From Thermogemmatispora onikobensis (GTDB lineage Bacteria; Chloroflexota; Ktedonobacteria; Ktedonobacterales; Ktedonobacteraceae): DNA of 64,000 nucleotides. The position numbers were made by a program, and so were the translations under genes. Position 1 is the first letter of the stretch. Every line of letters starts with the position of its first letter. Below the pieces are notes generated by a model that ran no database searches, was not told the DNA's origin, and worked only from the letters and a program-made list of their open reading frames with translations. Below, in pieces: positions 1 to 64,000 of this stretch. The stretch is taken from positions 62,001 through 126,000 of the forward strand of contig NZ_BDGT01000006.1 in the NCBI RefSeq assembly GCF_001748285.1, given 5' to 3'.

Positions 1-231
1 ATCGTCAAGAGGCGGTGGCGACTGCGCAGACCTGGAAGCTGCTCTAGCCTTCATCACACCGTGAATGCCTGCGGGGGCACCTGATGTGTCACTCAGGCAA
101 TCGTCATCTCAAAACCACCTCTTCCTGTTTCCTCTTGAATTCATCCCGGCAGGATGAAGACGGATCACCCTCCCGGCAGCTACACTTGGGATGTGGACAC
201 CGAACCGTTCCCTTGAAATGGGAGGAAGCGC

Positions 232-488
232 ATGTCGACCGAGCCAGCCAGGTATCGTATTCGCGTTCAGGGCCAGGTTGGGCCTGAATGGTCCGAATGG
301 TTCAGTGGCCTGACTATCACTTCCGAGGAACCCAACGAGACGATACTCTTCGGGCCAGTGGTTGATCAGGCTGCTCTGTACGGCATCCCCATACCTTGGG
401 GCTTCCGTTGCGCTCGGTCCTGCGCGAGACATCCCCCTCGTCGTCGCCGGGAAAGCCTCCCACAGGATACCCAACCCAATCATGGTAA
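232..488 (+). pseudogene. Frameshifted small conserved protein
   Basis: An ATG with a good Shine-Dalgarno (GGAGGAAG) opens a reading frame whose first ~50 residues (YRIRVQGQV, WSEWFSGL, VDQAALYG) look like a genuine small protein of a type common in Chloroflexota, whose usual end resembles 'LRDLGLPLLSVRR'. That ending is found here only in another frame: after ALYG (about position 384) the frame starting at 384 reads HTLGLPLRSVLRE and stops at 488, while the original frame runs on as arginine-rich nonsense. This looks like a frameshift by mutation or sequencing error. The family resemblance is from memory; function is unknown. Confidence 0.5.
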
Positions 489-533
489 TGGTCTCATGTC
501 ATCAGCGAGGGCTGTCAAAAGGAGGGTCTCTCT

Positions 534-1061
534 ATGAATACTGAGGTTTCACGTTCTGCCCCGTCAACAACGGCTTATCCTGATCGCTCAGCACTCTGCG
601 CCCAGCTGGAGGAAACTCGCCTGGCCTTTCACGCTCTGGTAGCGTCCCTTTCGGAAGAAGTGTGGCACAGCAAACATACCGCTTCTGCCTGGACCGTCCG
701 CGAGCTGCTCTCACACATCGTGGATGGGCTTGCCCATGCCCCAGATGCTATCGATCATGCCCGGCACGGCAAGCCGTTCCTCAATCTCCCACCATTTTTA
801 CACTGGCTGACCGCCCCAGCTAATTTCTGGCTGAGTAAGTGGCACGCGCGCGGGCAGACACGCCAGACCATTCTGGCGCGCTATGATGCCGCTCATCAGG
901 TCCTGCTCCACAAGATTGAAGGAATCCGCGATGACGAATGGAGTCGCGGCGCGCCCTGCTATGGCGAGGGCTACAAGACCGTGCTGGACCTGTGCGTGTT
1001 GCCCATTCGCCATCTTTCGGAACACGCCGCCCAACTTCCCAGGGCGCGAGAGGCCAGGTAA
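534..1061 (+). CDS. DinB-family / maleylpyruvate isomerase-like protein
   Basis: This 175-residue protein has the four-helix layout of the DinB / mycothiol-dependent maleylpyruvate isomerase superfamily, with 'WTVRELLSHIVDG' near residue 52 and a later histidine-bearing helix (LPIRHLSEHAAQL) near the C-terminus, the usual sites of the metal ligands. Such proteins are small metal-dependent thiol transferases or stress proteins, but the substrate cannot be predicted. The ATG follows an AAAGGAGGG ribosome binding site. The downstream membrane-protein gene begins about 40 bases later on the same strand, so the two may be co-transcribed. A second unrelated DinB gene lies at 43054-43548. Confidence 0.75.
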   Translation: MNTEVSRSAPSTTAYPDRSALCAQLEETRLAFHALVASLSEEVWHSKHTASAWTVRELLSHIVDGLAHAPDAIDHARHGKPFLNLPPFLHWLTAPANFWLSKWHARGQTRQTILARYDAAHQVLLHKIEGIRDDEWSRGAPCYGEGYKTVLDLCVLPIRHLSEHAAQLPRAREAR

Positions 1062-1102
1062 GCGAAGAAGGTGTCGATGGGAGTTACATGAGGAGTAGAG
1101 AG

Positions 1103-1606
1103 ATGATAGTTCTGGTGATGCAATGGCTGCATGTCTTGCTGGGCATTTGCTGGTTTGGGGGCGTACTTTACCTGGATTTTGTCGTTATTCCGGCAGTGAT
1201 GACCCTGCCACTTGAGCAGCAGCGAGCCGTTTCCAAACCGTTGACCCTCTTCAGCAGTCGCCTGCTCTTTCCCGTGTCTATCCTGGTTATTCTTCTGGGG
1301 CTGGTGCGCGGGACGATCTTTGGTCCGGTCCAGAGTTGGGACTTCTTGATCGGAACGACCTATGGTCTCACCTTTCTCGTTGCTTTCATGGCTACGGTGG
1401 CCACCTTTTTATGGGGACACTTCGTCATTGATCCAGCCGCCCGACGCCTGGACGCCTTTCCGCTGGAAGAAGTGATGCAATCCGGTGGAGCAGGAGCACT
1501 CGCCTTTGCCGCTCAGGTGAAGCGGCTCAAGATGCTGGCGATTCTGCAAATGCTCGGCTTCTTCATCATCTTCACCTGCATGATTTTGATGCGCTTTGGC
1601 CTCTGA
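1103..1606 (+). CDS. DUF2269/CopD-like integral membrane protein
   Basis: A membrane protein of about 167 residues with four predicted transmembrane helices. It opens with 'MQWLHVLLGICWFGG', a pattern seen in DUF2269 and CopD-like proteins where a histidine lies in the first helix, and ends with a hydrophobic helix (FFIIFTCMILM). Physiological role unknown; copper or haem handling has been suggested for relatives but nothing here demonstrates it. The ATG at 1103 is chosen because AGGAG sits eight bases upstream; an in-frame ATG at 1088 would add five residues. The stop codon lies inside a perfect hairpin. Confidence 0.7.
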   Translation: MIVLVMQWLHVLLGICWFGGVLYLDFVVIPAVMTLPLEQQRAVSKPLTLFSSRLLFPVSILVILLGLVRGTIFGPVQSWDFLIGTTYGLTFLVAFMATVATFLWGHFVIDPAARRLDAFPLEEVMQSGGAGALAFAAQVKRLKMLAILQMLGFFIIFTCMILMRFGL

Positions 1607-1626
1607 TCACCCCTCCAGGTGATCAG
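1603..1626 (+). terminator. Intergenic hairpin (CTGATCAC/GTGATCAG)
   Basis: A perfect 8-bp inverted repeat with an 8-base loop (1603-1610 and 1619-1626) overlaps the stop codon of the membrane-protein gene. No T-tract follows, so it is as likely to be an RNA-processing or attenuation structure as a terminator. Confidence 0.35.
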
Positions 1627-1646
1627 AAGTGGAGGAAGGGAGAAGC

Positions 1647-2663
1647 ATGAAGACCTTTCTGGCAATCACCAGTTACGGACTGGCCGCTGCCACGGGCGGT
1701 CAGCATGATGCCTGGTCTGTCGAGATGCTGCTCGACGAGCAGGCGGTGACCTGCCTGGCCGTCGATCCGCTGAATCCACAGGTGCTCTATGTGGGAACCA
1801 GGGGCAATGGAGTGCTGTGCTCGAACGATGGCGGCAGAACCTGGCGCCCAGCAGGATTAGCTGGATACTTCATCAAAGCCCTGGCCGCCAGCCCGACCCA
1901 GCCCGGAACGGTCTACGCCGGGACCAAACCAGCGCGCGTCTTCGTTTCGCACAATAGCGGCGCGAGTTGGACGGAGCTGGTCGCGTTTCGGCGCATTCGC
2001 TCGCGCTGGTTCTGGTTCACGCCTGCTGAAAAGCCTCACAGTGCTTACGTGCAGGCGATTGCGCTCTCGCCCACCGACCCCAAAACCATTGTGGTGGGCG
2101 TTGAGTTTGGAGCGGTGGTGCAAAGCCGCGATGGGGGGCACTCGTGGACAGGCCACCGTCGGGGTGCGCTGCGCGATTGCCATTCCCTTGCTTTCCATGT
2201 CAGCAATGGCTCCTGGGTCTACGAGGCGGGCGGTACTGGGGCGGGCGTCTCGGTCAGTCGGGATGCTGGCGTTACCTGGACGCAACCCAGGGAAGGGCTT
2301 GACCGGCACTATGGTTGGGCCGTTGCTGCCGATCCTGCCTGTCCAGAGGTCTGGTATGCCTCCCTGTCTCCCAGTCCTGGATCAGCCCACAGCGAGCACA
2401 ATGCTCAAGCGGTCATTGCTCGTTCAGTTGGAGACGCGCCCTGGCAACTCCTGGCAGGGGGGTTACCGCAGCCACTCAATCATATGCCGTACGCGCTGCT
2501 CACCGATCCTGCGGCCCCGGGCCATGTCTACGCTGGTCTCGCCAATGGCGAGGTCTGGCATTCAACTCATTACGGTGAAAGCTGGCGTCGTCTGCCAGTC
2601 CAGTTTGAAAACATTCACCGGACGTTGGTGCTGCTCTCGTCAGGAAAAGCGGATCTGTCATAG
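1647..2663 (+). CDS. Asp-box (BNR/sialidase-type) beta-propeller protein
   Basis: A protein of 338 residues carrying at least four Asp-box motifs of the S-x-D-x-G-x-[ST]-W type: SNDGGRTW, SHNSGASW, SRDGGHSW and SRDAGVTW, each preceded by 'VYVGT', 'VYAGT' or 'VVVGV' strands. This is the pattern of sortilin/VPS10-like or glycosidase-like six- or seven-bladed propellers. No sialidase catalytic arginine triad is obvious and there is no clear signal peptide, so it may be a cytoplasmic binding or scaffold protein. The ATG at 1647 follows GGAGGAAGGG; a GTG at 1629 in frame is a less likely start. Confidence 0.7.
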   Translation: MKTFLAITSYGLAAATGGQHDAWSVEMLLDEQAVTCLAVDPLNPQVLYVGTRGNGVLCSNDGGRTWRPAGLAGYFIKALAASPTQPGTVYAGTKPARVFVSHNSGASWTELVAFRRIRSRWFWFTPAEKPHSAYVQAIALSPTDPKTIVVGVEFGAVVQSRDGGHSWTGHRRGALRDCHSLAFHVSNGSWVYEAGGTGAGVSVSRDAGVTWTQPREGLDRHYGWAVAADPACPEVWYASLSPSPGSAHSEHNAQAVIARSVGDAPWQLLAGGLPQPLNHMPYALLTDPAAPGHVYAGLANGEVWHSTHYGESWRRLPVQFENIHRTLVLLSSGKADLS

Positions 2664-2832
2664 CCATACCCAGCAAGGCAAGCCCCTGCTGTCGACACAT
2701 CCAGACCAGACGGGTTTGCGTCTTCGGTGCTGTCTGTTCCTCTGAGCAGCAACCCAACGCGGGCGAGCAGCAGACAGCGCTGCTGGGACACCCGCGCGAG
2801 TCAGAGAGCAAAGAGAAAAAGGAGTCTTGACG

Positions 2833-3453
2833 ATGATCACTAGAGCGTTGCGTTGGAGTGGGGTAGCCCTAGTCGCAGGAGGATTAGGCATGGGGGCGGC
2901 GATCGTACTCGTCGCGTTCGGACCCTCGGGACGGTTCCCGCCTTCCCTGGTGAGCAGCCTGCTCCTGGTGGCGTCCCTCCTGGTCCTGCTGGCCTTGCCG
3001 ACTATGTACGCCCACCAATCAGAGGCGGCGGGCTGGCTTGGACTGGTGGGCTACGTGTTGCTGGAAGTCGGCATGGTACTCGTCCTTGTGTACGCTGCCG
3101 AGCCGCTCTTCACCCCAACAATTACGGGAGTAGGGGAAAGCGCTGCCGCCTTTTCCCTTGGAATTGCGCTGCTCTTGGGCTTCGTCCTGACAGCAGTAGC
3201 CACGCTCCGCGCCGGAGTCTATCCGCGCTGGTCAGCCATTCTGCTCCTGGCAACAAGTGCCGGATTCCTGTTCGATTTTTTCGTGGCCGAGGAGTTGCCA
3301 CCCATCGCTGGCCTGCTCGATAGCGCCTTCTTGGGGGTGATGATGGCGTCAGCCTTTGGCGGGATAGGGGGTGCCCTCTGGAGAGGTGCCAGCCAGACCG
3401 CGGCGTCAAGGTTCTCTTCTCCACGCGATGGGCAACGAGCTGCTCACCTGTAG
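2833..3453 (+). CDS. Six-helix membrane protein, function unknown
   Basis: About 206 residues, strongly hydrophobic, with roughly six membrane spans (for example LVAGGLGMGAAIVLVAF, LLLVASLLVLLALPTMY, ALLLGFVLTAVATL, AILLLATSAGFLF). Similar membrane proteins are frequent in Chloroflexota and Actinobacteria without an assigned role. The ATG at 2833 is used because AAAGGAG lies eight bases upstream; a TTG six bases earlier is too close. The C-terminal tail is polar (SRFSSPRDGQRAAHL). It stands alone between the propeller gene and the decayed region that starts at about 3.5 kb. Confidence 0.55.
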   Translation: MITRALRWSGVALVAGGLGMGAAIVLVAFGPSGRFPPSLVSSLLLVASLLVLLALPTMYAHQSEAAGWLGLVGYVLLEVGMVLVLVYAAEPLFTPTITGVGESAAAFSLGIALLLGFVLTAVATLRAGVYPRWSAILLLATSAGFLFDFFVAEELPPIAGLLDSAFLGVMMASAFGGIGGALWRGASQTAASRFSSPRDGQRAAHL

Positions 3454-3507
3454 CGAGCAAGGATACAACCAGTTGCCCTCGCGCTCGGCCCTCTCGCGCT
3501 GGCGGAG

Positions 3508-3850
3508 GTGATGGAGGCACCTGTTGAAGCCCTGCGCCCGCTCTTTCTTGACGATGCGCTCAGCCGTCCGCTGGTGCCAGAGCAGCAAATGGGGGGCGTG
3601 ACCGATCGAGCCGGCCATGCCTGGGTCGTGTTTGACATCGATGGGACGGGGGGCGCGAGGCCGCGCGCCAGCGCGCTTTACCCCAGACCGACGCCCTACC
3701 GCCTTTTCGTCGGTGGAATGTGGTCTGTGCCCCAGGCTAGACCGGGCGCAAACGCGGGCAAGTGGTACGGTACGAACGCGGACCGTTATCAGCAGACGCA
3801 CAACTTCCAGCGGCTCGACAGTATTGGGAACAAGGGCGAGGAAAGACGTT
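3508..3850 (+). pseudogene. Transposase remnant, frameshifted and truncated
   Basis: Pieces of one protein appear in successive frames: 'HAWVVFDIDGT' in the frame opening at 3508, 'TGRKRGQVVR' one frame over near 3745, 'RTRTVIS' in the third, and back to 'NFQRLDSIGNKGE' near 3810. Together they resemble the N-terminal third of a transposase family that I associate with Ktedonobacteria. At least two frameshifts and loss of everything downstream mark it as dead. Its right end abuts the broken end of the TPR regulator on the opposite strand, suggesting that the insertion truncated that gene. The family call rests on pattern memory only. Confidence 0.4.
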
Positions 3851-4394
3851 TGGCCAGAGCCCGGGCATACTCAATGGCTGAGCGAGCCTCATGATAGGCT
3901 TCCAGATACAGGCTTGCCAGGCTCATCCTCCCCCAACAGATGGCAATGAGCAGGGGATCATTTCCCTCTTCAGCGGCTGTAAGAGCGGCGTGATGCGTCG
4001 CACGACCTTGCGCGTAGCGCCCGAGATCCAGCCAAATTTCTCCCAACAGCTGCAGCGTTTGGCTCAGCAAACAGCAGACTTGCTGCCGTTCAGGAGGGAG
4101 CAGCGAAGCACCGAGCATGGCCGTGAGCAGGCGAGCACCTCGACAAGCCGGACGAAGGAGATCGGAGGCGGAAAGGATGCCCCCATGTTGATGACACCAG
4201 AGGTGCTCTACTCGACCCTCCCAGCACTGGAGCATGTTCTGATCAGCCGGCGTGATCTTCAAGAGCAATGGGATCAATTGATCAAGGCTGTTGTCAAGGA
4301 CTTGTTTCAGAACGTGTTGGACTCGTATCCCTGGCTGTCTTCCTTTTTGGAGTCCCCTGGGCCATGCTGGCAGATGGAGACGTTTCTGGAACAA
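3789..4394 (-). pseudogene. Truncated TPR-containing regulator
   Basis: The minus-strand frame contains a helical-repeat segment (LLSQTLQLLGEIWLDLGRYAQGR, read in pieces, then AALTAAEEGNDPLLIAICWGRMS and YLEAYHEARSAIEYARALA) typical of the TPR part of Ktedonobacterial helix-turn-helix regulators. No N-terminal HTH is visible and the C-terminus stops where the transposase remnant begins (~3830-3850), so both ends are missing. It is likely a dead gene with the middle preserved. Neighbouring minus-strand sequence up to 5.2 kb carries an IrrE-like remnant, which may have belonged to the same ancestral locus. Confidence 0.45.
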
Positions 4395-4528
4395 GAGGGA
4401 AAGGGAGATGCTGGTGAATCGTGTCTTGCAAGCCGCGGGGAAGGAAGAGCTTCATCCGACGAGCGATCCAGGTCAGTCCGCGGAGGCATTCAAGCGCTGG
4501 AGCGATCAGCTCGCAGCTCATGGAAGCT

Positions 4529-5176
4529 TCACCTTCGCCCGGCAAGCCACGAATGGTTTCGAGGAGGCGCTACAGGCTGAGCTGCCTTCTGCCGACCAGG
4601 CAGCAGCTCGTCAAGACCCCGGAAAAGTCGCTTGAGGGCAAGACCTTGCCCGCCATTTCCCTTGTCTCTCCAGATGGCAGCAGCGGGCACAGGAGAAGGG
4701 ACTCCGCTGTCCCCGGTGCGGGTAGCGGGGATCAGGAGCATGCTGACAGCAACGCGGCCAGGAATATTCGCGCACGCTGTCCTCAGCGACGGCTGAGTGG
4801 GCTGCCGACTGCAGGCAAGCCCCTCGACGTGGCGATGCTGCCGCTCAGCCTCCTGGAGGACGGGGCGAAAGTGCAGGAAATAGTGCCCGAGCTTATGGGC
4901 GATGGAGAAGCGTCGATGGGCGAGCAGGTCGTGACACTCGACGAAGATGCAATCATAGTGGGCACTGACGTAGATGAAGCCCGCCAGCGGCTCGCGGTCC
5001 TCGTCGGCGGGTGCCTCCAGCGGCCCGCCTTGGGCGACGAGATGCTGCAGGGCCGCACTGTGCGTGAGACCAGTCAGTTCGATGCAGAAGAGGTTCGAGG
5101 AGGCGATGATCTCGCCCAGGGGCGCATCCTGGTATTCCTGGTTCTGCCTATTCCAGGACCTGCCTGACAGGCTCAT
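4529..5176 (-). pseudogene. ImmA/IrrE-type peptidase with broken zinc motif
   Basis: Residues ~64-103 (AGFIYVSAHYDCIFVE, RRFSIAHKLGHYFLHF) match the ImmA/IrrE (DUF955) metallopeptidase core 'RRFSIAHELGHYFLHF'. The zinc motif HExxH reads HKLGH: the catalytic glutamate is replaced by lysine (codon AAG, plus-strand positions 4892-4894), a single G-to-A change. A downstream 'VAVSMLLIPAT' recalls the second conserved segment of the family. These proteins usually cleave phage or mobile-element repressors. With the general base lost and degenerate sequence after residue 130, this copy is probably inactive; a regulatory pseudo-enzyme is the alternative. The start at 5176 is arbitrary among several candidates. 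Confidence 0.5.
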
Positions 5177-5489
5177 CCATTGAGCCTGGGATATAGAGGA
5201 CTTCTCATGAAAGTGTGGACAACAGGTAGCTAATTTGTTATCCTCTCTTAGAGGTGAAAACCCACCAAACAGATCGAGCACCGGGGGTCTCTCTGGCGCC
5301 GGACTCGGCAAGAGGAGAGAGCAGTTCTCCTCGACCAAGTGCTTGTGGGTGTGATTCTGATAAGGGAGCCTCTCCTCCGCTCGCGTGCCGGGCAGAGATC
5401 ACACGAGGGTGGGAATTCGGCGGATTGTCAGACGCTGGAAGGGATAGGCCAATCCAATAAGGAACGCCGAACCGTTGCAGAGACGATCT

Positions 5490-5930
5490 CCGATTTTGGC
5501 TGTCGTCTGACAGCCAGAACGAAAGGCCAGGGAAGGGAGTAGGAGAAAACCATCCTACGGCTGACGCATGGGGGTGCCAGCCCGGCTGAAGGGAAAACCA
5601 GGCTATTGAGCCTGGTAGGAGACTTTTGATATGGGCGGGCTTTGGCAGAGCCCGCAGCTGGCAGCGCAGACGAAGCAACACATGGTATATTGCTGACAAC
5701 GGCCACGGGCAAGGGGAAGTCCGTTCTGACAAAAGCCGGCCAGAGCTGTACCTCATACGCAAGTTAACTGGTGCCCTGTGGCGAAGGGATGCTTCCCTGG
5801 TAGCGGGATGGAACCGCTCTGAAACCCCAAGCAGGCCCAGCTCTCACCGGTCATACGGCAGGGGAGTCAGGCTGTCTTGCCTGGAGGACGCACCATCTAA
5901 GAGCAGCCTGCCTCTCTTGAGCATCCGCCT
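5490..5930 (+). ncRNA. Candidate large structured RNA, family unknown
   Basis: Successive hairpins occur on the plus strand: TGGCTGTC-GTCT-GACAGCCA (5497-5516, 8 bp), GTAGGA/TCCTAC near 5540-5560, CCAGGCT-ATTG-AGCCTGG (about 5597-5614), GCGGGCT/AGCCCGC (about 5635-5656), AGGGA-TGCT-TCCCT (about 5785-5798) and AGCGG/CCGCT (about 5801-5817), separated by A-rich linkers such as GGGAAAACC. Such density with no reading frame argues for a folded RNA. Candidates are a HEARO/omega-RNA-like element (free-standing copies are known in Ktedonobacter) or a degraded group II intron; I cannot assign it. No IscB or reverse-transcriptase frame is adjacent. Confidence 0.4.
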
Positions 5931-6293
5931 GCGACCAGAAATCAGGGGTTTATCCAGCTCTATTAAGCTTGGGTTGACTTCTTTGAAGCAATGAAAGCGA
6001 AAGCCTGGCATGAGCGCCCTGAGCAACTCAAGAGCACTCCGGGACGCGTACCCGAATCTTTGCCACGCGGAGCACGAGCTGGCAAATCGTGCCCATCTCT
6101 CACAATGATCGCCGCCTCCCAGGTGAGTCTGCTCTGTTCTCCTGGACTACATCCATCCTGTATTGATCAAATCTGCAGCGAGCGAGTGCTCCTTCTATTC
6201 CCAAGGCTCCCCCTCAGACTTTCAGGCCAAGGGATAAGATCCGGGCAGGAACCGTTTGATCCTGGTCCACTCGCCACTGCCGATTGGGATGGT

Positions 6294-6337
6294 GGGGTGC
6301 TTCCCCGCCCGGCCTCAGCCAGACCGGGAAGCACCCC
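6294..6337 (+). repeat. 12-bp inverted repeat hairpin
   Basis: GGGGTGCTTCCC (6294-6305) pairs perfectly with GGGAAGCACCCC (6326-6337); inner bases can extend the pairing with CCCGG/CCGG-type contacts. There is no T-run, so a structured RNA element or mobile-element end is as likely as a terminator. Confidence 0.4.
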
Positions 6338-6444
6338 GCGTCTGGCTGACGATCCTTCCTTCAGGAGCCTCCGACTGTTGTTCCGACAAACAACTCCCTC
6401 ACCCTTACAAGCGCCCTGCCTCTGCCAGCCACTCCTCCCCTGCC

Positions 6445-6474
6445 CGCTTCATCACACGGTGATGAAGCGCTTTT
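6445..6474 (+). terminator. Rho-independent terminator
   Basis: CGCTTCATCAC, a 3-base loop (ACG), then GTGATGAAGCG form a perfect 11-bp stem directly followed by CTTTTG. It would end transcription coming from the non-coding 5.2-6.4 kb stretch and insulate the SARP regulator downstream. Confidence 0.6.
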
Positions 6475-6681
6475 GCCATTGGGAGCAAAAACATGATCTA
6501 AGCCGGAGTGCAAGATGACAGGTAGCAGGAATGGAGCCACAGACGGGAGCAAGTACCACGTTCCGTGCTTTCTGGGCCTCACCATTGCTATCCTCAGCGG
6601 ACAGGGCTAGACAGAACACGTTCTTGCGCCAGGCTTCGCCGCTCTAGCCCTTGCAGACACAGAAGAAGGAGGAGGAAAACC

Positions 6682-9600
6682 ATGCAGGAGAGAGACCTCC
6701 AGAAGAAGATATCTGCGCCTATGCTGCCCGCTAGAATTCTCCACCGCCAGCGTTTAGTGGCTTACCTGGAGGCAGCTACAGGGTGGACACAGAAGAAAGA
6801 TGGAAGCAAAGCTCGCTATCAGCTGGTGTCGCTGTGTGCACCCGCTGGCTATGGAAAAACAACCCTCCTGGCTGATTTCGCCTGCTCCACCTCGCTACCC
6901 TGCTGCTGGTATTTTCTAGAGCAGGAGGATGGCAATTGGGCTGTTTTTCTTCGTACTCTTCTGAAGAGCCTGCAAAACCTGTTTCCATCTCTATGTGAGC
7001 TTGAGCCTCTTTTCACGAATCTGCTGTGCGACGCAGGAGCTACTTCGGCTTATATCTACCAACCAGCCCTTGATGCTCTCGGTCAGGCACTGGCTGAAGT
7101 AGCCAGGCAGGGTTTTGCTATTTTCCTGTGTAACTATGCAGAAGTCAGTGCTCATGCCCCCCTGGCCCAGCTCCTTCACTACCTGCTCAAGAGACTGCCA
7201 CCATCGGCCACGCTCGTGTTAGAGAGCCGTGTCACCCTGGGCCCCTCGTTTGCACCGCTCTTTGCCCAGCAGCAAATCTGCACTATGAACAAAGCACTGT
7301 TGCGCTTCACTGCCCGGGAGATTGTCGAGCTGGCCCGTTTGCAGGGCCTAAGCGGACTGTCTGAAGAGGAAGCTGAACGGCTCGCGCACGACTTTGATGG
7401 CTGGATTACTGGCATACTGTTGGCAACCCGTTTGGGAGAGCAGGCTGTCCCTGATCCTGACGAGTTCGGAATACCTGAGCGGACGAAGCCATGGCACCAG
7501 CACGGGGCCCTCGCTGAACAGAGGCGTGCTCATCTCTTTTCGTATCTGCTAGACGAGGTTTTCTCTCATAAGCCAGAAATAAGAAATTTTATACGCCTGG
7601 CCTGTATATTGCAAGGAATGTACCCAGATCTATGTGATGCTCTGCTGGAGACGGACAAAGCCAGAGAATGGCTAGCCTATATGGAGCAGCAAGGATTATT
7701 CGTCACCTCGCATCTAGACCGCGGCCAGTTCCTCTATACCTGTCTTCCAGTGATCCGTGAACTTTTCCGTGAACAGCTGAGACTAAATGATCCAGAACGC
7801 TTCTATGCTCTCCACCGGCGTGCTGCCCAGCTGTGGCAGGACAGAGGGAACTACGAGCGGGCTATGTATCACGCCCTGGAAGCGCGGGCCTATGAGCTGG
7901 CAGGAGACATTCTGATCACTTATGCCAGGTTGCTGCTCCAGCAAGGGCAGATCGATATCATCATGCGCTGGCTTGACGCCCTTCCTGCTCGTTTGTTGGA
8001 GCAGCATCCTCAACTGCTGACGATACGAGTGCATGTCCTGCTAGAGAATGGACAGTGCCAGGAGGCACTCTCTCTTCTTGAGAGGGCTCTAGCTCTTCTA
8101 TCCGAGATTGAGAGCACAAGCACTCATGCATCGCAAAAGAAAGTAGCTTTCCTGGCTGAAATCCATCTTTTGCATAGCAGTGCATTGTTTCAGCAGGGAG
8201 AGTACGCTCAGGCTTTGCAGCTCTGCCAGCAGGTATTGCTGCTCTTGCCTGAGCAAGAAGGCGAGCTACGGGCTGCAGCAGAGATGCGCCTGGGGGTCTG
8301 TGCCTGCCTCCAAGGAGATTTTGCTGCCGGCATCACTTATCTCCAGCAGGCGCTGTGTACCTTGAGCCACCAGCCATCGCTCAAACTGGCCGTCGCAGTC
8401 CATAGCGCGCTGGCCAATACCTACTATCTCGTCAACAAACTTGATCTGGCTGAGCATCATCTCCTGTGCGCGATCGGCCCTTGTGAGCAAGCCCGCAATA
8501 TACGTGGCGTGATCAACAATCGTATTCTCCAGGGCCTGATCCTGGCGAGACGAGGAGCACTCGCCGAAGCGGAAGCTGTCCTGCAGCAGGCACTGGCTCT
8601 GGCACGCTCTACGCCGGGCTATCGCCGGGGGGAAGCCTATGCCCTTGGGAATCTTGGTTCGCTGGCACTTGTGCAAGGGCACAGTCGGCAGGCGCTCGCT
8701 TATTGTCAGGAGGCATTGGAGTTAGCCTGTCACTATGGCAATCGGAGCTTGTGTAACTCCATCTACTCGACCATGGCCCTGGCCTATCTTCTCCTGGGGG
8801 ATCAAATCAGCGCGCGGCATTTTGTGGAAGCGATCAGGATAGGGGGAAGCAGTGGAGCACAAGGTAGCTACGAGTGGGCCTGGAGCAGGCTGACCGCGGG
8901 CCTGGTCTACCTCTATCAGGGCTGCTACGAGCAAGCCTGTACGAGCCTGACGGAAGTCGTCGCCCTTTTGCGAAAGACGGACCTGCGGCAGGAACAGTTG
9001 CTGGCTATGTTGCGCCTGGCAGCCTGTCAGCTAGCTTGTCAACGCCTCAGCGAAGCCGTAGAGCTGCTGGTGGAAGTGGGAAAGTTGCTTGAGGAGAGTA
9101 GCACTGACAAACGGCTGGTGCTGGGGGAGATGGAGCGGCTGGTGGAGCTGCGCACGCTGGTCGAGCGCGAGCCGGAGCTGGAGCACCTGCGCACACTGCT
9201 CGACATAGAAAAGGTCCCTGAACAGGATGCCCCGGCCACACAGAGGGGAGCTGGCATAACGGTCATCGAGGAGCCGAGGGCCAAGTTAAAAATCCTGGCT
9301 TTTGGTGAGCCAGTGGTGCTGGTTGAAGGTCGGCCTATCAAGAAATGGCGCCGTATGAGTGCTATGGAATTGTTCTTTTTCCTCCTGGATAGTGACCGCC
9401 CTCTGAGCAGAGAGCAAGTGATTGCGGCGCTATGGCCCGAGGACTGCGAGCAAGTAGATAAGGCCTTCCATATGTCCCTCTACTACCTGCGCAAGGCGCT
9501 GGGCAAGGCGTGTGTTGTGTTTAGCGTCGATGGCTACAGCCTCAACTTGGCGGCCTGCTATAGAGGAAGCATCTGGTATGACGTCAGAGAGTTTCAAGAG

Positions 9601-10209
9601 AGATGGGCAGCGGCCAGACAGGCACTGACGCGGGGGGAAGAAGAGAACGCTCAGCAGGCATTGCTCAGAATGGTCGAACTCTACCGGGGTGACTATGGAA
9701 GACCGTTCTATAGCGACTGGTGCCGTCAGCGACGCGACGAGCTGTGCACTGCCTATCTGGAGGCCCTGTGCCAGCTAGCGCAGATCGCCTGGAATCGTCA
9801 AGACATGGAGGCATGCATGTATTACTGGCGTAAGGCATTGGCAGTGGATAACTGCATGGAGGAGGCACACTACGGCATCATGCTGTGCTATATGGCACAG
9901 GGCAAACGCAGTGCCGCGCTACGCCAGTACCAACTCTGCAAAAAGATTCTGCAGCAGGAGCTGTGCGTAAAGCCTGGATCATTGTTACAAGAGCTGTACC
10001 GGAGACTCAGCAGCACCGCCGAATCTGCTCAGATGAGACAGATGGCACCAGGCAAATTAAGCGGGCTCTCTGGCTTCCTCCAGAGCCAGGCAGGGGATAA
10101 CACTGACAAGGTATCCATACATAGGACGCCTGCGCAGGCGGAGAGGAAGATGGAGAGAGAATGGAGAGAGGAGGAGCAGTATGCTCCTGAAAGAGGGAAG
10201 GGACAGTGA
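6682..10209 (+). CDS. SARP/BTAD-type transcriptional activator with NTPase and TPRs
   Basis: A 1175-residue one-protein regulator. Residues 53-61 (APAGYGKTT) are a Walker A in an N-terminal MalT/STAND-like ATPase; about residues 330-850 are helical TPR-like repeats (YERAMYHALEA, EYAQALQLCQQ, LAEAEAVLQQALA); from ~870 a winged-helix SARP DNA-binding domain (MSAMELFFFLLDSDRPLSREQVIAALWPE, in part) precedes a BTAD domain (~960-1110, ending ALRQYQLCKKILQQEL). SARP regulators commonly activate secondary-metabolite genes; here the next genes downstream are the putative RiPP cluster, so pathway control is a reasonable inference. The ATG at 6682 follows AGGAGGAGGAAAACC. An upstream in-frame ATG (6565) would add an arginine-rich, implausible extension. 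Confidence 0.85.
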   Translation: MQERDLQKKISAPMLPARILHRQRLVAYLEAATGWTQKKDGSKARYQLVSLCAPAGYGKTTLLADFACSTSLPCCWYFLEQEDGNWAVFLRTLLKSLQNLFPSLCELEPLFTNLLCDAGATSAYIYQPALDALGQALAEVARQGFAIFLCNYAEVSAHAPLAQLLHYLLKRLPPSATLVLESRVTLGPSFAPLFAQQQICTMNKALLRFTAREIVELARLQGLSGLSEEEAERLAHDFDGWITGILLATRLGEQAVPDPDEFGIPERTKPWHQHGALAEQRRAHLFSYLLDEVFSHKPEIRNFIRLACILQGMYPDLCDALLETDKAREWLAYMEQQGLFVTSHLDRGQFLYTCLPVIRELFREQLRLNDPERFYALHRRAAQLWQDRGNYERAMYHALEARAYELAGDILITYARLLLQQGQIDIIMRWLDALPARLLEQHPQLLTIRVHVLLENGQCQEALSLLERALALLSEIESTSTHASQKKVAFLAEIHLLHSSALFQQGEYAQALQLCQQVLLLLPEQEGELRAAAEMRLGVCACLQGDFAAGITYLQQALCTLSHQPSLKLAVAVHSALANTYYLVNKLDLAEHHLLCAIGPCEQARNIRGVINNRILQGLILARRGALAEAEAVLQQALALARSTPGYRRGEAYALGNLGSLALVQGHSRQALAYCQEALELACHYGNRSLCNSIYSTMALAYLLLGDQISARHFVEAIRIGGSSGAQGSYEWAWSRLTAGLVYLYQGCYEQACTSLTEVVALLRKTDLRQEQLLAMLRLAACQLACQRLSEAVELLVEVGKLLEESSTDKRLVLGEMERLVELRTLVEREPELEHLRTLLDIEKVPEQDAPATQRGAGITVIEEPRAKLKILAFGEPVVLVEGRPIKKWRRMSAMELFFFLLDSDRPLSREQVIAALWPEDCEQVDKAFHMSLYYLRKALGKACVVFSVDGYSLNLAACYRGSIWYDVREFQERWAAARQALTRGEEENAQQALLRMVELYRGDYGRPFYSDWCRQRRDELCTAYLEALCQLAQIAWNRQDMEACMYYWRKALAVDNCMEEAHYGIMLCYMAQGKRSAALRQYQLCKKILQQELCVKPGSLLQELYRRLSSTAESAQMRQMAPGKLSGLSGFLQSQAGDNTDKVSIHRTPAQAERKMEREWREEEQYAPERGKGQ

Positions 10210-10567
10210 GAAATAGGGGAGGCAACATACGCAGACTGAGATCCTGTGCTTGATAGGAGAAAGAGCATGCTGACGAGCAATGGAGACCCCGTCTGGCCTT
10301 AAGTTCTCACGGAGCTTCTGTATCTACTGCGGCCATAGCTTATGAGCTGATCCCTGGCAGTGAAGGTCTTCCAGGTCCAAGGAACAATAACAGGAAAACA
10401 CCTGAATCGCTCGATGAATCTGCTATGAAAAGATTCTGCTGGTGAGAGGCAGTGTCACACTTCGCATGAAGATTAGCCTGTTCCAGGGCCATACTCAGCT
10501 CGATGCACTAATGCAGATTCTACGAGTGATGAAGCGTTTTGCAGATTTTAAGGAACAAGGAGGCCAT

Positions 10568-11026
10568 TTGAGGAAGGCGATAGTGGCACGGAAGGTGCCA
10601 GATGAGCGGAAGACCGGTACTGCTATCCTCTCGGCTCAGCAATTGCGCTGGCGCGAGAGCGTGGCCTTCGACGCGGATCTGACCGTGGTGTTTGAACCCA
10701 GGCAGCTCTATGAGTTTAACACCCGGCTGTGAAGCGATCCGACCTGGCTGAGGGCACTACAGGAGCGACCGGATGAGCTGCTGGCCGCCTTCGGGCTGGC
10801 GAAGGCAGTGGCCTTGCTGCCCAAGGACACGGTGCTGGAGAACCGCCGGCTTACCGCTGAGGAGCTGGCCGCCATGCGCCAGATCATGGCTGCCGCCAGC
10901 CAGCAGGAGCTGTTCCTTCAAGCTCAAAAGGCACTGGGAACAGCTCTCAAGGACGACGGCTATGGTTTGCCACTCCTTGTAAGCCCAACAATTATCGCAG
11001 TCATTATGATCACCCTGCTGTGGTGA
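10568..11026 (+). pseudogene. Precursor-peptide copy 1, interrupted by in-frame TGA
   Basis: First of four homologous genes. A TTG start five bases after AAGGAGG opens a frame of 152 codons aligning end to end with copies 2 and 3 (DERKTGTAILSAQQLRWRES; ERPDELLAAFGLAKAVALLP; TVLENRRLTAEELAAMRQIM). At 10730-10732 the tryptophan codon TGG of the other copies is TGA; the frame continues intact beyond it to KDDGYGLP and a hydrophobic tail (LLVSPTIIAVIMITLLW). One point mutation thus separates it from a full gene. It may be dead, read through at low level, or split. The preceding 350 bases (10210-10567) contain no other gene that I can see. Confidence 0.65.
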
Positions 11027-11059
11027 GATTCTCCCCAAAGAAAAAAAGGAGGCTGTTCA

Positions 11060-11512
11060 ATGAACGCGACAGAAGCACGGAAAGCTCTGGATGAGCGGAA
11101 GACCGGTACTGCTATCCTCTCGGCTCAGCAATTGCGCTGGCGCGAGAGCGTCGCCTTCGACACGGATCTGGCGGTGGCGTTTGAACCCGCGCAGCTCTAT
11201 GAGTTTAACGCCCGGCTGTGGAGCGATCCGACCTGGCTGAGGGCACTGCAGGAGCGACCGGATGAGCTGCTGGAAGCCTTCGGGCTGGCGAAGGCAGTGG
11301 CTTTGCTGCCCGAGGACACGGTGCTGGAGAACCGCCGGCTTACAGATGAGGAGCTGGCCGCCATGCGCCAGATCATGGGAATCGCTAACGAGCGGGGCCT
11401 GCTCTCCCAGGAGGCACTGGAGGGAATGCTTAACCAGGATGGCTATGGTCTGCCAGCAGTCGCAGTTCTGATTCTCCTCCTGGTTGTAGTTGTGTGCATT
11501 TGCGTTGCCTAA
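11060..11512 (+). CDS. Putative RiPP precursor, copy 2 (NHLP-like leader)
   Basis: 150 residues. The N-terminal ~120 residues are almost identical to copies 1 and 3, including at the DNA level, and contain 'LWSDPTWLRALQERPDELLEAFGL' (read in parts) then 'LPEDTVLENR', which has the shape of the nitrile-hydratase-like leader (NHLP) of proteusin-type precursors. After the conserved QDGYGLP the tail is unique and very hydrophobic (AVAVLILLLVVVVCICVA, two Cys). A conserved leader joined to a divergent core is the hallmark of RiPP families. Strong ribosome binding site (AAAAAAAGGAGG). The adjacent radical SAM enzyme is the likely modifier. An alternative is a small membrane-anchored protein family of unrelated function. 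Confidence 0.7.
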   Translation: MNATEARKALDERKTGTAILSAQQLRWRESVAFDTDLAVAFEPAQLYEFNARLWSDPTWLRALQERPDELLEAFGLAKAVALLPEDTVLENRRLTDEELAAMRQIMGIANERGLLSQEALEGMLNQDGYGLPAVAVLILLLVVVVCICVA

Positions 11513-11558
11513 GCATGCTAGCTCAGCAGCCTGACTTTCAATCGTGGAGAGGACTGAC

Positions 11559-12023
11559 ATGTTAAACGCGACAGAAGCACGGAAAGCTCTGGATGAGCGG
11601 AAGACCGGTACTGCCATCCTCTCGGCTCAGCAATTGCGCTGGCGCGAGAGCGTCGCCTTCGACACGGATCTGACCGTGACGTTTGAACCCATGCAGCTCT
11701 ATGAGTTTAACACCCGGCTGTGGAGCGATCCGACCCGGCTGAGGGCACTGCAGGAGCGACCGGACGAGCTGCTGGAAGCCTTCGGGCTGGCGAAGGCAGT
11801 GGCCTTGCTGCCCGAGGACACGGTGCTGGAGAACCGCCGGCTTACTGCTGAGGAGCTGGCCGCCATGCGCCAGATCCTGCTGGCCGCCAGTGAGCGGGGC
11901 CTGCTCTCTCAGGAAGCGCTAGAGCTGGCCCTCAGTGATGAGGGCTACGGCTTGCCTGCAGTTGCCGCTCTCGCTTTGGCAGTAGCCATTGCTGTTTATC
12001 TCTGGGTGTATCTCTGGGGATAG
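11559..12023 (+). CDS. Putative RiPP precursor, copy 3 (NHLP-like leader)
   Basis: 154 residues, starting MLNATEARKALDERKTGTA. It is near-identical to copy 2 through the leader, with the same SAQQLRWRESVAFDTDLT segment and 'LLEAFGLAKAVALLPEDT'. The region before the tail reads GLLSQEALELALSDEGYGLP and the tail AVAALALAVAIAVYLWVYLWG, aromatic-rich and different from the other copies. The ATG at 11559 has GGAGAGG seven bases upstream; a GTG at 11544 overlaps that ribosome binding site. A terminator-like hairpin follows at 12042-12082. Confidence 0.7.
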   Translation: MLNATEARKALDERKTGTAILSAQQLRWRESVAFDTDLTVTFEPMQLYEFNTRLWSDPTRLRALQERPDELLEAFGLAKAVALLPEDTVLENRRLTAEELAAMRQILLAASERGLLSQEALELALSDEGYGLPAVAALALAVAIAVYLWVYLWG

Positions 12024-12041
12024 GCTCCATTCCAACGAGCG

Positions 12042-12082
12042 AGGGACCGGTACAGTGCTGGTTGCCTGCCCCGGTCCCTTTT
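12042..12082 (+). terminator. Terminator or attenuator between precursor copies 3 and 4
   Basis: AGGGACCGG (12042-12050) pairs with CCGGTCCCT (12071-12079) followed by TTT, with a 20-base loop. Placed between the abundant precursor genes and the biosynthetic genes, it could partially terminate transcription and set the precursor-to-enzyme ratio. Confidence 0.5.
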
Positions 12083-12122
12083 GTGAAGTGGCCTGCTGTG
12101 GCGTTGGAATCATACCCACGGC

Positions 12123-12320
12123 ATGGACCTCGAGGAGAACCGCCGGCTTACCGCTGAGGAGCTGGCCGCCAGTGAGCGGGGCCTGCTCTCCCAGGAAGCG
12201 CTAGAGCTGGCCCTCAATGATGAGGGCTACGGTTTGCCTGCAGTTGCAGTTGTCTGCGTTGCGGTCACTGTTGTTACTTGCATGTCTCTGTTTATTTTTT
12301 TGTGGCTCACGGGAGCATAG
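12123..12320 (+). CDS. Short precursor-like copy 4 lacking most of the leader
   Basis: A 65-residue frame (MDLEENRRLTAEELAASERG...) homologous to the last part of copies 1-3. It lacks the first ~95 residues and has a further 7-residue internal deletion after 'EELAA'. It keeps LNDEGYGLP and has its own tail, AVAVVCVAVTVVTCMSLF plus IFLWLTGA, with two cysteines. No good ribosome binding site precedes the ATG. Either a decayed duplicate or a leaderless substrate acted on in trans. The intact, distinct tail argues against simple decay, but expression is uncertain. Confidence 0.45.
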   Translation: MDLEENRRLTAEELAASERGLLSQEALELALNDEGYGLPAVAVVCVAVTVVTCMSLFIFLWLTGA

Positions 12321-12375
12321 GAGTTGGTGTTGTCCTGTGAGCTTACCTCCGGCTGGAAATCTGAAGGAGGGAAGC

Positions 12376-13416
12376 ATGCTTCCAAGTCTTTTTTCGATAT
12401 TTCTAGACTACAAGTGTAATTTCTGGTGTGGCCACTGCAGCGTAGGAAGCAGCCCTCGCACAGTCATGCCCATGCCACGAGAGCTTCTCCTCAAGATTAT
12501 GACCGAGCTTCGGGAAGTGCCAACGGCCAAGGTGGTTGTTTTTACTGGCGGTGAGGCGACGTTGCGCAAGCAGCTCTTGCTCGAGGGGATCTCTCTCGCC
12601 AAAGCAGGTGGCTATGTGACGCGTGTGGTCAGCAATGGTGGATGGGCGACGACGCCAGAGCGTGCCCGCGCGATGGTTCGGGACCTCAAAAGCGCCGGTC
12701 TAGACGAGCTCAATACCAGCTATGACGATTTTCATGCTCCTTTTGCATCGATAGAATGCATTGTCAATCTGGTGCGAGCTGGTCTGGAAGAGGGGCTTCG
12801 GATTGGCCTGGGGGTGATCGTGGACAAGAACGCTACCTGGGATGCGGCAGCTGTGCGACGGGCCCTCAGCGAAGGGCTAGGGATGGAGATCGCCGAGATC
12901 GAAAAACGGGTGACAATTCTGGAGGACTATCCAACCCCTACTGGCTCAGGGGAACAGTTGGATGTGAACGGCCTGGATGCGGGAGACAAGCTCAACATGG
13001 GCTGTCCAGAAGTGCTCAAGACTGTCTCCCTGCACCCGAATGGTATGGTCAAGGCTTGCTGTGGGCATGCGATGTTCTACGCTCAGGATTTAACCTTGGG
13101 CAATCTGAACGAAGAGCGCCTGATTGATATTCTTACGCGAAGTCAGCAGAATCTCGTCTACTGGTGGCTTCATATGTTAGGTCCGAAGCGCATTCTTGAT
13201 AAGCTCGGCGTAGAGGGGACCTATACCAGCATCTGTCATGCCTGCCAGGCGCTGCTTGCTGACCATCGGCAGGCAATGCTGGAGTACTTGAAAGCCCACC
13301 GTGATGAGGTACTCCTGCAGGATGTTGTGCTTGGCGATAGCCTGAAGCGCGTTTCGACGATTGTCCTCAAGCGGAAAGAAGAGATTCTTGCCCAAATGAG
13401 AAGGCTGGAGTCATGA
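12376..13416 (+). CDS. Radical SAM/SPASM peptide-modifying enzyme
   Basis: 346 residues. The radical SAM [4Fe-4S] motif CxxxCxxC is at Cys14, Cys18 and Cys21 (KCNFWCGHC), followed by a glycine-rich SAM-binding 'FTGGEATL'. The C-terminal part has SPASM-like cysteines: Cys210 (MGCPEV), Cys228-Cys229 (KACCGH), then 'LTLGNLNEE' and Cys287/Cys290 (CHACQ), expected to bind auxiliary clusters. A 'YDDFHAPF' motif lies mid-protein. Its position between precursor genes and transporters points to modification of the precursor tails (thioether, C-C crosslink or epimerisation; chemistry not predictable). The start at 12376 has GAAGGAGGGAAGC upstream. The stop overlaps the next start as ATGA. Confidence 0.85.
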   Translation: MLPSLFSIFLDYKCNFWCGHCSVGSSPRTVMPMPRELLLKIMTELREVPTAKVVVFTGGEATLRKQLLLEGISLAKAGGYVTRVVSNGGWATTPERARAMVRDLKSAGLDELNTSYDDFHAPFASIECIVNLVRAGLEEGLRIGLGVIVDKNATWDAAAVRRALSEGLGMEIAEIEKRVTILEDYPTPTGSGEQLDVNGLDAGDKLNMGCPEVLKTVSLHPNGMVKACCGHAMFYAQDLTLGNLNEERLIDILTRSQQNLVYWWLHMLGPKRILDKLGVEGTYTSICHACQALLADHRQAMLEYLKAHRDEVLLQDVVLGDSLKRVSTIVLKRKEEILAQMRRLES

Positions 13417-14324
13417 GCACCATTGCATTAGAATCCGTCACGGCTGGCTATGGACAGTCACTCGTCCTCCACGAGATCAATCTGGCCTTCGATTCAGGTT
13501 TTCATGTGATCCTGGGAAGCAATGGAGCGGGCAAGACAACACTGTTCCGTGTCGGGGTGGGTATTCTCCCACCCCGCGCAGGCATAGTTTCTGTCCTGGG
13601 GTATGAACCGCATCGAGACAGTGAAGTCAAGCGTCTGATCGGCTACCTCCCGCATCGCCCTTCCCTCTCGGCAGCGCTCAGCGTGCGAGATAACCTGGAA
13701 TTCTGGGGGCAAGTGCTCCGGCTTCCTTCCGCCCAGCGGCGGTCACGGATCGACCAGGTGGTCGCTGATTTGGAACTGAGTGATCTCCTATCCAAGCCAG
13801 CAGCTTCCTTGAGTAGAGGCCAGGCGCAGCGGGTAGCTATTGCTCGTGCTCTGCTCGGCGCTCCACAGGTGCTCTTTCTGGACGAGCCGACGACGGGTCT
13901 CGATCCATTGGCAGCACGTTCCTTGCGCGAGCTACTCAAGGGGTTGGCTCGGGCAGACAAAACGATCATTTATTCAACACATAATCTCTATGAGGCAGCT
14001 GAGCTGGCTGATGATGTGACCTTGATTGCGGCTGGTCGGGTAGTAGATCGTGGCTCCGTAGAAGCGTTGCACCAGCGTCATGCTCGTGCGCAGCGAGTCT
14101 GTCTGACAGTCGAGGGAGATCCGCGAACCATCCTGAGCGACCTGGGGTATGAAGCGGTACCAGACAGGGAGCAGTGGATTGTAGATCTTTCGGACCGGGC
14201 GGAGCGCAGTCGCATCGTGGCAGCGCTGGTGCAGGCGGGACTTCCTGTCCTTGAGGTACGGGAGCTGGGCAGTCCTCTTGAGGCAGTCTATGAAGACCTG
14301 GAGAGCGGAGGTCAACGTGTCTGA
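13413..14324 (+). CDS. ABC transporter ATP-binding protein
   Basis: 303 residues with Walker A GSNGAGKTT, signature LSRGQAQR, Walker B VLFLDEPTTGLDP and an H-loop histidine in 'IIYSTHNLYEA'. The C-terminal ~80 residues form an accessory domain as in CcmA/ABC-2-type exporters. It overlaps the radical SAM gene by four bases and the following permease by eight, so translation is coupled and it forms one exporter with that permease. Likely substrate: the modified peptide or its protective efflux (inference). Confidence 0.9.
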   Translation: MSTIALESVTAGYGQSLVLHEINLAFDSGFHVILGSNGAGKTTLFRVGVGILPPRAGIVSVLGYEPHRDSEVKRLIGYLPHRPSLSAALSVRDNLEFWGQVLRLPSAQRRSRIDQVVADLELSDLLSKPAASLSRGQAQRVAIARALLGAPQVLFLDEPTTGLDPLAARSLRELLKGLARADKTIIYSTHNLYEAAELADDVTLIAAGRVVDRGSVEALHQRHARAQRVCLTVEGDPRTILSDLGYEAVPDREQWIVDLSDRAERSRIVAALVQAGLPVLEVRELGSPLEAVYEDLESGGQRV

Positions 14325-15186
14325 GTTAGAGCACGAGGTTTTCTCTGACGAGGATGCCGATCTTCTGGAGGCATCCAGTGGCCTGGATCGGGTGCTGCAG
14401 CTTACCGGGGCGTTATTATGGCGTGGGCGGCGCGAGCAGGGCGTGCGCTTGCTGGTGATTCCTCTCGCATTTGCTCTTTTTTTCCTCCTGCTTTGCCTGG
14501 TCACTCTGTATTTCCCCGGGCTGCTAACACCGCTTTCACGTTTCGCTATTCAGGCGCAGGCCCAGGCCTACTTTGGAGCGACGGTGCATGGCAATGCGGG
14601 CTTGGCTATGGCTTTGCTCCTCATTCAGGGGCCCTATCTCATTGCCCTGTTCGCGGCCTTCATGGGTGCGACCCTGGCTCAAAACCTCGTTGGAACTGAG
14701 GCCGCTCGTGGCGGGCTAGAGCTGCTGCTGAGTTCCGCCTATCGCGTGCAAGAAGTCTTTGTGGCCTTCCTTCTGGCTTCCTTTGTCCTGACCATCTGCC
14801 AATGGGCGATTCTTGCCCTAGGAACGCTCGGCGCAGCGGCGACTGTTCTGGCCCTACTGCGAATCGCTTTCACGCTGCAGGCCCGCTACATTGCCCTTGC
14901 CGTTGCCGTGCCATTGCCTATTGCCCTCTGGGCAAACCTGGGGGCCCTCTTTCTGGGTATGGCTTTTCCGCGGTTAACCCAGATCCGTACTGGCAGCACG
15001 ACCAACTTGATGCAATTGCTCGCTGCACTGCCAGCCCTGGCGCTGCTGATCCTGATTAATATTCGCCCGGATCTCAATGCCGGATTAGTTGCAGCGATTG
15101 CCCTGGGAGTAGGTCTTGCCGGATCTCTCGTCAGCGCCGTGCTGCTGCGGGTCCGTTTTCGACCAGAGTTCGTGCTTGAGGCCTGA
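14317..15186 (+). CDS. ABC-2-type permease
   Basis: 289 residues with about six transmembrane helices (LLVIPLAFALFFLLLCL, LLIQGPYLIALFAAFMGA, VAFLLASFVLTICQWAIL and so on), a cytosolic N-terminus of about 45 residues rich in Glu/Asp, and the long second loop of ABC-2 exporters. The GTG at 14317 is chosen because GGAGG lies just upstream and overlaps the ATPase stop by eight bases; the long upstream open frame is inside the ATPase gene. Partner of the preceding ATPase. About 275 bases without a gene follow. Confidence 0.8.
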   Translation: MSELEHEVFSDEDADLLEASSGLDRVLQLTGALLWRGRREQGVRLLVIPLAFALFFLLLCLVTLYFPGLLTPLSRFAIQAQAQAYFGATVHGNAGLAMALLLIQGPYLIALFAAFMGATLAQNLVGTEAARGGLELLLSSAYRVQEVFVAFLLASFVLTICQWAILALGTLGAAATVLALLRIAFTLQARYIALAVAVPLPIALWANLGALFLGMAFPRLTQIRTGSTTNLMQLLAALPALALLILINIRPDLNAGLVAAIALGVGLAGSLVSAVLLRVRFRPEFVLEA

Positions 15187-15462
15187 GTGAGAAAGGTGAT
15201 GGGGCAGGAAGCGACTGCTCCCGGCTCGTGCCACAACGAGGGAGAGCATCGTGGTTCCCCCCATGCCCTCGCGCGGGGTGCCGGTGCTTCTCTGAGGAAC
15301 TGCTGGAGAGGCACCTGGCTGGAACAACCGCGATGCTCTCTGGTGACAGGATTTCTTCAGCAGTGAGATGTTCCGCTGTCCTACCTGGCAAGGGCGATAT
15401 GGACCCACGGACAGCGAAAACTTGCAGCTATGGTGAATTTGAGAGAGGGGAAGAAAGAAACA

Positions 15463-15696
15463 ATGCTGTTACCGCTGTCAAGTCTGATGACCCATACGCA
15501 AAGTACGGCCCCCGTCGGCTTGCTATGGCCTCTCTTGGCTTTGGACCTCATTCTGATTGCGATCGCGCTAGTGGACCTGATCCGGCGAGATCCGCGCACC
15601 GTGCGTGGCAAGAAGATCATCTGGGCTCTGATCATCCTTTTCATCAGTACCCTCGGCCCTATCTGCTACTTTGTCCTGGGGCGTAAGGAGGTCTAA
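15463..15696 (+). CDS. PLDc_N-domain small membrane protein (YxlE-like)
   Basis: About 77 residues with two hydrophobic helices (LLWPLLALDLILIAIALVDL and IIWALIILFISTLGPICYFV) and the closing 'YFVLGRKE', the recognisable end of the PLDc_N (phospholipase D-nuclease N-terminal) family. In Bacillus subtilis the same order, yxlE (PLDc_N), yxlF (ATPase) and yxlG (permease), occurs in the sigY operon linked to bacteriocin-type immunity. Here it directly precedes an ATPase and a permease, so a self-immunity role is inferred. An alternative ATG at 15430 lacks a ribosome binding site. Confidence 0.7.
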   Translation: MLLPLSSLMTHTQSTAPVGLLWPLLALDLILIAIALVDLIRRDPRTVRGKKIIWALIILFISTLGPICYFVLGRKEV

Positions 15697-15697
15697 G

Positions 15698-16663
15698 ATG
15701 GCCGCTCCTGGCGAGGCGATCATCCGGTGTGAAGGTCTGCGCAAGACCTATGGATCGGTTGAAGCTCTCAAAGGGTTAAATTTGACGGTTTATCCTCACA
15801 GCATCTTTGGCCTCCTCGGCCCCAATGGCGCAGGTAAGAGCACTGCCATCAAGCTGCTCACGCGCCAGATCAGGCCCACCAGTGGTCAGGCCTGGGTGGC
15901 TGGAGCGTCAATCACTAGCGCGAAAGCTGATGTGCGAGCTCGCATCGGCTATCTCAGTGAGCAGCCTGCTCTCTACACGTGGATGAGTGGCCAGGAATTC
16001 CTGGATTTCACTGGCGAACTGTTTGGGTTGAGTGCTAGAGACCGACGGCGCCGACGTGACGAGCTGCTTGAGCTGGTCGGCCTGACCGCTGCTGCCAGGC
16101 GCAGAATTGGCAGCTACTCCAATGGGATGCGCCAGCGTCTGGGCATCGCTCAGGCGTTAGTGAATCGTCCGGAGGTCCTTTTTCTAGATGAACCTGTGTC
16201 TGCGCTGGACCCAATTGGTCGCAAGGAAATCCTGGAGCTTTTTCAACGCCTCAAAGGCGAAGCCACTGTCTTCTTCTCCTCGCACGTGCTGGCCGACGTC
16301 GATCGCATCTGCGACGCTGTGGCAGTCCTCAATCGCGGCGAGCTGCTCGTGCAGGCTTCGATCGCTGAACTGAAGGAGCGCTACGCTCCGCCGATGATCT
16401 CGGTTGAGCTGGAATGTGCGACTGAAGATCTCCAACGTCTGCTGGCCCGGGAACCCTGGGTCCAGCACATCACTGTCAGTGGAAGCAGAGCGACTATCTT
16501 GGTGAGAGACCTGGCAACCGCTAAACGTGCTTTGCCAGCCCTACTGGTCAATGCTGGTTTGCCGCTGCTGCGCTATGAGGTGACGCAGCCCACGCTTGAA
16601 GATGTGTTCCTTCGCCTTGTGGGGAAAGTAGACAATCTGTCAGGAACTGGGGAGGGAGCATGA
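15698..16663 (+). CDS. ABC transporter ATP-binding protein (YxlF-like)
   Basis: 321 residues with Walker A GPNGAGKST, signature YSNGMRQRL (the variant typical of ABC-2 exporters), Walker B VLFLDEPVSALDP and 'VFFSSHVLADVDRI'. It opens with MAAPGEAIIRCEGLRKTYG and ends in an accessory alpha/beta domain closing in 'TLEDVFLRLVG'. The ATG at 15698 follows AAGGAGG, one base after the stop of the PLDc_N gene. It overlaps the following permease by four bases (ATGA). Probably part of the export or immunity arm of the RiPP locus. Confidence 0.9.
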   Translation: MAAPGEAIIRCEGLRKTYGSVEALKGLNLTVYPHSIFGLLGPNGAGKSTAIKLLTRQIRPTSGQAWVAGASITSAKADVRARIGYLSEQPALYTWMSGQEFLDFTGELFGLSARDRRRRRDELLELVGLTAAARRRIGSYSNGMRQRLGIAQALVNRPEVLFLDEPVSALDPIGRKEILELFQRLKGEATVFFSSHVLADVDRICDAVAVLNRGELLVQASIAELKERYAPPMISVELECATEDLQRLLAREPWVQHITVSGSRATILVRDLATAKRALPALLVNAGLPLLRYEVTQPTLEDVFLRLVGKVDNLSGTGEGA

Positions 16664-17436
16664 ACCTCTATGCCTTCTGGCCCATGCTCAAGAAGGAATT
16701 TCGTGAGCAAAGCCGTACCTACCGTTTCGTGATCGCTGTCATCGTTTTTCTCTTGCTTGGGATCTCTGCCCCGATTATCACCTGGCTGACCCCTGATCTC
16801 CTGAAGAACCTGGGGAACGGCGCCACGATTATTCTGCCACCGCAGACTGCCACTGACGCGCTCAACACTTATTTGAAGAATATGGTGCAACTGCCGGCCC
16901 TGGCTCTTATCCTACTGGCTATGGGGGCCATCGCTGATGAGCGCAGTCGAGGAACGGCAGTGACTATCTTGACGAAGCCTGTTCCGCGCCCTATCTTTGT
17001 GCTGGCAAAGTTCCTGGCCTATGAGGGAACGCTCATCATCAGTTTGACGCTCGCTGCCGTTGGGGCCTACTATTATACCGGTCAGCTCTTTCGCCCGCTT
17101 CCTGTCGGCCCCTTTCTGATACTGAACATCGCTCTTCTGGCTTTCTTGACACTTACCCTGGCCCTAACGATCCTGTGCAGCGCATTAGTGCGCAACAGCA
17201 TTGCCGCTGGGGGAATGGCGTTCGTTGGCTTCCTTGTCCTCGTGGTAGTGCCCAATCTCAACGCCTCGATCAGCAGGGTTTTGCCATCGGTACTCTTCCG
17301 CCCCGAGCGTGTGGCCCAGTTGGTAGCTGGCACAGCGTCGTTGGGAGAGACGCTCTGGCCGCTGCTCGTCGGTCTGGGTCTGGCCGGCCTCCTTGTGGTG
17401 CTCACATGTCTGGTGTATCACTCCCAGGAGATCTAA
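16660..17436 (+). CDS. ABC-2-type permease (YxlG/NosY-like)
   Basis: 258 residues, about six helices (FVIAVIVFLLLGISAPII, LALILLAMGAIADE, LIISLTLAAVGAYYY, FLTLTLALTILCSALV, AFVGFLVLVVVPNL, LVGLGLAGLLVVLTCLVY). The segment 'DERSRGTAVTILTKPVPR' is characteristic of NosY/ABC-2 permeases. It starts inside the stop codon of the ATPase, so the pair is translationally coupled. It is the last gene of the apparent operon; about 520 bases without a clear gene separate it from the convergent cas3. Confidence 0.85.
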   Translation: MNLYAFWPMLKKEFREQSRTYRFVIAVIVFLLLGISAPIITWLTPDLLKNLGNGATIILPPQTATDALNTYLKNMVQLPALALILLAMGAIADERSRGTAVTILTKPVPRPIFVLAKFLAYEGTLIISLTLAAVGAYYYTGQLFRPLPVGPFLILNIALLAFLTLTLALTILCSALVRNSIAAGGMAFVGFLVLVVVPNLNASISRVLPSVLFRPERVAQLVAGTASLGETLWPLLVGLGLAGLLVVLTCLVYHSQEI

Positions 17437-17959
17437 ACGCGACCTTCCTCAAACAAGGAAGAGCCTGTTGGGGACCAGCTGGGGGTGAGCAGGTATAGAC
17501 GAGTGCAGTCCCTCTCTCCGGCCCATCGGCCTCTCTTGGCCAGGAACAGCGCAGACAGCCTGTGGTCTCACTGTTTCACTGACCACAGCAGGACAGAGGA
17601 AGGCATCGCATGTGCCTGCGCACCCTTTCCCCTGATACGACCCTGCAGGAGGCGTGCGACAACACCGGGTTTGAGCTGGTAGCTGGTGGTTGCCCAGGAT
17701 CTCCAACAGGTGCCTCTGCCCTCGAAGGAAGAGAGATTGCCCTCATCCACCGCTATCACCCCCCTGGGGAATTCGCCTGCGCGAGTTCCGCCTTGCCGAC
17801 GAGCAACGCCGTTGCCGAAACCGTCAGCTCTTGTGTTTCCCTCATCAGGCTCGGTCGGAGTCTCGCGCGGTGAACCAGTAGGACCGTGTGCCGGAGCGTC
17901 TGGCTGGCCTCAGCGATGGGGAACGATTTCAGCTTTACGTTCCCATCAGACTGCAGTGC
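17437..17959. other. Gap between RiPP locus and cas3
   Basis: No gene with recognisable similarity. A plus-strand frame near 17770-17880 (GIRLREFRLADEQRR and onward) followed after a stop by 'ERLAGLSDGERFQLYVPIR' looks protein-like and could be a decayed gene, but I cannot identify it. Confidence 0.3.
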
Positions 17960-20404
17960 TCAGGAGCCAGAGCGATCAATTGCGTCTTGTGGCAACACCA
18001 GACCTAGCTCCGGATCGTACGGGGCCTCCACCATCGGGATCGATGACCCCGACCGGGCCCGGGCTCTCAGCGGCAGGTGCCGGACCTGATGACGCTGGAC
18101 CAGCGCCTGATAGGTTCGATAGCTGAGTGGTACACACAGCTGGGTGGCTTCCAGCAGCTCGCCCGCTTCCAGCAAGTCCCGATAGTCCTGCTCCAACCTG
18201 CCAGGAAGGACCTCCATGCCATCAAAGAGCTGAGCAAACGCTTCTTCTCCGTGCGCATGCGCCTGAAACGGTCGCAGCTGTTTCAGCAGCCAGCTCGCCA
18301 ATTCGAACTGCTCCCCGTAACTGCGTTGCCAGGGGTCTGCCAGCTCGGGGTCCTCATAGATGGCATCCAGCCAGTGCTGAAGAGCCACTTCATCGATCAC
18401 CTGAGACTGATACTCTTCCAGTTTGCTCAATGTCCGGGCGACCAGACCAGGGAGATAGATCCCCTGTCCATCCTGCGGGGAGCGGAAAACATGCACGGGA
18501 ACGATCCCCTTGCTGCCGGCACGGTTGACGCGCCCGAAGCGTTGGACCAGGGCCTCCAGCGGGGCGGGATCAGTGTAGATTGTATCGACATCCAGGTTGA
18601 GACTGACCTCGACCACCTGGGTGGCAACGAGTGCTAACGCCTGCCGTGCCGCTCCTGCCCCGGTGCGCTCCAGAATCTGCGCTTCCCGGACCTGGCGATC
18701 ACGGGCGGTGAAGCGGCTGTGCAGCAGCAAGACCTGTTCCGCTGCCAGCACCTGGCGCAGCTGCTGGTAGAGCCGCTGGGCGCGTCCCACAGTGTTACAG
18801 CAGGCCATGACCATGTTCCCCTGCTTGACCTGAGCAGCAACCCGCTTCCAGCCCTCTTCCAACAAGTCCCCATCCAGCAGGTGGAGTTGATGGCGCCTCC
18901 AGCGCTGCAACAGCTCTGCTTCTGCCACGATTGGCTCAGGCAGCGCCAGTGCCTCAATGAGTCGTTGTCGTACCAGGGAAGGAAGCGTGGCCGACATGAT
19001 CAGCATGCGAGCTCCATAGCGCTGCTGCAGATACTGCAGCAATGCCACGATCAGGGCAAGCCGCTCTGCATCGTAGGCGTGGATTTCATCGAAGATAAAG
19101 AGGGCCTGCGTATAGTCTGTCAACATTCCCTCAAAGCCCTTGATGCGATAGAGCACTTTGAGCAGCTGATAAGGGCTGAGCACTTTGAGTGGATAGGCAT
19201 GCAGGCGATTCAAATTGAGAGACCAACGGGCTGCTTCGCGCGCTGTGGCCGGACCCATCTCTGTGGCCAGTAGCTGCTGATAGAGGGCCTGGAAGGCATG
19301 CCCGTGCTGGAGGCCGACCGTTCCGGCTCCAAAGTAGGACGGGTGACTGAGCCGCTGGTACATGGCATTGATGCTGGCTTGATAGGGGAGCACATAGAAC
19401 AGGCGGGGCACTGGCTGTGCCCCGTCCCCCAGGGCCCAGTAAAGTGCCGCCTCCGTTTTGCCACTTCCAGTCGGCGCGATCAGCAGCGTCGATTGCCGTG
19501 CCCGCTCCGCGCAGGCTCGCTGGTAGGCATAGGGCTGTGGATCAGCTCGCCCTGGCTGACTCCACTGTCTGGCTACCAGCAGCGGACGTAGACGTCTTTC
19601 AAGGTGCTGCCAGGATTCTGGTATCCCTGCCGGAATCCGTGCCAGGTGCGCTGAGGCAGCATGATCGGCCGTCGTCAACAAGCCACGCAACAGCACCAGC
19701 AACGGTGCCAGATGGGCCCTGTGCGGACGCCGCCACTCTTCCAGGCTCTCGAGATAGAGATCCAGCCAGGTCCGAATACGCTCTGGACCAGCACGACAGA
19801 CCATCTGCAGCGCCTCTTCTTTCTCTGGGAGGGCGACAGCTTCGACACCGGCGCTCTCCAATCCCAGCAGGCTGATCCAGGGAGCGGAGCAGATGCGCAG
19901 CCAGCGCCACAGTCCTTCGACAACTGGCGGCTCCAGTTGGTTGACCATTTCCGCAAGAACCTCAGTCTGCCCACAGTACGCTGTGATGATCTCCTCCGCC
20001 TCCTTATGATGGGAAACGATAGTGGCCACCAGCCACTGCTGCTCCTCGTGGGAGCATGCGTGGGCGATCCAATCCAGGAAAGCCAGAGAGAGGACCTCAT
20101 GGCGATAGGGCCAGCTCTGATCTGGATGGCGCAACATCTGCTGAAACCCACGAGCAGCCTTCCCCAGATCGTGCAGGAAGCAGGCCCAGAACAGGCAATG
20201 CCAGAGGCGGGGAGCGTGCAGTAAGACAGCCAGCTGCGGCCGCAGCCGCACCAGATCGGCCAGGCGCTCCAGGACCAGCCAGGTGTGAGCAGCCAGGCTC
20301 TCACCCACTGGCGGTGATCCTCCTTCTCTCTCGTGAGGGCTTCTCTTTGCCCAGAGATCGCAATCTCCCTGATTCAGCCAGTCAGGCCAAGGGGAAGGCT
20401 GCAT
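17960..20404 (-). CDS. cas3: Cas3 helicase-nuclease (type I-B CRISPR)
   Basis: 814 residues with the fused layout HD nuclease then SF2 helicase. HD ligands: His40, His78-Asp79 (FLHDLGKAARGFQ), His102 (YRHEVLSLAF) and 'IVSHHK'. Helicase: Walker A IAPTGSGKTEAAL (~residue 312), DEIH box (LFIFDEIHAYD, ~437), motif III MSATLP, and a C-terminal 'QRFGRVNRAG'. It unwinds and degrades DNA recruited by Cascade. The ATG at 20404 is preferred because GGAGAG lies just upstream; it overlaps the end of cas5 by about 22 bases. It is the last gene of the minus-strand effector operon. Confidence 0.92.
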   Translation of the reverse strand: MQPSPWPDWLNQGDCDLWAKRSPHEREGGSPPVGESLAAHTWLVLERLADLVRLRPQLAVLLHAPRLWHCLFWACFLHDLGKAARGFQQMLRHPDQSWPYRHEVLSLAFLDWIAHACSHEEQQWLVATIVSHHKEAEEIITAYCGQTEVLAEMVNQLEPPVVEGLWRWLRICSAPWISLLGLESAGVEAVALPEKEEALQMVCRAGPERIRTWLDLYLESLEEWRRPHRAHLAPLLVLLRGLLTTADHAASAHLARIPAGIPESWQHLERRLRPLLVARQWSQPGRADPQPYAYQRACAERARQSTLLIAPTGSGKTEAALYWALGDGAQPVPRLFYVLPYQASINAMYQRLSHPSYFGAGTVGLQHGHAFQALYQQLLATEMGPATAREAARWSLNLNRLHAYPLKVLSPYQLLKVLYRIKGFEGMLTDYTQALFIFDEIHAYDAERLALIVALLQYLQQRYGARMLIMSATLPSLVRQRLIEALALPEPIVAEAELLQRWRRHQLHLLDGDLLEEGWKRVAAQVKQGNMVMACCNTVGRAQRLYQQLRQVLAAEQVLLLHSRFTARDRQVREAQILERTGAGAARQALALVATQVVEVSLNLDVDTIYTDPAPLEALVQRFGRVNRAGSKGIVPVHVFRSPQDGQGIYLPGLVARTLSKLEEYQSQVIDEVALQHWLDAIYEDPELADPWQRSYGEQFELASWLLKQLRPFQAHAHGEEAFAQLFDGMEVLPGRLEQDYRDLLEAGELLEATQLCVPLSYRTYQALVQRHQVRHLPLRARARSGSSIPMVEAPYDPELGLVLPQDAIDRSGS

Positions 20405-21143
20405 ACGGCGTCTCTCCAAAGGTGTGAAACATCAGGCCGAGGTGCATTCCCGCGATCACAGGGGAGGTTGGATCAACCCAGAAGCGGGATGACTGCCCTG
20501 TTCGCTGCTGCCGTTGCTCCTCCTCAAACCAGAACTCTCGGCTACTGGCGCGTCCTTCCAGCACCAGATAGTGGGAGAAGGTGGGAGCACGTTTGCGCTC
20601 ATAATCAAGATAGCGCGGCAGTAGTTCCACATGTCCGCGTCCCAGGAGCCGGACCATGTCGCGTGGCAGCAACGTGTGCTCAAAGTAGGCTTCCTGAGCC
20701 TGCACCAGCTCGATTTGCTCCACCGAGGTATAGGTGAACAGGTCCTGGGACCGCCCCAGCACCACCGCATAGCGAGGCCGACGGAATGCCTCCAGCCAGT
20801 CCGGGCGCGTGAGATAGAGCGTCAGTCTCGGGCGGAACAGAATTTCTCGCTTAAATGGCTGCAGCCCTCCCGATATCGCTTGTGGGAAGGAAGTTCCTTT
20901 CAGCTTGCCGCGAGCCTCCGTCAACAAAATGGTATGTTCCAGGTCAAAGAACGTGGCCTCGCTCGTAAAGCGGTAGGCAAAGGCGACACTCTCAGGCGAG
21001 ATCAACTCTCCAAGTGCGCTGCAGATATGCCCATAGATCGTCGCTGGAGGAGGCATACGAAACGTCGGCTGGATGCCATGCATGAAATGCGGCAGGCGGA
21101 ACGAGGTGGTGATGCCCTCCGCCTGGATCTTGAGCACACGCAT
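20382..21143 (-). CDS. cas5: Cas5 (type I-B)
   Basis: 253 residues with the Cas5 N-terminal signature: MRVLKIQAEGITTSFRLPHF followed by 'PPPATIYGHICSALGE', the glycine/proline-rich RAMP stretch that binds the crRNA 5' handle. The C-terminus carries 'MHLGLMFHTFGETPYAAFPL'. Belongs to the Cas5t group accompanying Cst1/Cst2-type I-B systems. The ATG has GGAGGAAT eight bases upstream. It overlaps cas3 and is separated from cas7 by 145 bases that hold no gene. Expected to sit at the foot of the Cascade backbone. Confidence 0.88.
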   Translation of the reverse strand: MRVLKIQAEGITTSFRLPHFMHGIQPTFRMPPPATIYGHICSALGELISPESVAFAYRFTSEATFFDLEHTILLTEARGKLKGTSFPQAISGGLQPFKREILFRPRLTLYLTRPDWLEAFRRPRYAVVLGRSQDLFTYTSVEQIELVQAQEAYFEHTLLPRDMVRLLGRGHVELLPRYLDYERKRAPTFSHYLVLEGRASSREFWFEEEQRQQRTGQSSRFWVDPTSPVIAGMHLGLMFHTFGETPYAAFPLA

Positions 21144-21288
21144 AGGGATTCCTCCGTGATTACCTGCAAGAAGGCTGGGCCCCAGGCCGCTTATGACTGC
21201 TCATCTCCAGGCCTCCACCGCTCCATCGTGAGCGAGGAGTGGATGGGAGAAGTCAGAGAGAGACTGAGCCATCGCCTGGACGCCAGCT

Positions 21289-22362
21289 CTACTCGAACCA
21301 GAAGGAGTTTGCGGGCTGAGCCAGGTCATCTCCAAAGGCACGAAATGCCTCGCGCGGATGGCGGATCACGTGCGCAAGATCCAGGCTGGCCAGATCTTGT
21401 TCTATCTCTTCACGCTGCTCATCCAGATAGCCACGCACCCAACCGACGTAGAGCGGCGAGAGAATCTCGGCGCGCATGACCGTGAGGGTCTCCCGCAGTG
21501 CCTCCCGTTTGATCTGGGGAACGCCTCCTCTGGCTCCGATCACGTGTCCAAAGAGATGATTGCCGCCGCGTGTCACCGCCAGCAGGCAGAGGACAGGCGC
21601 CACATCGGTGTAATGAATCGCCAGTTTGGCGCCCCCTTCGAGCAGCGCCAGGGCTTCAAACAAGGCCCGGATTCGCTGGATGCGCTCCGGCAGCGGTAAA
21701 CGATACGCTTTTTCTTGCTCTAGATGTTCGAGCTGCAATTCTTGTGCCTCTTTTATCCTGGGCTCGTCGAGATGGCGATAGCCAGCTTTATTGCGATAGG
21801 AAAAGGTACCGCAGGCGTGCAGGTCGAGGGAGAACAGCCCCTGGAGGGTCGTTCGATAGAGCTGATGTTCGAATGGGACGGGGTCTCCCTCATGGCGAGC
21901 CATCACCCCGAAATCTGTCGTGATCTTGACGGGAGCGATCGAAACAAGCGTGCTCACACGAAAAGGCGAGCTGCGTGTGACTGGCTCCACAGTGCTGGTG
22001 ACTGACTCCTGTTCTGCTGTGCCACCGCCACCACGTGTCTCTCTGCTCCCTCTCTTCGTAGGAGCACGCATATAGCCAAACAAGTCATCATCCCACCAGC
22101 GCAAAGGATTGCTATCAGTATAGGCGATCTTCTCTTCACGAATCACCGGCGCTGCCTTCCAGCCAGGGACCCGCCGCTCTGCTGTGGTGCGTACCCAATA
22201 GCGAAAAGCTTGGGCAGACACGTAGGGGAAGGCCTTGCCGTCGGGAGTAAGAATCATCTTGACGCCAGCAGTATTGTCGACTCGCTCGCCGGGGATACTC
22301 CCAAGATTATTTAACGCCGACGCTGGTGCATCCAGCAAGAAGAGACCGGTCACAAAGGCCAT
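21289..22362 (-). CDS. cas7: Cas7 / DevR-family (Cst2) Cascade backbone
   Basis: 357 residues. The start 'MAFVTGLFLLDAPASALNNL' and then 'VSAQAFRYWVRTT' are typical of the Cas7/Cst2/DevR family that polymerises along crRNA. A 'LFSLDLHACGTFSYRNKAGYRHLD' region (read in parts) and a C-terminal helical segment follow. The ATG at 22362 is one base from the cas8 stop and sits after GGAGGAGGAAT, giving tight coupling. A longer upstream frame (to 22500) is only overlap with cas8. The linker near residues 95-115 is glycine/arginine-rich (TKRGSRETRGGGGT), a possible disordered insert. Confidence 0.88.
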   Translation of the reverse strand: MAFVTGLFLLDAPASALNNLGSIPGERVDNTAGVKMILTPDGKAFPYVSAQAFRYWVRTTAERRVPGWKAAPVIREEKIAYTDSNPLRWWDDDLFGYMRAPTKRGSRETRGGGGTAEQESVTSTVEPVTRSSPFRVSTLVSIAPVKITTDFGVMARHEGDPVPFEHQLYRTTLQGLFSLDLHACGTFSYRNKAGYRHLDEPRIKEAQELQLEHLEQEKAYRLPLPERIQRIRALFEALALLEGGAKLAIHYTDVAPVLCLLAVTRGGNHLFGHVIGARGGVPQIKREALRETLTVMRAEILSPLYVGWVRGYLDEQREEIEQDLASLDLAHVIRHPREAFRAFGDDLAQPANSFWFE

Positions 22363-22363
22363 G

Positions 22364-23920
22364 CTATTCCTCCTCCTCATCAGACAGGTCTTCAGTCCGC
22401 TTTGCCAGATTAGCTTGATCATGCTCATAAAGCCATTCGAGCATGCGCAAGAACAGGAGATCACGGGCAAACTTCCAATCGAAGCGCAGATTCTCACCAT
22501 CGTCGCTCAAGAAGACGGAACAGAAGAGCTCCAGCGGAATCAATGGCGGCTCTTTCCTGGCGGCTACACGCCTGGCTGCCCGTAGCAGAATCGTGCGGAA
22601 TGCCTCGCCCTGCTGCTCCTGGTAAAAGTTGCGCAGAAAGCGCTGATCATCAAAGATCTGGACATAGCGCGCAAGGGCGTCACCTAATTGTTGAATGGCA
22701 ATGATACGATCTCGCTCCATCGAAAGCACCTCTTGCAGAAACAAAGCGATCAATGGCCAGCGAACAACTGGTGCGAGCGCCAGCTCACTTGCCTGAATAC
22801 TCCCAGGAGAGGCCGAGTCCACTTGCTCGTGGAAAACAGCGTCGCCAGGCGGCAAGAAATATTGCTGGAGGAACTTGTTCGCTTGTTGGGGGAGACGTAA
22901 GAGATCCCTGTAGAAGGGATTGGGCACGTACGTGGTGGCATCAGTTTGCTCTGCACTCAGCTGCTCGGGTGACACATTACCTCCCCTGCCTTTCTTTCTC
23001 GCCTGACCAGCTAGTCGATGCCCGCGAGCGACGAGCCGTTGCCAGTCCCTCTGATAGCGGGGATCATGAGCAGCTTGGAGGAAACGGGTCAACTGCAATG
23101 GCAGGCGATAGATGCTCAGCATCGGCTGCCGCTCGTCAAGCGGTGAACTCTGACCACTGTTGGTCAGGTGATAGGCCGTGATAGAAAACGGCTCTCTTCT
23201 CCGGTTTGCTCTCTCTTGACGGCGGCTTAGCTCCAGGATCGTCTCGATGAGCAGCGTAGGAGCCGAAGAAGCTGCCTCCCCTAGCTTCTTACTCTGGAGC
23301 AGGCGAGCCTGACTCAGTGCAGCGATATTCTCTTCCAGCGCCAGGTTCACGGCGGCCTGCAGAATCTGAGGATGATCTGAATGGATCGCCAGGAGTCGCC
23401 CAGCACACTTGCGGCAGCCCATCGGAAACAGCTGCAAACAGAGTAAGGCCTCGCCAGAGACCGGGAGACCGCAGTCTCCCCAGGGGAAGAAGTTGATCAC
23501 CTCTTCTGCCGTGATCAGAGGAATGTGCTGGCGAAAGGCTCTCCCGGGCAGTTGACGCGATGGTTCACCTTTGTGATCGGACACGGAAAGGGTATACCCC
23601 AGGGCGGGCTTGCCGGTGAACACACAGCGGTCGGGACTGTGAGGCACCCCTTCACCAAAGCCCCGTGCGACACGGCGGGCATAGGCCTGGCGGAGCTCCG
23701 GCTTGCTTTGGAACGCCGGATTGGTAAAGCCAGAATTGGGAAAGGCCACCGTCAGAAACGAAGTTAGCGGCGGCTGCGTATAGTGTTCCTCGATGAAGTT
23801 AGCGGCCCGGGACAAATCATCTTCCATCAGCTCTGCAGGAGCGTGCTTTTCGGCCAGGCAGACTACCACTGCCAGACCAATATCGAAGAGTGGATGACCA
23901 GTATAATCCAGGTTGACCAT
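22364..23920 (-). CDS. cas8b1: Cas8b1/Cst1 large subunit (type I-B)
   Basis: 518 residues. Opening 'MVNLDYTGHPLFDIGLAVVV' is characteristic of the Cst1 (CXXC-CXXC) large subunit of subtype I-B. The zinc-ribbon region is present as 'DRCVFTGKP' and 'MGCRKCAGRL'; the first pair lacks its second cysteine (CVFT), so zinc binding may be altered. The C-terminal 'CSVFLSDDGENLRFDWKFARDLLFLRMLEWLYEHD' region is acidic and helical. It is first in the operon; an AT-rich 200-bp stretch upstream likely holds the promoter. It is expected to recognise the PAM. Confidence 0.85.
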   Translation of the reverse strand: MVNLDYTGHPLFDIGLAVVVCLAEKHAPAELMEDDLSRAANFIEEHYTQPPLTSFLTVAFPNSGFTNPAFQSKPELRQAYARRVARGFGEGVPHSPDRCVFTGKPALGYTLSVSDHKGEPSRQLPGRAFRQHIPLITAEEVINFFPWGDCGLPVSGEALLCLQLFPMGCRKCAGRLLAIHSDHPQILQAAVNLALEENIAALSQARLLQSKKLGEAASSAPTLLIETILELSRRQERANRRREPFSITAYHLTNSGQSSPLDERQPMLSIYRLPLQLTRFLQAAHDPRYQRDWQRLVARGHRLAGQARKKGRGGNVSPEQLSAEQTDATTYVPNPFYRDLLRLPQQANKFLQQYFLPPGDAVFHEQVDSASPGSIQASELALAPVVRWPLIALFLQEVLSMERDRIIAIQQLGDALARYVQIFDDQRFLRNFYQEQQGEAFRTILLRAARRVAARKEPPLIPLELFCSVFLSDDGENLRFDWKFARDLLFLRMLEWLYEHDQANLAKRTEDLSDEEEE

Positions 23921-24009
23921 CGAACCAACACCTCGCCATGAAGTGATCAGCAGCAGCAGCTGAATGGCTGGGTAGGAACACGCCAGGTACAGCTCGCTCT
24001 TGGAACGAT

Positions 24010-24180
24010 GATAAGTGAACTCCTATTGAAATATCTCAACTGCTGAATTTATGAATAAATATTCATAAAATATACTCTTTGGAGATGAATGTATTATACT
24101 ATACATCATTAATCATGTGAGAGATTCGAAATCATTTTTTAATTGATGATATTTCATTTTTACTTGTTCTTCTGCCGAAG
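24010..24180 (-). promoter_or_regulatory. AT-rich promoter region of the cas operon
   Basis: A sharply AT-rich island in an otherwise GC-rich window, directly upstream of cas8. It contains a 9-bp palindrome TTATGAATA-AA-TATTCATAA (about 24049-24068) and a minus-strand TATAAT in 'AGTATAATAC' (about 24091-24100). Such islands often hold cas leaders and promoters; the palindrome could bind a regulator or recruit H-NS-like silencing. Confidence 0.45.
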
Positions 24181-24939
24181 TGGTCCGTCAGGTAATGTAT
24201 GCAATAGTCAGACGAAACAGGCTCCCATTTTTAGAGGATCGAGTGAAGGAGCTCGTCCTCGGACAGACTGCCTACGGGCAAAGAGTCTGCAATCGTCGCG
24301 AGTGAATTCTTCTTGAGCAACATGCTGGGAAGGGCATTCCTCTGCTGGCCTGGCATCGTGGGGGTGAGCAACTCATGGCTCAGAGATGATCTGGTCCTTT
24401 CCACTCCTGCCCTGCTGACTCTCACATTGCTCGTAAGTGCCTGCCAGCGGACCAATGTGGTTGCTATGAATCCTACCCAGAGTAGGGTCTTTCCTGGGCT
24501 GGGTGCTGGCGTCAGCAAGGCGTCTCCTCGACGCTGTGATCTTTGGCCAGAGGCACCCGGATTCTGCTCTCATCTGGTTGTGGGCAATGACTCTGCCCAC
24601 AACCTGGTGCTCTTTCCTGCCGAGAAGAAGCGAGGGGGAGGCCGCCGGCTCCTCTCCTGTTGGAGCAAACGGCTTCTGGGTAAGGAACAGTGGGTTGGGT
24701 CAGCTTACAGGCGATGTCACAGGCTACTGAGTACGCAGCAATCCTCTTGCTGGGCGTAAACAGGGAGGTATCCTTCTCTGCCCCTTGACAGCGTTTGTTG
24801 TCGCTTCTACAATGCGTATAAAACATGTGGAAGAGCCTTGCGAGCAGTTCAGGCTGGGTGGTGGCACGAAGTATAGAGTACTCTTTCATGATTGATCTCG
24901 CTATTTATTTTTTCTGCTTTACAAAAAACGAGGTGAGCG
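24181..24939. other. Intergenic stretch with one strong hairpin
   Basis: Only short, mutually overlapping frames are present and none is convincing. No CRISPR repeat array is visible. The one clear element is the inverted repeat at 24576-24604. Confidence 0.4.
24576..24604. terminator. 11-bp perfect hairpin
   Basis: GGTTGTGGGCA, 7-base loop (ATGACTC), TGCCCACAACC. Terminator-like stem but without a T-run on either side; bidirectional termination or an element end are possible. Confidence 0.35.
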
Positions 24940-25692
24940 ATGTGCGCGGATGATCCGACGAGGCTGCCGCAAGAAACGACCCCGTCTCCCACGAGCAATG
25001 ATCTCCCTGACGCGACAGCTGTTGCAGGTCCCTATCCATATGATGAAACATGGGAACTTCCCCCACTTCCGCCGCCACCTCCTGCCTCAGGGCGTGCAGG
25101 AAAGCGTCTCATGACCCTGCTGCTGCTGCTCTGTCTGGTTCTCGTCTCCGCCAGTGCCGGGGCGCTTGCGGCAACGCTGTACTGGCGAAGTCTGGGGAGG
25201 ACGGACACGGCCTCTTCCACGGCTGTCAGATGGGCGTCATCGCCGGGTACCACTGCGGCTGCAGCGGCTCCGCCGACCCCGCTGCCGACCCCGACGTCGG
25301 ACCTGAGCTACACCGCCGAGGACATTCTGCGAGACTTTATCGCCGCCGGTGCTCATCCTTTCAATATCCAGCAGAACGTCACGATCTCAGCATGGACCGG
25401 CGGCGCCTTCTCCGTCTCTGTCCCGGCGAGCAGCTCAGTGACGTTTGGTGATACCTCCGACTGCAACGGGCCTTGTGAGCCTCGTAATATGGGCCTGTGG
25501 GTCTACCAGGACAATACAGCGGCGGATCAGGCCTACAATGAGGTCAGCGAGGAGAACAACCAGGCCTTGATGCATCCTCCCCAGGGACTCTCAGTTGTCC
25601 CGACGACCATCTTTATTCATGCCCGCTGCCTGCTGTTAGGGGCTGATACCTTTTCGATCTATATCCAGGTGGTCAAGCAATACTGTACCTGA
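24940..25692 (+). CDS. Membrane-anchored extracellular protein, unknown function
   Basis: 250 residues: a ~50-residue proline-rich cytosolic N-terminus (ELPPLPPPPP), one transmembrane helix (LMTLLLLLCLVLVSASAGALAA, about residues 57-78), a Ser/Thr/Pro/Ala-rich linker, then a ~110-residue external domain with four cysteines (SDCNGPCEP, ARCLLLG, VKQYC) that could form two disulphides. I do not recognise the domain. A fragment of a paralogue of its last ~50 residues lies at 37575-37725 on the minus strand. The ribosome binding site (GAGGTGAGCG) is moderate. The gene stands alone. Confidence 0.6.
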   Translation: MCADDPTRLPQETTPSPTSNDLPDATAVAGPYPYDETWELPPLPPPPPASGRAGKRLMTLLLLLCLVLVSASAGALAATLYWRSLGRTDTASSTAVRWASSPGTTAAAAAPPTPLPTPTSDLSYTAEDILRDFIAAGAHPFNIQQNVTISAWTGGAFSVSVPASSSVTFGDTSDCNGPCEPRNMGLWVYQDNTAADQAYNEVSEENNQALMHPPQGLSVVPTTIFIHARCLLLGADTFSIYIQVVKQYCT

Positions 25693-25768
25693 GCAGCCCG
25701 AGGAAAGGGAAAACACCAGTGCATGAAGGGGTTCCCCACACTTGTGGAGCCAGGCATTTCTTGAGTGA

Positions 25769-26092
25769 TTAATCAGCTGAGTCTTCACGGTTCGAGCTAT
25801 CGCTGGTATGCTCAGACTCTTGCCCTGTTTCGCTTCCTGGCGAAGCAAGTTCGGGGCGAGTTATTTCCCAGATCCGCCTCCCCCCGCTCACCTCCGTCAA
25901 TGTTCCATCGTTGATCTCCTGAATGAGCTGGCGTACAACGGTGAGTTTCGTTTCGAGCAAGGCCAGGGTATACAGGTCCTCAGTGAGAAAGAAACGATCC
26001 ACGCCAAGCCGCTCACCTCGCTCAATCGCCGGGCGCGCGTTGCTGATCTGCTCCTGGAGATGCTGCACCTGTTTTTCAAGCAGCGCGGGCAA
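25769..26092 (-). CDS. Small coiled-coil hypothetical protein
   Basis: 107 residues of protein-like composition: a helical, probably coiled-coil N-terminus (LLEKQVQHLQEQISNARPAIERGERLG), 'LYTLALLETKLTVVRQLIQEINDG', and an acidic disordered tail (SETGQESEHTSDSSNRED). Not recognised. The TTG start at 26092 lacks a good ribosome binding site; the frame stays open upstream for about 30 more codons without ATG/GTG/TTG, so the true start may be lost or unusual. Confidence 0.4.
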   Translation of the reverse strand: MPALLEKQVQHLQEQISNARPAIERGERLGVDRFFLTEDLYTLALLETKLTVVRQLIQEINDGTLTEVSGGRRIWEITRPELASPGSETGQESEHTSDSSNREDSAD

Positions 26093-26327
26093 CTTCTGCT
26101 GGGGGGAAGATGGCCTAGAAACGCCAGTGCTGCTTTGCCATTGCTCCCTTTCTCTTCCAAATATTCGCTATCAACTATCCGAAATAGGGTATACGAAACA
26201 GAGATAGTAATTGCCAAGGGAGAAGAGTCATCAACTCGTTCGGCGGTAAGAGCTGGCGCCGGGCCTGGATAGCGACCTCCAACTTCCCGAGCCAGCTCTG
26301 CTCTGGCCAAGGTTTGCGTAGCGTCAG

Positions 26328-26792
26328 TCAGGAGAGTCTGGCGCTCTCACCTTGGGACTCGATGAACGTAACGAGGTCTTGCAAAGCGCTGCGTAACGCT
26401 GCGAACCGCTCGTGGCCCAGGTACTGGGCCCACTCGCTTTCCAGTTCCCCAATGGCAGCACGGGCGACTCGCTCCACTTCACGACCGCGCGGTGTCAGAC
26501 GAACGAGCCGGGCCCGTCCGTCTCTTGGATCAGGCACCCGTTCAATATACCCTCGTTCCTCAACGTAGTCTACAATTGCTCCCATCGATTGCTTGGTCAT
26601 CTGGGCCAGGCTCGCCAATTCGGTCACTCGCATGCCTTCCGGGCGTAGCTGCTGAAACAAGACAAGGTGGGTGGGACGGAGGTCGGTGTATCCTGCTTCC
26701 ATGAGGCGCTGATAGACTCGTGCCACTGTCTGCTGAAATGGGATGCGTAGCAAAGCGCCAATCATCCGAGGTAAGGGCTGAATGCTCTCCAT
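26328..26792 (-). CDS. MarR-family transcriptional regulator
   Basis: 154 residues with the winged-helix MarR core: 'LRPTHLVLFQQLRPEGMRVTELASLAQMTKQSMGAIVDYVEERGYIERVPDPRDGRARLVRLTPRG', read in parts at residues ~38-102; the wing motif DPRDGRARLV is canonical. Dimerisation helices flank it. Divergently transcribed from the cupin gene at 26966, so it probably controls that gene and itself through the 170-bp intergenic region. ATG with GAGGGAAG upstream. Confidence 0.85.
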   Translation of the reverse strand: MESIQPLPRMIGALLRIPFQQTVARVYQRLMEAGYTDLRPTHLVLFQQLRPEGMRVTELASLAQMTKQSMGAIVDYVEERGYIERVPDPRDGRARLVRLTPRGREVERVARAAIGELESEWAQYLGHERFAALRSALQDLVTFIESQGESARLS

Positions 26793-26814
26793 TGTCTTCC
26801 CTCTTGCATTTCTG

Positions 26815-26870
26815 GTAAGTCTAGCTTATTCTATAATTAGTCAGTTTAGCTTACTAGTTTGCTGGATGGC
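26815..26870. promoter_or_regulatory. MarR/cupin divergent promoter with repeated motif
   Basis: The AT-rich segment contains two copies of AGT[CT]TAGCTTA, the first within a TAAG-N5-CTTA palindrome (TAAGTCTAGCTTA), the second as CAGTTTAGCTTACTAG. Repeated near-palindromes between a MarR gene and its divergent neighbour are candidate operators. Confidence 0.4.
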
Positions 26871-26965
26871 CCTCTCACATTCAGACTTTGGCCTGCTGGC
26901 TGATCCGTGGAGGCGAGAGGGTGCAGCCAGATCATCCCGCTCGCTTCTGGAAGGAGAACCATCCT

Positions 26966-27454
26966 ATGACATCAAGCAATGCACCCTACATTCTCACCCG
27001 CGAGGAAGGCCAGGCTGTCTGGTTTCTCGGCACGCTCATGCTATTCAAAGCGACCGGGCAGGAGACTGCTCAGACCTTCAGCCTGATCGAACAGACCTTG
27101 CCGCCGGGCTTTGCTCCACCTCTGCATGTGCATCATGCCGAAGATGAGGCTTTCTATATCCTCGAAGGGGAACTCACATTTGTCTGCGGAGAACAGCGCT
27201 GGCATGCTGGTGCTGGGGCCTTCATTTTCCTGCCCAGGGATATTGCTCATGGCTTCCTGGTCGAGGGGAGTCAGCCAGCCAGGCTCTTACAGTTCACCGT
27301 TCCAGCCGGCTTCGAACAGTTTCACGCTGAAATGGGCGAGCCCGCCCAATCGTTGACGCTTCCTGCACCCACCCCCCCTGATCTTGCGAAGATGCAGGCC
27401 CTTGCCGCCAAATATCACTTTGAGATCGTCGGCCCTCCTGTAGGGCCAGAGTAA
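26966..27454 (+). CDS. Cupin-domain protein
   Basis: 162 residues with one beta-barrel cupin: motif 1 as 'PPLHVHHAEDEAFYILEGEL' (metal ligands HxH...E) at residues ~50-70 and motif 2 'FLPRDIAHGFLVEG' about 30 residues later. It resembles quercetin-2,3-dioxygenase-like small cupins; substrate unknown. The ATG at 26966 follows GGAAGGAG; the upstream extension in frame has no features. Likely regulated by the divergent MarR gene. Confidence 0.75.
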   Translation: MTSSNAPYILTREEGQAVWFLGTLMLFKATGQETAQTFSLIEQTLPPGFAPPLHVHHAEDEAFYILEGELTFVCGEQRWHAGAGAFIFLPRDIAHGFLVEGSQPARLLQFTVPAGFEQFHAEMGEPAQSLTLPAPTPPDLAKMQALAAKYHFEIVGPPVGPE

Positions 27455-28018
27455 CTTCCCAGAGGGAAGCGAAATGAAGACGCTGAAGCTGATCGAGAAC
27501 AGGGCCTTCAGTTCCGGGGTCGTCGTCCTCACCTACCGACCAGATCGACCTTAACAGGAGCGGACCCGCTGACTCTCCCGGGACTTTCTGAGCGTCTGGC
27601 TGCAGGGAGGGCCATTCTTCCCGCAGAGCTTTCCGGTGGGGGTGAGGACCACCACCCCCAGGACTCTCGCGAGCTGCTGCAGCGCTACGCGCACGGAGAA
27701 GCCAATGCCCCAATCTTTGACGCGATGCTGGCCCAATAGGCCGGTTAGCAGCAGTGGAGTCCACGGTCGCTGCAGAATCCGGGTGGTCGTGGACCTCTTG
27801 GTCACAGGTCTGCTGGTGGTCACCCTGCAGGCAGATTGAGGTCATAGGTCGGAAAGCAGCCAGCTTGCGCCCTCCCTCGAAGCCGTAGGTCTTGCAAAGT
27901 AGGAGGAACCCGCAGGTAGTCACCACTTCCTGAACGAGCTGCCTGCTGGAAACGAGCCTTTCCCCCAGGGGTGAGCAGCAACACCGCTGCCGTCCCACAA
28001 AGGTCCTCGTGAGAAACA
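27455..28018. other. Gap with a possible decayed minus-strand gene
   Basis: On the minus strand a frame near 27830-27640 reads 'ILQRPWTPLLLTGLLGQHRV', 'KDWGIGFSVRVALQQLARVLG' and 'VVLTPTGKL', then appears to continue in another frame as 'REEWPSLQPDAQKVPGES'. This looks like protein broken by a frameshift but I cannot name it. Confidence 0.3.
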
Positions 28019-28050
28019 CAAAGGGTCTTCTTCCTTACGAAGACCCTTTG
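28019..28050. terminator. Strong hairpin terminator downstream of the DrrB-like gene
   Basis: CAAAGGGTCTTC, 8-base loop, GAAGACCCTTTG: a perfect 12-bp stem (28019-28030 with 28039-28050). The A/T-rich ends on both sides suit a bidirectional terminator closing the minus-strand ABC operon. Confidence 0.6.
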
Positions 28051-28171
28051 TCCTTCGAGCAGAGTCCCAATACAGGCGATACAGGGGCCCTCGTCAGGCC
28101 ACGAGCACAGTCCGTCACTGAGTCATGCTAGATTACAGAACAGAACACAAAGAGCGAAGCAGTGGAACAGC

Positions 28172-28960
28172 CTATGACACACGCTTTTTGTAGGCCCTCA
28201 GCGCGAAGAAGTAGGCCACCAGCAGAATAACGACGCACCAGGCCAGCGCGATCCAGATCTCATGAGGGGCAGGCGCTCCAGCCAGTAAGGCACGGATTGC
28301 ATTGACAATCGCCGTCACTGGCTGATTCTCGGCGAAGGCGCGCACGACTGGCGGCATGGAGCGGGTGGGCACAAACGCTGAGCTGATAAACGGCAGGAAG
28401 ATCAGCGGATAGGCAAAGGCGGCAGCGCCATCGATCGAGCGAGCCGTTAATCCCGGAATCACCGCCAGCCAGGTTAAGGCCAGGGTCACCAGGGCCAGCA
28501 TACCAACCACAGCTAGCCAGGACAGGATGCCTGCCGACGAGCGGAAGCCCATCAGGAGCGCAACGAGAATGATCACCACCAGTGAAATCGCGTTGAAGAC
28601 CAGCGAGGCCAGCACATGGCCCCATAGCAGCGTGGAGGAGGCAATCGGCATGGAGCGAAAGCGCTCCATGATCCCCCGCTGCACATCGGTGAATAAACGC
28701 AAAGAGGTATAGGAGGTCCCGCTCGCAATCGCCACCAGGAAGATCCCAGGCAATACGTAATTGACATAATTGGCTGCCCCACTTTGAATAGCGCCCCCGA
28801 ACACGTAGACGAATAGCAACAAGAGTCCGATCGGCGTGATCGTTGCTGTGATGATCGTGTCCATACTGCGAAAGATATGTCGCAGGGCACGACCGAGCAT
28901 CACACTCAGATCGCTAAAGAAGTGATGAAGTGTGATATTCTGCTTCTGTATCGCTTGCAT
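28172..28960 (-). CDS. ABC-2 permease (DrrB/daunorubicin-resistance type)
   Basis: 262 residues, six membrane spans, with the DrrB-type segment 'GIMERFRSMPIASSTLLWGHV' and 'GLTARSIDGAAAFAYPLIFLPFISSAFVP' (read in parts). It starts directly after the stop of the ATPase gene and has GGAGGTCTGCTAG upstream, so the two are co-expressed. Such pairs export drugs, lipids or glycans; the substrate is unknown. Confidence 0.85.
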   Translation of the reverse strand: MQAIQKQNITLHHFFSDLSVMLGRALRHIFRSMDTIITATITPIGLLLLFVYVFGGAIQSGAANYVNYVLPGIFLVAIASGTSYTSLRLFTDVQRGIMERFRSMPIASSTLLWGHVLASLVFNAISLVVIILVALLMGFRSSAGILSWLAVVGMLALVTLALTWLAVIPGLTARSIDGAAAFAYPLIFLPFISSAFVPTRSMPPVVRAFAENQPVTAIVNAIRALLAGAPAPHEIWIALAWCVVILLVAYFFALRAYKKRVS

Positions 28961-29722
28961 CTAGCAGACCTCCTTTTTGCCAATAATGGCGAGAAAGATC
29001 TCTTCCAGCGTTGGTTGTTTCTCCACATACTCCACCTTCGCCGGGGGAAAGAGCTGTTTCAACTCCATCAGCGTCCCATTGGCGATGATCTTGCCCTGGT
29101 GGAGGATCGCGATCCGATCAGCCAGCTGCTCCGCCTCATCCAGGTACTGGGTGGTCAAGAAAACAGTTCTTCCTCCTTCAGCCAGCTCCTTGACCACGTG
29201 CCACACCTCCAGGCGGCCCTCGGGATCAAGCCCGGTGGTCGGCTCGTCGAGGAAGATGATCGGAGGACTGCCCACCAGGCTCATAGCCAGGTCCAATCGG
29301 CGGCGCATGCCTCCTGAATAGGTCGACACCCGGCGGTTGGCTGCCTCGGTGAGGCCGAAGCGCGCCAGCAACTCGTCGGCCACCTGGCGCGGCTGTTGAA
29401 GGTGTCGAAGCCGAGCGATCATCATCAAGTTTTCTCGTCCAGTCAATAGCTCATCAACAGCGGCAAACTGCCCGGTCAGACTGATGGCTTGCCGCACCTG
29501 AGCTGGCTGGGAGACTATATCAAAGCCGCAGACGATAGCTGTGCCCCGGTCGGGTCTCAGGAGCGTGCTGAGGATCTTGATGAGCGTCGTCTTGCCCGCC
29601 CCATTGGAGCCAAGCAGAGCGAAAATGCGCCCCGGCTCGACGGCTAGCTCTACGCCTCGCAAGACTGCGAGCTGCCCGTACGATTTGTGGAGGTCTGTCA
29701 CACGAATGGCGGTGTCTGTCAT
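28961..29722 (-). CDS. ABC ATPase (DrrA type)
   Basis: 253 residues: Walker A GSNGAGKTT, signature YSGGMRRRLDLA, Walker B IIFLDEPTTGLDP and 'TQYLDEAEQLADRI', all typical of DrrA. ATG with GAGGAG upstream. First gene of a two-gene operon with the permease; divergent from the MarR-fusion regulator at 29968, which probably represses the operon (inference from position). Confidence 0.9.
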   Translation of the reverse strand: MTDTAIRVTDLHKSYGQLAVLRGVELAVEPGRIFALLGSNGAGKTTLIKILSTLLRPDRGTAIVCGFDIVSQPAQVRQAISLTGQFAAVDELLTGRENLMMIARLRHLQQPRQVADELLARFGLTEAANRRVSTYSGGMRRRLDLAMSLVGSPPIIFLDEPTTGLDPEGRLEVWHVVKELAEGGRTVFLTTQYLDEAEQLADRIAILHQGKIIANGTLMELKQLFPPAKVEYVEKQPTLEEIFLAIIGKKEVC

Positions 29723-29858
29723 GCGATACTCCTCTGTGAGCTAGCATAGTGATCTTCCCCAGATAAGGGACGACATTGCGAGCCGCCGCCATAAGCTGAC
29801 CCACTATGGCCCTTAACCTTCGTCATGACAGGGAAGACCGGCCTATGGTATACTTGAT

Positions 29859-29929
29859 CACTGATTTGGTCAGTGGTCATTCGTGCATTTTTAAGAGTGA
29901 GTCACTAAAATTCAAAAAATTAAGTGACT
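29859..29929. promoter_or_regulatory. Operator palindromes between drrA-like and MarR-fusion genes
   Basis: Two inverted repeats occupy the divergent promoter: CACTGA-N5-TCAGTG (29859-29875) and AGTCACT-N16-AGTGACT (29900-29906 with 29923-29929). Both share the CACT/AGTG core, suggesting two sites for the same dimeric regulator, most simply the MarR domain encoded next door. Confidence 0.5.
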
Positions 29930-29967
29930 GAGTCAGATAAATAGAAGGTACCACGGAGGAACCGACT

Positions 29968-31065
29968 GTGTCAAGTGGCTCTCAGGGAAAGCGTGACGAG
30001 ATACTTGCGGCCCTCAAGCGCGAATTGAGGAAGAGCAGCAGTTTTGGCGCCTCCTTCTTCCGGGTGGCCGCCACGCAGACGGGCATGGCGGCTGACACAG
30101 ACATCCAGGTCCTGGACCTGCTCGACCTGACCGGCGAAACTTCTGCTGGTCAGCTGGCCGAGCTGATGGGCATGACCAGTGGGGCCATTGCAAAGGTTCT
30201 CAACCGTCTGGAGGCGTCCGGTCTGGTGCAACGGGAACGTGACAAGAGTGATGGGCGCAGAGTCATTGTCCGGCTGGCCCAAGGCCAGGAGGCGCTGGAC
30301 AAGGTTCGCGCGATCCTGGCCTCACTTGAGGAGACCTGGGATGAGGCCGTCTCTAGTAATGATGAGGAAGAGCTGGCCCTCCTCTTAGCGTTTCTCGAGC
30401 GCGGCAACACCCTGGCTCGTCAGAGGCTGGCCGAGTTGCAGACAGTGGCGCCAGACGAGAGAGATGTCTTCTCTGCCCCCCTGGATGCTCTCTCACGTGG
30501 CCGACTTGTTGTTAGCTCTGCCGGTATCCGGCTGGTCTTGCGGACGGATGAAGGTCTGACCGACCTCTACCAGGCCCGTTTTGAGGGAGCGGTGCCCAAT
30601 GTGACGGTTCAAGACGGCGTGGTGACGATCCGCTATCCGCGACGCTTTCTGATTCTGACTGGGGAGCAGCGCCAGGCGATGATCACGCTGAACCGCACCA
30701 TTCCCTGGCACATCACGGTCCAAAGCGGGGGGTCAGACATCATTGCCGAACTGGGAGATCTGGAACTTGCTTCTTGCGAGATCAGGGGAGTCGGCAGCAA
30801 AATCCACGTGGAGCTTCCTGTGCCCTCGGGCGTGATTCCCGTCCGGCTGGGTGGGGGAGGGGCAGAGATGGTGGTGCGACGGCCTGCTGGGGTTGCCATC
30901 CAGGTGCATCTCAAAGGTTGGGGGTCTGCCTGCACCTTGGACGGCCAGACCTATTTCGGCAACAACTTGTGGCTGCAAAGCGCCGGCTTTGATCCGGCAG
31001 CTTCCTGTTATTACAGCCTCGAAGTGGTCAGCTCGGGGGGCCTGGTCACAATCACCTCTCGTTGA
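29968..31065 (+). CDS. MarR regulator fused to a DUF4097-like beta domain
   Basis: 365 residues. Residues ~35-110 are a MarR winged helix (DIQVLDLLDLTGETSAGQLAELMGMTSGAIAKVLNRLEASGLVQRERDKSDGRR, in parts); a helical segment follows; residues ~170-365 form a repetitive beta-rich domain (VTVQDGVVTIRYPRR, ITVQSGGSDIIAELGDLEL, GVGSKIHVELPVPSG) like DUF4097/putative auto-adhesin beta-helices. Such domains are normally extracellular or attached to membrane sensors; no membrane span is present, so here it may sense a ligand or mediate oligomerisation. GTG start after GGAGGA. Divergent from the drrAB-like operon. Confidence 0.75.
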   Translation: MSSGSQGKRDEILAALKRELRKSSSFGASFFRVAATQTGMAADTDIQVLDLLDLTGETSAGQLAELMGMTSGAIAKVLNRLEASGLVQRERDKSDGRRVIVRLAQGQEALDKVRAILASLEETWDEAVSSNDEEELALLLAFLERGNTLARQRLAELQTVAPDERDVFSAPLDALSRGRLVVSSAGIRLVLRTDEGLTDLYQARFEGAVPNVTVQDGVVTIRYPRRFLILTGEQRQAMITLNRTIPWHITVQSGGSDIIAELGDLELASCEIRGVGSKIHVELPVPSGVIPVRLGGGGAEMVVRRPAGVAIQVHLKGWGSACTLDGQTYFGNNLWLQSAGFDPAASCYYSLEVVSSGGLVTITSR

Positions 31066-31559
31066 GGCTTTTTCCTGCTCGTCCTGCTAGTGATGAGAGG
31101 CAGGTTCTTCTCGGTTGGGCGGAGCCTGAGCCGCCGCCGCTGGCTGTGTCTGAAGATGGTTAGAGGTGGCTACCAGCCTGCACCGATCCTGCCTGAGCGA
31201 GCCAGTGATCAGCGGTCTGTCGGATGGGAGACAACCATACCCACAGGATGGGAAGCACTCGCCCGGCTGCTCCCCCACTAACGTGGGCCACAACCCGATG
31301 GCTTGTCCTGCTCTCCCGCCGGGGAGAGCGCCTAGCGGCATGGTGCCAGTTACGACGAAGCGCATACTGGCGTTCACCCATCTACTGGAGCGCAGCAGCG
31401 GCTTCGGCCTCGCCCTGGATCTCGAAGAGACCTTTCATCGCCTCCTGAGTCTCTTCCTCCAGAGCCTTGCAGAGGTCCAGAGGGACCCTAAGAAGGGTGA
31501 CGCCCGTCCTTAGCTTAGGTTGTTAGGACAGGGCTGCTCTCTCCGCTCACTCTCGCTCA
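31066..31559. other. Gap with a short minus-strand coding remnant
   Basis: The minus strand near 31500-31375 encodes 'VTLLRVPLDLCKALEEETQEAMKGLFEIQGEAEAAAALQ' (read in parts) ending at a stop, with no start codon. It looks like the C-terminus of a lost gene. Confidence 0.3.
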
Positions 31560-31767
31560 GAGCAGCGTTTTGAGCTGGCTCAGAGTGAAACCAGGGCAGA
31601 CGATCGTCAAGAAGGCGTTGGAGGCGCACTCTATCCTGGATGGGGCAGAGGCGATAGCTGGCTTTCTGATGGACGCGAGGGTGCAGCCACCCGATGTGGC
31701 CATCGTGATGCAGGGTGTGTACGCTGACCCTGGCCAGCCTGGCGATCGGGCCGGTGGTATCGTTCAT
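31560..31767 (-). pseudogene. MerR/TipA-type regulator remnant, frameshifted
   Basis: After GAGGAGGCGAAACCC an ATG opens 'IARLARVSVHTLHHDGHIGW' and 'YRLCPIQDRVRLQRLLDDRL', the MerR HTH and wing with several unlikely substitutions. Then the family sequence resumes only in another frame as 'GFTLSQLKTLL' followed by a stop. The effector-binding part is absent. Upstream, TTGACC-N19-TAGCCT with a palindromic spacer preserves a MerR-type promoter (about 31785-31815). A similar remnant lies at 41279-41780. Confidence 0.55.
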
Positions 31768-31866
31768 GGGTTTCGCCTCCTCAACCGAGGCTACCTCATG
31801 ACATCGCGTCAGGGTCAAGAGTAGCCAGCCAGTGCTTTTCTTCTGCCAGATGACGGAGGGATCAGC

Positions 31867-32481
31867 TCAGCGGCCTTTGCGCCTCCGGCGCGGGGGAACA
31901 GTGGCCGTGACGGTGAGCTTGTCTGGCGGCTGCTTTGGCGGCTTGCCGGACCTGGTTCGATCGTTGGCGAGCGCTGTCTGCAGCTTTTTAGCGAGCTGCA
32001 CCGCCGCCTCGGCCTGCTCAAGATCTGCTGCCTCCAGCGTCAGGCGGGCACCATGCAGCTCGATCGTCCAGCGGAGAGATCGCTCCTGGCTGGCCTGCTG
32101 ACCAACGAGCCTGGCATGGCGCTCGCGCAGGCGTTTGAGGACGGGCAGCAGCTTCTCGAAGAGGGTGACGAGGGCGCTCAGGTCGGCCAGCCCCTCAGCG
32201 ATGGCGGCATGGTGTTGCCAGACGGTGCCAGCCACCTGCTGCAGGAACAGCCAGGCCTCGATGAAGAAGTCGGGCGTTCCCTTCTGGCCGGTGGCGGCAG
32301 GAGGTTGGAGGAGAAAGCCTTCTTGCTGGAGGGTGGTCGCCAGCTCATGGTGAAGGGCTGTGAGCAGGGCGAGATCGGCGGCTCCCTCTGCCTCAGCCGC
32401 GGGCACCAGTGCGAGCACGACCTGCAGCCGCTCAGCGGGTTGCGTCTGATCGGGGAGAGAAGACGGTTGCTGCTCGCTCAT
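31867..32481 (-). CDS. Partner protein of the caspase-like NTPase, unknown
   Basis: 204 residues: a low-complexity N-terminus, a central helical region (FFIEAWLFLQQVAGTVWQHHAAI, LVTLFEKLLPVLKRLRERHARLV), then 'LRWTIELHGARLTLEAADLEQAEAAVQLAKKL' and a basic C-terminus (PPRRRRKGR). The last segment resembles the effector-associated constant component (EACC1-type) small proteins described beside STAND/caspase conflict systems; this match is tentative. Its ATG overlaps the stop of the 1567-residue upstream gene by four bases (ATGA), so the two are coupled and presumably act together. Confidence 0.6.
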   Translation of the reverse strand: MSEQQPSSLPDQTQPAERLQVVLALVPAAEAEGAADLALLTALHHELATTLQQEGFLLQPPAATGQKGTPDFFIEAWLFLQQVAGTVWQHHAAIAEGLADLSALVTLFEKLLPVLKRLRERHARLVGQQASQERSLRWTIELHGARLTLEAADLEQAEAAVQLAKKLQTALANDRTRSGKPPKQPPDKLTVTATVPPRRRRKGR

Positions 32482-35400
32482 GCAGATTCAGGGCTCCTTT
32501 CCTGGCGGACTGAGAGGGAAGGAAGCTCAAAGCTTCCTTGCAAGAAGGCATCGGCCCAGCAGGTGGCGTCATAGAGAGCGATGCCCAGCTTGGGATATCT
32601 GGTCAGCAGCGGGAAGGCCACGGAGAGATAGCGAAAAGCCTGATCACGGTCCATGTCTCGAAGCCAGGCATGTTGAATGAGGCTGATAGCCTCAGCCTCA
32701 TGACCGTAGCTGATCAATACCCTGGTCAGGCTGGTCAATGCCTCGGTTTCCTGCCAGCTTGCGGGAAGGACGATAAGCATCCGTGCAACCTCTTGCAAGC
32801 ACCGCTCAGTCTCTTGCCCTTGCTGGGCGTTGGCCAGTGCTTTGACCAATGTGGTCAAGGCTACCGCTTTCTCCGAGCTGTCATCAGGAAGAGAGGCGAT
32901 GATACGTTGAGCATCCTGCCAACGTTCTGCTGTGGCCAGGGAAGCTGCCAGCTCGCTGAGCGCCTGCCTTTTCCTCCAGCTGTCTTCCTGATCAGGCATG
33001 GCGGCAATGAGCTGCTCGGTTTGCAACCAGCACTGTTCGGCCTCTTTCCAGCTTTGTATCGTTGCGCATGCCGTGGCAAGCTCTGTAAGGACTTTCACTT
33101 TGTCGCTATCCTCGGCAAGTAGAGTGACGAGTCGTTTGGCCTGGACCCAGCACTGTTCGGCGTCCTGCCAATGCTGAGCCCCAGCCAGGGCCTTGCCCAG
33201 CGCTATGAGAGCCATAGCCTTCCGCCAGTCATGCTCGGGAAGAGAGGCGATGACCCGCTCTGCCTCTAACCAGCGTTGAGCTCCTATAAATGCTTCTGCC
33301 AGACTGCTGAGCGGCTGAACCTTCCTCCAGCGATCTTGCTCATCAGGAATGGCGGTGATGAGCTGTTCAGCTTGCTTCCAGCACTTTAGAGCCTCCTGCT
33401 GACGCTGAGCCTTGGCCAGGGCCTTGCCCAGTGCTATGAGCGCCTCAGCTTTCCGCCAGTCATGCTCGGGAAGAGAGGCGATGACCCGCTCTGCCTCTAA
33501 CCAGCGTTGAGCGCGCGCTAACGCTTCACTCAAGCGGCTCCGCGCCGCGGTCTTCTCATCGTCGAGGGAGGAGATAAGGAGTTCAGCCTGGGCCCAGCAC
33601 CGTTCAGCGTCCTGCCAGCGCTGGGCTCTCATCAGTGTCTCGGCCAGTTGGACGTAAACTTCTGCTTTGCTCCAGTTGTCAAGGGTATAGGATGCGATGG
33701 CTCTTTCCGCTTGCTGCCAGCACTGTTCGGCCTCTTCCCAGTGCTGCACGCTGATCAGCGCACTGCTCAGCCTAGTCAGGGCTTCTGCCTTGTCGAATGG
33801 GGAGACAGCAATGAGCCGTTCGGCCTGGAGCCAGCACTGTTCGGCTTCTTGCCAACGTTCTGTCTCTGCCAGTGCTTTGGCAAGTCCTGCGAGAACCTCC
33901 ACCCTGTCACTGTCATCGGACAGGATTGTGGCGAGTCGTTTGGCCTGGACCCAGCACTGTTCGGCGTCCTGCCAACGCTGGGCCTTGGCCAGGGCCTTGC
34001 CCAGTGCTATGAGAGCCATAGCCTTCCGACAATCATGCTCGGGAAGGGAGGCGATGACCCGCTCTGCCTCTAACCAGCGTTGAGCTTCTATAAATGCTTC
34101 TGCCAGACTGCTGAGCGGCTGAACCTTCCTCCAGCGATCTTTCTCATCAGGAATGGCGATGATGAGCTGTTCGGCTTGCTCCCAGCACTGCTGGGCTTGC
34201 TCCCAGCATTGTGCGCCCGCCAGAGCTTCTCCTAGTTCGATCAGCGCATCCACGCGGTTCCAATCCTGATCAGCGAAGGAGGCAATAAGTCGTTTCGCTT
34301 CTTGCCAGCAGCGCTCGGCCTGCTGCTGTCGTAGTGACCACTTTGCCAGCGCTTCACCCAGGCTGATCAGGGTCCGCACTTTCCCCCTGGCGTTAGAGAG
34401 CGAGGAGCTAAGCCGTTCGGCCTGGAGCCAGCATTGCTCGGCTTGCTGTGGTCGCGTCGCCGCCAGAGCTTTCCCCAGCCGCACCAGCATAGTCGCTTTA
34501 TCTGCATCTTCAGACAGACTAGCGATCACCCGCTCAGCCTTCTGCCAGCAGTGTTCCGCCTCCTGTGGGAGCTCTGTCTTCGCCAGCATCTCGCCCAACC
34601 GAATGAACAAGCGCGCTTTGTCCCACCCATCCGCCAGCAGCGCAATCGCCTGCTCTGCTCGCCGGCAGAGCTGCCGCCCCTCCTCACGGCGTCCCGGCTG
34701 CCTCAGCAACCACCCGGCCAGGTCGAGCAACAGGTCCGCCCGTCGCTCTTGCTCGGTGAGCAGCTCCACCAGCCCCAACGCCTTCGCCTTCTGCCCGAAC
34801 TGGCAGAGTAGCACGAACGCCTCATCAGGATAGCGATCCGCCCGGCTCCCCAGGCTGCAACGTAGCAGCGTGTAGCCCCACAGCCGCGGCAGCTGCTCCA
34901 GTTGCTCCTCCAGCGTCTCCCCCGCTGCCGCCGCGGCCTGCCGCCCCAGATCCAGATCCTGGGCATAGCTGCGCATGCTCGGGTCCGCCTGCACCTTCGC
35001 CCGCCCATAGCTCCCCTCGTCCAGCACCGCAACGAGCTGCTCCCACGTTCCCGCCTCGTAGAGATGGCGCACATAGTGCCGCTGCCCATACCGCCGCCGG
35101 AAGCGCTCACCCTCCTCCCTGGCCCCGTCTTGCCAGAGCCGCGCCAGCCCCCCCTGCTCGCACCAGGCCGCCAGGACCCCATGCCAGCGCCGCTCCTCCT
35201 CCGCATCAAACAATCCCTCCGGCTCCTCCTGCGGTCCGTCTGCCTCTCCCGGCCCCCCTCGCAGATAGTCGCGAAACTTCAGATGAAAGAGGGTATACCC
35301 TCCCTGCTGATCCCGCATCACCAGCCCACCTAACCGTTGCAGTCCCTGCCGCACCTCATCCAGGTCCATCGCCTCGCCCCTGGCGAACGTCAGCAGCTGC

Positions 35401-37181
35401 CGGAGCGCCGCGATCGGCAGGGGCTCCTGCGCCACCAGCAAGATCCCCAGCAGCGGCTTGATCACCCGGTGCCACCGCGCCGGCTCTCCTCGCAGCCGCT
35501 CCAGCGCCAGCGTAAACAATTGCCCCGGGTCGCTGCTCAGGCGCGCGAGCAGGGCCTCCACCTCCGCTTGGGTCTGCCCGCGCCGGGGCGCCAGCTCCCT
35601 GGCCAGCAGATCCAGAAAGAGGGCGTGCCCATCCAGCGCCTCATAGCTCCGCCTCGCCAGATCCGCAGAGAGATCCACCTGCCGCGCTCGCAGCAGCTCC
35701 GCAAAATCGGGCAGGGAGAGCCGCGGCAGCTGATACTCCCGCCGCGGCGTGCACAGCTCCAACGGACGCAGCGTGTCATTCGGACGAGTTCCCAACACGA
35801 AGACGATCCCCGGCGGCGGATTGGCCGGGCCCTGCGGCAGAAAACTCAGATCCCGCCAGCCGCTCTGCGGCTCCGGCTGCAGCTGGTCCAGCCCATCGAT
35901 GAAGATGACCTCCTGCGCCCCGCGCCGCGCGATCTCCTGCAGGACCGTCACCAGCGCCTCACTCAGCGTCGCGCGGCTCTCCCCCGCCAGCCACCAGGTC
36001 GGCAGCTCATACGTGAGCACCAGGCGCGCCAGCAGCGCTTTCAGCACGGTCACCTGATAGTCTGGGGGAGGCACCAGCGGCAGGAAGTGGAAGGCCACCC
36101 GCTCCTCGCCTCCCTGCGCCCGGGCCCGCTCTTCGATCAGCCTGGCCATCAGGCAGCTCTTGCCCTGCCCGGCCTCCCCGGTGATGGTCACATAGCCCCC
36201 GGTGGGCAGCAACTCCTCGACCAGGCGCCAGACCGCCTCGTGCTCGGTCCGGCGCCCCACGCAGCTGCGCCGGCGGTCCTCGTAGAAGCCATCCCGACGT
36301 CGCACCAGCGCCAGCAGCCGCTGCCGCTCCTCGTCCTCCGCCTGCACTCGAGCGCGTCGCCGCGCCTGAGCCAGCTCGGGATAGCGGGCCAGTACCAGAT
36401 CACCGCCGGCCCCGTAGAAGCGCGGTGGCTGCTCCCGGAGCGTCTGCGCCAGGTGGGCAAAGGCTCGCGCGAAGGTCACCTGGCCCTCCTCATCCGCTGC
36501 CTCCGGCACCTCGCCCCGCAGCAGCTTGAGCAGCTGCCCCGTCAGCAGGCCGTGCCCATCCTGCTCTCTGGCCGGCTCCAGGCCGGTCGCCGTCAGCGCC
36601 AGCCGCACGCTACCCGCCGGCGCCGGACTGCGCTCCCCTGGTTCGCCAAAGGCAGCGCTCAGGCGCCGCTCCAGCTCCTTCCGAGAGGGATCGGGCGCGC
36701 TCTCAGCAAACTTGCCCCCATAGCAGCAGTCCAGGATGAGCAGCAGCTGAGCTGCGCGCTCATGCTCAAAGAGCACCTGCCGCAGCCAGCGAAACGAGAG
36801 GTGGGCCTGCCGATCAACCGTCAGATCAGCAGGATCAAAGTCCGCCGTCACCAGATAGACCTCATCCCCATCGGCGTCGCGCGGCAGCACTTCGGCATGG
36901 CCGCTGAAGAAGACCAGCCCGAAATCGCCCGCCTGCAGCTCGCGGGCCAGCTGCACCACGGCCTTGCGAACCTGCTCCGAGGTGGCACCCAACAGCGCGG
37001 GAACTACCAGCCTGAAGCCACAGCCGTCTTGGACCAGGACTTCCGCCATGCCACAGGCATCGGCCTCTGCATAGGCCAGCGGCGCCCGGTGGGCCGCAGG
37101 GGGGCCATTGATCCCAATCACCAGCGCCAGCCGTCGACCTGACCCGGTCATAGCAAGCGCGGAAGAGGATGGTGTGGACAT
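32478..37181 (-). CDS. Caspase-like / STAND NTPase / TPR-type repeat protein
   Basis: 1567 residues. Residues ~15-270 form a C14 caspase (metacaspase-like) domain with catalytic His95 (VFFSGHAE) and Cys153 (LILDCCYGG). Residues ~310-600 form a STAND/NACHT-like NTPase: Walker A GEAGQGKSCLM (~336-346) and Walker B VIFIDGLDQLQPE (~425). The C-terminal ~750 residues are degenerate TPR-type repeats with the core 'QRWQEAEQCWxQAERLIASL...ALIALGKALA', some nearly identical at the DNA level. This is the build of NTP-dependent conflict or programmed-death proteins of multicellular bacteria such as Ktedonobacteria. The repeats would sense invasion and the protease would execute. ATG at 37181; an internal ATG at residue 11 is an alternative. 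Confidence 0.85.
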   Translation of the reverse strand: MSTPSSSALAMTGSGRRLALVIGINGPPAAHRAPLAYAEADACGMAEVLVQDGCGFRLVVPALLGATSEQVRKAVVQLARELQAGDFGLVFFSGHAEVLPRDADGDEVYLVTADFDPADLTVDRQAHLSFRWLRQVLFEHERAAQLLLILDCCYGGKFAESAPDPSRKELERRLSAAFGEPGERSPAPAGSVRLALTATGLEPAREQDGHGLLTGQLLKLLRGEVPEAADEEGQVTFARAFAHLAQTLREQPPRFYGAGGDLVLARYPELAQARRRARVQAEDEERQRLLALVRRRDGFYEDRRRSCVGRRTEHEAVWRLVEELLPTGGYVTITGEAGQGKSCLMARLIEERARAQGGEERVAFHFLPLVPPPDYQVTVLKALLARLVLTYELPTWWLAGESRATLSEALVTVLQEIARRGAQEVIFIDGLDQLQPEPQSGWRDLSFLPQGPANPPPGIVFVLGTRPNDTLRPLELCTPRREYQLPRLSLPDFAELLRARQVDLSADLARRSYEALDGHALFLDLLARELAPRRGQTQAEVEALLARLSSDPGQLFTLALERLRGEPARWHRVIKPLLGILLVAQEPLPIAALRQLLTFARGEAMDLDEVRQGLQRLGGLVMRDQQGGYTLFHLKFRDYLRGGPGEADGPQEEPEGLFDAEEERRWHGVLAAWCEQGGLARLWQDGAREEGERFRRRYGQRHYVRHLYEAGTWEQLVAVLDEGSYGRAKVQADPSMRSYAQDLDLGRQAAAAAGETLEEQLEQLPRLWGYTLLRCSLGSRADRYPDEAFVLLCQFGQKAKALGLVELLTEQERRADLLLDLAGWLLRQPGRREEGRQLCRRAEQAIALLADGWDKARLFIRLGEMLAKTELPQEAEHCWQKAERVIASLSEDADKATMLVRLGKALAATRPQQAEQCWLQAERLSSSLSNARGKVRTLISLGEALAKWSLRQQQAERCWQEAKRLIASFADQDWNRVDALIELGEALAGAQCWEQAQQCWEQAEQLIIAIPDEKDRWRKVQPLSSLAEAFIEAQRWLEAERVIASLPEHDCRKAMALIALGKALAKAQRWQDAEQCWVQAKRLATILSDDSDRVEVLAGLAKALAETERWQEAEQCWLQAERLIAVSPFDKAEALTRLSSALISVQHWEEAEQCWQQAERAIASYTLDNWSKAEVYVQLAETLMRAQRWQDAERCWAQAELLISSLDDEKTAARSRLSEALARAQRWLEAERVIASLPEHDWRKAEALIALGKALAKAQRQQEALKCWKQAEQLITAIPDEQDRWRKVQPLSSLAEAFIGAQRWLEAERVIASLPEHDWRKAMALIALGKALAGAQHWQDAEQCWVQAKRLVTLLAEDSDKVKVLTELATACATIQSWKEAEQCWLQTEQLIAAMPDQEDSWRKRQALSELAASLATAERWQDAQRIIASLPDDSSEKAVALTTLVKALANAQQGQETERCLQEVARMLIVLPASWQETEALTSLTRVLISYGHEAEAISLIQHAWLRDMDRDQAFRYLSVAFPLLTRYPKLGIALYDATCWADAFLQGSFELPSLSVRQERSPESA
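33170..34170. repeat. Near-identical internal repeats in the caspase gene
   Basis: About 200 bases at 33172-33375 recur with only scattered differences at 33976-34175 (encoding 'WLEAERVIASLPEHDxRKAMALIALGKAL'), and a ~100-base piece recurs again at 33418-33520. Spacings are multiples of three, so repeat units were duplicated in frame, recently. Confidence 0.7.
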
Positions 37182-37574
37182 CGTGAGCGACAGCCTCCCT
37201 CTCGGCGTATCAGTGCAAACCAGCCAGCAGCATCGTCTCTGTCGCGAGCCAGCTCACTCCTGGGGGTCAGGAAGAGAGCGGCGTATCTCTCAAGAGTATA
37301 CGCTAGAACACGCCAATTGTGTATCTCTTCTGTGCTCTAATGAAAGGAGAAATAAAAGAAGACCCGCCCTGGCCAGGAAGCATGGACAAGCCAGCTCGCT
37401 CGACACTCCCAGTAGAGCAGGGATTGCCAGCCAGTATAATAAGAAGACGCTCGTCTTGCTGCGTATTCATGCATGCCTGGCCCAGGCACATAGGCAGATA
37501 CTGCTCGCCACGAAGAGCTGTTACCTTCCTGGATAACTCTGGGCGGGATCACACTTTACCTTTCCACCGGCTTC
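37182..37574. other. Gap upstream of the caspase gene
   Basis: No gene recognised. The minus-strand promoter of the caspase operon should lie here; an A/T-richer patch at 37300-37370 is the best candidate but no clear -35/-10 pair stands out. Confidence 0.3.
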
Positions 37575-37725
37575 TCATCTGCAATCCTGCCTGACTACCT
37601 GGACATGGATCGAAGAGATATCGGCTCCCAGGAGGAGACAGCGGGCCTGGATAAAGACCGTCGTTGGTACAGGGGCAAGCACTTGGGGAGGATACATCAG
37701 GGCCTGGTTGTTCTCCTCATGAGAG
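37575..37725 (-). pseudogene. C-terminal fragment of a paralogue of the 24.9-kb secreted protein
   Basis: The minus-strand frame ends 'EENNQALMYPPQVLAPVPTT', then 'VFIQARCLLLGADISSI' and 'VQVVRQDCR'. It aligns with the last ~50 residues of the protein at 24940-25692 (EENNQALMHPPQGLSVVPTT and onward). Nothing upstream in that frame matches, so only the 3' end of a second copy survives. Confidence 0.65.
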
Positions 37726-37774
37726 AGAAGAGCCGCCGACCACAGCGGCTCTTCTGAACAAGTCCGATCATCCG

Positions 37775-38599
37775 TCAGTGCTGGGACCCTTGAGGAAGCG
37801 CAGGGCGAGCTGGCTCTGGCAAGACCATCAGCAGAAAGGCCAGCACCCGTTGACGCAGCTCGCGCGCCACAGCCAGGAAGACCGCCAGCTGCTCTTCTTC
37901 TGAGCCTGTGGTGCTCACCGGGTCCAGGGTGCTCCAGTGCAGGTAGCACGGCTGCCCCGGTAAAGTCGGACAGCGCTCCCGCACTCGGTCACAGACGGTA
38001 ATCACGTAGTCGAAGAAAGGCTGCTCCGCCACCTCAGCCAGTGAGCGCGTTCGCTGCTGGCTAATATCCAGGCCGAGTGCGGCACAAGCGCGCACTGCCA
38101 GAGGATGCACCTCCGTAGGCTGACTGCCCGCGCTGGTGGCCTGCACTCGTCCACCACTCAACGCCCGCAGCCACCCCTCGGCAATCTGGGAGCGCGCACT
38201 GTTCCGCGTGCAGAGCACCAGGACACGCAGCGGTTTGCCCTCAACGAGAGCAGCCTGCCAGTCCTTGCTACCGGCAGCAACAGGAGGCTGGCCGGCGCTG
38301 ACGAGCAGGGGATGCAACTGGCGAGCAACTTGCCAGTAGGCTTTCCCAAGGCGTTCTAAATGGGCACGATAATAGCGAGCACGCTCATCGGCGCTGCTGA
38401 CACGCTCTGTTATCACCCCGGAACGCAGGAGCAGCTGCAGATGATAGGAAACCAGATTCTGCGGGAGGCCCAGTTGCTCAGCCAGCTCCTTGCCTCGATA
38501 GTCACTGCGCGCCAGTAGCCAGAGAAGGCGCCAGCGCACCTCATGTGCCAGCAGCTTCAGAAGTTCCGGTGGCTCCCCCCAGCCCGAGGCCTGCTGCAT
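37775..38599 (-). CDS. ArsR regulator fused to LMW-PTPase-type arsenate reductase
   Basis: 274 residues. Residues ~10-90 are an ArsR winged helix (LLKLLAHEVRWRLLWLLARS, ELAEQLGLPQNLVSYHLQLL); residues ~122-260 are an arsenate reductase of the low-molecular-weight phosphatase fold with P-loop Cys130-x5-Arg136 (CTRNSARSQ), and 'DYVITVCDRVRERCPTLPG' with the further redox cysteines. The ATG at 38599 follows GGAGGGAGCTGACC. Such fusions combine sensing and detoxification; the winged helix lacks an obvious CxC arsenic site, so the ligand may be bound elsewhere. A second ArsC gene lies upstream on the same strand at 38834. Confidence 0.85.
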   Translation of the reverse strand: MQQASGWGEPPELLKLLAHEVRWRLLWLLARSDYRGKELAEQLGLPQNLVSYHLQLLLRSGVITERVSSADERARYYRAHLERLGKAYWQVARQLHPLLVSAGQPPVAAGSKDWQAALVEGKPLRVLVLCTRNSARSQIAEGWLRALSGGRVQATSAGSQPTEVHPLAVRACAALGLDISQQRTRSLAEVAEQPFFDYVITVCDRVRERCPTLPGQPCYLHWSTLDPVSTTGSEEEQLAVFLAVARELRQRVLAFLLMVLPEPARPALPQGSQH

Positions 38600-38833
38600 G
38601 GTCAGCTCCCTCCTCTCTCTCAAGTATTCACGCCCATGCGATGCGCTGCGGTCACACATGGCCGGACCGTGGTCGCTGAGGAGCTGTGAGCGTTGGGCGC
38701 GACCGCGCGCGGGCCAGCCAGCCTTGCCTCTGGCTCTCACATAAGAAAGGTCCCTGCGTCCCAAATGAAGCGGCGCCAGGTTGGCCCACCCTGTCTCAGC
38801 CCGACGGCCCCTCAGCATCCTCTCACCATACGC

Positions 38834-39277
38834 TCACTCCTGTTCGCGCTTTCCCGCCTCTTCTTGCCAGCTCGCCAGCCAGCTCCGAATACGCTGCTCC
38901 AGCCCATCACGTACTGCCCGAAAGGCACTCAGCTGCTCCTCTTCGCTCCCGGTGACCGCAGCGGGATCGGGAAAACTCCAGTGGAGCCGCTCAGCCCGCC
39001 CCGGGAAAACGGGACATTGCTCGGCAGCCTGATCGCAGACTGTAATGATCACAGCGAAATGCTGACCCCGAAACTCATCGACATGCTTCGAGCGCTGGGA
39101 GCTGATGTCAATGCCACGTTCAGCCATGACACGCTGCGCGAGAGGGTGCACACGTGAAGGAGCCAGGCCAGCGCTGGCGACCTCGACGGCAGAGCCTCCA
39201 AGCGCACGCAGGAGGCCTTCCGCCATCTGCGACCGCGCCGAGTTAGCAGTACAAAGGACAAGAATGCGCCTGCTCAT
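38834..39277 (-). CDS. arsC: Arsenate reductase (thioredoxin-coupled, LMW-PTPase fold)
   Basis: 147 residues with the P-loop Cys9-x5-Arg15 (LCTANSARSQ) at the N-terminus, 'VIITVCDQAAEQCPVFPG' carrying the resolving cysteines and 'HWSFPDPAAVTGSEEE' with the catalytic Asp-Pro. It reduces arsenate to arsenite. Located 235 bases upstream of the ArsR-ArsC fusion on the same strand, likely one operon. No arsenite efflux gene (arsB/acr3) is visible within the window. Confidence 0.88.
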   Translation of the reverse strand: MSRRILVLCTANSARSQMAEGLLRALGGSAVEVASAGLAPSRVHPLAQRVMAERGIDISSQRSKHVDEFRGQHFAVIITVCDQAAEQCPVFPGRAERLHWSFPDPAAVTGSEEEQLSAFRAVRDGLEQRIRSWLASWQEEAGKREQE

Positions 39278-40180
39278 GATGCGATCCTTTCCCTCTCCCA
39301 GAAACCTGGCAGAGATGAATCAATAGAGATTGCTTCAATCCTCTTTGGAGAATATAGACGATGAGGAGGGAAAACACAAGGATGGAGCAGTGACTGATAG
39401 CCCCTATGCTCTTCGGCAGGCGACATTGAGGAAGCGAAAGATCAGGAGCACCAATGGATCTGCCAGGAGGGACACCGCACAGACGTTCTCATGGGAGAAG
39501 TACCGAAGGACCGCTCTGTGCAGGTGCGGTTTCGCGGCGTTGCAAGGCCAACCCAACACGGTGGGACAGCGCTCCTCATTCAAGGGGCCAGGCGATGATC
39601 GCGGTGATCGGGGATTGCCAGGAATGGTGCTGGTGCTGGTGCAGCCGCGGCCAGACCTAGGGGATGCCAGGACCTCCAGCAGACGAGAAGCTCTGGCATG
39701 CCCGCTGGAGAGCTGCAATGGCCCGTCCCATCTGGGAGCGATGGTCTGGCTGAAGCGGACACCGCACTGACTCTACACAGCCAGGAGTCGAAAGGAGCTG
39801 CACCGGGTTTTTTTATTGCTGCTGAATCTGCTTTCACGAAGGTCTCGCATCTTCTGCTCTTCGCTTCGAGAATCGCGGCACCCGGGTTCTCACGTGGCGA
39901 TCCTCGAATGGCTTTCCAGGCCGTCGGAAGGCCAAAGAGGACTGATACGTTTCAAGAGCAGTGCCAGAAACCCGCTCACTCCAGCCGGGCCTGCCGATTC
40001 TGTTCTGCATTAAGAATCCATAAAAATCGAACGACCAGGCGTGATCGCCAGCGCGGCTCATTGACATCTCCTTCCTCTTCCTCTAGACTGGACAGCGTTC
40101 GATCTCCATGCTGCGCTCACTTCCTCATACTCACATAGCTCTTCAGGCAGAGCGGAACCAGATGCCAAGGAGGTAGCAAT
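39278..40180. other. 900-bp gap
   Basis: Only short overlapping frames; no recognisable gene, RNA or repeat. Probably the promoter of the ars genes (near 39290-39360) plus decayed sequence. Confidence 0.35.
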
Positions 40181-41125
40181 ATGCCCTGGTGGTTTTTCAG
40201 ACGCAAGAGTCCAACAGTGCTCTCCAACGGTGCTCCCCCGAGCTCTGACGCTCCTGAAGCAGCCCGATCCCTGAGTTGGACTAAGGCGGTCACCTCTCCA
40301 GACAACGCCGATGGTGATCAGCGCCGCTATCTTGAGGAGCAGCCCTATCTACTCCCCAAGGATTTGCAGGAAGTTAACCGCCTCGACTTTCAGCACTACG
40401 TACTGCGTGCTGTCCTGCGCCGTAACTACCTGGCTCCCATCCAGGAGCCGCGTCAGATCCTTGATGTTGGCTGTGGCACTGGACAATGGGCCTCAGAGCT
40501 GGCGCGTGAGTTCCCCCAGGCGAACGTAATCGGCCTGGATGTTGAGGAGGCGAAGCAACAGACAGCTCCCCCACCCAATTACCGCTTTGTCAAAGGGGAT
40601 GTGCTGAAGGGCTTGCCCTTCCCAGATCACTCCTTCGATTTCGTTCATCAGCGCTTCTTATGGACGGCGCTGCCGCTGGCGGCCTGGCCCCGCGTGGTAC
40701 AGGAGCTGGTACGAGTGACCGCTTCTGGCGGCTGGGTCGAACTGCTGGAGCCTGGCCTGGAAGCGGAGCCTATGGGACCAACCCACCGGCAGCTGGATGC
40801 CATGATTAAGGAACTGGCGGCGCTCAGGGGACTGGATGGAGGAGGAACCGTCACCGCTTCACTGGGTCGTTACCTATGGGAAGCCGGCTTATCACAGGTG
40901 CAGCGACAAGTGATCCAGGTCCCTTTCGGAGACTGGGGCGGGCGTATTGGCTCCTTGCTCGCGCTGGACTTCCGCGAGTTCGCCCTGGCCCTGAGCGGTG
41001 CGGCGACAAAACGCTTTCAGCTGAGTCCACAGCAGTATCAAACGCTTGTCCAGACCATGCTCCAGGAATGCAATCAGCTGCAGACAAAATATCAGTTTGT
41101 CGCTGCCTATGGACAGAAAAGTTGA
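40181..41125 (+). CDS. Class I SAM-dependent methyltransferase
   Basis: 314 residues. Motif I 'ILDVGCGTGQWASELA' at ~residues 92-107, an acidic residue after strand 2 (VIGLDVEEA), motif 'FVKGDVLKGLPFPDHSFDFVHQRF' and 'GGWVELLEPG' are the Rossmann methyltransferase signature. A ~85-residue N-terminal extension precedes it. The methyl acceptor is unknown. AAGGAGGTAGCAAT gives a strong start. It stands alone; decayed MerR and ROK copies follow on the opposite strand. Confidence 0.8.
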   Translation: MPWWFFRRKSPTVLSNGAPPSSDAPEAARSLSWTKAVTSPDNADGDQRRYLEEQPYLLPKDLQEVNRLDFQHYVLRAVLRRNYLAPIQEPRQILDVGCGTGQWASELAREFPQANVIGLDVEEAKQQTAPPPNYRFVKGDVLKGLPFPDHSFDFVHQRFLWTALPLAAWPRVVQELVRVTASGGWVELLEPGLEAEPMGPTHRQLDAMIKELAALRGLDGGGTVTASLGRYLWEAGLSQVQRQVIQVPFGDWGGRIGSLLALDFREFALALSGAATKRFQLSPQQYQTLVQTMLQECNQLQTKYQFVAAYGQKS

Positions 41126-41278
41126 TTCCATCCATAACTTGGAAAAGGAGTCTGCAGCGTGAGAATCTCGCCTTTGCGGCGATGTGAGGCTCAACCAGGG
41201 ATCACCTTGGAGAGCAGGCACACCGCTGCTATCGCTCACAGTGGTCCTGTACTACCGAAGAAAGCCAACCCAGGTCTA

Positions 41279-41780
41279 TCAAGAGGTACCTGCGATCTCC
41301 TCACCATGCCTGACTGGAAGAGATGGCCCTTGCCTGGATAGGGCCGTCGCTCGATGAGAAGCCTGCCCGGTCCCCTGCATCTGCTGGCGGACCTGTTCCA
41401 TCCGCGCCGCAAAAGTTGGATCTTGCCGCCCGGCAGGGAGCCTGGATGTGAAAACGATCTCGTCCTCACCGAAGGCTGCCAGCATTTCGTCTGGCTCCAG
41501 CATAATCCCCATTGAACGAGCCTTGAGCAGCTTGTCAACGGCCTCCAGCATCCGTTGGAGGGACGCAATCCGCTGGCAGAGCAGGGCGCGTTGTTGCCGC
41601 AGATCAGCGAGAGGGTCGGTCACTGGCTCTGAGAGCAGCGCTTCGATCTAGCGCAGCGAGAAGCCAAGCTGGCGATCGCACAGAATACGTTGCAGACGCT
41701 CCAGGTCCTGGCTGGAGTAGAGGCGGTAGCCAGCTTCTGAGTGAACGCTGGTGTCACCTCCTTCTTGAGGGTATGCTACT
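41279..41780 (-). pseudogene. MerR/TipA-type regulator with premature stop
   Basis: The minus strand reads '...HSEAGYRLYSSQDLERLQRIL' and 'RQLGFSLR', then TAG (41648-41650), then 'IEALLSEPVTDPLADLRQQRALLCQRIASLQRML' in the same frame. This is a MerR wing and dimerisation helix interrupted by a nonsense codon; the recognition helix upstream is also partly deleted. A MerR-type promoter with 19-bp spacer (TTGACC-N19-TAGCAT, minus strand, 41773-41803) is intact. Confidence 0.6.
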
Positions 41781-41804
41781 CCATGACGTTGTGTCAGGGT
41801 CAAG

Positions 41805-42020
41805 GCTGTCGAGATAGTGCTCCTTGTCCACTCGCTTGCGGATGTCCAGGCGACTGGTGGTAAGCTACAAATCGCGGGTGGCCGGCGGCAAGGGACGCTG
41901 ATAGACCACTTCACGAGTGCCGGCGAGCACTGAGCGCTATGCAGGATCTGCCCATTCGCAATGATGCCGCAACCGATGCCCATCCCGACCTTCACCATCA
42001 ATAAATGAGGATGCAAGGGA
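41805..42020 (-). pseudogene. ROK-family fragment with internal deletion
   Basis: The minus strand encodes 'HPHLLMVKVGMGIGCGIIANGQIL', matching the ROK gene at 44194-45486 (HPHMLMVKVGTGVGCGIISNGQIL). It then jumps to sequence equivalent to 'SPALVKWSISVP...', which corresponds at DNA level to the segment near 44400-44470. About 350 bases of the parent are deleted between. Several frameshifts and stops follow. Confidence 0.65.
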
Positions 42021-42030
42021 AAGCTGGCTT

Positions 42031-43020
42031 CTACACCGGCGTGGCGTCGTAGGAATCGCCGGCGCGAAGGCGAACAGCCAGGACGATAAGCATGACTATC
42101 ATCACCAGCCCCAGCACCAGGAGTCCCAGACGATCAACGGTGGTCTGAGTGAGGACAAGCGCCCCGAAGAGCGTATGTGCAATGAGCGCCCCACTGGCCA
42201 GGGCCAGAAGATGAAGGTCGCTCCAGTTGCGACTTCCAGCCCATCGCTGTATCAGCCAGCCGACGACCCCGGCCATGATGACCGCGAGTAGCATCGGCAG
42301 CACTACCCAGGCCCCCGTGAACAACGCTGGCAACAAGTGCCTCAGCCAGATCAGCACACACTGCCAGGCAAAGCCGCTGAACCCAGCTACCAGCAGGACA
42401 ACCCAAGGCGAGGGGGCCCTCTCTGGCCGCTCTGCCTCGGGCCTGTTCCTGGGCAACAGACGCAGAGCGGCCATGACGAGCGCCGCTACGGCAAGAACGG
42501 CGAGACTGAGCAGGGCAGGGGGAGCAAGGTAGTGCGTCGAGCGGAATAGGAAGAACCCGATCAGCGCGACCCCCAGAACATAGAATATGCCGGTAACGAT
42601 GAGGCCGACCGTGCCCAGGTAAGGCTTCTTCCGTTGAGCTGGAAAGAGCAGGTCTGTCAGTAAGATAGGAATGGCGACACTCCAGACGGCGTGGTAGCCG
42701 ACGGCCCAGAGGGCATAAACCCCGTTGATGCCGAAGATGTGTGCTCCCCAGTCGGCTGCTCCAAAGAGGGTGGGATGAAAAAACGATTGAATGGCAAGGC
42801 CTTCCTCGACAATACCGTAGGCGACGCCCAACAGCAGCACACTGGCCCATCCGCGATCGCTCCTGTGCACCGCCTCGCGGATCAAGAGCGCACCTGCTCC
42901 GTACATCGGCACCTGGCTGATGAGATAGGCGGCGCGGCTGATGGGGGTCGACCCCCACAGCAGTTCAGCAACCACCGGAGCCATCACAACCAGGGTAAGT
43001 ACAGAGAAGAACCGCCGCAT
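42031..43020 (-). CDS. Polytopic membrane protein, function unknown
   Basis: 329 residues with about nine to ten membrane helices (FSVLTLVVMAPVVAELLW, VLLLGVAYGIVEEGLAIQSFF, VGLIVTGIFYVLGVALIGFF, LLSLAVLAVAALVMAAL, VLPMLLAVIMAGVVGWLI, LGLLVLGLVMIVMLIVLAV). A helix with Glu-Glu (YGIVEEGLA) is reminiscent of membrane proteases of the CPBP type, but the other conserved histidines are not evident. ATG after GAAGGAG. Adjacent to a DinB gene on the same strand, 33 bases away, so perhaps co-transcribed. Confidence 0.65.
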   Translation of the reverse strand: MRRFFSVLTLVVMAPVVAELLWGSTPISRAAYLISQVPMYGAGALLIREAVHRSDRGWASVLLLGVAYGIVEEGLAIQSFFHPTLFGAADWGAHIFGINGVYALWAVGYHAVWSVAIPILLTDLLFPAQRKKPYLGTVGLIVTGIFYVLGVALIGFFLFRSTHYLAPPALLSLAVLAVAALVMAALRLLPRNRPEAERPERAPSPWVVLLVAGFSGFAWQCVLIWLRHLLPALFTGAWVVLPMLLAVIMAGVVGWLIQRWAGSRNWSDLHLLALASGALIAHTLFGALVLTQTTVDRLGLLVLGLVMIVMLIVLAVRLRAGDSYDATPV

Positions 43021-43053
43021 ACAGGTAACTCCTTCGCTGAAGATTTCTTCTTC

Positions 43054-43548
43054 CTACAGATTGATCGCGGGCAGGCCATGCATTCCGAGCGAGAATGAGA
43101 GTTCTCCACCATGATGCAGATCATGTTCGAGTAAATGCCAGATGACCCACTGGCGCGTGAAAGTCTCTTCCTCACCAGTCTCCTCATCAACATCGTGCAA
43201 TATCTCCTCTAAATCGGCGAGCGTCCAGCGCTGGAGGGCTGATTCAATCACGTTCCAGGTAGTTTCGAGACCGTGGACGATTTCAGAAGCGGACCTGTCA
43301 GGTTGGCCGGGACGGTCCCACCGGCCAATGGCGATGAGTTGTTCATCTCCCTCCTTCAAGACCCAATAGAGCCACCTGGCGCGCACGGCGGCGATATGAG
43401 TCGCTATCATGCCAATGGAGCGAAGATCACCTCCTGCAGAGAGCGCCAGTTGCTCGGGGGAAAGCGGAGCAAGCGCGCGAATGAGATGGTTCTGATACAC
43501 ATCCCAGCCCTTGTAGAAGGGTGCAATCACGAAAGGATGGTTGGTCAT
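43054..43548 (-). CDS. DinB-family protein
   Basis: 164 residues with the DinB four-helix fold: 'LAPLSPEQLALSAGGDLRSIGMIATHIA' near the N-terminus (metal-binding His in the second helix) and 'TFTRQWVIWHLLEHDLHHGGELSFSLGMHG', the HxxxH-type C-terminal motif. A metal-dependent enzyme of the DinB/YfiT class; the reaction is unknown. Start ATG with AAGGAGGACC. Unrelated in detail to the DinB protein at 534-1061. Confidence 0.8.
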   Translation of the reverse strand: MTNHPFVIAPFYKGWDVYQNHLIRALAPLSPEQLALSAGGDLRSIGMIATHIAAVRARWLYWVLKEGDEQLIAIGRWDRPGQPDRSASEIVHGLETTWNVIESALQRWTLADLEEILHDVDEETGEEETFTRQWVIWHLLEHDLHHGGELSFSLGMHGLPAINL

Positions 43549-43652
43549 GGGTGGTCCTCCTTCCTGCCTGAAATACTATACGTACCATACGGCAATTGGT
43601 TCACCGCGCGATCGTCGCAAGTCATAGCGCCGCTATCCTGGTGTTTTACCGA

Positions 43653-43928
43653 TCAGCAGTCACGGCCTCGCGACCCTGTCGCTGTCGTCTGGGCGCGGTT
43701 CACGTTTGGCCTGCCCATGATGTCCTCAGCAAGTGCTGCCAGTTGCGCAGTCGCCACTGCCACACGATTGACGAGCCAGACGAAGCCGAGGAGCAGAAGC
43801 CAGTTTAATATGCCTAGCACTATCAAGAAGATCACGTTAGGGAGCCCCAGGCCATGCAGCACCAGGAAAACCAGGGCCGTAAAATCGAGCTGTGTCTGAT
43901 CTGTGGACCAAAGGTGTGCTGGAAGCAT
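43653..43928 (-). CDS. Small two-helix membrane protein (doubtful)
   Basis: 91 residues with two hydrophobic segments (FTALVFLVLHGLGLPNVIFLIVLGILNWLLLLGFVWLVNRVAV, in parts). Composition is protein-like but there is no ribosome binding site at the ATG, so it may be a fragment of a longer lost gene. Not recognised. The rest of 43549-44193 holds no other gene. Confidence 0.35.
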   Translation of the reverse strand: MLPAHLWSTDQTQLDFTALVFLVLHGLGLPNVIFLIVLGILNWLLLLGFVWLVNRVAVATAQLAALAEDIMGRPNVNRAQTTATGSRGRDC

Positions 43929-44193
43929 TGACCAGTCAGGCTGACTCGCATCCGCTGATGGTCACCATCCTCCTCGGCATAGACTCAGTTTGATGACTTC
44001 TGCTCCCCATCCGAAATCGACCTCTTAGTCGAAAGCTGCCAGGGGTGGTCAAACCAAGCGCACTCTTTGTGAATATACTGAATACGATGAATGCGCGAGT
44101 CTGCGCTCAGGATCTGCCGGGAGGGAGAGAAAGATAAATAGCGGAGCGGCAGGCGACGGCAAGAAAGCCAGCGAAAAAGAGGGCTGGCCAGGG

Positions 44194-45486
44194 CTAGGGA
44201 GTAGCAGCACCCTGGCTCAGAAGACGCAGCGTGTACCCGAGCGCTTTCCCGCTCAGCGGCCCAAAGCGTCCCTCTGGCAGCGTCGGAGCCTCAGGATCAA
44301 GCGCCAGATCGACCAGCTCAGGCGCGTAGAGATACTCTCCGAGCAGGAGCGCCAGGCCAGTGATGCCAGCGTGGATATCCAGGCGACTGGTGGTAATCTG
44401 CAAATCGCGGGTAGCCAGCGGCAAGGAACGCCGATAGACCACTTCGCGAATGCCGGCGAGCACTGGCTCATCGGCGTGAGCCAGGCGACCGCCTAAGACC
44501 ACCAGCGAAGGGTTGAGCAGACTCACCGCGTCGGAGATGGCCTGGCCCAGCACACGGGCCGCCTGACGAGCCAGATGGACCGCATCCTGCTGGCCGGAGC
44601 GGATCAGGCGGACCACCTCGTAGGTCGAATGGACCTGGTGGCCGAGCGCGCGGAGATCGCGCAGCAATGCCCAGCCGCCAGCATAGGCTTCCACACAGCC
44701 GCGATTGCCACAGCGGCAGAGAGGAGGAGTCGCCAGATTGGCCAGGTCGCCGCTGTAGGGGATGTGACCGAGGTCCCCAGCTGCTCCTTGGGCGCCACGT
44801 AGAATCTGCCCATTCGAAATGATGCCACAACCGACGCCCGTCCCGACCTTCACCATCAACATATGCGGGTGCTCTGGCCAGCAGGCCTTATATTCCCCAA
44901 AGGCCATCACGTTCACATCGTTGTCCACCAGCGTCGGACAGGCAAAGCGCTCGAGAAAGTAGCCCGGGATGTCAAAGCCATCCCAGCCGGTCATAATCGG
45001 TGGGCTGACCACACGCCCAGTGGCAAACTCCACGGGGCCAGGGACACTAATCCCGATGCCATGCACCTTCTGGGGAGCCACCTGCTGCTGTTGCAGAAGG
45101 GCCAAAAACGTCCTCGTCACCCGCTCAAGCACAGGATGGGGGCCCGCAGCGACGTCTAGCTCACTTGCTTCCTCCGCCAGAATCGTTCCGGCCAGATCTG
45201 TCAAGGCGCAACGCAAATGGCTGGCCCCCACGTCAGCAGTCAGAAATACCCCGCGCGCCGCATTGAATTTAAATTGCGTCGGCGGACGGCCCCCCGTCGA
45301 GGCGCTGGCTCCATCCGGTACCAGCAACCCGGCAGCGAGCAGCTGCTCCAGGCGCTGGGTGACTGTCGAGCGTGCCAGGCCGGTCAGGCGGATCACATCC
45401 GCCCGGGTGCGCGCCTGGCCAGTGCGAAACAGGGCGAGTACAGCTCCTGACCCAGAGGCATCGTTGCCCTCAAGTGGTGATTTCAT
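44194..45486 (-). CDS. ROK-family transcriptional repressor
   Basis: 430 residues: N-terminal winged helix (RTGQARTRADVIRLTGLARSTVTQRLEQLLAAGLL, in parts) then a ROK sugar-kinase-like domain with 'LTADVGASHLRCALTDLAG', 'GIGISVPGPV', and the ROK zinc motif 'CRCGNRGCVEAYAG'. NagC/XylR-type repressor, divergent from the sugar ABC operon at 45811 and presumably its regulator, with the transported sugar as inducer. The ATG at 45486 has GAGGAG upstream; a GTG at 45504 overlaps that site. A damaged duplicate lies at 41805-42020. Confidence 0.88.
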   Translation of the reverse strand: MKSPLEGNDASGSGAVLALFRTGQARTRADVIRLTGLARSTVTQRLEQLLAAGLLVPDGASASTGGRPPTQFKFNAARGVFLTADVGASHLRCALTDLAGTILAEEASELDVAAGPHPVLERVTRTFLALLQQQQVAPQKVHGIGISVPGPVEFATGRVVSPPIMTGWDGFDIPGYFLERFACPTLVDNDVNVMAFGEYKACWPEHPHMLMVKVGTGVGCGIISNGQILRGAQGAAGDLGHIPYSGDLANLATPPLCRCGNRGCVEAYAGGWALLRDLRALGHQVHSTYEVVRLIRSGQQDAVHLARQAARVLGQAISDAVSLLNPSLVVLGGRLAHADEPVLAGIREVVYRRSLPLATRDLQITTSRLDIHAGITGLALLLGEYLYAPELVDLALDPEAPTLPEGRFGPLSGKALGYTLRLLSQGAATP

Positions 45487-45646
45487 CAGCGTGGCACTCC
45501 TCACAGCTCCGAAAATAGAGAGGGCTACCTGCGCCGGCAGTCCATGCTAACCACAGGTGTATTTGGCATATTCGCCTTTATTCTACCAAAGAGAGGGAGC
45601 CTTCTCAAGATTACCTGGCAGGATTCTCTTCTATTTGGTCAGAAGA

Positions 45647-45695
45647 TGGCAAACTTTTGCTTGACATAATACATAAGTGTGACTATAATTTGCCA
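45647..45695 (+). promoter_or_regulatory. Perfect sigma-70 promoter inside an inverted repeat
   Basis: TTGACA (45661-45666), 17 bases, TATAAT (45684-45689): a full match to consensus, upstream of the binding-protein gene. TGGCAAA (45647-45653) and TTTGCCA (45689-45695) flank it as an inverted repeat, a candidate operator for the divergent ROK repressor. A consensus promoter needs tight repression, consistent with that. Confidence 0.7.
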
Positions 45696-45810
45696 ATAGT
45701 GAAGGGGCCCCTCGACTCAGTCGGGCAGAAGTCATTGCTGAGTCGACCAAAGCGGTTGGTTCAGCGACTATTTTTATTCCTGTCAGAGACAGACGGAAGG
45801 AGGCGCTGCA

Positions 45811-46839
45811 GTGTGCAGGCAATCGCTGATGACAAAGATGAGCCTGATCCTGCTGGCGGTGCTTGGCGTGATCATCACAGCCTGTGGCGGAGCCAGTAGC
45901 AGCGGGAGCGGAAGCAGTGGAAGCACGCAAGTTGCAGCCGTGATCAAAGGGCTAGACAACCCGTTCTTCCAGGCTATGCAGCGAGGCATTCAAGACGAAG
46001 CCGGGACCGTAGGTGTGTCTGTTACTGTTCAGGCTGCCACGAGTATCACGGACACCACTGGCCAGGCGGACAAGCTTCAGGCCCTCGCGGGCCAGAACTA
46101 CGGCTGTTACATTGTTAACCCTATCAGTGGCACCAACCTTGTTCAGGCGCTTGCCCCGATCTCACAGGCTGGCAAACCGATTATCAACATCGATAATCCT
46201 ATCAGCACGCAGGCAGCCCAGGCGGCTGGCATCAAGATCAGCACCTACATTGGAACAGACAATGTCAGTGCCGGCCAGCAGGCGGCCAACGAGATGGCCA
46301 AACTGCTACCAACAGGGGGTAAAGTGGCCCTGATTGGGGGCATTGCCGGAGACGTGACCAGCCAGCAGCGTCTCCAGGGTTTTAGCCAGGGTATTCCTGC
46401 CACGATCCAGATCGTGCAGACAGTGGCAGCAGACTGGGATCGCCAGAAAGCGCTGACCGCTGCTGGTGATATTCTGCGCGCTCACCCGGACCTCAAAGGC
46501 TTTTTTGTCGCCAACGATGACATGGCTCTTGGGGTCGTCCGGGCCATTGCGGACGCTGGGAAACAGGGTCAGGTCAAGGTGGTCAGCGTCGACGGCATCC
46601 AGGATGCCCTGAAATCCATTCAAGCGGGTCAGCTCTCAGCAACCGTTTCTCAGTACCCCTATACGATTGGAGCAATGGGGGTCGAGGCCTGCAAGGCGGC
46701 GTTGGCAGGCAAAACCCTGCCGACCAAAGTCACTGCTCCGGTGCTCGTAGTGACCAGCGATAATGTTGCTCAGGCTCTGGCTAGCTTCCCCAAGCCGTTC
46801 AGCAGCTATGTCGATCCCTTCCAAGACCTCCTTAAGTAG
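45811..46839 (+). CDS. Sugar ABC transporter substrate-binding lipoprotein (locus A)
   Basis: 342 residues, RbsB-like. Signal peptide with lipobox IITAC (Cys25) and a Gly/Ser-rich linker, then the periplasmic-binding fold: 'VIKGLDNPFFQAMQRGI', 'IINIDNPISTQ', 'KVALIGGIAGDVTSQQRLQGF' and 'FFVANDDMALGVVRAI'. Binds a pentose/hexose for the permease and ATPase downstream. GTG start after GGAGG, chosen over later ATGs because of that site. Followed by a long stem-loop before the permease. Confidence 0.9.
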   Translation: MCRQSLMTKMSLILLAVLGVIITACGGASSSGSGSSGSTQVAAVIKGLDNPFFQAMQRGIQDEAGTVGVSVTVQAATSITDTTGQADKLQALAGQNYGCYIVNPISGTNLVQALAPISQAGKPIINIDNPISTQAAQAAGIKISTYIGTDNVSAGQQAANEMAKLLPTGGKVALIGGIAGDVTSQQRLQGFSQGIPATIQIVQTVAADWDRQKALTAAGDILRAHPDLKGFFVANDDMALGVVRAIADAGKQGQVKVVSVDGIQDALKSIQAGQLSATVSQYPYTIGAMGVEACKAALAGKTLPTKVTAPVLVVTSDNVAQALASFPKPFSSYVDPFQDLLK

Positions 46840-46858
46840 CTGGGAAGGAAGCAAGTCA

Positions 46859-46938
46859 GTGAGTGAGTGGAGTGTGACGGAGCAAGCAGGTATCCGCACG
46901 GGCCTGCAGGACTGGCTGCGTGACGCTCCCTCACTCAC
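46859..46938 (+). promoter_or_regulatory. Intercistronic stem after the binding-protein gene
   Basis: GTGAGTGAG-T-GGAG (46859-46872) can pair with CTCCCTCACTCAC (46926-46938) with one bulge, giving a 13-bp stem. Such structures stabilise the upstream mRNA so that binding protein exceeds permease. Confidence 0.45.
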
Positions 46939-46959
46939 GCGGGAGGAAGGAGACAGCAG

Positions 46960-47952
46960 ATGGAACAGAGCAACACCTCAGTGACAGCGCTTCCGGTGCA
47001 GGCCGAGCGACTGAGCTGGAGAGAGCGGCTCAGCGATCCCGAGTTCTGGATCAACTGGACAGCGGTGATTGCCCTGGCGGTGCTAATCATCATCTTTGGG
47101 ATCGCCTCACCGGCATTCTTAAGCTTCGGCAATATCCGCGCTGTGCTGGTGGCCGCAGCTCTCCTGGTGATCCTGACGGTGGGGCAGACCTTTGTCATCC
47201 TGACGGGAGGCATCGATCTCTCTTTGGCATCTACCATGACCTGGGCTGGCGTGGTCCTGGGGCAGGTCGTCGCCCACGGAGGCCCGATCGGACTGGCCTG
47301 CCTCTCGGCCATCGTTGCCGGCCTGCTCGTGGGTCTCATCAATGGCCTGCTGGTTGCCTGGGGGCGGATTCCCGATTTCATAGCGACGCTCGGCACGCTC
47401 AGCGCCGCCTCTGGGGCAGCCCTGATCTTCTCCAATGGTGAGCCGGTGACACTTGTCAGCACCTTCCTGCTTCAGCTCGCCACAGGCTCACTTGGCCCGT
47501 TGCCCTACTTTGTCCTGATCGCCCTACTTGTGGTATTGCTGGGACATTTCTTACTCTTTTACACGCGCTTTGGGACCCACCTGCTAGCCACTGGGGGCGA
47601 TGCTGAGGCGGCTCGCGCTATGGGCATTCGTACTGCGGGGATTAAGCTGGCTGCCTACCTGCTGGCAGGTGGCCTGGCCGGTTTGGCTGCCATCCTCTTC
47701 ACGGCGCGCATTGGCGCTGCCGAACCGGCGGTCGATACCAGCTACTTGCTCAATTCTGTAGCGGCAGTAGTCCTGGGAGGCGTCAGTCTCTTTGGAGGGC
47801 GTGGCACCATAGCCGGTCCTGCTGCTGGCGCGCTCTTACTCACGGTGCTCGTCAACGGGCTGACCTTACTTGGACTCTCACAATTCTACCAACCGGTGGT
47901 GGTTGGTTTGGCGGTCGTGTTGGCCGCCTTGCTGGTGAGGTACTGGCGATGA
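46960..47952 (+). CDS. Sugar ABC transporter permease (RbsC-like, locus A)
   Basis: 330 residues, ~8-10 helices, with BPD_transp_2 family landmarks 'TVGQTFVILTGGIDLSLAS', 'GLINGLLVAWGRIPDFIATLGT' and 'GGVSLFGGRGTIAGPAAGAL'. Ribosome binding site GGAGGAAGGAG. Overlaps the ATPase gene by four bases. Confidence 0.9.
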   Translation: MEQSNTSVTALPVQAERLSWRERLSDPEFWINWTAVIALAVLIIIFGIASPAFLSFGNIRAVLVAAALLVILTVGQTFVILTGGIDLSLASTMTWAGVVLGQVVAHGGPIGLACLSAIVAGLLVGLINGLLVAWGRIPDFIATLGTLSAASGAALIFSNGEPVTLVSTFLLQLATGSLGPLPYFVLIALLVVLLGHFLLFYTRFGTHLLATGGDAEAARAMGIRTAGIKLAAYLLAGGLAGLAAILFTARIGAAEPAVDTSYLLNSVAAVVLGGVSLFGGRGTIAGPAAGALLLTVLVNGLTLLGLSQFYQPVVVGLAVVLAALLVRYWR

Positions 47953-48794
47953 GTCCTACGGAATTTGAACGTGTTTTTTCTGCTCCTCAGACTCCGGAGC
48001 GTACCCCTACTCCAGGCGCTCCGCCTGGCTCTGGCGTGCCTGGTCCTGCTGAGGTATTGCTCCTGGTGGAGCGCGTTAGCAAGCATTTTGGGGCCATCGT
48101 GGCGCTGCATGAAGTGACGCTGTGGGCGCGACGTGGAGAGATCACGGCCATTGTCGGGGACAACGGTGCAGGCAAATCGACCTTGATTAAATGCATCTCG
48201 GGCCTGCACTCTCCGAGCAGCGGGCGCCTCTTCTTTGAGGGGAAAGAGGTGCATTTTGCCTCTCCCCAGGAAGCGCGTCAGGCAGGCATCGAGACAGTCT
48301 ATCAGAACCTGGCTATGATTGAAGATCTCACGGTCTGGCAGAATCTCTTTCTCAACCGCGAGCGAGTCAAGCGTCTGGGACCCTTAGCGATTCTGGATCG
48401 CCGGGCAATGCGCCGTGAGGCCCTGCGGATGCTCCGGCAATTTGAGGTTCATCTGCCTTCCATCCATGCCCGACTGCGGCAGCTCTCTGGCGGGCAGCGG
48501 CAGGCCATTGCCATCGCGCGAGCTGCAAGCTGGGGGTCGCGTCTGTTGATCATGGATGAGCCAACGGCAGCCCTGGGCGTTCGGGAGACGCGACGTGTTG
48601 AGGAGCTGATTCTTCGCCTGCGCGACCAGGGGCTGGCCATCTTGCTGATCAGCCATAACTTTGAACAGGTGCTGCGCCTCTCTCAGCAGGTGTGGGTCAT
48701 GCGCAGCGGACGTGTGGTCGGAGGACGCCGGACGAGCGAGACAACGAGTGATGAACTGGTGGCGATGATCACCGGCGTCAAGAGTGATGAGTGA
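47949..48794 (+). CDS. Sugar ABC transporter ATPase, single domain (FrcA-like, locus A)
   Basis: 281 residues, one ABC domain: Walker A GDNGAGKST, signature LSGGQRQAIAIARA, Walker B LLIMDEPTAALG, 'LLISHNF'. Most RbsA-type ATPases of this class have two fused domains (compare 56554-58110), so this is the short FrcA-like form that must dimerise. A ~35-residue Pro/Thr-rich N-terminal extension precedes the domain. ATGA overlap with the permease. Confidence 0.9.
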   Translation: MSPTEFERVFSAPQTPERTPTPGAPPGSGVPGPAEVLLLVERVSKHFGAIVALHEVTLWARRGEITAIVGDNGAGKSTLIKCISGLHSPSSGRLFFEGKEVHFASPQEARQAGIETVYQNLAMIEDLTVWQNLFLNRERVKRLGPLAILDRRAMRREALRMLRQFEVHLPSIHARLRQLSGGQRQAIAIARAASWGSRLLIMDEPTAALGVRETRRVEELILRLRDQGLAILLISHNFEQVLRLSQQVWVMRSGRVVGGRRTSETTSDELVAMITGVKSDE

Positions 48795-48819
48795 TCGCTA
48801 GAACAGCTGTGGAGATGCC

Positions 48820-49692
48820 ATGAAACAGAAAATAGGTATTCATGCCTTCGTCTGGGTGGGCGGCTGGAGTGAGGAAGAGTGTCGTCAGGCGCTCGAAAGC
48901 AGTCGCACGAGCGGCTATGATCTGATTGAGATCCCCCTGCTTGAGCCTGCCGCGATCGACGTGGCGCTGACCAGAAGCCTGTTGGAAAAGACTGGTCTCG
49001 AGGCGACGTGCACACTGGCTCTGACGCCCGAGACGGATATTTCCAGCACAGATGAAGCAGTAGTAGCACGTGGCGAACGGTTGCTGCATGATGCGCTGGC
49101 TGTGGCTCGGGATCTGGGGGCCACCTATCTTGGTGGTGTGATCTTCGGGGCCTTGACACGCTATCGGGAGCCGCTTGCTCCTGCCGGACGGCTGAACAGT
49201 ATGCGGGTTCTGGCTCGTCTGGCCGAGCAGGCGGCGGCCAGTGGCATGCAACTGGGTCTCGAAGTGGTGAACCGCTATGAGAGCAATTTCCTCAATACAG
49301 CGGAGCAGGCTCTGAGCCTGATTGAGGAAATCGGTGCGCCTAATCTCGTGGTCCATCTCGATACGTATCATATGAATATTGAAGAAGAAAATTTTGTGAA
49401 GCCGGTAGTGGCCTGCGGAAAGCGGCTGGGCTATGTCCATGTGGGTGAAAGCCATCGGGGCTACCTCGGCACAGGCACAGTGGATTTCCCTGCCTTTTTC
49501 CGGGCGCTACGGCAGGCTGGTTATCAAGGGCCGATCACCTTTGAGAGCTTTTCTCGGGCACAGGAGATTGCGAACCTCTCTGGCGATCTGGCGATCTGGC
49601 GTCATACCTGGACCGACCGTTTTGACCTGGCCAGACAGGCCCGGGCTTTCATTGCAGCAGGTCTGGAGGCTGCAGACACCCACGAGGACTAG
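48820..49692 (+). CDS. TIM-barrel sugar epimerase (ketose 3-epimerase-like)
   Basis: 290 residues of the AP endonuclease-2/xylose isomerase-like fold. 'GYDLIEIPLLEP', 'GLEVVNRYESNFLNTAEQAL', 'VHLDTYHMNIEEENF', 'GYVHVGESHRGYLGTGTVDF' and 'FESFSR' give the metal ligands Glu-Asp-His-Glu arranged as in D-tagatose/D-psicose 3-epimerases. Likely interconverts ketoses, for example ribulose and xylulose or allulose and fructose, for the kinase that follows. ATG after TGGAG. Confidence 0.82.
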   Translation: MKQKIGIHAFVWVGGWSEEECRQALESSRTSGYDLIEIPLLEPAAIDVALTRSLLEKTGLEATCTLALTPETDISSTDEAVVARGERLLHDALAVARDLGATYLGGVIFGALTRYREPLAPAGRLNSMRVLARLAEQAAASGMQLGLEVVNRYESNFLNTAEQALSLIEEIGAPNLVVHLDTYHMNIEEENFVKPVVACGKRLGYVHVGESHRGYLGTGTVDFPAFFRALRQAGYQGPITFESFSRAQEIANLSGDLAIWRHTWTDRFDLARQARAFIAAGLEAADTHED

Positions 49693-49700
49693 TCATCATC

Positions 49701-51209
49701 ATGGAAGGCGTAAGAAGGAAGACTGAGGACAAAGCGCTGTTGGGCATTGATTTGGGCACCAGTGCCGTGAAAGCGCTGGTTCTGGAGGCTGCGAGCGGGC
49801 GACGGCTGGGCGAGGGGCGCGCTGAGTATCCTTTGCTTACACGTCGGCCTGGATGGGCCGAGGGTGATCCTGAAGAGTGGTGGCGACAGACAGTGGTGGC
49901 GGTGCGTATGGCCTTGGATCTCGTGGAACCAGGGCAAGTAGCGGCGATCGGAGTCACCGGGCAGATGCATGGCGTGGTTCCTGTCGATGCAACAGGGAAC
50001 CCTGTGCGCGCTGCCCTGCTCTGGCCTGATCAACGAGCTATCGACTACCTGGCGCGTTTTGAACAATTGCCTGTGCAGTTGCAGGAGCAACTGGCGAATC
50101 CCTTCGCCCCTGGTATGGCCGGTCCGCTGCTTTGCTGGCTCGCTCAGAAGGAACCCGAGGCCTTTGCACGCATGCGGTGGGCCCTTCAGCCCAAAGACTG
50201 GCTCCGCTGGCGTTTGACTGGGGAAGTGGCCACCGAGGCCAGCGATGCCTCGGCGACGCTGCTCTATGATGTGCAGCGAGATCAGTGGGCGACGGAGGTC
50301 ATGGAGGCCCTGGGGTTGCCAAGGGAGTTGTTTGCGCCCTTGCTCCCTGCGGGGGCGCCGGCGGGATATCTGCAGGAGTCAGCGGCCAGGGAGCTGGGAC
50401 TGAGGCCGGGCCTGCCAGTGGCGACGGGAGCAGCCGATGTGGCAGCCTCGCTGCTGGGGGCTGGCGTGCTGGCACCTGGCTCGCTCTTGTTCTCGCTGGG
50501 TTCGGGAGCGCAGTTTGTGCTCCTCTGCCAGGAGCCGCAACCTGATCCCCAGCGGAGAATCCATCTCTATCGAGCGGCGGACGAGAGGCATTGGTATCGG
50601 ATGGCGGCGGTGCAGAACGCCGGGCTGGCTCTGGACTGGGTGCGTCGGGCCTTGCAGGCCAATTGGACCGAGTTGTATGCCAGCAGCGAGGCGGAGGTAG
50701 CCGTCCAGGAGCCGCTCTTCTTCCTGCCCTGTCTGACGCCGGAGCGACCGTATCATCCGAGACCACAGGCTGCCGGCTGGCTCCATCTACGTCTCGGGCA
50801 TGAGCGCCGCCACCTGCTCCACGCCGCTCTGGAAGGGGTGGCCTTTGGAATGCGTCTGGCCCTGGAGGCGCTCTCTGAGGGAGAGGAGGGTGGTCAGCTT
50901 CTTGTCGTCGGTGGAGGGAGCTTGCACCCTGGCTGGCGGCAAATGCTGGCGGATATCCTGGGACGGGAGCTTTGGGCTGTCGCTGAGAAGGACACGGCGG
51001 TGCGAGGGGCGGCGCTCCTGGCCGGACTCGCCGCAGGTTATTGGAAGGATGCCGCTGCTCTGGAAGCGCGGCGCCCACCGGTTCTGTCTGTGACGGCTCC
51101 TGGTGCGCGTCGAGCTGTCTATCAAGAGCGCTACCAGCGCTATCGCGAGCTGTTGCTCTCACCTGCGGCTACCGTGCTGGAGGAGCGCGAGGCAGGTGGT
51201 ATACGATAG
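49701..51209 (+). CDS. xylB: FGGY carbohydrate kinase (xylulokinase-like)
   Basis: 502 residues. N-terminal 'GIDLGTSAVKALVLEA', 'WAEGDPEEWW', 'AIGVTGQMHGVVPVDATGNP' and 'LLWPDQRA' are typical of xylulokinase; C-terminal 'LLVVGGGSLHPGWRQMLADILG' and 'AVRGAALLAG' complete the ATPase fold. With the epimerase it would phosphorylate a ketopentose entering the pentose phosphate pathway. Begins eight bases after the epimerase stop. Last gene of the ROK-controlled operon. Confidence 0.85.
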   Translation: MEGVRRKTEDKALLGIDLGTSAVKALVLEAASGRRLGEGRAEYPLLTRRPGWAEGDPEEWWRQTVVAVRMALDLVEPGQVAAIGVTGQMHGVVPVDATGNPVRAALLWPDQRAIDYLARFEQLPVQLQEQLANPFAPGMAGPLLCWLAQKEPEAFARMRWALQPKDWLRWRLTGEVATEASDASATLLYDVQRDQWATEVMEALGLPRELFAPLLPAGAPAGYLQESAARELGLRPGLPVATGAADVAASLLGAGVLAPGSLLFSLGSGAQFVLLCQEPQPDPQRRIHLYRAADERHWYRMAAVQNAGLALDWVRRALQANWTELYASSEAEVAVQEPLFFLPCLTPERPYHPRPQAAGWLHLRLGHERRHLLHAALEGVAFGMRLALEALSEGEEGGQLLVVGGGSLHPGWRQMLADILGRELWAVAEKDTAVRGAALLAGLAAGYWKDAAALEARRPPVLSVTAPGARRAVYQERYQRYRELLLSPAATVLEEREAGGIR

Positions 51210-51612
51210 ATAAATCATCCCAGCCTGGCAGAGGCGTCGTTTCCTATATTCTTGCTCTGTCGAGCAGGGCGTGCTGACACCCGGCAAGCGCCTGCCACCG
51301 GAGCGGGAGGCGCTGGAGACGCGCGCGACGGAAGAGGAGAGCGTAGCATGCATCCGTCAGCTCTTCGCGATTCGGCGTGAGATCGTGCCCTCCGCGCTGC
51401 CGAAGAGCTTGAGCGCGCTCGTCAGTGAGCTGAATAACAGGGGCAGGCTTCCTACCTGTCCGTCTGTCTGCCTGCAACCCCATCGCTCTCGTAGCGTGCC
51501 AGGCATGCGGCTGGAGCTGGCAGCGGTAGATGCGCATTGCTCCCAACTGCCAGACTGCGCCCCGCTGCCAATTCTGTCCTCGCAGCGGCGCCTTGCCGCC
51601 GTGCTGGCACTT
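51210..51612. other. Gap between convergent operons
   Basis: Plus-strand sequence at 51271-51440 reads 'LTPGKRLPPEREALETRATE', faintly like the wing of a GntR regulator, but no HTH precedes it. No terminator hairpin was identified. Confidence 0.3.
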
Positions 51613-51936
51613 CTACTGGCAATGAAAGACTTCCTTCATCGTCAGCCACCATTCCCCAGGATCACGCTCCGGAAGAGGCTCCTGCAGTGGCTTGCAGAGA
51701 CTCCACCAGCGCTGCGTTACTGGGTCAGCGGCCATCTTTTCCATATCGGCAGCGAAGTTCTCGCCCACGTATTCGAAATAAGCGAACAAAAGTGTATCGT
51801 AACGAAAGATCGAATAGTTACGAATATTACAGGCTTGGATTGTGGCCAGCACGTCTGGCCAGACAGCCGCATGCAGCCGCTCATACTCGGCAATACAAGC
51901 GGGCTTCAGGCGAATCAACTGTCCATAGCGTTGCAC
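51613..51936 (-). CDS. rhaM: L-rhamnose mutarotase-like protein
   Basis: 107 residues, the usual length of RhaM/RhaU. 'RYGQLIRLKPACIAEYERLHAAVWPDVL' (parts), 'NIRNYSIF', 'LFAYFEYVGENFAADMEKMAADPVTQRWW' (parts) match the family, including the catalytic His/Tyr region and the terminal tryptophans. Interconverts alpha and beta anomers of a deoxysugar. GTG start after GGAGGC. Last gene of the LacI arm; suggests L-rhamnose or L-fucose as substrate of locus B. Confidence 0.85.
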   Translation of the reverse strand: MQRYGQLIRLKPACIAEYERLHAAVWPDVLATIQACNIRNYSIFRYDTLLFAYFEYVGENFAADMEKMAADPVTQRWWSLCKPLQEPLPERDPGEWWLTMKEVFHCQ

Positions 51937-51965
51937 GATAACAGAGCCTCCTTAGACGATGGAGA

Positions 51966-52802
51966 TCAGAGACGGTAGAGGCGCAGAGCCGTTGTACTCA
52001 GGATTGCCTCCTGCTCTGCCTGACTGTAACGGGCTAGCGCACGGCGTGTCTCCTGCCAGACCTGGGCATAGTCTCCTGCCAGCGTACAGACCGGCCAATC
52101 GCTGCCAAACATCAGGCGCTCGGGGCCAAAGCACTGGATGGCGAAATCGATGTAGGGCTGCAGATCGGCAGCTGACCACTGGGGACCAGCGGCTGTATTC
52201 AGGCCCGAAATTTTCGCATACACGTTCGGATACGAGGCCGCTGCTGCCAGCTGAGAGGCCCACGGTTCCCACAGCTTCTCACGAATCGGAGGCTTGGCCA
52301 AATGGTCAATAACCAGCTGCAATTGAGGCAGGTGCTCAGCCAGCAAAGGCACATGCTTGAGATGGTTAGGGAAAACTGCCACCACCTCGAAGATCAAATG
52401 ATGGGCCTCCAGCAAACGCAATCCCTCAATGACGCGGTCTTGAATCACCCAATCCGGATCAGGCTCGTTATGGATCAAGTGGCGTACCCCTCGAAAGCGC
52501 GGATGGCGCTCATAGCCTTCCAAAGCTCGTGCAGCCTCCTCCGGTTCCCACAGGGGCACCCAGCCGATGACTGCCCCGATCCACTCGTAGCGGTCGGCCA
52601 GACGCAGCATCGAATCGGTATCCGCATAGGAATTAGCCGACTGTACCAGCACCGTCTGAGCGATGCCAGCCGCCTTCAGTTGCGGCTCCAGCTCCTCTGG
52701 CGTAAACGTCCGATAGATTGAGCCGGACTCAGGAGTCAGCCAGGGATAATCAACCTCGGCGAGATTCCAGAAATGCTGATGAGTATCGATGTATCTGCTC
52801 AT
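51966..52802 (-). CDS. Amidohydrolase (sugar lactonase-like)
   Basis: 278 residues of the amidohydrolase-2 family: 'DTHQHFWNLAEVDYPWLTPE' (metal-binding HxH), 'FRGVRHLIHNEPDPDW', 'VIDHLAKPPI' and 'LMFGSDWPVCTLAGDY'. Closest known functions are L-fucono-/L-rhamnono-1,4-lactonase and 2-pyrone-4,6-dicarboxylate hydrolase. In a locus with sugar dehydrogenases and a mutarotase, opening a sugar lactone is most likely. ATG after GGAGGAGC. 29 bases before the mutarotase gene. Confidence 0.85.
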   Translation of the reverse strand: MSRYIDTHQHFWNLAEVDYPWLTPESGSIYRTFTPEELEPQLKAAGIAQTVLVQSANSYADTDSMLRLADRYEWIGAVIGWVPLWEPEEAARALEGYERHPRFRGVRHLIHNEPDPDWVIQDRVIEGLRLLEAHHLIFEVVAVFPNHLKHVPLLAEHLPQLQLVIDHLAKPPIREKLWEPWASQLAAAASYPNVYAKISGLNTAAGPQWSAADLQPYIDFAIQCFGPERLMFGSDWPVCTLAGDYAQVWQETRRALARYSQAEQEAILSTTALRLYRL

Positions 52803-52945
52803 CGTTACAGCTCCTCCTGTTTGCTCGCCTTCTGGGGCGCTCTGCCTCTTGTCCAGGCATATCTACAGCCGATCAGGAAAGTATGGATAGCACCACTAGA
52901 GGAATAGCTCCCTGAGCGTGCCTCTCCCCACGCTTGGACTCGGGC

Positions 52946-54037
52946 CTAGAGAGTTGCCGGATCAATAGGGCAACGTTGTCGCATTGACGCATAAGCGGCC
53001 ATCACCAGCTGCAGTGTACGCACATTATCGCGTATTGACGTTTCGGGGGCGCCAGGCTCGCCCTCCAGGCCGCGCATCACACTAGCCATCGTACCGATGA
53101 AGGCATCCGGGAACCAGGAGCCTGGTAAGCGGGGACTAATCCAGGCGCCTCCATATATATGGGAGCTGCGGTAGCGAAAATGGTCGGGCACTCCTGTTGG
53201 ATAATGTTTCAAGAGACCCAGCTCGGCTACCGCTGTTCCCTCTGTTCCCTCAACGCGCAGCGTTGCATATTGATCCTCCAGTCCCCCGCTATTATGATGG
53301 TTATCCAGCACTGTTGCGCGCAGATGGCCATCGAAGATCAGATGAAGAAGCGTGCGCGTCTCCCCATTGCTCGCATAGCCTGGCAGAGTAGTGCCGTCGG
53401 CGAAGAGCAGGCGCGGCTCCTGTTGGACCAGGCTCCGAATGGTATCCAGATAGTGGATCGAATGATACATTACCTCGACGGTGGGTCCCTCCAGAATCCA
53501 GGGCCAGAGGTGCCAGGGAGTCTCGACATTGATCAAAAACGAGATCTGATAGACCGTACCGAGCAGGCCCAAGCGCATCAGCGAGCGAATGGCCAGAGCC
53601 GCAGGCATCCAGCGAGCTTGCTGATTGACCGCTGCCACGATCCCGGCCTCTTCAACACAGGCTAGAATAGCGCGGGCCGTAGCCAGATCCTCAGCGAGTG
53701 GTTTCTGCAAGAGCAGAGCCTTACCGCTAGCTGCCACCTGGCGAGCGATGGCCAGATTCTCACGTGCCGGTACAGCCACATCGACAATAGCAGCCTCACT
53801 GGCAAGCAGCTCCTCCAGACTCTGGTAAACCCTAGGAATAGCGAAACGCTGAGCGGTCTCCACGGCTCGCTCATGTCTGATATCATAAATGCCAATGACC
53901 TGGAAACCGGCCTTATGATAAGCAGGCAGGTGGGCATCATTCACGATACTGCCTGCGCCAACCACCGCGATCGGATAGTCGCGTCGTCGCGGCAGGGGAG
54001 GCTCTACCGAGAATGGCCAGCGCTCCTCTTGAGCCAT
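52946..54037 (-). CDS. Gfo/Idh/MocA-family oxidoreductase
   Basis: 363 residues. Rossmann 'YPIAVVGAGSIVNDAHLPAYHKAG' at the N-terminus, 'AIVDVAVPARENLAIARQVAASGKALLLQKPLAE' (parts; contains the conserved K-P of the family) and a C-terminal alpha/beta domain with 'YHSIHYLDTIRS'. NAD(P)-dependent oxidation of a sugar or inositol-like polyol is expected. The ATG at 54037 with AAAGGAG is preferred to a GTG at 54091 that lacks a ribosome binding site and overlaps lacI. Directly downstream of the regulator gene. Confidence 0.87.
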   Translation of the reverse strand: MAQEERWPFSVEPPLPRRRDYPIAVVGAGSIVNDAHLPAYHKAGFQVIGIYDIRHERAVETAQRFAIPRVYQSLEELLASEAAIVDVAVPARENLAIARQVAASGKALLLQKPLAEDLATARAILACVEEAGIVAAVNQQARWMPAALAIRSLMRLGLLGTVYQISFLINVETPWHLWPWILEGPTVEVMYHSIHYLDTIRSLVQQEPRLLFADGTTLPGYASNGETRTLLHLIFDGHLRATVLDNHHNSGGLEDQYATLRVEGTEGTAVAELGLLKHYPTGVPDHFRYRSSHIYGGAWISPRLPGSWFPDAFIGTMASVMRGLEGEPGAPETSIRDNVRTLQLVMAAYASMRQRCPIDPATL

Positions 54038-54081
54038 GCGCAGCGTCTCCTTTCTTGTCTTGCCAGTTGAGTTGACCTCGA

Positions 54082-55179
54082 TCAAAGACACTCATCGGTG
54101 CGGATCGACGAACCGTGAGCCGGTGGCTGCGTAGATTGACGAACGATCAGCTGGGTAGCGTAGCGTGAGACCACCGGCGCAGCCTCAATCTGTTCCACCG
54201 CGGTGGGATCGTGCAGGGCACGAATGCGCGCCAACAGCGTATGAGCTGCCACTACGGCCATCTGCCTGATCGGCAGCGCCACAGTAGTGAGCGAAGGGCG
54301 GAGCAGAGTGAACCAGTCGGCGTTACCGAAGCCAACAAGCGAGATCTCTTCGGGGACGCGCATCCCGCGCTCTGCCAGCGCCTGCAAAGTACCAATGACC
54401 AGCTCGTTGCTGGTCGCGATAATAGCCGTAGGGCGGTGAGGCCGGTCAAGGAGTGCCAGCGTCACACTGTAGGCGACCTCGCGCCGGTAGGGGCCAGAAC
54501 AGATCAGGGCCTCATTGACTGGCACCTGCGCGCGCTCAAAGGCTAGTCGATAACCTTCAAGACGCTGACGCGCCGTCTCCACGCTCAAAGGGCCGAGCAC
54601 AATAGCAATCTCGCGATGACCAAGCTCCAGTAGATGTGCAGTTCCCTGAAAACCGGCCTGCACATCATCCAGCAGGACAGCGTCGAACTGGTGGGAAGAG
54701 CTGCGGCGCACCAACTCTACTACTGGAATAGGGGAGGCTCGTAGCGGGGCCATTTTCACAGCAGGGTCTTGCGGAGCTGGAACGCGGATAATCCCAGCAA
54801 CGCGCTCCTCTCGCAAGACGCGCATCTGCATGGCTTCGGTGCGAGGATCATCGTTAGTGACACAGAGCATCACCCGATAATCCTCCTCAGCTAGAGTTTC
54901 CTGGACCAGCGTCGCCGCTGTAGCATAGTAGTCATTCATAATATCGGGAATGATCAGCCCGATCAGCCGCCGCTGGTTGGTCTTCAAGCTGCGGGCGATG
55001 CTGTTAGGGGCATAGCCCAACTCGGCAGCCAGGCGGCGAATCTCCTCGGCGCGCTGACGCGCTTGTGGCCGCTTCAAGTCCTGTCCGCTAAGGGCGCGCG
55101 AAACGGTTGAAGGGGAGATTCCCAACCGTCGTGAGATCTCCTTCAACGTAGTGTTCTGGTCAGCAGGTGAGGTACTCAT
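54082..55179 (-). CDS. LacI-family transcriptional regulator
   Basis: 365 residues: N-terminal LacI HTH 'TTLKEISRRLGISPSTVSRALSG' with hinge helix 'PNSIARSLKTNQRRLIGLIIPD', then the periplasmic-binding-like effector domain. The inserted 'QDLKRPQARQRAEEI' stretch is normal. ATG 55179 is preferred over a long upstream frame that would add 39 non-homologous residues. It probably represses both its own arm and the divergent ABC operon through the operators at 55214-55227 and 55371-55384. Confidence 0.9.
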   Translation of the reverse strand: MSTSPADQNTTLKEISRRLGISPSTVSRALSGQDLKRPQARQRAEEIRRLAAELGYAPNSIARSLKTNQRRLIGLIIPDIMNDYYATAATLVQETLAEEDYRVMLCVTNDDPRTEAMQMRVLREERVAGIIRVPAPQDPAVKMAPLRASPIPVVELVRRSSSHQFDAVLLDDVQAGFQGTAHLLELGHREIAIVLGPLSVETARQRLEGYRLAFERAQVPVNEALICSGPYRREVAYSVTLALLDRPHRPTAIIATSNELVIGTLQALAERGMRVPEEISLVGFGNADWFTLLRPSLTTVALPIRQMAVVAAHTLLARIRALHDPTAVEQIEAAPVVSRYATQLIVRQSTQPPAHGSSIRTDECL

Positions 55180-55213
55180 CTCCCACAGCTTTATACATAC
55201 TCTCCAAAGAAAG

Positions 55214-55227
55214 TGGTAACGTTTGCA
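55214..55227. promoter_or_regulatory. LacI-family operator, upstream of lacI
   Basis: TGGTAACGTTTGCA matches the family consensus TGNAANCGNTTNCA at all but one fixed position. It lies 35 bases before the regulator start, so it suits autoregulation. Confidence 0.6.
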
Positions 55228-55327
55228 AGTATAGTCGGAGCAACCAGCCTTGTCAATAGGCAGCAGGAAAGGTGGCCGCTCAACTGCGCAGAGCATAAAC
55301 GACTATCCTCTTGAGCTGATAGAGGGG

Positions 55328-55384
55328 TTGACTTCTGCCGCCGGGTTGATTATAGTTGATTCCTAGAAAATGCAATCGTTTTCA
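55328..55384 (+). promoter_or_regulatory. Promoter and LacI-family operator of the locus B ABC operon
   Basis: TTGACT (55328-55333), 17 bases, TATAGT (55351-55356) form a good promoter. TGCAATCGTTTTCA (55371-55384) fits TGNAANCGNTTNCA at every fixed position and covers about +8 to +21, where a bound repressor would block elongation or open complex formation. Confidence 0.7.
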
Positions 55385-55578
55385 AAAAGGCTGCCGGCAG
55401 AGCCATCGATGCTGATGGCAGGTGAAGGCGATTGCTGCGCCCACAATGGCGCATGTTGCAGCATATGGCTTGCAGTGGAGGGAGCCAGGGCGCGCGTGCT
55501 GCTCGGGCTGCTGCGGTGTGTTGCAACAGCTAGCGAAAAGCGTTGTTAGCTTTCTATTTCGCGGAGGGCACCAGCGTG

Positions 55579-56547
55579 ATGAAGAACAAGCGACTATCGA
55601 CGGCGATCCTCCTCGTGCTGGTTCTGCTTCTAACGGCCTGTGGCAATAGTCAAGGCCAGGGTGGAGGTGGCACCAAGCTTGTCATCGGCGAATCGAATCT
55701 TGGGCTGAGCTATCCTTTCCCGGCAGCGATTGCGCGTGGCATTAAAAAGCGGGCGGCTCAGCTGGGTGTGCAAGTGATCGAGCTGGACGCGCAAGGAAGC
55801 GCTGACAAACAGAGCAACGATGTACAGGATCTGATAGCGCGCAACCCCAACGGTATCCTGCTCTTGCCGCTTGACGCGGGGCTGGCCCAACAGCTGGTGG
55901 ATCGTATTTACGCGGCCCATATTCCGGTCATTGCTGTGGCCTCGGCGGTCGGGAAAGATCGACCGCTCAAAGATGTTTATCCAAAGCTTACGGCCCTCAT
56001 TACGCAGGATGAGATCAAGGCTGGGGCCCAGGCTGCCCAGATTGCCCTCAAAGCTTTTCCCCAGGGAGCCAAGGTTGCGATCATCGAAGGGCAGGCTGGC
56101 TTTGCAGAGGTCCAGGAGCGCGAGCAAGATTTCAAAAGTATCCTGAGCCAGCAGGGCAAATTTACGTTTATAGCCAGCCAGCCTGGTGACTGGCTTCCTG
56201 ATAAAGGGCAAGCTGCTTGTGCAAACATCCTCCAGGCTCATCCTGATATCGACCTGTTCTATGCTGAATCGGACGACATGGCGGTCGGTTGTGCTAAAGC
56301 AGTAACGGCTGCCCACTCGCACGCGCAGGTGATCGGTATTGGGGGATCACATCTCGGCATCCAGGCTGTCAAAGAGGGGCAGATGCTGGGTACGGTCTGC
56401 TACAAGCCGGAGACGATGGGTGAGCTGGCCTTGCAAGCGATTTACGATCAGCTGGCGGGGAAGCAGCATTATAGCCACACGTTTCTGACCTATGACATTC
56501 CCCCGATTACCAAGGACAACGTTGATCAGTGTGTTCCCCAGTGGTGA
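55579..56547 (+). CDS. Sugar ABC transporter substrate-binding lipoprotein (locus B)
   Basis: 322 residues, RbsB-like: signal peptide with lipobox LLTAC, a Gly-rich linker, then 'VIGESNLGLSYPFPAAIARGI', 'NGILLLPLDAGLAQQLVDRI' and 'DLFYAESDDMAVGCAKAV'. A further Cys-containing tail (DNVDQCVPQW) is present. The ATG at 55579 with GGAGGG upstream gives a proper signal peptide; an upstream ATG in frame (55543) would not. Followed seven bases later by the ATPase gene. Confidence 0.88.
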   Translation: MKNKRLSTAILLVLVLLLTACGNSQGQGGGGTKLVIGESNLGLSYPFPAAIARGIKKRAAQLGVQVIELDAQGSADKQSNDVQDLIARNPNGILLLPLDAGLAQQLVDRIYAAHIPVIAVASAVGKDRPLKDVYPKLTALITQDEIKAGAQAAQIALKAFPQGAKVAIIEGQAGFAEVQEREQDFKSILSQQGKFTFIASQPGDWLPDKGQAACANILQAHPDIDLFYAESDDMAVGCAKAVTAAHSHAQVIGIGGSHLGIQAVKEGQMLGTVCYKPETMGELALQAIYDQLAGKQHYSHTFLTYDIPPITKDNVDQCVPQW

Positions 56548-56553
56548 GCGGCT

Positions 56554-58110
56554 ATGTCCACGAAGGAGCATGGGGCTGGGGCGCCGCTCGTTGAGCTACG
56601 CCAGGTGACCAAAGTCTACCCGAATGGGACGGTGGCGATGCGCGGGGTTAACCTGCGCATCCACCCCCATTCAATTCATGGCCTGGTAGGGGCCAATGGG
56701 GCTGGCAAGTCGACGCTCATTAAGATCCTGGCGGGTGCTCTGGAAGCCTCCTCGGGTGAGATTCTCTGGAAAGGGCAGCGGGTACGCTGGCGTACCCCTG
56801 CCGATGCGCGTACAGCCGGAGTGGCGGCGATCTACCAGCATATTCCGCTGGTGCCGACGCTCTCAGTGCTTGATAACCTCCTCCTCGGGCGCCGTGGCTG
56901 GTGGCGCACCGAGCGGCGCCATCTGGCTGAAATTGAGCGGCTGCTGTCGCGTGTTGGCTATGCTATCGATCCTCTCGTACCAGTGAGCGAACTCTCGATC
57001 GGTCAGCGTCAGATGGTGGCCATTCTCCAGGCTTTGATGCGTGGGGCTGAGCTGGTCATTATGGATGAGCCGACCGCCTCGCTAGCCCAAAGCGAACGTG
57101 AGCTGGTCTTTCGCTTAGTGCGCCAGCTCTGTCGTGAGGGGCAGACTACCTTCTTGTATGTTTCTCACTTTTTGGAGGAAGTACTGCACCTGACCGATCG
57201 TGTGACGGTCTTACGCGATGGCCAGGTAGTAGCCGAGATGGAGACGGCCACCTTGAGCGAGGAGCAGCTGATCGAAGCTATGGTGGGCAAGAAACTGCTC
57301 AGTCGGAGGAGTGGGCTGCCATCTGGAGGGCAAGAGGCTCCGGTCCTGCTGGAAGTGGCTCATTTGCATTCGCCCAACAAGGTGAAAGATGTCTCCTTTA
57401 CTGTGCGCAGTGGGGAGATTGTAGGTCTGGCTGGCTTCCTGAGTTCGGGGCGTTCTGAAATTCTACACGCCATTTTTGGGGCTGATGCTGAGGCGCGTGG
57501 CCTGGTGCGTGTGGCAGGGCGTCCGGTTCCGCGCTCGCCGGTGGGGGCCGTGCGAGCCGGCCTGGCCCTGGTTCCTGAAGATCGGACCCGTCAGGGTCTC
57601 ATCCGGGACTGGCCGATCTGGCGCAATATCAGTCTGCCCGATCTGGCTCATCTTGCTACTGCCGGCCTGATCCCGCGCTGGGAGCAAGAGCAGGAGCGTG
57701 CTGTCCGGGCTATGTCCGCCCTGCGTATTGTTGCTCCTTCCACTGCTGTTCCAGTTGACTCCCTGAGTGGGGGAAACGCTCAGAAGGTCGTCTTTGCCAA
57801 GTGGATGTATGGTCCGGTCAAAGTTTTTCTGCTGGATGAGCCGACTGTCGGTGTGGATGTGGGCGCCAAAGCTGAGATTCTGGAGCTGATTCGTCGCTTC
57901 GCCCGTGAGGGCAAGGCCGTTGTGTTGGTTTCTTCAGAGTTTGAAGAACTCTTAGCGGTTGCTCAGCGCATTCTGGTGGTGCACCAAGGCCGCATCGTTG
58001 CGGAGCGCCTGGCTGCTGAGACTTCGGAAGATGAGCTGGTCCGGCTGGCCAGCGGTTTAGCCAGAGAGCGGCAAAGCAGCGGGGCGACTCCACTAGAAGA
58101 CGAAGGGTGA
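56554..58110 (+). CDS. Sugar ABC transporter ATPase, double domain (RbsA-like)
   Basis: 518 residues with two ABC cassettes. First: Walker A GANGAGKST, 'LSIGQRQMVAILQALM', Walker B 'LVIMDEPTAS'. Second: degenerate Walker A region (LAGFLSSGRSEILH), signature 'LSGGNAQKVVFAKWM' and Walker B 'FLLDEPTVGVDVG'. This is the usual RbsA/XylG layout where the second site has lost canonical hydrolysis residues. Partner of the binding protein and permease on either side; contrast with the single-domain ATPase of locus A. Confidence 0.92.
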   Translation: MSTKEHGAGAPLVELRQVTKVYPNGTVAMRGVNLRIHPHSIHGLVGANGAGKSTLIKILAGALEASSGEILWKGQRVRWRTPADARTAGVAAIYQHIPLVPTLSVLDNLLLGRRGWWRTERRHLAEIERLLSRVGYAIDPLVPVSELSIGQRQMVAILQALMRGAELVIMDEPTASLAQSERELVFRLVRQLCREGQTTFLYVSHFLEEVLHLTDRVTVLRDGQVVAEMETATLSEEQLIEAMVGKKLLSRRSGLPSGGQEAPVLLEVAHLHSPNKVKDVSFTVRSGEIVGLAGFLSSGRSEILHAIFGADAEARGLVRVAGRPVPRSPVGAVRAGLALVPEDRTRQGLIRDWPIWRNISLPDLAHLATAGLIPRWEQEQERAVRAMSALRIVAPSTAVPVDSLSGGNAQKVVFAKWMYGPVKVFLLDEPTVGVDVGAKAEILELIRRFAREGKAVVLVSSEFEELLAVAQRILVVHQGRIVAERLAAETSEDELVRLASGLARERQSSGATPLEDEG

Positions 58111-58115
58111 CAAGG

Positions 58116-59363
58116 ATGAGCACAGATCGTAGATATCGCTTTCTCTTCGAGAGAGAGCGCTTCTCTCTGCGGAATGCCGGGGTAGTCTATGCCTTTCTCA
58201 CCCTGGCGGCACTCTTGACTGTCGCTACAGCCATCAGCAGCCAGTCCAACTATTTGGACCCGCGCAATATAGCGAACATCTTCGATCAGTCCTCCCTGGT
58301 AGGTCTGCTGGCAATCTCTATGACGGTGGTCCTGATCAGTGGCAATTTTGATCTCTCTGTCGGCTCGGTGGCAGCCCTTGGGGGAGCGATTGCCCTCAGC
58401 CTGGTTGACCGGTACGGGGTACCAGTGGCGGTGATAGCTGCCTTACTCAGCGGCGTGGTGATCGGATTGATCAATGGGCTGCTGGTGCAGGTGGTTGGCA
58501 TCAATGCTTTTATCGTCACTCTAGGCACGTTGACGGCTATTCGTGGGTTGGTCTTGATCCTGACCAATGCCCGTACCATCAGTGCGCAAAGCGATGCTTT
58601 TAGCGTCTTAGAGAACGATTCCTGGACCATTCCCCATGTGCTGTTGGTGGCTGGTATCGTGTTGGTGGTGGTGGCTGCTCTGATGATTGTGCTGGCCTCG
58701 CGACGGGCTCATCAACTCTCTTTGGCGCCGGAGAGCTGTCTACTGGCGGTGGCGGGGCTGGCGGCGCTGGCGGCCAGCTTCTTCGCTGATTGGGATTGGA
58801 GCCTCTCGCATCCGACCTGGTTCCTCTTCGGCTATATGTTTCTCGTCTGGTTGCTGCTCCGCTATACGGTGCTGGGACGCCACCTCTACGCTGTCGGGGG
58901 GAACGCTGAAGCAGCCCGCCTCTCTGGCGTCAATGTCAGCCTCTACAAGATTGGCACCTTTGTGCTGAGCGGCTTCACGGCGGCTTTTGTGGGCATTCTC
59001 TATGCCGGCAAGCTGGGAGCTATCAACCCCAACGCGCTGAGTGGCACGGAGCTGACGGTCCTTGCCGGCGCGATCTTGGGCGGCACCTCTCTCTTTGGGG
59101 GATCTGGAAGTGTGGTCAAGTCAGTGATCGGCACCTTGATCCTCTTTATGCTGGCCAACGGCTTCAATATTCTGAATCTGGGAGCCAACTACCAGGGATT
59201 AATCGAAGGAATCGTGCTCATCGTGGCTGCTGGCGTCTATACCGTGGCGGATCGCTCTCGACGAGGAGGACGTGTGCATCTGCGTCAGGCTGGTCTTGCC
59301 CCCGCTCTCAGAGAGCCTCATCGCAACAATGCGCTGGTCAGCAGCAAGTGGTCAAGGGAGTGA
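58116..59363 (+). CDS. Sugar ABC transporter permease (XylH/RbsC-like, locus B)
   Basis: About 415 residues, ten or more helices, with 'LAISMTVVLISGNFDLSVGSVAALGG', 'GLINGLLVQVVGINAFIVTLGTLTAIRG' (parts) and 'LGGTSLFGGSGSVVKSVIGTL'. Longer than RbsC because of an extra central segment (about residues 190-245), as in XylH. The ATG at 58116 has AAGGG eight bases upstream; a GTG at 58107 overlapping the ATPase stop is possible. The ~40-residue polar C-terminal tail is unusual. Confidence 0.88.
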   Translation: MSTDRRYRFLFERERFSLRNAGVVYAFLTLAALLTVATAISSQSNYLDPRNIANIFDQSSLVGLLAISMTVVLISGNFDLSVGSVAALGGAIALSLVDRYGVPVAVIAALLSGVVIGLINGLLVQVVGINAFIVTLGTLTAIRGLVLILTNARTISAQSDAFSVLENDSWTIPHVLLVAGIVLVVVAALMIVLASRRAHQLSLAPESCLLAVAGLAALAASFFADWDWSLSHPTWFLFGYMFLVWLLLRYTVLGRHLYAVGGNAEAARLSGVNVSLYKIGTFVLSGFTAAFVGILYAGKLGAINPNALSGTELTVLAGAILGGTSLFGGSGSVVKSVIGTLILFMLANGFNILNLGANYQGLIEGIVLIVAAGVYTVADRSRRGGRVHLRQAGLAPALREPHRNNALVSSKWSRE

Positions 59364-59507
59364 GGAAAGAGGAGGAAACGGTCTGCCTGATCTTGGCCTG
59401 TTTGCTGCCGCGTTGCTACGCGCGACGGTGGAAGGCGCGGTATTACTACTGGGCGGAGCATGAGGTTCCGCCAACATTGTCAGTCAGTGGAAAGAAAAGG
59501 AATAGCG

Positions 59508-60878
59508 ATGGGAGCACACCTAATCGATTCAACGCTTTTTGGTGATCAGTTTGGTACGGAAGAGATGCGCCGTCTCTTTGACGATCGAGCGATGGTGCGC
59601 GCCTGGATGGAGGTTGAAGCGGCGCTTGCCTGGGCCGAAGCCGAAGTGGGACTGATTCCTCGCGAGGCGGCCCAGGTGATCGCCGAGCGCGTCGAGCGTG
59701 AGCAGTGGGATTTCGAAGCGCTAGCCCGCGGGATCGCCGAGACCTTTCACCCACTGGTGCCGGCCATTCGGGTCCTCTCCGAGGCCTGTGGAGAGGCTGG
59801 GGCCTATGTCCACTGGGGAGCAACGACTCAGGATATTATGGATACAGGCCTGATTTTGCAGCTGCGCGAGGCTCTGGCCTTGCTGGAAGAGCGCATGCTA
59901 GCGGTGCGTGATGCCTGGCGCGAGCTGGCGATCCGCTATCGAGATACCCTGATGCCCGGTCGTACTCATGGGCAGCATGGTCCCCCTATTACCTTTGGCT
60001 TCAAGGCCGCCATCTGGGTGGCCGAGATGAATCGGCATCTAGAACGGCTCCGCGCCTGCAAGCCGCGCCTGCTGGTCGGTCAGCTTGCGGGTGCGACTGG
60101 CTCGCTTGCCTCGCTGGGCGATCATGGCCTGGAGGTACAGCGTCTGGTGATGCAGCGGCTCGGGTTGAACGTCCCGCCTATCTGCTGGCATACGGCTCGC
60201 GATAATCTGGCTGAATTTGTTGGCCTGCTGGGCCTGGTCTGTGCCACTTTGGGCAAGGTGGCGATGGAGATCATTCATCTGCAGGCGACTGAGGTTGCAG
60301 AGGTGGAGGAGCCTTTTATCTGGGGCAAGGTAGGCAGTAGCACGATGCCCCATAAGCGAAATCCGATGATCTGCGAGCTGATTGCTGCACTAGGGCGCAT
60401 TGTACGTCAAGATGCTGCTCTGGCTCTTGATACTATGGTACAGGAGCATGAGCGTGATATGGCGGCCTGGCAGGCCGAATGGGAATACATTCCTCGCTGC
60501 TGCATCCTGACCGATAGTGCTCTTGTATATGCGCTACATGTGGCGCGAGATCTCTCTGTCAATGCCGAGCGTATGCGAGCCAACATCGAGCTGACAGGTG
60601 GCCTGGCGCTCTCGGAGGCTGTCATGCTACAGCTAGGACGCTTTATTGGGCGTCAGAAGGCTCACGACGTAGTCTATCGCATTGCTATGGCGGTGGCTTC
60701 TGAGGGGAAGGTCTCTTTCAGTGAAGCCCTACAGAACGACCGTGAGGTCCAGGCCTATTTGTCGCCCGAGCAGATTCGCTCGTTATTGGAGCCGGAGCAC
60801 TATCTGGGATCAGCTCGGGCGAGTGTTGATCGGGTGGTTGCTCTGACCCTGCCCCTGTCTGAGCAGCAAGAACATTGA
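59508..60878 (+). CDS. Fumarase/aspartase-superfamily lyase (PurB/CMLE-like)
   Basis: 456 residues with the superfamily signature 'GSSTMPHKRNP' (about residue 282), 'HWGATTQDIMDTG' and 'GRTHGQHGPPITFGFKAA'. The sequence sits between adenylosuccinate lyase and 3-carboxy-cis,cis-muconate cycloisomerase in appearance. Inside a sugar operon, a biosynthetic purB role is unlikely; elimination or cycloisomerisation of a carboxylated catabolite is more plausible. The ATG at 59508 has AAAAGGAATAGCG upstream; an in-frame GTG/ATG at 59460 is weaker. 144 bases after the permease. Confidence 0.82.
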   Translation: MGAHLIDSTLFGDQFGTEEMRRLFDDRAMVRAWMEVEAALAWAEAEVGLIPREAAQVIAERVEREQWDFEALARGIAETFHPLVPAIRVLSEACGEAGAYVHWGATTQDIMDTGLILQLREALALLEERMLAVRDAWRELAIRYRDTLMPGRTHGQHGPPITFGFKAAIWVAEMNRHLERLRACKPRLLVGQLAGATGSLASLGDHGLEVQRLVMQRLGLNVPPICWHTARDNLAEFVGLLGLVCATLGKVAMEIIHLQATEVAEVEEPFIWGKVGSSTMPHKRNPMICELIAALGRIVRQDAALALDTMVQEHERDMAAWQAEWEYIPRCCILTDSALVYALHVARDLSVNAERMRANIELTGGLALSEAVMLQLGRFIGRQKAHDVVYRIAMAVASEGKVSFSEALQNDREVQAYLSPEQIRSLLEPEHYLGSARASVDRVVALTLPLSEQQEH

Positions 60879-60946
60879 CCGGGGAGGGAGGGCGAAGGCC
60901 GCTGCTACAGTTCCTTGTTTGAGAGCGGAGAGGAGCAAGCCTAGCC

Positions 60947-61921
60947 ATGCAATGGAGCGTCGAGAAGTTACTGAAGCTCTATCGTCTGATGTTCTTGATT
61001 CGTACTTTTGAGGAGCGTTGTTTGTGCTTAAGCTACCAGGGACAGATTGCCGGCTCGATTCATCTCTGTGTAGGGCAGGAAGCGGTCGCTGTTGGGGCTG
61101 CTGAAGCGCTGCAGGAGGAGGATCTCACCGTGACCACCTATCGTGGTCATGGTCATGTACTGGCGCGTGGTGTTGATCCCTATCGAGCCTTTGCTGAGAT
61201 GCTTGGGCGGCGCAGCGGCTTATGTGGGGGCAAAGGTGGGTCAATGCATCTTACCGCTGTTGCTCAAGGAGTATTGCCTCCTAATTCGATCGTTGCGGCA
61301 GGTCTACCGATTGCGACTGGTGTGGCCCTGGCGCAGCGCTACCTGCGCCGCACGAGCGTGGTTCTCTGTACCTTTGGTGAGGGGGCGCTGAATCAAGGTG
61401 CAGCTCATGAGGCTCTCAATCTAGCGGCCATCTGGGATTTGCCGGTGATCTTTCTCTGTGAGAATAACGGCTATGCTGAGATGACGCCGGCCTACAGCAT
61501 GATCAAGGGGGAGAGCTTTGCGGCTCGCGTGCGCGCCTATGGCATCGCGACGTATGAAGTCGATGGCATGGATGTTTGTGCCGTTGCTGAGGGGACTATG
61601 CAAGCCGTCGAGCAGGCTCGTGCCGGTCAGGGACCGATCTTTATCGAGGCCCGTACCTATCGCTTTCTGGGCCACTATCAGGCTGATCCGGGCACAGCTT
61701 ACCGCTCGGCGGAAGAGGTTCAGCGCTGGCGCGCGCGCGATCCGCTCAAGCTGCTACGCGCTCGGCTCTGCGAGCAGCAGGTCGATACGGAGCGCATGCT
61801 GACCGCGTTGGAAGAGGAAGTGAAGGCCTATTTGGAGGAATGTGAACGGCGGGCGCTGGCAGATCCGTGGCCGGAAGCTGAGGTTCTGACGGAGGGAGTG
61901 TATGCATCCATCCAGGCTTAA
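60947..61921 (+). CDS. Thiamine-diphosphate 2-oxoacid dehydrogenase E1 alpha
   Basis: 324 residues typical of PDH/acetoin-dehydrogenase E1 alpha: 'YRLMFLIRTFEERC', 'YRGHGHVLARGVDP', 'GGKGGSMHL' and the ThDP motif 'GEGALNQGAAHEALNLAA' to 'FLCENNGYA' (G-E-G in place of G-D-G). Forms an alpha2beta2 enzyme with the next gene. No E2 or E3 gene accompanies it in the window, so it may use the housekeeping E2/E3, or perform a non-oxidative ThDP reaction. Confidence 0.9.
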   Translation: MQWSVEKLLKLYRLMFLIRTFEERCLCLSYQGQIAGSIHLCVGQEAVAVGAAEALQEEDLTVTTYRGHGHVLARGVDPYRAFAEMLGRRSGLCGGKGGSMHLTAVAQGVLPPNSIVAAGLPIATGVALAQRYLRRTSVVLCTFGEGALNQGAAHEALNLAAIWDLPVIFLCENNGYAEMTPAYSMIKGESFAARVRAYGIATYEVDGMDVCAVAEGTMQAVEQARAGQGPIFIEARTYRFLGHYQADPGTAYRSAEEVQRWRARDPLKLLRARLCEQQVDTERMLTALEEEVKAYLEECERRALADPWPEAEVLTEGVYASIQA

Positions 61922-62939
61922 CGAGACAGCTGGGCAGGGGTCAACGGCGGCATCGTCGCAAGAGATGCGTGAGCTAAGCTATGCCCAGGCCATCAATGTA
62001 GCGCTGGCTGAAGAGATGGAGCGAGATGAGCGTATCATTCTCTTGGGGGAGGACATCGGTGCTTATGGTGGGGTTTTTCGCGTTACCCAGGGGTTGCAAG
62101 AGCGCTTTGGGACTCATCGTGTGCTCGATACTCCTATCTCTGAGGCGGGGTTTCTTGGCTGTGCTGTCGGGGCTGCCATGTGTGGCTTGCGGCCCGTGGT
62201 AGAGATCATGTATGTCGACTTCACCGGCGTTGCGATGGATCAAATCATCAATCAAGCTGCCAAGCTGGCCTATGTTTCTGGAGGTCAGGTACGGGTCCCC
62301 TTGGTGATACGTACACAGCAGGGAGCGCGCCCAGGGGCTGCCGCTCAGCATGCTCAGTGTTTTGAGGCCATTTTTGCCCATATACCGGGGTTGCGTGTAG
62401 TGACACCCGCAACGCCGCGTGATGCCCGGGGCCTGCTCAAGGCGGCCATTCGTTGCGATGATCCAGTGGTCTTTCTCGAACACAAACTGCTCTATTCTAC
62501 TACCGGACTGGTGCCGTTGGCGGAGGAGGTGATTCCTCTGGGACGTGCCAGCCTGGTGCGTTCTGGAAAGGATGTTTCGCTTTTCTCCTATGCTGCTATG
62601 CTGCCAGTGGTCATGGAGGCCGCGGATCGCCTGGCGGAGATGGGCGTCTCTGCCGAGGTGGTTGATGTGCGCTCCCTGGCGCCCCTGGATGAGGAGACTC
62701 TCCTCTCTTCGATTCGGCGCACCAATCGCGCGCTCATTGTTCATGAAGCCTGGCGGCGCGGTGGCTTGGGGGCAGAGATTGCTGCGCTCTTGCAGGAGCG
62801 AGCCTTTGATTATCTCGATGCTCCTGTTGTTCGTATAGCTGCCTGCGATGTGCCGAAGCCCTTCTCTCCTGCCTTCGATGCGTTCTATCTTCCTACTGTC
62901 GAAAAGGTAGTACAGGCGGTGCTCACGCTGCTGCGCTAG
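61902..62939 (+). CDS. 2-oxoacid dehydrogenase E1 beta (transketolase-like)
   Basis: 345 residues: 'LSYAQAINVALAEEMERDERIILLGEDIGAYGGVFRVTQGL' (parts; catalytic Glu region), 'DTPISEAGFLGCAVGAAMCGLRPVVEIMYVDF' (parts), 'VTPATPRDARGLLKAAIRCDDPVVFLEHK' (parts), and a C-terminal transketolase domain with 'SLAPLDEETLLSSI' and 'HEAWRRGGLGAEIAA'. Starts 20 bases inside the E1 alpha gene with its own GGAGGGAG, so the pair is coupled. Extra ~25 N-terminal residues precede the domain. Confidence 0.9.
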   Translation: MHPSRLNETAGQGSTAASSQEMRELSYAQAINVALAEEMERDERIILLGEDIGAYGGVFRVTQGLQERFGTHRVLDTPISEAGFLGCAVGAAMCGLRPVVEIMYVDFTGVAMDQIINQAAKLAYVSGGQVRVPLVIRTQQGARPGAAAQHAQCFEAIFAHIPGLRVVTPATPRDARGLLKAAIRCDDPVVFLEHKLLYSTTGLVPLAEEVIPLGRASLVRSGKDVSLFSYAAMLPVVMEAADRLAEMGVSAEVVDVRSLAPLDEETLLSSIRRTNRALIVHEAWRRGGLGAEIAALLQERAFDYLDAPVVRIAACDVPKPFSPAFDAFYLPTVEKVVQAVLTLLR

Positions 62940-62988
62940 GCACATCTCGGCTGAGGACCTGCTCTACAAGATAAGGGGGAGCTGTCAG

Positions 62989-63750
62989 ATGAGTAGTGAT
63001 ACTGGGGAGGCCGTCTTGATTACCGGAGCCGCACAGGGGTTGGGACAGGCCATTGCGGTCCGCCTGGGGCGTGAGGGCTATCGGCTGGCTCTTCTGGATC
63101 GTCAAGAGACACGTCTGCATGCGGTGGCCCAGGAGATGAGCGCTCAGGGTCAGGGCCTGGTCAGCGTCTGGCCGACCGATCTGCTGGCCGCCGAGCAGCT
63201 CAAGCCGCTGGTGGAACGCATTGAGCAAGAGTGTGGTCCGCTGGTGGGACTGGTGAACAATGCGGGTATCTGCATCACGCAATCCTTTCTCAGTGCCACT
63301 ATTGAGGATTGGCAGACGGTTTTTGGGGTCAATGTGCTGGCGCCTTTTGTGTTGATGCAGGCTGTGGGAGAGCGCATGGCTATGCGGGGGAGAGGGGCTA
63401 TAGTGAACGTTGCAAGTGTCGCGGGACGCTCGGCGCGTCCTGATCAGCCTCTGTATGGCGCCAGCAAGGCGGCACTACTCCATCTCACCAAGTCGGCGGC
63501 AGCCTACTTTGGCCCCCAGGGGGTACGTGTCAATGCCATCTGTCCAGGAGTCTTGCCGACTGAGATGACCGAGCGTATCTGGCGTCAGCGTCACCCCGAA
63601 GCCGTGCAGCGCGTCCTGCAGGCCATTCCTTTGAAGCGCCTGCCAGCGCTGGAGGAGGTTGCTGCAGTGGTTGCCTGGTTACTCAGCGATGAGGCCAGCT
63701 ATGTCAATGGACAGGCTTTGAACGTCTGCGGTGGCCTGGAGATGGATTAG
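62989..63750 (+). CDS. Short-chain dehydrogenase/reductase
   Basis: 253 residues, classical SDR: 'LITGAAQGLGQAIAVRLG' (TGxxxGxG), 'NNAGIC' , Ser near 'VNVASVAGRSARP', catalytic 'YGASKAALLHL' (YxxxK) and 'VNAICPGVLPTEM'. NAD(P)-dependent oxidation of a sugar or polyol, for example of an L-deoxysugar to its lactone upstream of the amidohydrolase, is a reasonable inference. ATG after GGGGGAGC. Confidence 0.88.
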   Translation: MSSDTGEAVLITGAAQGLGQAIAVRLGREGYRLALLDRQETRLHAVAQEMSAQGQGLVSVWPTDLLAAEQLKPLVERIEQECGPLVGLVNNAGICITQSFLSATIEDWQTVFGVNVLAPFVLMQAVGERMAMRGRGAIVNVASVAGRSARPDQPLYGASKAALLHLTKSAAAYFGPQGVRVNAICPGVLPTEMTERIWRQRHPEAVQRVLQAIPLKRLPALEEVAAVVAWLLSDEASYVNGQALNVCGGLEMD

Positions 63751-63778
63751 CTGCCGATCAAGGAAAGGAAAACAATCT

Positions 63779-64000
63779 ATGATAAGTGGCGTGTGGCATT
63801 TTTCGTTTACAGTGAGTAATCTGGAACGCTCGCTGGAGTGGTATACAACGGTCCTGGGACTAGAGTTTGTCCGTGGACAGGTTCAACAGAATGAATACAC
63901 GAGCCGGCTGGTAAACTTCCCAGATGCGCATTTGAAAGTGGCACAGTTGCGCATTCCTGGCGCAGGGCCGACGCGCTCGCAGCATCACCTGGAGCTTGTT
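63779..64000 (+). CDS. VOC/glyoxalase-family protein, truncated by window end
   Basis: The first 74 codons are visible: 'MISGVWHFSFTVSNLERSLE' then 'WYTTVLGLEFVRG', with a start of the vicinal oxygen chelate fold (His7 as probable metal ligand, then the amphipathic helix and 'VLGLEF'). A late His-His-Leu-Glu ('QHHLELV') is at the edge. Glyoxalase, dioxygenase or epimerase activity cannot be told apart. AGGAAAGGA precedes the ATG. Follows the SDR by 28 bases, so it is part of locus B. Confidence 0.75.
   Translation, partial: MISGVWHFSFTVSNLERSLEWYTTVLGLEFVRGQVQQNEYTSRLVNFPDAHLKVAQLRIPGAGPTRSQHHLELV

What the first reader, a model, noticed from the sequence alone, without database searches (positions are those of the whole stretch)
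10568..17436. Putative new RiPP locus: tandem precursors with identical leaders and hypervariable membrane-helix-like tails
Seen: three to four tandem genes share a near-identical ~120-residue N-terminal region, a strict D-[DE]-G-Y-G-L-P junction and then unrelated hydrophobic tails (for example AVAVLILLLVVVVCICVA against AVAALALAVAIAVYLWVYLWG). The next gene is a radical SAM/SPASM enzyme, followed by two ABC exporters. Known: conserved leader plus divergent core beside radical SAM enzymes defines RiPP families, and the leader has an NHLP-like outline ('LLEAFGL...LPEDT'). Inference: the tails are cores, perhaps made into membrane-inserting peptides. I do not recall a described class with this GYGLP junction and Val/Ile/Leu-rich core.
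Basis: partly seen in the sequence, partly recalled or inferred. Interest (0 to 1): 0.92.

Follow-up and report, generated by a model that had tools for sequence, protein, structure and literature searches.

The report
Epimerase-linked hydrophobic peptide cluster, likely RiPP
A heat-loving soil bacterium carries a small gene cluster whose enzyme resembles a known one that flips amino acids to their mirror-image form, and whose peptide genes end in greasy tails that the enzyme probably converts into membrane-attacking peptides; similar enzyme-plus-greasy-peptide pairs turn up in unrelated bacteria and in an archaeon.

Summary
The repeats are real, with corrections. In this strain only copies 2 and 3 are intact; copy 1 has a stop in its leader and copy 4 is a 65-aa fragment. 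Copy 2 breaks the "strict" junction (QDGYGLP). The tails differ between paralogues but are conserved between species (2/83 versus 48/492 codons changed, tail versus leader), so they are four distinct conserved products, not hypervariable. The adjacent radical SAM enzyme is EpeE/YydG-like: the only solved relatives by sequence, and the nine best by fold, are EpeE. It keeps the C-x3-C-x2-C motif, the Cys223 hydrogen donor and auxiliary-cluster cysteines. It scores 115 bits against a cutoff of 300, and Asp210 is not kept. Two cores lack Cys, arguing against a sactipeptide; the leader matches no NHLP model. A 44%-identical archaeal enzyme (Halocatena plasmid) sits beside a precursor with a related leader start and a Val/Ala-rich tail. 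Beside 12 of 13 related enzymes lies an Ala/Val/Ile/Asn-rich precursor; control radical SAM loci had none. Best reading: an EpeE-type epimerase installs D-residues in Val/Ile/Ala-rich tails, giving membrane-active peptides handled by two ABC systems. Epimerisation and activity are inferred. New variant of a known kind; neither canonical epipeptide nor proteusin.

The parts
10568..11026 (+). Precursor copy 1 (TTG start after a GGAGG-type site), interrupted by an in-frame stop at 10730-10732; tail LLVSPTIIAVIMITLLW at 10973-11023
   Evidence: intact orthologues in L019 and L020 with an identical tail
11060..11512 (+). Precursor copy 2, 150 aa, intact; junction QDGYGLP; tail AVAVLILLLVVVVCICVA at 11456-11509
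11562..12023 (+). Precursor copy 3, 153 aa (TTG start), intact; junction DEGYGLP; tail AVAALALAVAIAVYLWVYLWG at 11958-12020
12123..12320 (+). Precursor copy 4, leader-truncated 65-aa ORF; tail AVAVVCVAVTVVTCMSLFIFLWLTGA at 12240-12317
   Evidence: full-length 158-aa orthologues in L019, L020 and L021
12376..13416 (+). EpeE/YydG-like radical SAM/SPASM enzyme, 346 aa, AAGGAGG ribosome site; C14/C18/C21, C210, C228-C229 (C229 = EpeE Cys223), C287/C290
13413..14324 (+). DrrA-type ABC ATPase, overlaps the enzyme gene (ATGA)
14318..15186 (+). ABC-2-like permease (GTG start overlapping the ATPase gene); weak Pfam match only
15430..15696 (+). 88-aa membrane protein with a PLDc_N domain; candidate immunity or accessory protein (inferred)
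   Evidence: E 5.2e-12
15671..16663 (+). Second DrrA-type ABC ATPase
16660..17436 (+). Second ABC-2 permease
6565..10209 (+). Large regulator (NTPase/MalT-like TPR/BTAD), directly upstream here and in three related species; candidate pathway regulator (inferred)

Best explanation
The locus makes ribosomal peptides. Each precursor has a leader of about 130 residues and a 17-26-residue Val/Ile/Leu/Ala-rich core after the GYGLP junction. The EpeE-like radical SAM enzyme binds the precursors, abstracts a C-alpha hydrogen from core residues (Val/Ile by analogy with EpeE) and returns a hydrogen from Cys229, turning L- into D-residues. The leader is then cut near LP|A by an unidentified protease. One or both ABC systems export the peptides or protect the producer, and the epimerised hydrophobic peptides act on membranes of competing microbes. 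Shown here: gene anatomy, the enzyme's nearest relatives and conserved catalytic residues, conservation of each core, and recurrence of the enzyme-plus-hydrophobic-core pairing. Inferred: the reaction, the cleavage site, export or immunity, and membrane activity.
For: TIGR04078 (YydG epimerase) is the best family at 115.7 bits, the next 37.7. EpeE entries are the only PDB sequence hits (E about 1e-23). A fold search with a moderate model (pLDDT 61.7) puts nine EpeE chains first (E 4e-14 to 5e-13; next 3e-9). Invariant across 13 relatives: C210, C228, C229, C287, C290; in EpeE the second Cys of that CC pair is Cys223, the proposed hydrogen donor. Cores of copies 1 and 3 have no Cys, so thioether formation cannot be the shared step. 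Cores change less than leaders between species (2/83 versus 48/492 codons, Fisher p 0.03). The Halocatena enzyme (44% identical) has an adjacent precursor with a V/A-rich tail after DDYPGP and a leader start alignable to ours (32.5% over 40 aa; BLASTP E 1e-4 in a 15-protein set; hhalign E 0.004). Neighbours of 13 EpeE-like enzymes score 12-16 for the best A/V/I/N 18-mer, against 8-11 for 14 control radical SAM loci (p 4e-6). EpeX itself needs its epimerised Val/Ile residues to permeabilise membranes.
Against: The enzyme is far below the YydG equivalog cutoff (300 bits), and EpeE Asp210 is not kept; the loop between C210 and C228 is two residues longer. No protease gene lies in the locus. Two of four precursors are damaged in this strain. 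The tails also look like plain transmembrane segments. The A/V/I/N measure was chosen after seeing sequences, and one of the 13 (Rhizobium) scored through a methyltransferase, not a precursor. The hhalign probability for leader homology is only 8.7%.
Confidence: 0.66

Rival explanations
1. RiPP locus, but the enzyme does another radical reaction on Val/Ile/Leu (for example cyclopropylglycine formation as by TvgB, or desaturation) rather than epimerisation.
For: Radical SAM enzymes that act on Val side chains exist (PMC9062424). Asp210 of EpeE is not kept. The enzyme is below the equivalog cutoff.
Against: Nearest relative by sequence and by fold is EpeE; the TigE entry ranks 17th (E 1e-5). The hydrogen-donor Cys is invariant in 13 relatives; an epimerase of this kind needs it.
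Confidence: 0.15
2. Sactipeptide-type locus: the enzyme makes Cys-to-C-alpha thioethers in the tails.
For: Copies 2 and 4 have two Cys each in the tail. SPASM enzymes include many sactisynthases.
Against: Cores 1 and 3, with the same leader, have no Cys. The enzyme is not near sactisynthase models.
Confidence: 0.05
3. The ~150-aa proteins are tail-anchored membrane proteins, and the radical SAM enzyme acts on something else.
For: C-terminal hydrophobic stretches of helix length; membrane-transport genes are adjacent.
Against: One conserved N-part with four different, individually conserved tails; A/V/I/N-rich precursors beside related enzymes in Archaea, Streptomyces, Thermus and others, several with Asn-alternating cores that are unlikely as ordinary membrane anchors.
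Confidence: 0.1
4. A decaying, no longer functional remnant of a RiPP locus in this strain.
For: Copy 1 interrupted and copy 4 truncated.
Against: Copies 2 and 3, the enzyme and all transport genes are open; the enzyme is 99-100% identical between species while leaders diverge.
Confidence: 0.1

Closest known systems
Epipeptide locus epeXEPAB (yydFGHIJ) of Bacillus subtilis
   Same: EpeE-type radical SAM epimerase as nearest relative, hydrogen-donor Cys and auxiliary-cluster Cys kept, Val/Ile in the core, ABC-2 transporter genes next door
   Different: Leader about 130 aa instead of 32; three or four precursor genes; core almost wholly hydrophobic; no EpeP protease; two ABC systems plus PLDc_N; enzyme below the YydG cutoff and without Asp210
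Proteusins (polytheonamide, aeronamide, landornamide)
   Same: Long leader; Val/Ala/Ile-rich core expected to be epimerised. Relatives elsewhere have Asn-alternating cores and an amide-type methyltransferase, like polytheonamide with PoyE
   Different: No NHLP leader match; enzyme of the EpeE and not the PoyD type (auxiliary cluster; no significant homology between the two types according to PMC8326336)
SDP cannibalism toxin with SdpI immunity
   Same: Hydrophobic peptide toxin; SdpI genes stand beside related enzymes in Thermus, Klebsiella and T. aurantia; five related precursors match TIGR04032 weakly at the core
   Different: No SdpI in this genome; TIGR04032 scores 11-14 bits against a 99-bit cutoff; the sdpABC-sdpIR locus as described in PMC13343845 has no radical SAM enzyme
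Halocatena salina plasmid locus (L053), not described in the library searched
   Same: 44% identical enzyme, leader start alignable, acidic junction (DDYPGP), Val/Ala-rich tail
   Different: One precursor, longer core (about 40 aa), DUF3784 gene instead of ABC genes

Membership tests
Epipeptides (EpeX/EpeE) | Enzyme reaches the YydG equivalog cutoff (TIGR04078, 300 bits) | tested here: not met
   115.7 bits
Epipeptides (EpeX/EpeE) | Radical SAM C-x3-C-x2-C, hydrogen-donor Cys223 and auxiliary-cluster Cys | tested here: met
   C14/C18/C21, C229, C210, C228, C287, C290 by alignment
Epipeptides (EpeX/EpeE) | Asp210 | tested here: not met
   CPEVLKT replaces CPGYD; loop two residues longer
Epipeptides (EpeX/EpeE) | Short precursor: 17-residue product after a 32-residue leader | tested here: not met
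   150-158 aa, leader about 132 aa
Epipeptides (EpeX/EpeE) | EpeP-type membrane protease in the operon | tested here: not met
   No protease domain among genes 12376-17436
Epipeptides (EpeX/EpeE) | D-Val/D-allo-Ile in the product | not testable with these tools
   needs chemistry
Proteusins | NHLP (nitrile-hydratase-like) leader | tested here: not met
   No TIGR03793 hit in the precursors or in G000; TIGR04351 12.4 bits against 65; structure model too poor to decide by fold (pLDDT 48)
Proteusins | PoyD-type epimerase without auxiliary cluster | tested here: not met
   EpeE type with SPASM cysteines
Sactipeptides | Cys donors in every core | tested here: not met
   copies 1 and 3 have no Cys in the tail
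SDP/SdpC toxins | TIGR04032 match and SdpI immunity | tested here: not met
   No match for the window precursors; no SdpI in the genome

The most novel reading that the evidence does not exclude
The locus belongs to an undescribed RiPP class spanning Bacteria and Archaea: EpeE-type enzymes that epimerise long Val/Ala/Asn-rich cores into beta-helical or channel-like membrane peptides, reached independently of the polytheonamide (PoyD) route. In Asn-rich members a HemK/PrmC-like enzyme N-methylates Asn, and SdpI-like or ABC proteins give immunity.
Probability: 0.4. Interest if true: 0.9.

Novelty: new variant of a known kind. Interest (0 to 1): 0.72.

Why it matters
Two kinds of radical SAM peptide epimerase are well known (PoyD-type in proteusins and EpeE-type in epipeptides), and PMC8326336 raises their evolutionary relation as an open question. 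Loci in which EpeE-type enzymes stand beside long, polytheonamide-like hydrophobic cores, in hosts from Thermogemmatispora and Thermus to a haloarchaeon, would bridge the two and offer many testable D-residue peptides, some with enzymes from thermophiles.

Tried and rejected
Sactipeptide: rejected, two cores lack Cys. NHLP/Nif11 leader: no model match. AlphaFold of the precursor: pLDDT 48, not used for a fold search. Phage link: no match in 50,697 phage records. Matches in IMG/VR contigs: L095, L096, L099 and L100 carry precursors (L095, L096 and L100 are close relatives of one another); L102 and L103 are other radical SAM enzymes. The partial TIGR04078/A2 hits in other Chloroflexota lack the CCG motif and hydrophobic neighbours and were used as controls; G259 (L058) has a different small leader-like ORF and no hydrophobic core. 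Gene conversion of leaders within genomes was looked at: clear only in isolate HOG59 (95-99.6% within, against 90-93% to orthologues in the window strain and T. aurantia), not in the window strain, so no general claim.

Full report
WHAT IS THERE. The window lies in a Thermogemmatispora-type genome (G000; nearest named records T. aurantia, T. tikiterensis and Thermogemmatispora sp. HOG59). Four tandem precursor genes run from 10568 to 12320. Copies 1-3 share a 300-nt block at 92-96% identity. Copies 2 (11060-11512, 150 aa) and 3 (11562-12023, 153 aa) are intact. Copy 1 has an in-frame stop at 10730-10732, and copy 4 keeps only 65 residues; intact orthologues of both exist. Each ends in GYGLP followed by a hydrophobic tail: LLVSPTIIAVIMITLLW, AVAVLILLLVVVVCICVA, AVAALALAVAIAVYLWVYLWG, AVAVVCVAVTVVTCMSLFIFLWLTGA. 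Copy 2 reads QDGYGLP, so the junction is [DQ][DE]GYGLP. Reverse-translated D[DE]GYGLP occurs in the genome only here (3 hits, 0 in the control). The radical SAM gene (12376-13416) has a clear AAGGAGG site, and its stop overlaps the first ABC gene. Next come a permease, an 88-aa PLDc_N membrane protein, a second ABC ATPase and a second permease. A large BTAD/TPR regulator lies directly upstream here and in the three relatives.

CORES ARE CONSERVED, NOT HYPERVARIABLE. The tails differ between paralogues but hardly between species. Over one species pair per paralogue, 2 of 83 core codons and 48 of 492 leader codons changed the amino acid (Fisher p 0.03), and both core changes are Ile/Val swaps. 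This looks like four separate, retained products.

THE ENZYME. The best NCBIfam model is TIGR04078, the YydG (EpeE) peptide epimerase, at 115.7 bits; the next family has 37.7. The curated cutoff is 300, so it is not an equivalog. The only PDB sequences found are EpeE entries (8ai1-8ai6, E about 1e-23). A moderate AlphaFold model (pLDDT 61.7) also finds EpeE in places 1-9, then BlsE, SuiB, SkfB and TigE at far weaker E-values. The radical SAM cysteines, C210, C228-C229 and C287/C290 are kept; C210, C228-C229, C287 and C290 are invariant in 13 relatives. EpeE Cys223, the proposed hydrogen donor (PMC8326336, PMC5682303), aligns with C229. Asp210 of EpeE (the 8ai6 mutant) is not kept, and the loop is two residues longer. 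Cores 1 and 3 contain no Cys, and no reactive side chain is shared by all four cores; the residues common to all are mainly Val, Ile, Leu and Ala. Epimerisation needs no side-chain chemistry, so it fits; thioether formation does not.

DISTRIBUTION. Precursor and enzyme occur in the same 4 of 47 class genomes, all one genus; the precursor profile finds the same 4 in 400 phylum genomes. Two other species of the genus lack both. In plasmids, a Halocatena salina (archaeon) enzyme is 43.6% identical over 99% and is sister to ours in a tree (support 0.999). The gene just upstream encodes 177 aa ending NDDYPGPAACSVAAACVAVVAVAVYNTAGAAVNVVAAVAVETYVGVT. A 40-residue stretch near its N-terminus aligns with our leaders at 32.5% (BLASTP E 1.4e-4 in a 15-protein set; hhalign E 0.004 but probability 8.7%). 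This is suggestive, not proof.

A WIDER PATTERN. Around 13 EpeE-like enzymes (Thermogemmatispora, Halocatena, Streptomyces, Thermus, a second T. aurantia locus, Lactococcus, Eleftheria, E. mundtii, Klebsiella sp., Collinsella, two IMG/VR contigs, Rhizobium) the best A/V/I/N 18-mer of a neighbouring same-strand ORF scores 12-16; around 14 control radical SAM genes it scores 8-11 (Mann-Whitney p 4e-6). In 12 of the 13 that ORF is the neighbouring precursor-like gene; in Rhizobium it is a methyltransferase. The measure was devised after seeing sequences, so the p-value is optimistic. Several relatives (Thermus, Klebsiella, Collinsella, T. aurantia second locus) have Asn-rich, partly alternating cores such as NALALANANAVANANALANANIMANVN, together with a methyltransferase; the Klebsiella one matches HemK2/PrmC glutamine-amide methyltransferases. 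Polytheonamide has such Asn, N-methylated by PoyE (PMC11285071). SdpI-family genes stand next to three of these enzymes. The window locus has none of this and instead carries two ABC systems; the EpeAB transporter gives immunity in B. subtilis (PMC13343845), though LiaIH was the stronger resistance factor against added peptide (PMC7026026).

MECHANISM. Most likely the enzyme epimerises core Val/Ile (perhaps Ala) residues by C-alpha hydrogen abstraction and hydrogen return from Cys229. The leader is removed near LP|A, and the peptides act on membranes, as the epimerised EpeX does (PMC7026026, PMC8326336). Shown: anatomy, homology, catalytic residues, core conservation, recurrent pairing. Inferred: reaction, cleavage, transport role and activity. 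No protease was found in the locus.

VERDICT. A real, probably functional RiPP locus: not a canonical epipeptide (cutoff, precursor size, Asp210 and protease not met), not a proteusin (leader and enzyme type not met), not a sactipeptide. It is a new variant of EpeE-type epimerised RiPPs. No description of this arrangement was found in ten full-text searches, but the library lacks most subscription journals, so priority is not proved.

Noticed in passing
L049:5291-8798 (T. aurantia, second locus): EpeE-like enzyme with a Tat-like-signal precursor whose core is GANIAIAANAGGIVNAGAVVNAVVYANAAVATLAVVVLAVVPPAVS, plus a methyltransferase and SdpI.
   Followed up: partly
L060:2859-6078 (Klebsiella sp. 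PL-2018 plasmid pmk4): SdpI, precursor with Asn-alternating core (NALALANANAVANANALANANIMANVN), EpeE-like enzyme, HemK2/PrmC-like methyltransferase: polytheonamide-like cores with an unrelated type of epimerase.
   Followed up: partly
L055:2599-6074 (Thermus aquaticus pTA14) and L061:2427-6188 (Collinsella aerofaciens): Same set: Asn-rich core precursor, EpeE-like enzyme, SdpI or DUF1648 gene, methyltransferase. In Thermus the precursor has a Tat-like and lipobox-like start. The Collinsella precursor C-terminus matches DUF5969.
   Followed up: partly
L053:7249-8850 and L099:5965-8023: Core segments ACSVAAACVAVVAVAV (archaeal plasmid) and ACSVAAVCVAFIAVAV (IMG/VR contig) lie in an 18-residue match of 78% identity although the leaders differ.
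   Followed up: partly
L095, L096, L100 (IMG/VR contigs): Enzyme followed by a Tat-like-signal precursor with an internal V/A-rich segment and a C-terminal follower region of about 90 aa; whether these contigs are prophages or chromosome was not checked.
   Followed up: partly
L061:706-861: 51-aa ORF MDSKTGPVPVVVNFAAVVDNVVAAVYDAVVAAYAFWYSADNDGTGTSAAQN beside a second radical SAM gene; possibly another hydrophobic-core precursor.
   Followed up: no
window 17960-23920, - strand: CRISPR-Cas genes (Cas3-like helicase and further cas-like genes, read from the sequence) start right after the RiPP locus.
   Followed up: no
window 4529-5338, - strand: ORF with an ImmA-like stretch (AHKLGHYFLHF), possibly a decayed metallopeptidase or regulator.
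   Followed up: no

Follow-up and report, generated by a model that had tools for sequence, protein, structure and literature searches.

Probable recent loss of two of four tandem precursors in an epipeptide-like radical SAM cluster of Thermogemmatispora

The described systems closest to the locus analyzed here are the epipeptide operons, such as yydFGHIJ/epeXEPAB of Bacillus subtilis. The YydF/EpeX precursor has about 49 residues. According to the accessible part of one source, the epipeptide leader has 32 residues, and epipeptide epimerases appear to be leader independent (PMC8326336). We analyzed a stretch of 64,000 nucleotides, referred to here as the window, that contains a cluster resembling these operons. 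As in B. subtilis, a radical SAM/SPASM protein, here one whose strongest matches are YydG/EpeE, is encoded together with adjoining ABC transporter genes, and the precursors end in a hydrophobic C-terminal tail. The window cluster therefore has the ABC transporter expected of epipeptide operons. It differs in its precursors: there are four copies in tandem, some 150 residues in length, that share an extended leader. Instead of the short precursor expected of an epipeptide cluster, the intact precursors compared here have 150 to 158 residues, with a leader of about 106 residues followed by a hydrophobic tail of its own in each copy. Epipeptide operons include the membrane protease YydH/EpeP, but no protease family of any kind scored over a cut-off when eight proteins of the window cluster were scanned against Pfam and NCBIfam. 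The features are as follows.

10568..11026, + strand: precursor c1, TTG start, 152 codons including the internal TGA; nonsense mutated
10874..11026, + strand: candidate internal start ATG of c1 behind TGAGGAGC; 50-residue putative product containing the whole tail
11060..11512, + strand: precursor c2, intact, 150 aa
11559..12023, + strand: precursor c3, intact, 154 aa
12123..12320, + strand: precursor c4 remnant, tail intact; deletion of the Shine-Dalgarno sequence (SD), the start codon and the greater part of the leader
12376..13416, + strand: radical SAM/SPASM protein, closest to the peptide epimerases YydG/EpeE
13413..14324, + strand: ABC transporter ATPase (family searches)
14317..15186, + strand: membrane protein, probable ABC-2 permease (position and a sub-threshold ABC2_membrane_2 match, E 0.16)
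15463..15696, + strand: small PLDc_N-domain membrane protein (family search); an immunity role would be a guess
15698..16663, + strand: second ABC ATPase, DrrA-like (family searches)
16660..17436, + strand: ABC-2 permease (family search)

The best NCBIfam family for the radical SAM protein was TIGR04078 (YydG/EpeE), with a score of 116.4 bits that lies below the 300-bit cut-off of the family. Among solved structures, the only strong matches were likewise YydG/EpeE (PDB 8ai6, E 8.7e-24). This neighboring YydG/EpeE-like enzyme probably modifies the c1 to c4 peptides, whose chemistry and activity are inferred. Relatives of the enzyme at an E value of 1e-20 or below were found in 5 of 301 sampled genomes of the phylum, four of the same genus (including the window's own) and one distant, and no publication on YydG in Chloroflexi turned up in one literature search. 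Thermogemmatispora aurantia also carries another YydG-like radical SAM gene, which lies on the minus strand of L023 next to an ORF of 238 residues (1393-2454 and 2629-3345). This ORF has a very hydrophobic tail rich in Ala, Val, Ile and Asn, and the pair is a possible second long-leader system.

Neither Pfam nor NCBIfam gave a match over the cut-off for precursors c2 or c3, and a TOMM nitrile-hydratase-type leader appeared in the NCBIfam scan only as a weak hint (12.4 bits, E 0.087). The predicted structure of the precursor family had a mean pLDDT of 49.7 and gave no usable model. TMcins were considered for the hydrophobic tail and set aside; neither "radical SAM" nor "epimer" appears in the accessible part of PMC13252029. 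An Rfam search for RNA elements over 10200-12500 returned just two chance-level matches, and a promoter and terminator scan gave no signal above that of shuffled sequences. Directly upstream of the cluster, a 1,214-aa ORF (6565-10209) resembles a LuxR/SARP-type regulator and is possibly the regulator of the cluster. Farther downstream, long ORFs on the minus strand (17960-23920) resemble a type I CRISPR-Cas operon.

Precursor c1 contains an in-frame TGA. The codons CTG TGA AGC are found at 10727-10735, with the TGA at 10730-10732 as codon 55. No other stop interrupts the frame between the TTG start at 10568 and the TGA at 11024-11026 that terminates c1. The stop with an open frame on either side, pointed out in an earlier note on this DNA, is thus read directly from the window. 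To place it, precursor genes were sought in 61 genomes. Matches were found in four, including the window's own, and all belong to one genus, Thermogemmatispora. No precursor match was found in two other members of the genus (G003 and G004) or in 55 other genomes, which are therefore of no help in dating the c1 mutation. The codon was TGG in 11 of the 11 intact full-length copies from the four Thermogemmatispora genomes and TGA in 1 of the 12 full-length copies. The 11 intact copies are c2 and c3 of the window, c1 to c4 of T. aurantia, c1 to c4 of HOG59 (a MAG) and c4 of T. tikiterensis; the window c4 remnant, in which the codon is absent, and T. tikiterensis c1 to c3 were left out of the count. 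The latter are covered by a run of N (L017 6134-7873), which may be an assembly gap or a masked stretch; near-identical tandem copies break assemblies. The statement that all other copies have TGG thus holds in the window for c2 and c3, the two copies there that retain the codon, but not for c4, which lacks the region.

In T. aurantia and HOG59, the orthologues of c1 are free of internal stops, have the same start and tail, and carry TGG at this codon; the disabling mutation is therefore absent from them. The SD before the TTG of c1 is strong, and both the TTG start and the intact SD are common to these orthologues (L015 7510-7968 in T. aurantia and L016 4319-4777 in HOG59). The unusual start is therefore ancestral and no part of the damage to c1. 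Phase-variable silencing, which had been proposed for the stop, found no support: no simple repeat tract was seen there by eye, and the change is a single G-to-A. We know of no phase switch that works by such a single base change.

The identity of the codon in relatives also bears on programmed selenocysteine insertion at the c1 TGA. The genome encodes the machinery for it, with SelA (578.8 bits), SelB (351 bits) and a tRNA-Sec with anticodon UCA. As a positive control, a formate dehydrogenase-like gene of the same genome (L038 1924-1974, G000:C4), a probable selenoprotein gene, contains a TGA in frame, and downstream of it lies a hairpin of six pairs whose GGUCU loop is of the bacterial SECIS type. 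However, no SECIS-like hairpin follows the TGA of c1, and the codon specifies Trp in all 11 homologues, neither Cys nor TGA. Fold energy alone is no discriminator, with z scores of -0.44 (control) and -0.59 (c1). Selenocysteine insertion in c1 is close to refuted; even where a genome can insert selenocysteine, a TGA within a reading frame is by itself no proof of recoding. A code in which UGA specifies Trp was rejected as well, since TGA ends 5 of the 10 genes of the cluster checked for their stop (c1, the two ABC ATPase genes, the first permease gene and the gene of the radical SAM protein).

If c1 were no longer maintained, its leader could carry further changes, and such changes were found. 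Within alignment columns 1 to 106, the other 11 copies agree on 81, and the c1 leader departed at 5 of these (E6V, L11P, T36A, the stop and E86K, in c1 numbering), whereas each of the other 11 copies departed at 0 or 1 column (of 81 or 82). The Poisson probability of the c1 departures (mean, 0.36) was about 4e-5 with the stop and 5e-4 without it; these, like all P values given here, are indicative only, since apparent gene conversion among the copies means that they are not independent. Private codons, seen in no other copy, were counted over codons 5 to 106: there were 6 nonsynonymous (N) and 0 synonymous (S) ones in c1 against 5 N and 12 S in the others together (Fisher p 0.0046). With HOG59 as the reference for polarization, the N/S counts on the window lineage were 8/6 for c1, 5/7 for c2, 1/5 for c3 and 1/8 for the radical SAM gene, which is thus still constrained. 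The excess of departures in c1 (5 of 81 against 0 or 1) stands beside polarized counts that did not differ significantly between c1 and c2 plus c3 (8:6 versus 6:12, Fisher p 0.28), although c1 did differ from the radical SAM gene (p 0.04). The c1 tail had 0 N and 3 S changes, its amino acids being unchanged, which means either that the loss is very recent or that decay is confined to the leader. The earlier note had held that only the Trp-to-stop change separates c1 from function; the four other leader changes at positions invariant in the 11 intact copies contradict this, as does a second broken copy, c4 (see below).

The same private codons are relevant to the very unlikely alternative that the TGA is an assembly or sequencing error and that the genome really has TGG. 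The window genome is a 5.56-Mb draft in 112 contigs and the single available assembly of the species, and tandem near-identical copies are prone to mis-assembly. Nevertheless, a collapse of paralogues does not account for the base in the TGA, which is unlike that of every other copy; c1 has five other private nonsynonymous codons with no private synonymous one, and the neighboring genes are open.

The dependence among the copies noted above shows in the leaders. Tails are nearly constant between species, and leaders within one genome are often closer to each other than to their orthologues: c1 and c3 of HOG59 differ by 6 bases in the leader, whereas c1 of T. aurantia and c1 of HOG59 differ by 24. 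The same pattern, with copy-specific tails, was observed for several pairs within L015 7510-9566 and L016 4319-6378. Leaders that are closer within than between genomes suggest that the tandem precursors exchange leader sequence by gene conversion.

Precursor c4 is full length in T. aurantia (L015), HOG59 (L016) and T. tikiterensis (L017). The window copy has lost about 284 alignment columns, which hold the start and the greater part of the leader; the junction lies near 12133/12134. A second deletion in c4, near 12167/12168, removed 24 bases between short direct repeats. The third, of about 174 alignment columns, lies at about 12364, in the spacer that separates c4 from the radical SAM gene. 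The SD of the first ATG in the remnant, at 12123, is poor (-3.3 kcal/mol). To judge from the sequences, two of the four precursors (c1 and c4) are disabled in one lineage, in which the enzyme and the exporters are kept.

We consider a recent, lineage-specific loss of two of the four precursors of an epipeptide-like cluster, c1 by a nonsense mutation and c4 by deletion, with c2 and c3 carrying on, to be the best reading of the compared genes, with a probability of roughly 0.84. A TGG-to-TGA mutation in the leader of c1 would have occurred in the window lineage after its split from T. aurantia, so that c1 would now yield no more than about 54 residues of its leader. Under relaxed constraint, other changes would then have piled up in the c1 leader. 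The start and leader of c4 were deleted in the same lineage, and peptide output would now rest on c2 and c3. The loss of the c1 product, and relaxed selection as the cause of the additional changes, we infer from the stop and from the departures of the leader. Most likely, c1 is a recently broken copy undergoing ordinary gene decay, in line with the very recent decay suggested before.

Two ways in which c1 might still yield its peptide were weighed against such a loss. One is leaky expression, in which a near-cognate tRNA-Trp would read UGA-A at a low rate, restore the ancestral Trp and supply a low dose of the c1 peptide. A UGA-reading variant in the anticodon stem of tRNA-Trp has reportedly been described. 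The context of the c1 stop is UGA-A, which favors misreading by tRNA-Trp in E. coli according to the available portion of PMC5289835 (citing Engelberg-Kulka 1981); readthrough is usually 0.1 to 1%, as given in the part of PMC10057733 at hand. A trace of full-length c1 product with the ancestral Trp is therefore plausible, by analogy with these systems. On the other hand, the effect of UGA-A was measured in other organisms, selection for readthrough of c1 was not seen, the terminator of c1 is itself TGA, and the other leader changes would persist despite readthrough. As an account of c1, leaky expression is thus very unlikely.

The other is expression of the tail only. Ribosomes would start at the ATG at 10874, so that the stop is bypassed and a precursor of 50 residues is made, close to the size usual for epipeptides. 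An SD-like GAGGAG lies nine bases upstream of this ATG; its predicted duplex (-7.5 kcal/mol) is stronger than that of the native c3 start (-6.4 kcal/mol), and just 2 of 39 ATG codons inside neighboring genes had as strong an SD. The codons for E97, E98 and M102 (c2 numbering) are the same in all copies and the c1 tail is unchanged; if epimerases are leader independent, as noted above, this tail could in principle still be matured. However, GAGGAG is merely two common Glu codons, the ATG lies 142 bases past the TGA, which is far for re-initiation, and the c4 remnant has lost exactly the ATG corresponding to that at 10874, which counts against a general role of the internal start. We regard tail-only expression as highly improbable. 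A broader version would make the long leader dispensable: c1 (by the stop) and c4 (by the deletion) would have lost a working leader with tails unchanged because a short, YydF-sized peptide, made in c1 from the internal ATG, is modified without a leader or by the c2 and c3 leaders in trans. This, too, we hold to be very doubtful.

With c1 and c4 as lost copies, the cluster would illustrate how a multicopy peptide cluster loses its copies one by one, precursors breaking while the enzyme and transporters stay. More interesting than the stop codon is the epipeptide-like radical SAM cluster of Thermogemmatispora itself, with its four long-leader precursors. A comparable state is found in the epilancin clusters of staphylococci, where, in the accessible part of the source, premature stops or truncations affect single genes of clusters that are intact in other strains (PMC10988021). 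The lesions in those clusters fall in immunity, transporter or dehydratase genes, whereas in the window the tandem precursor copies are hit.
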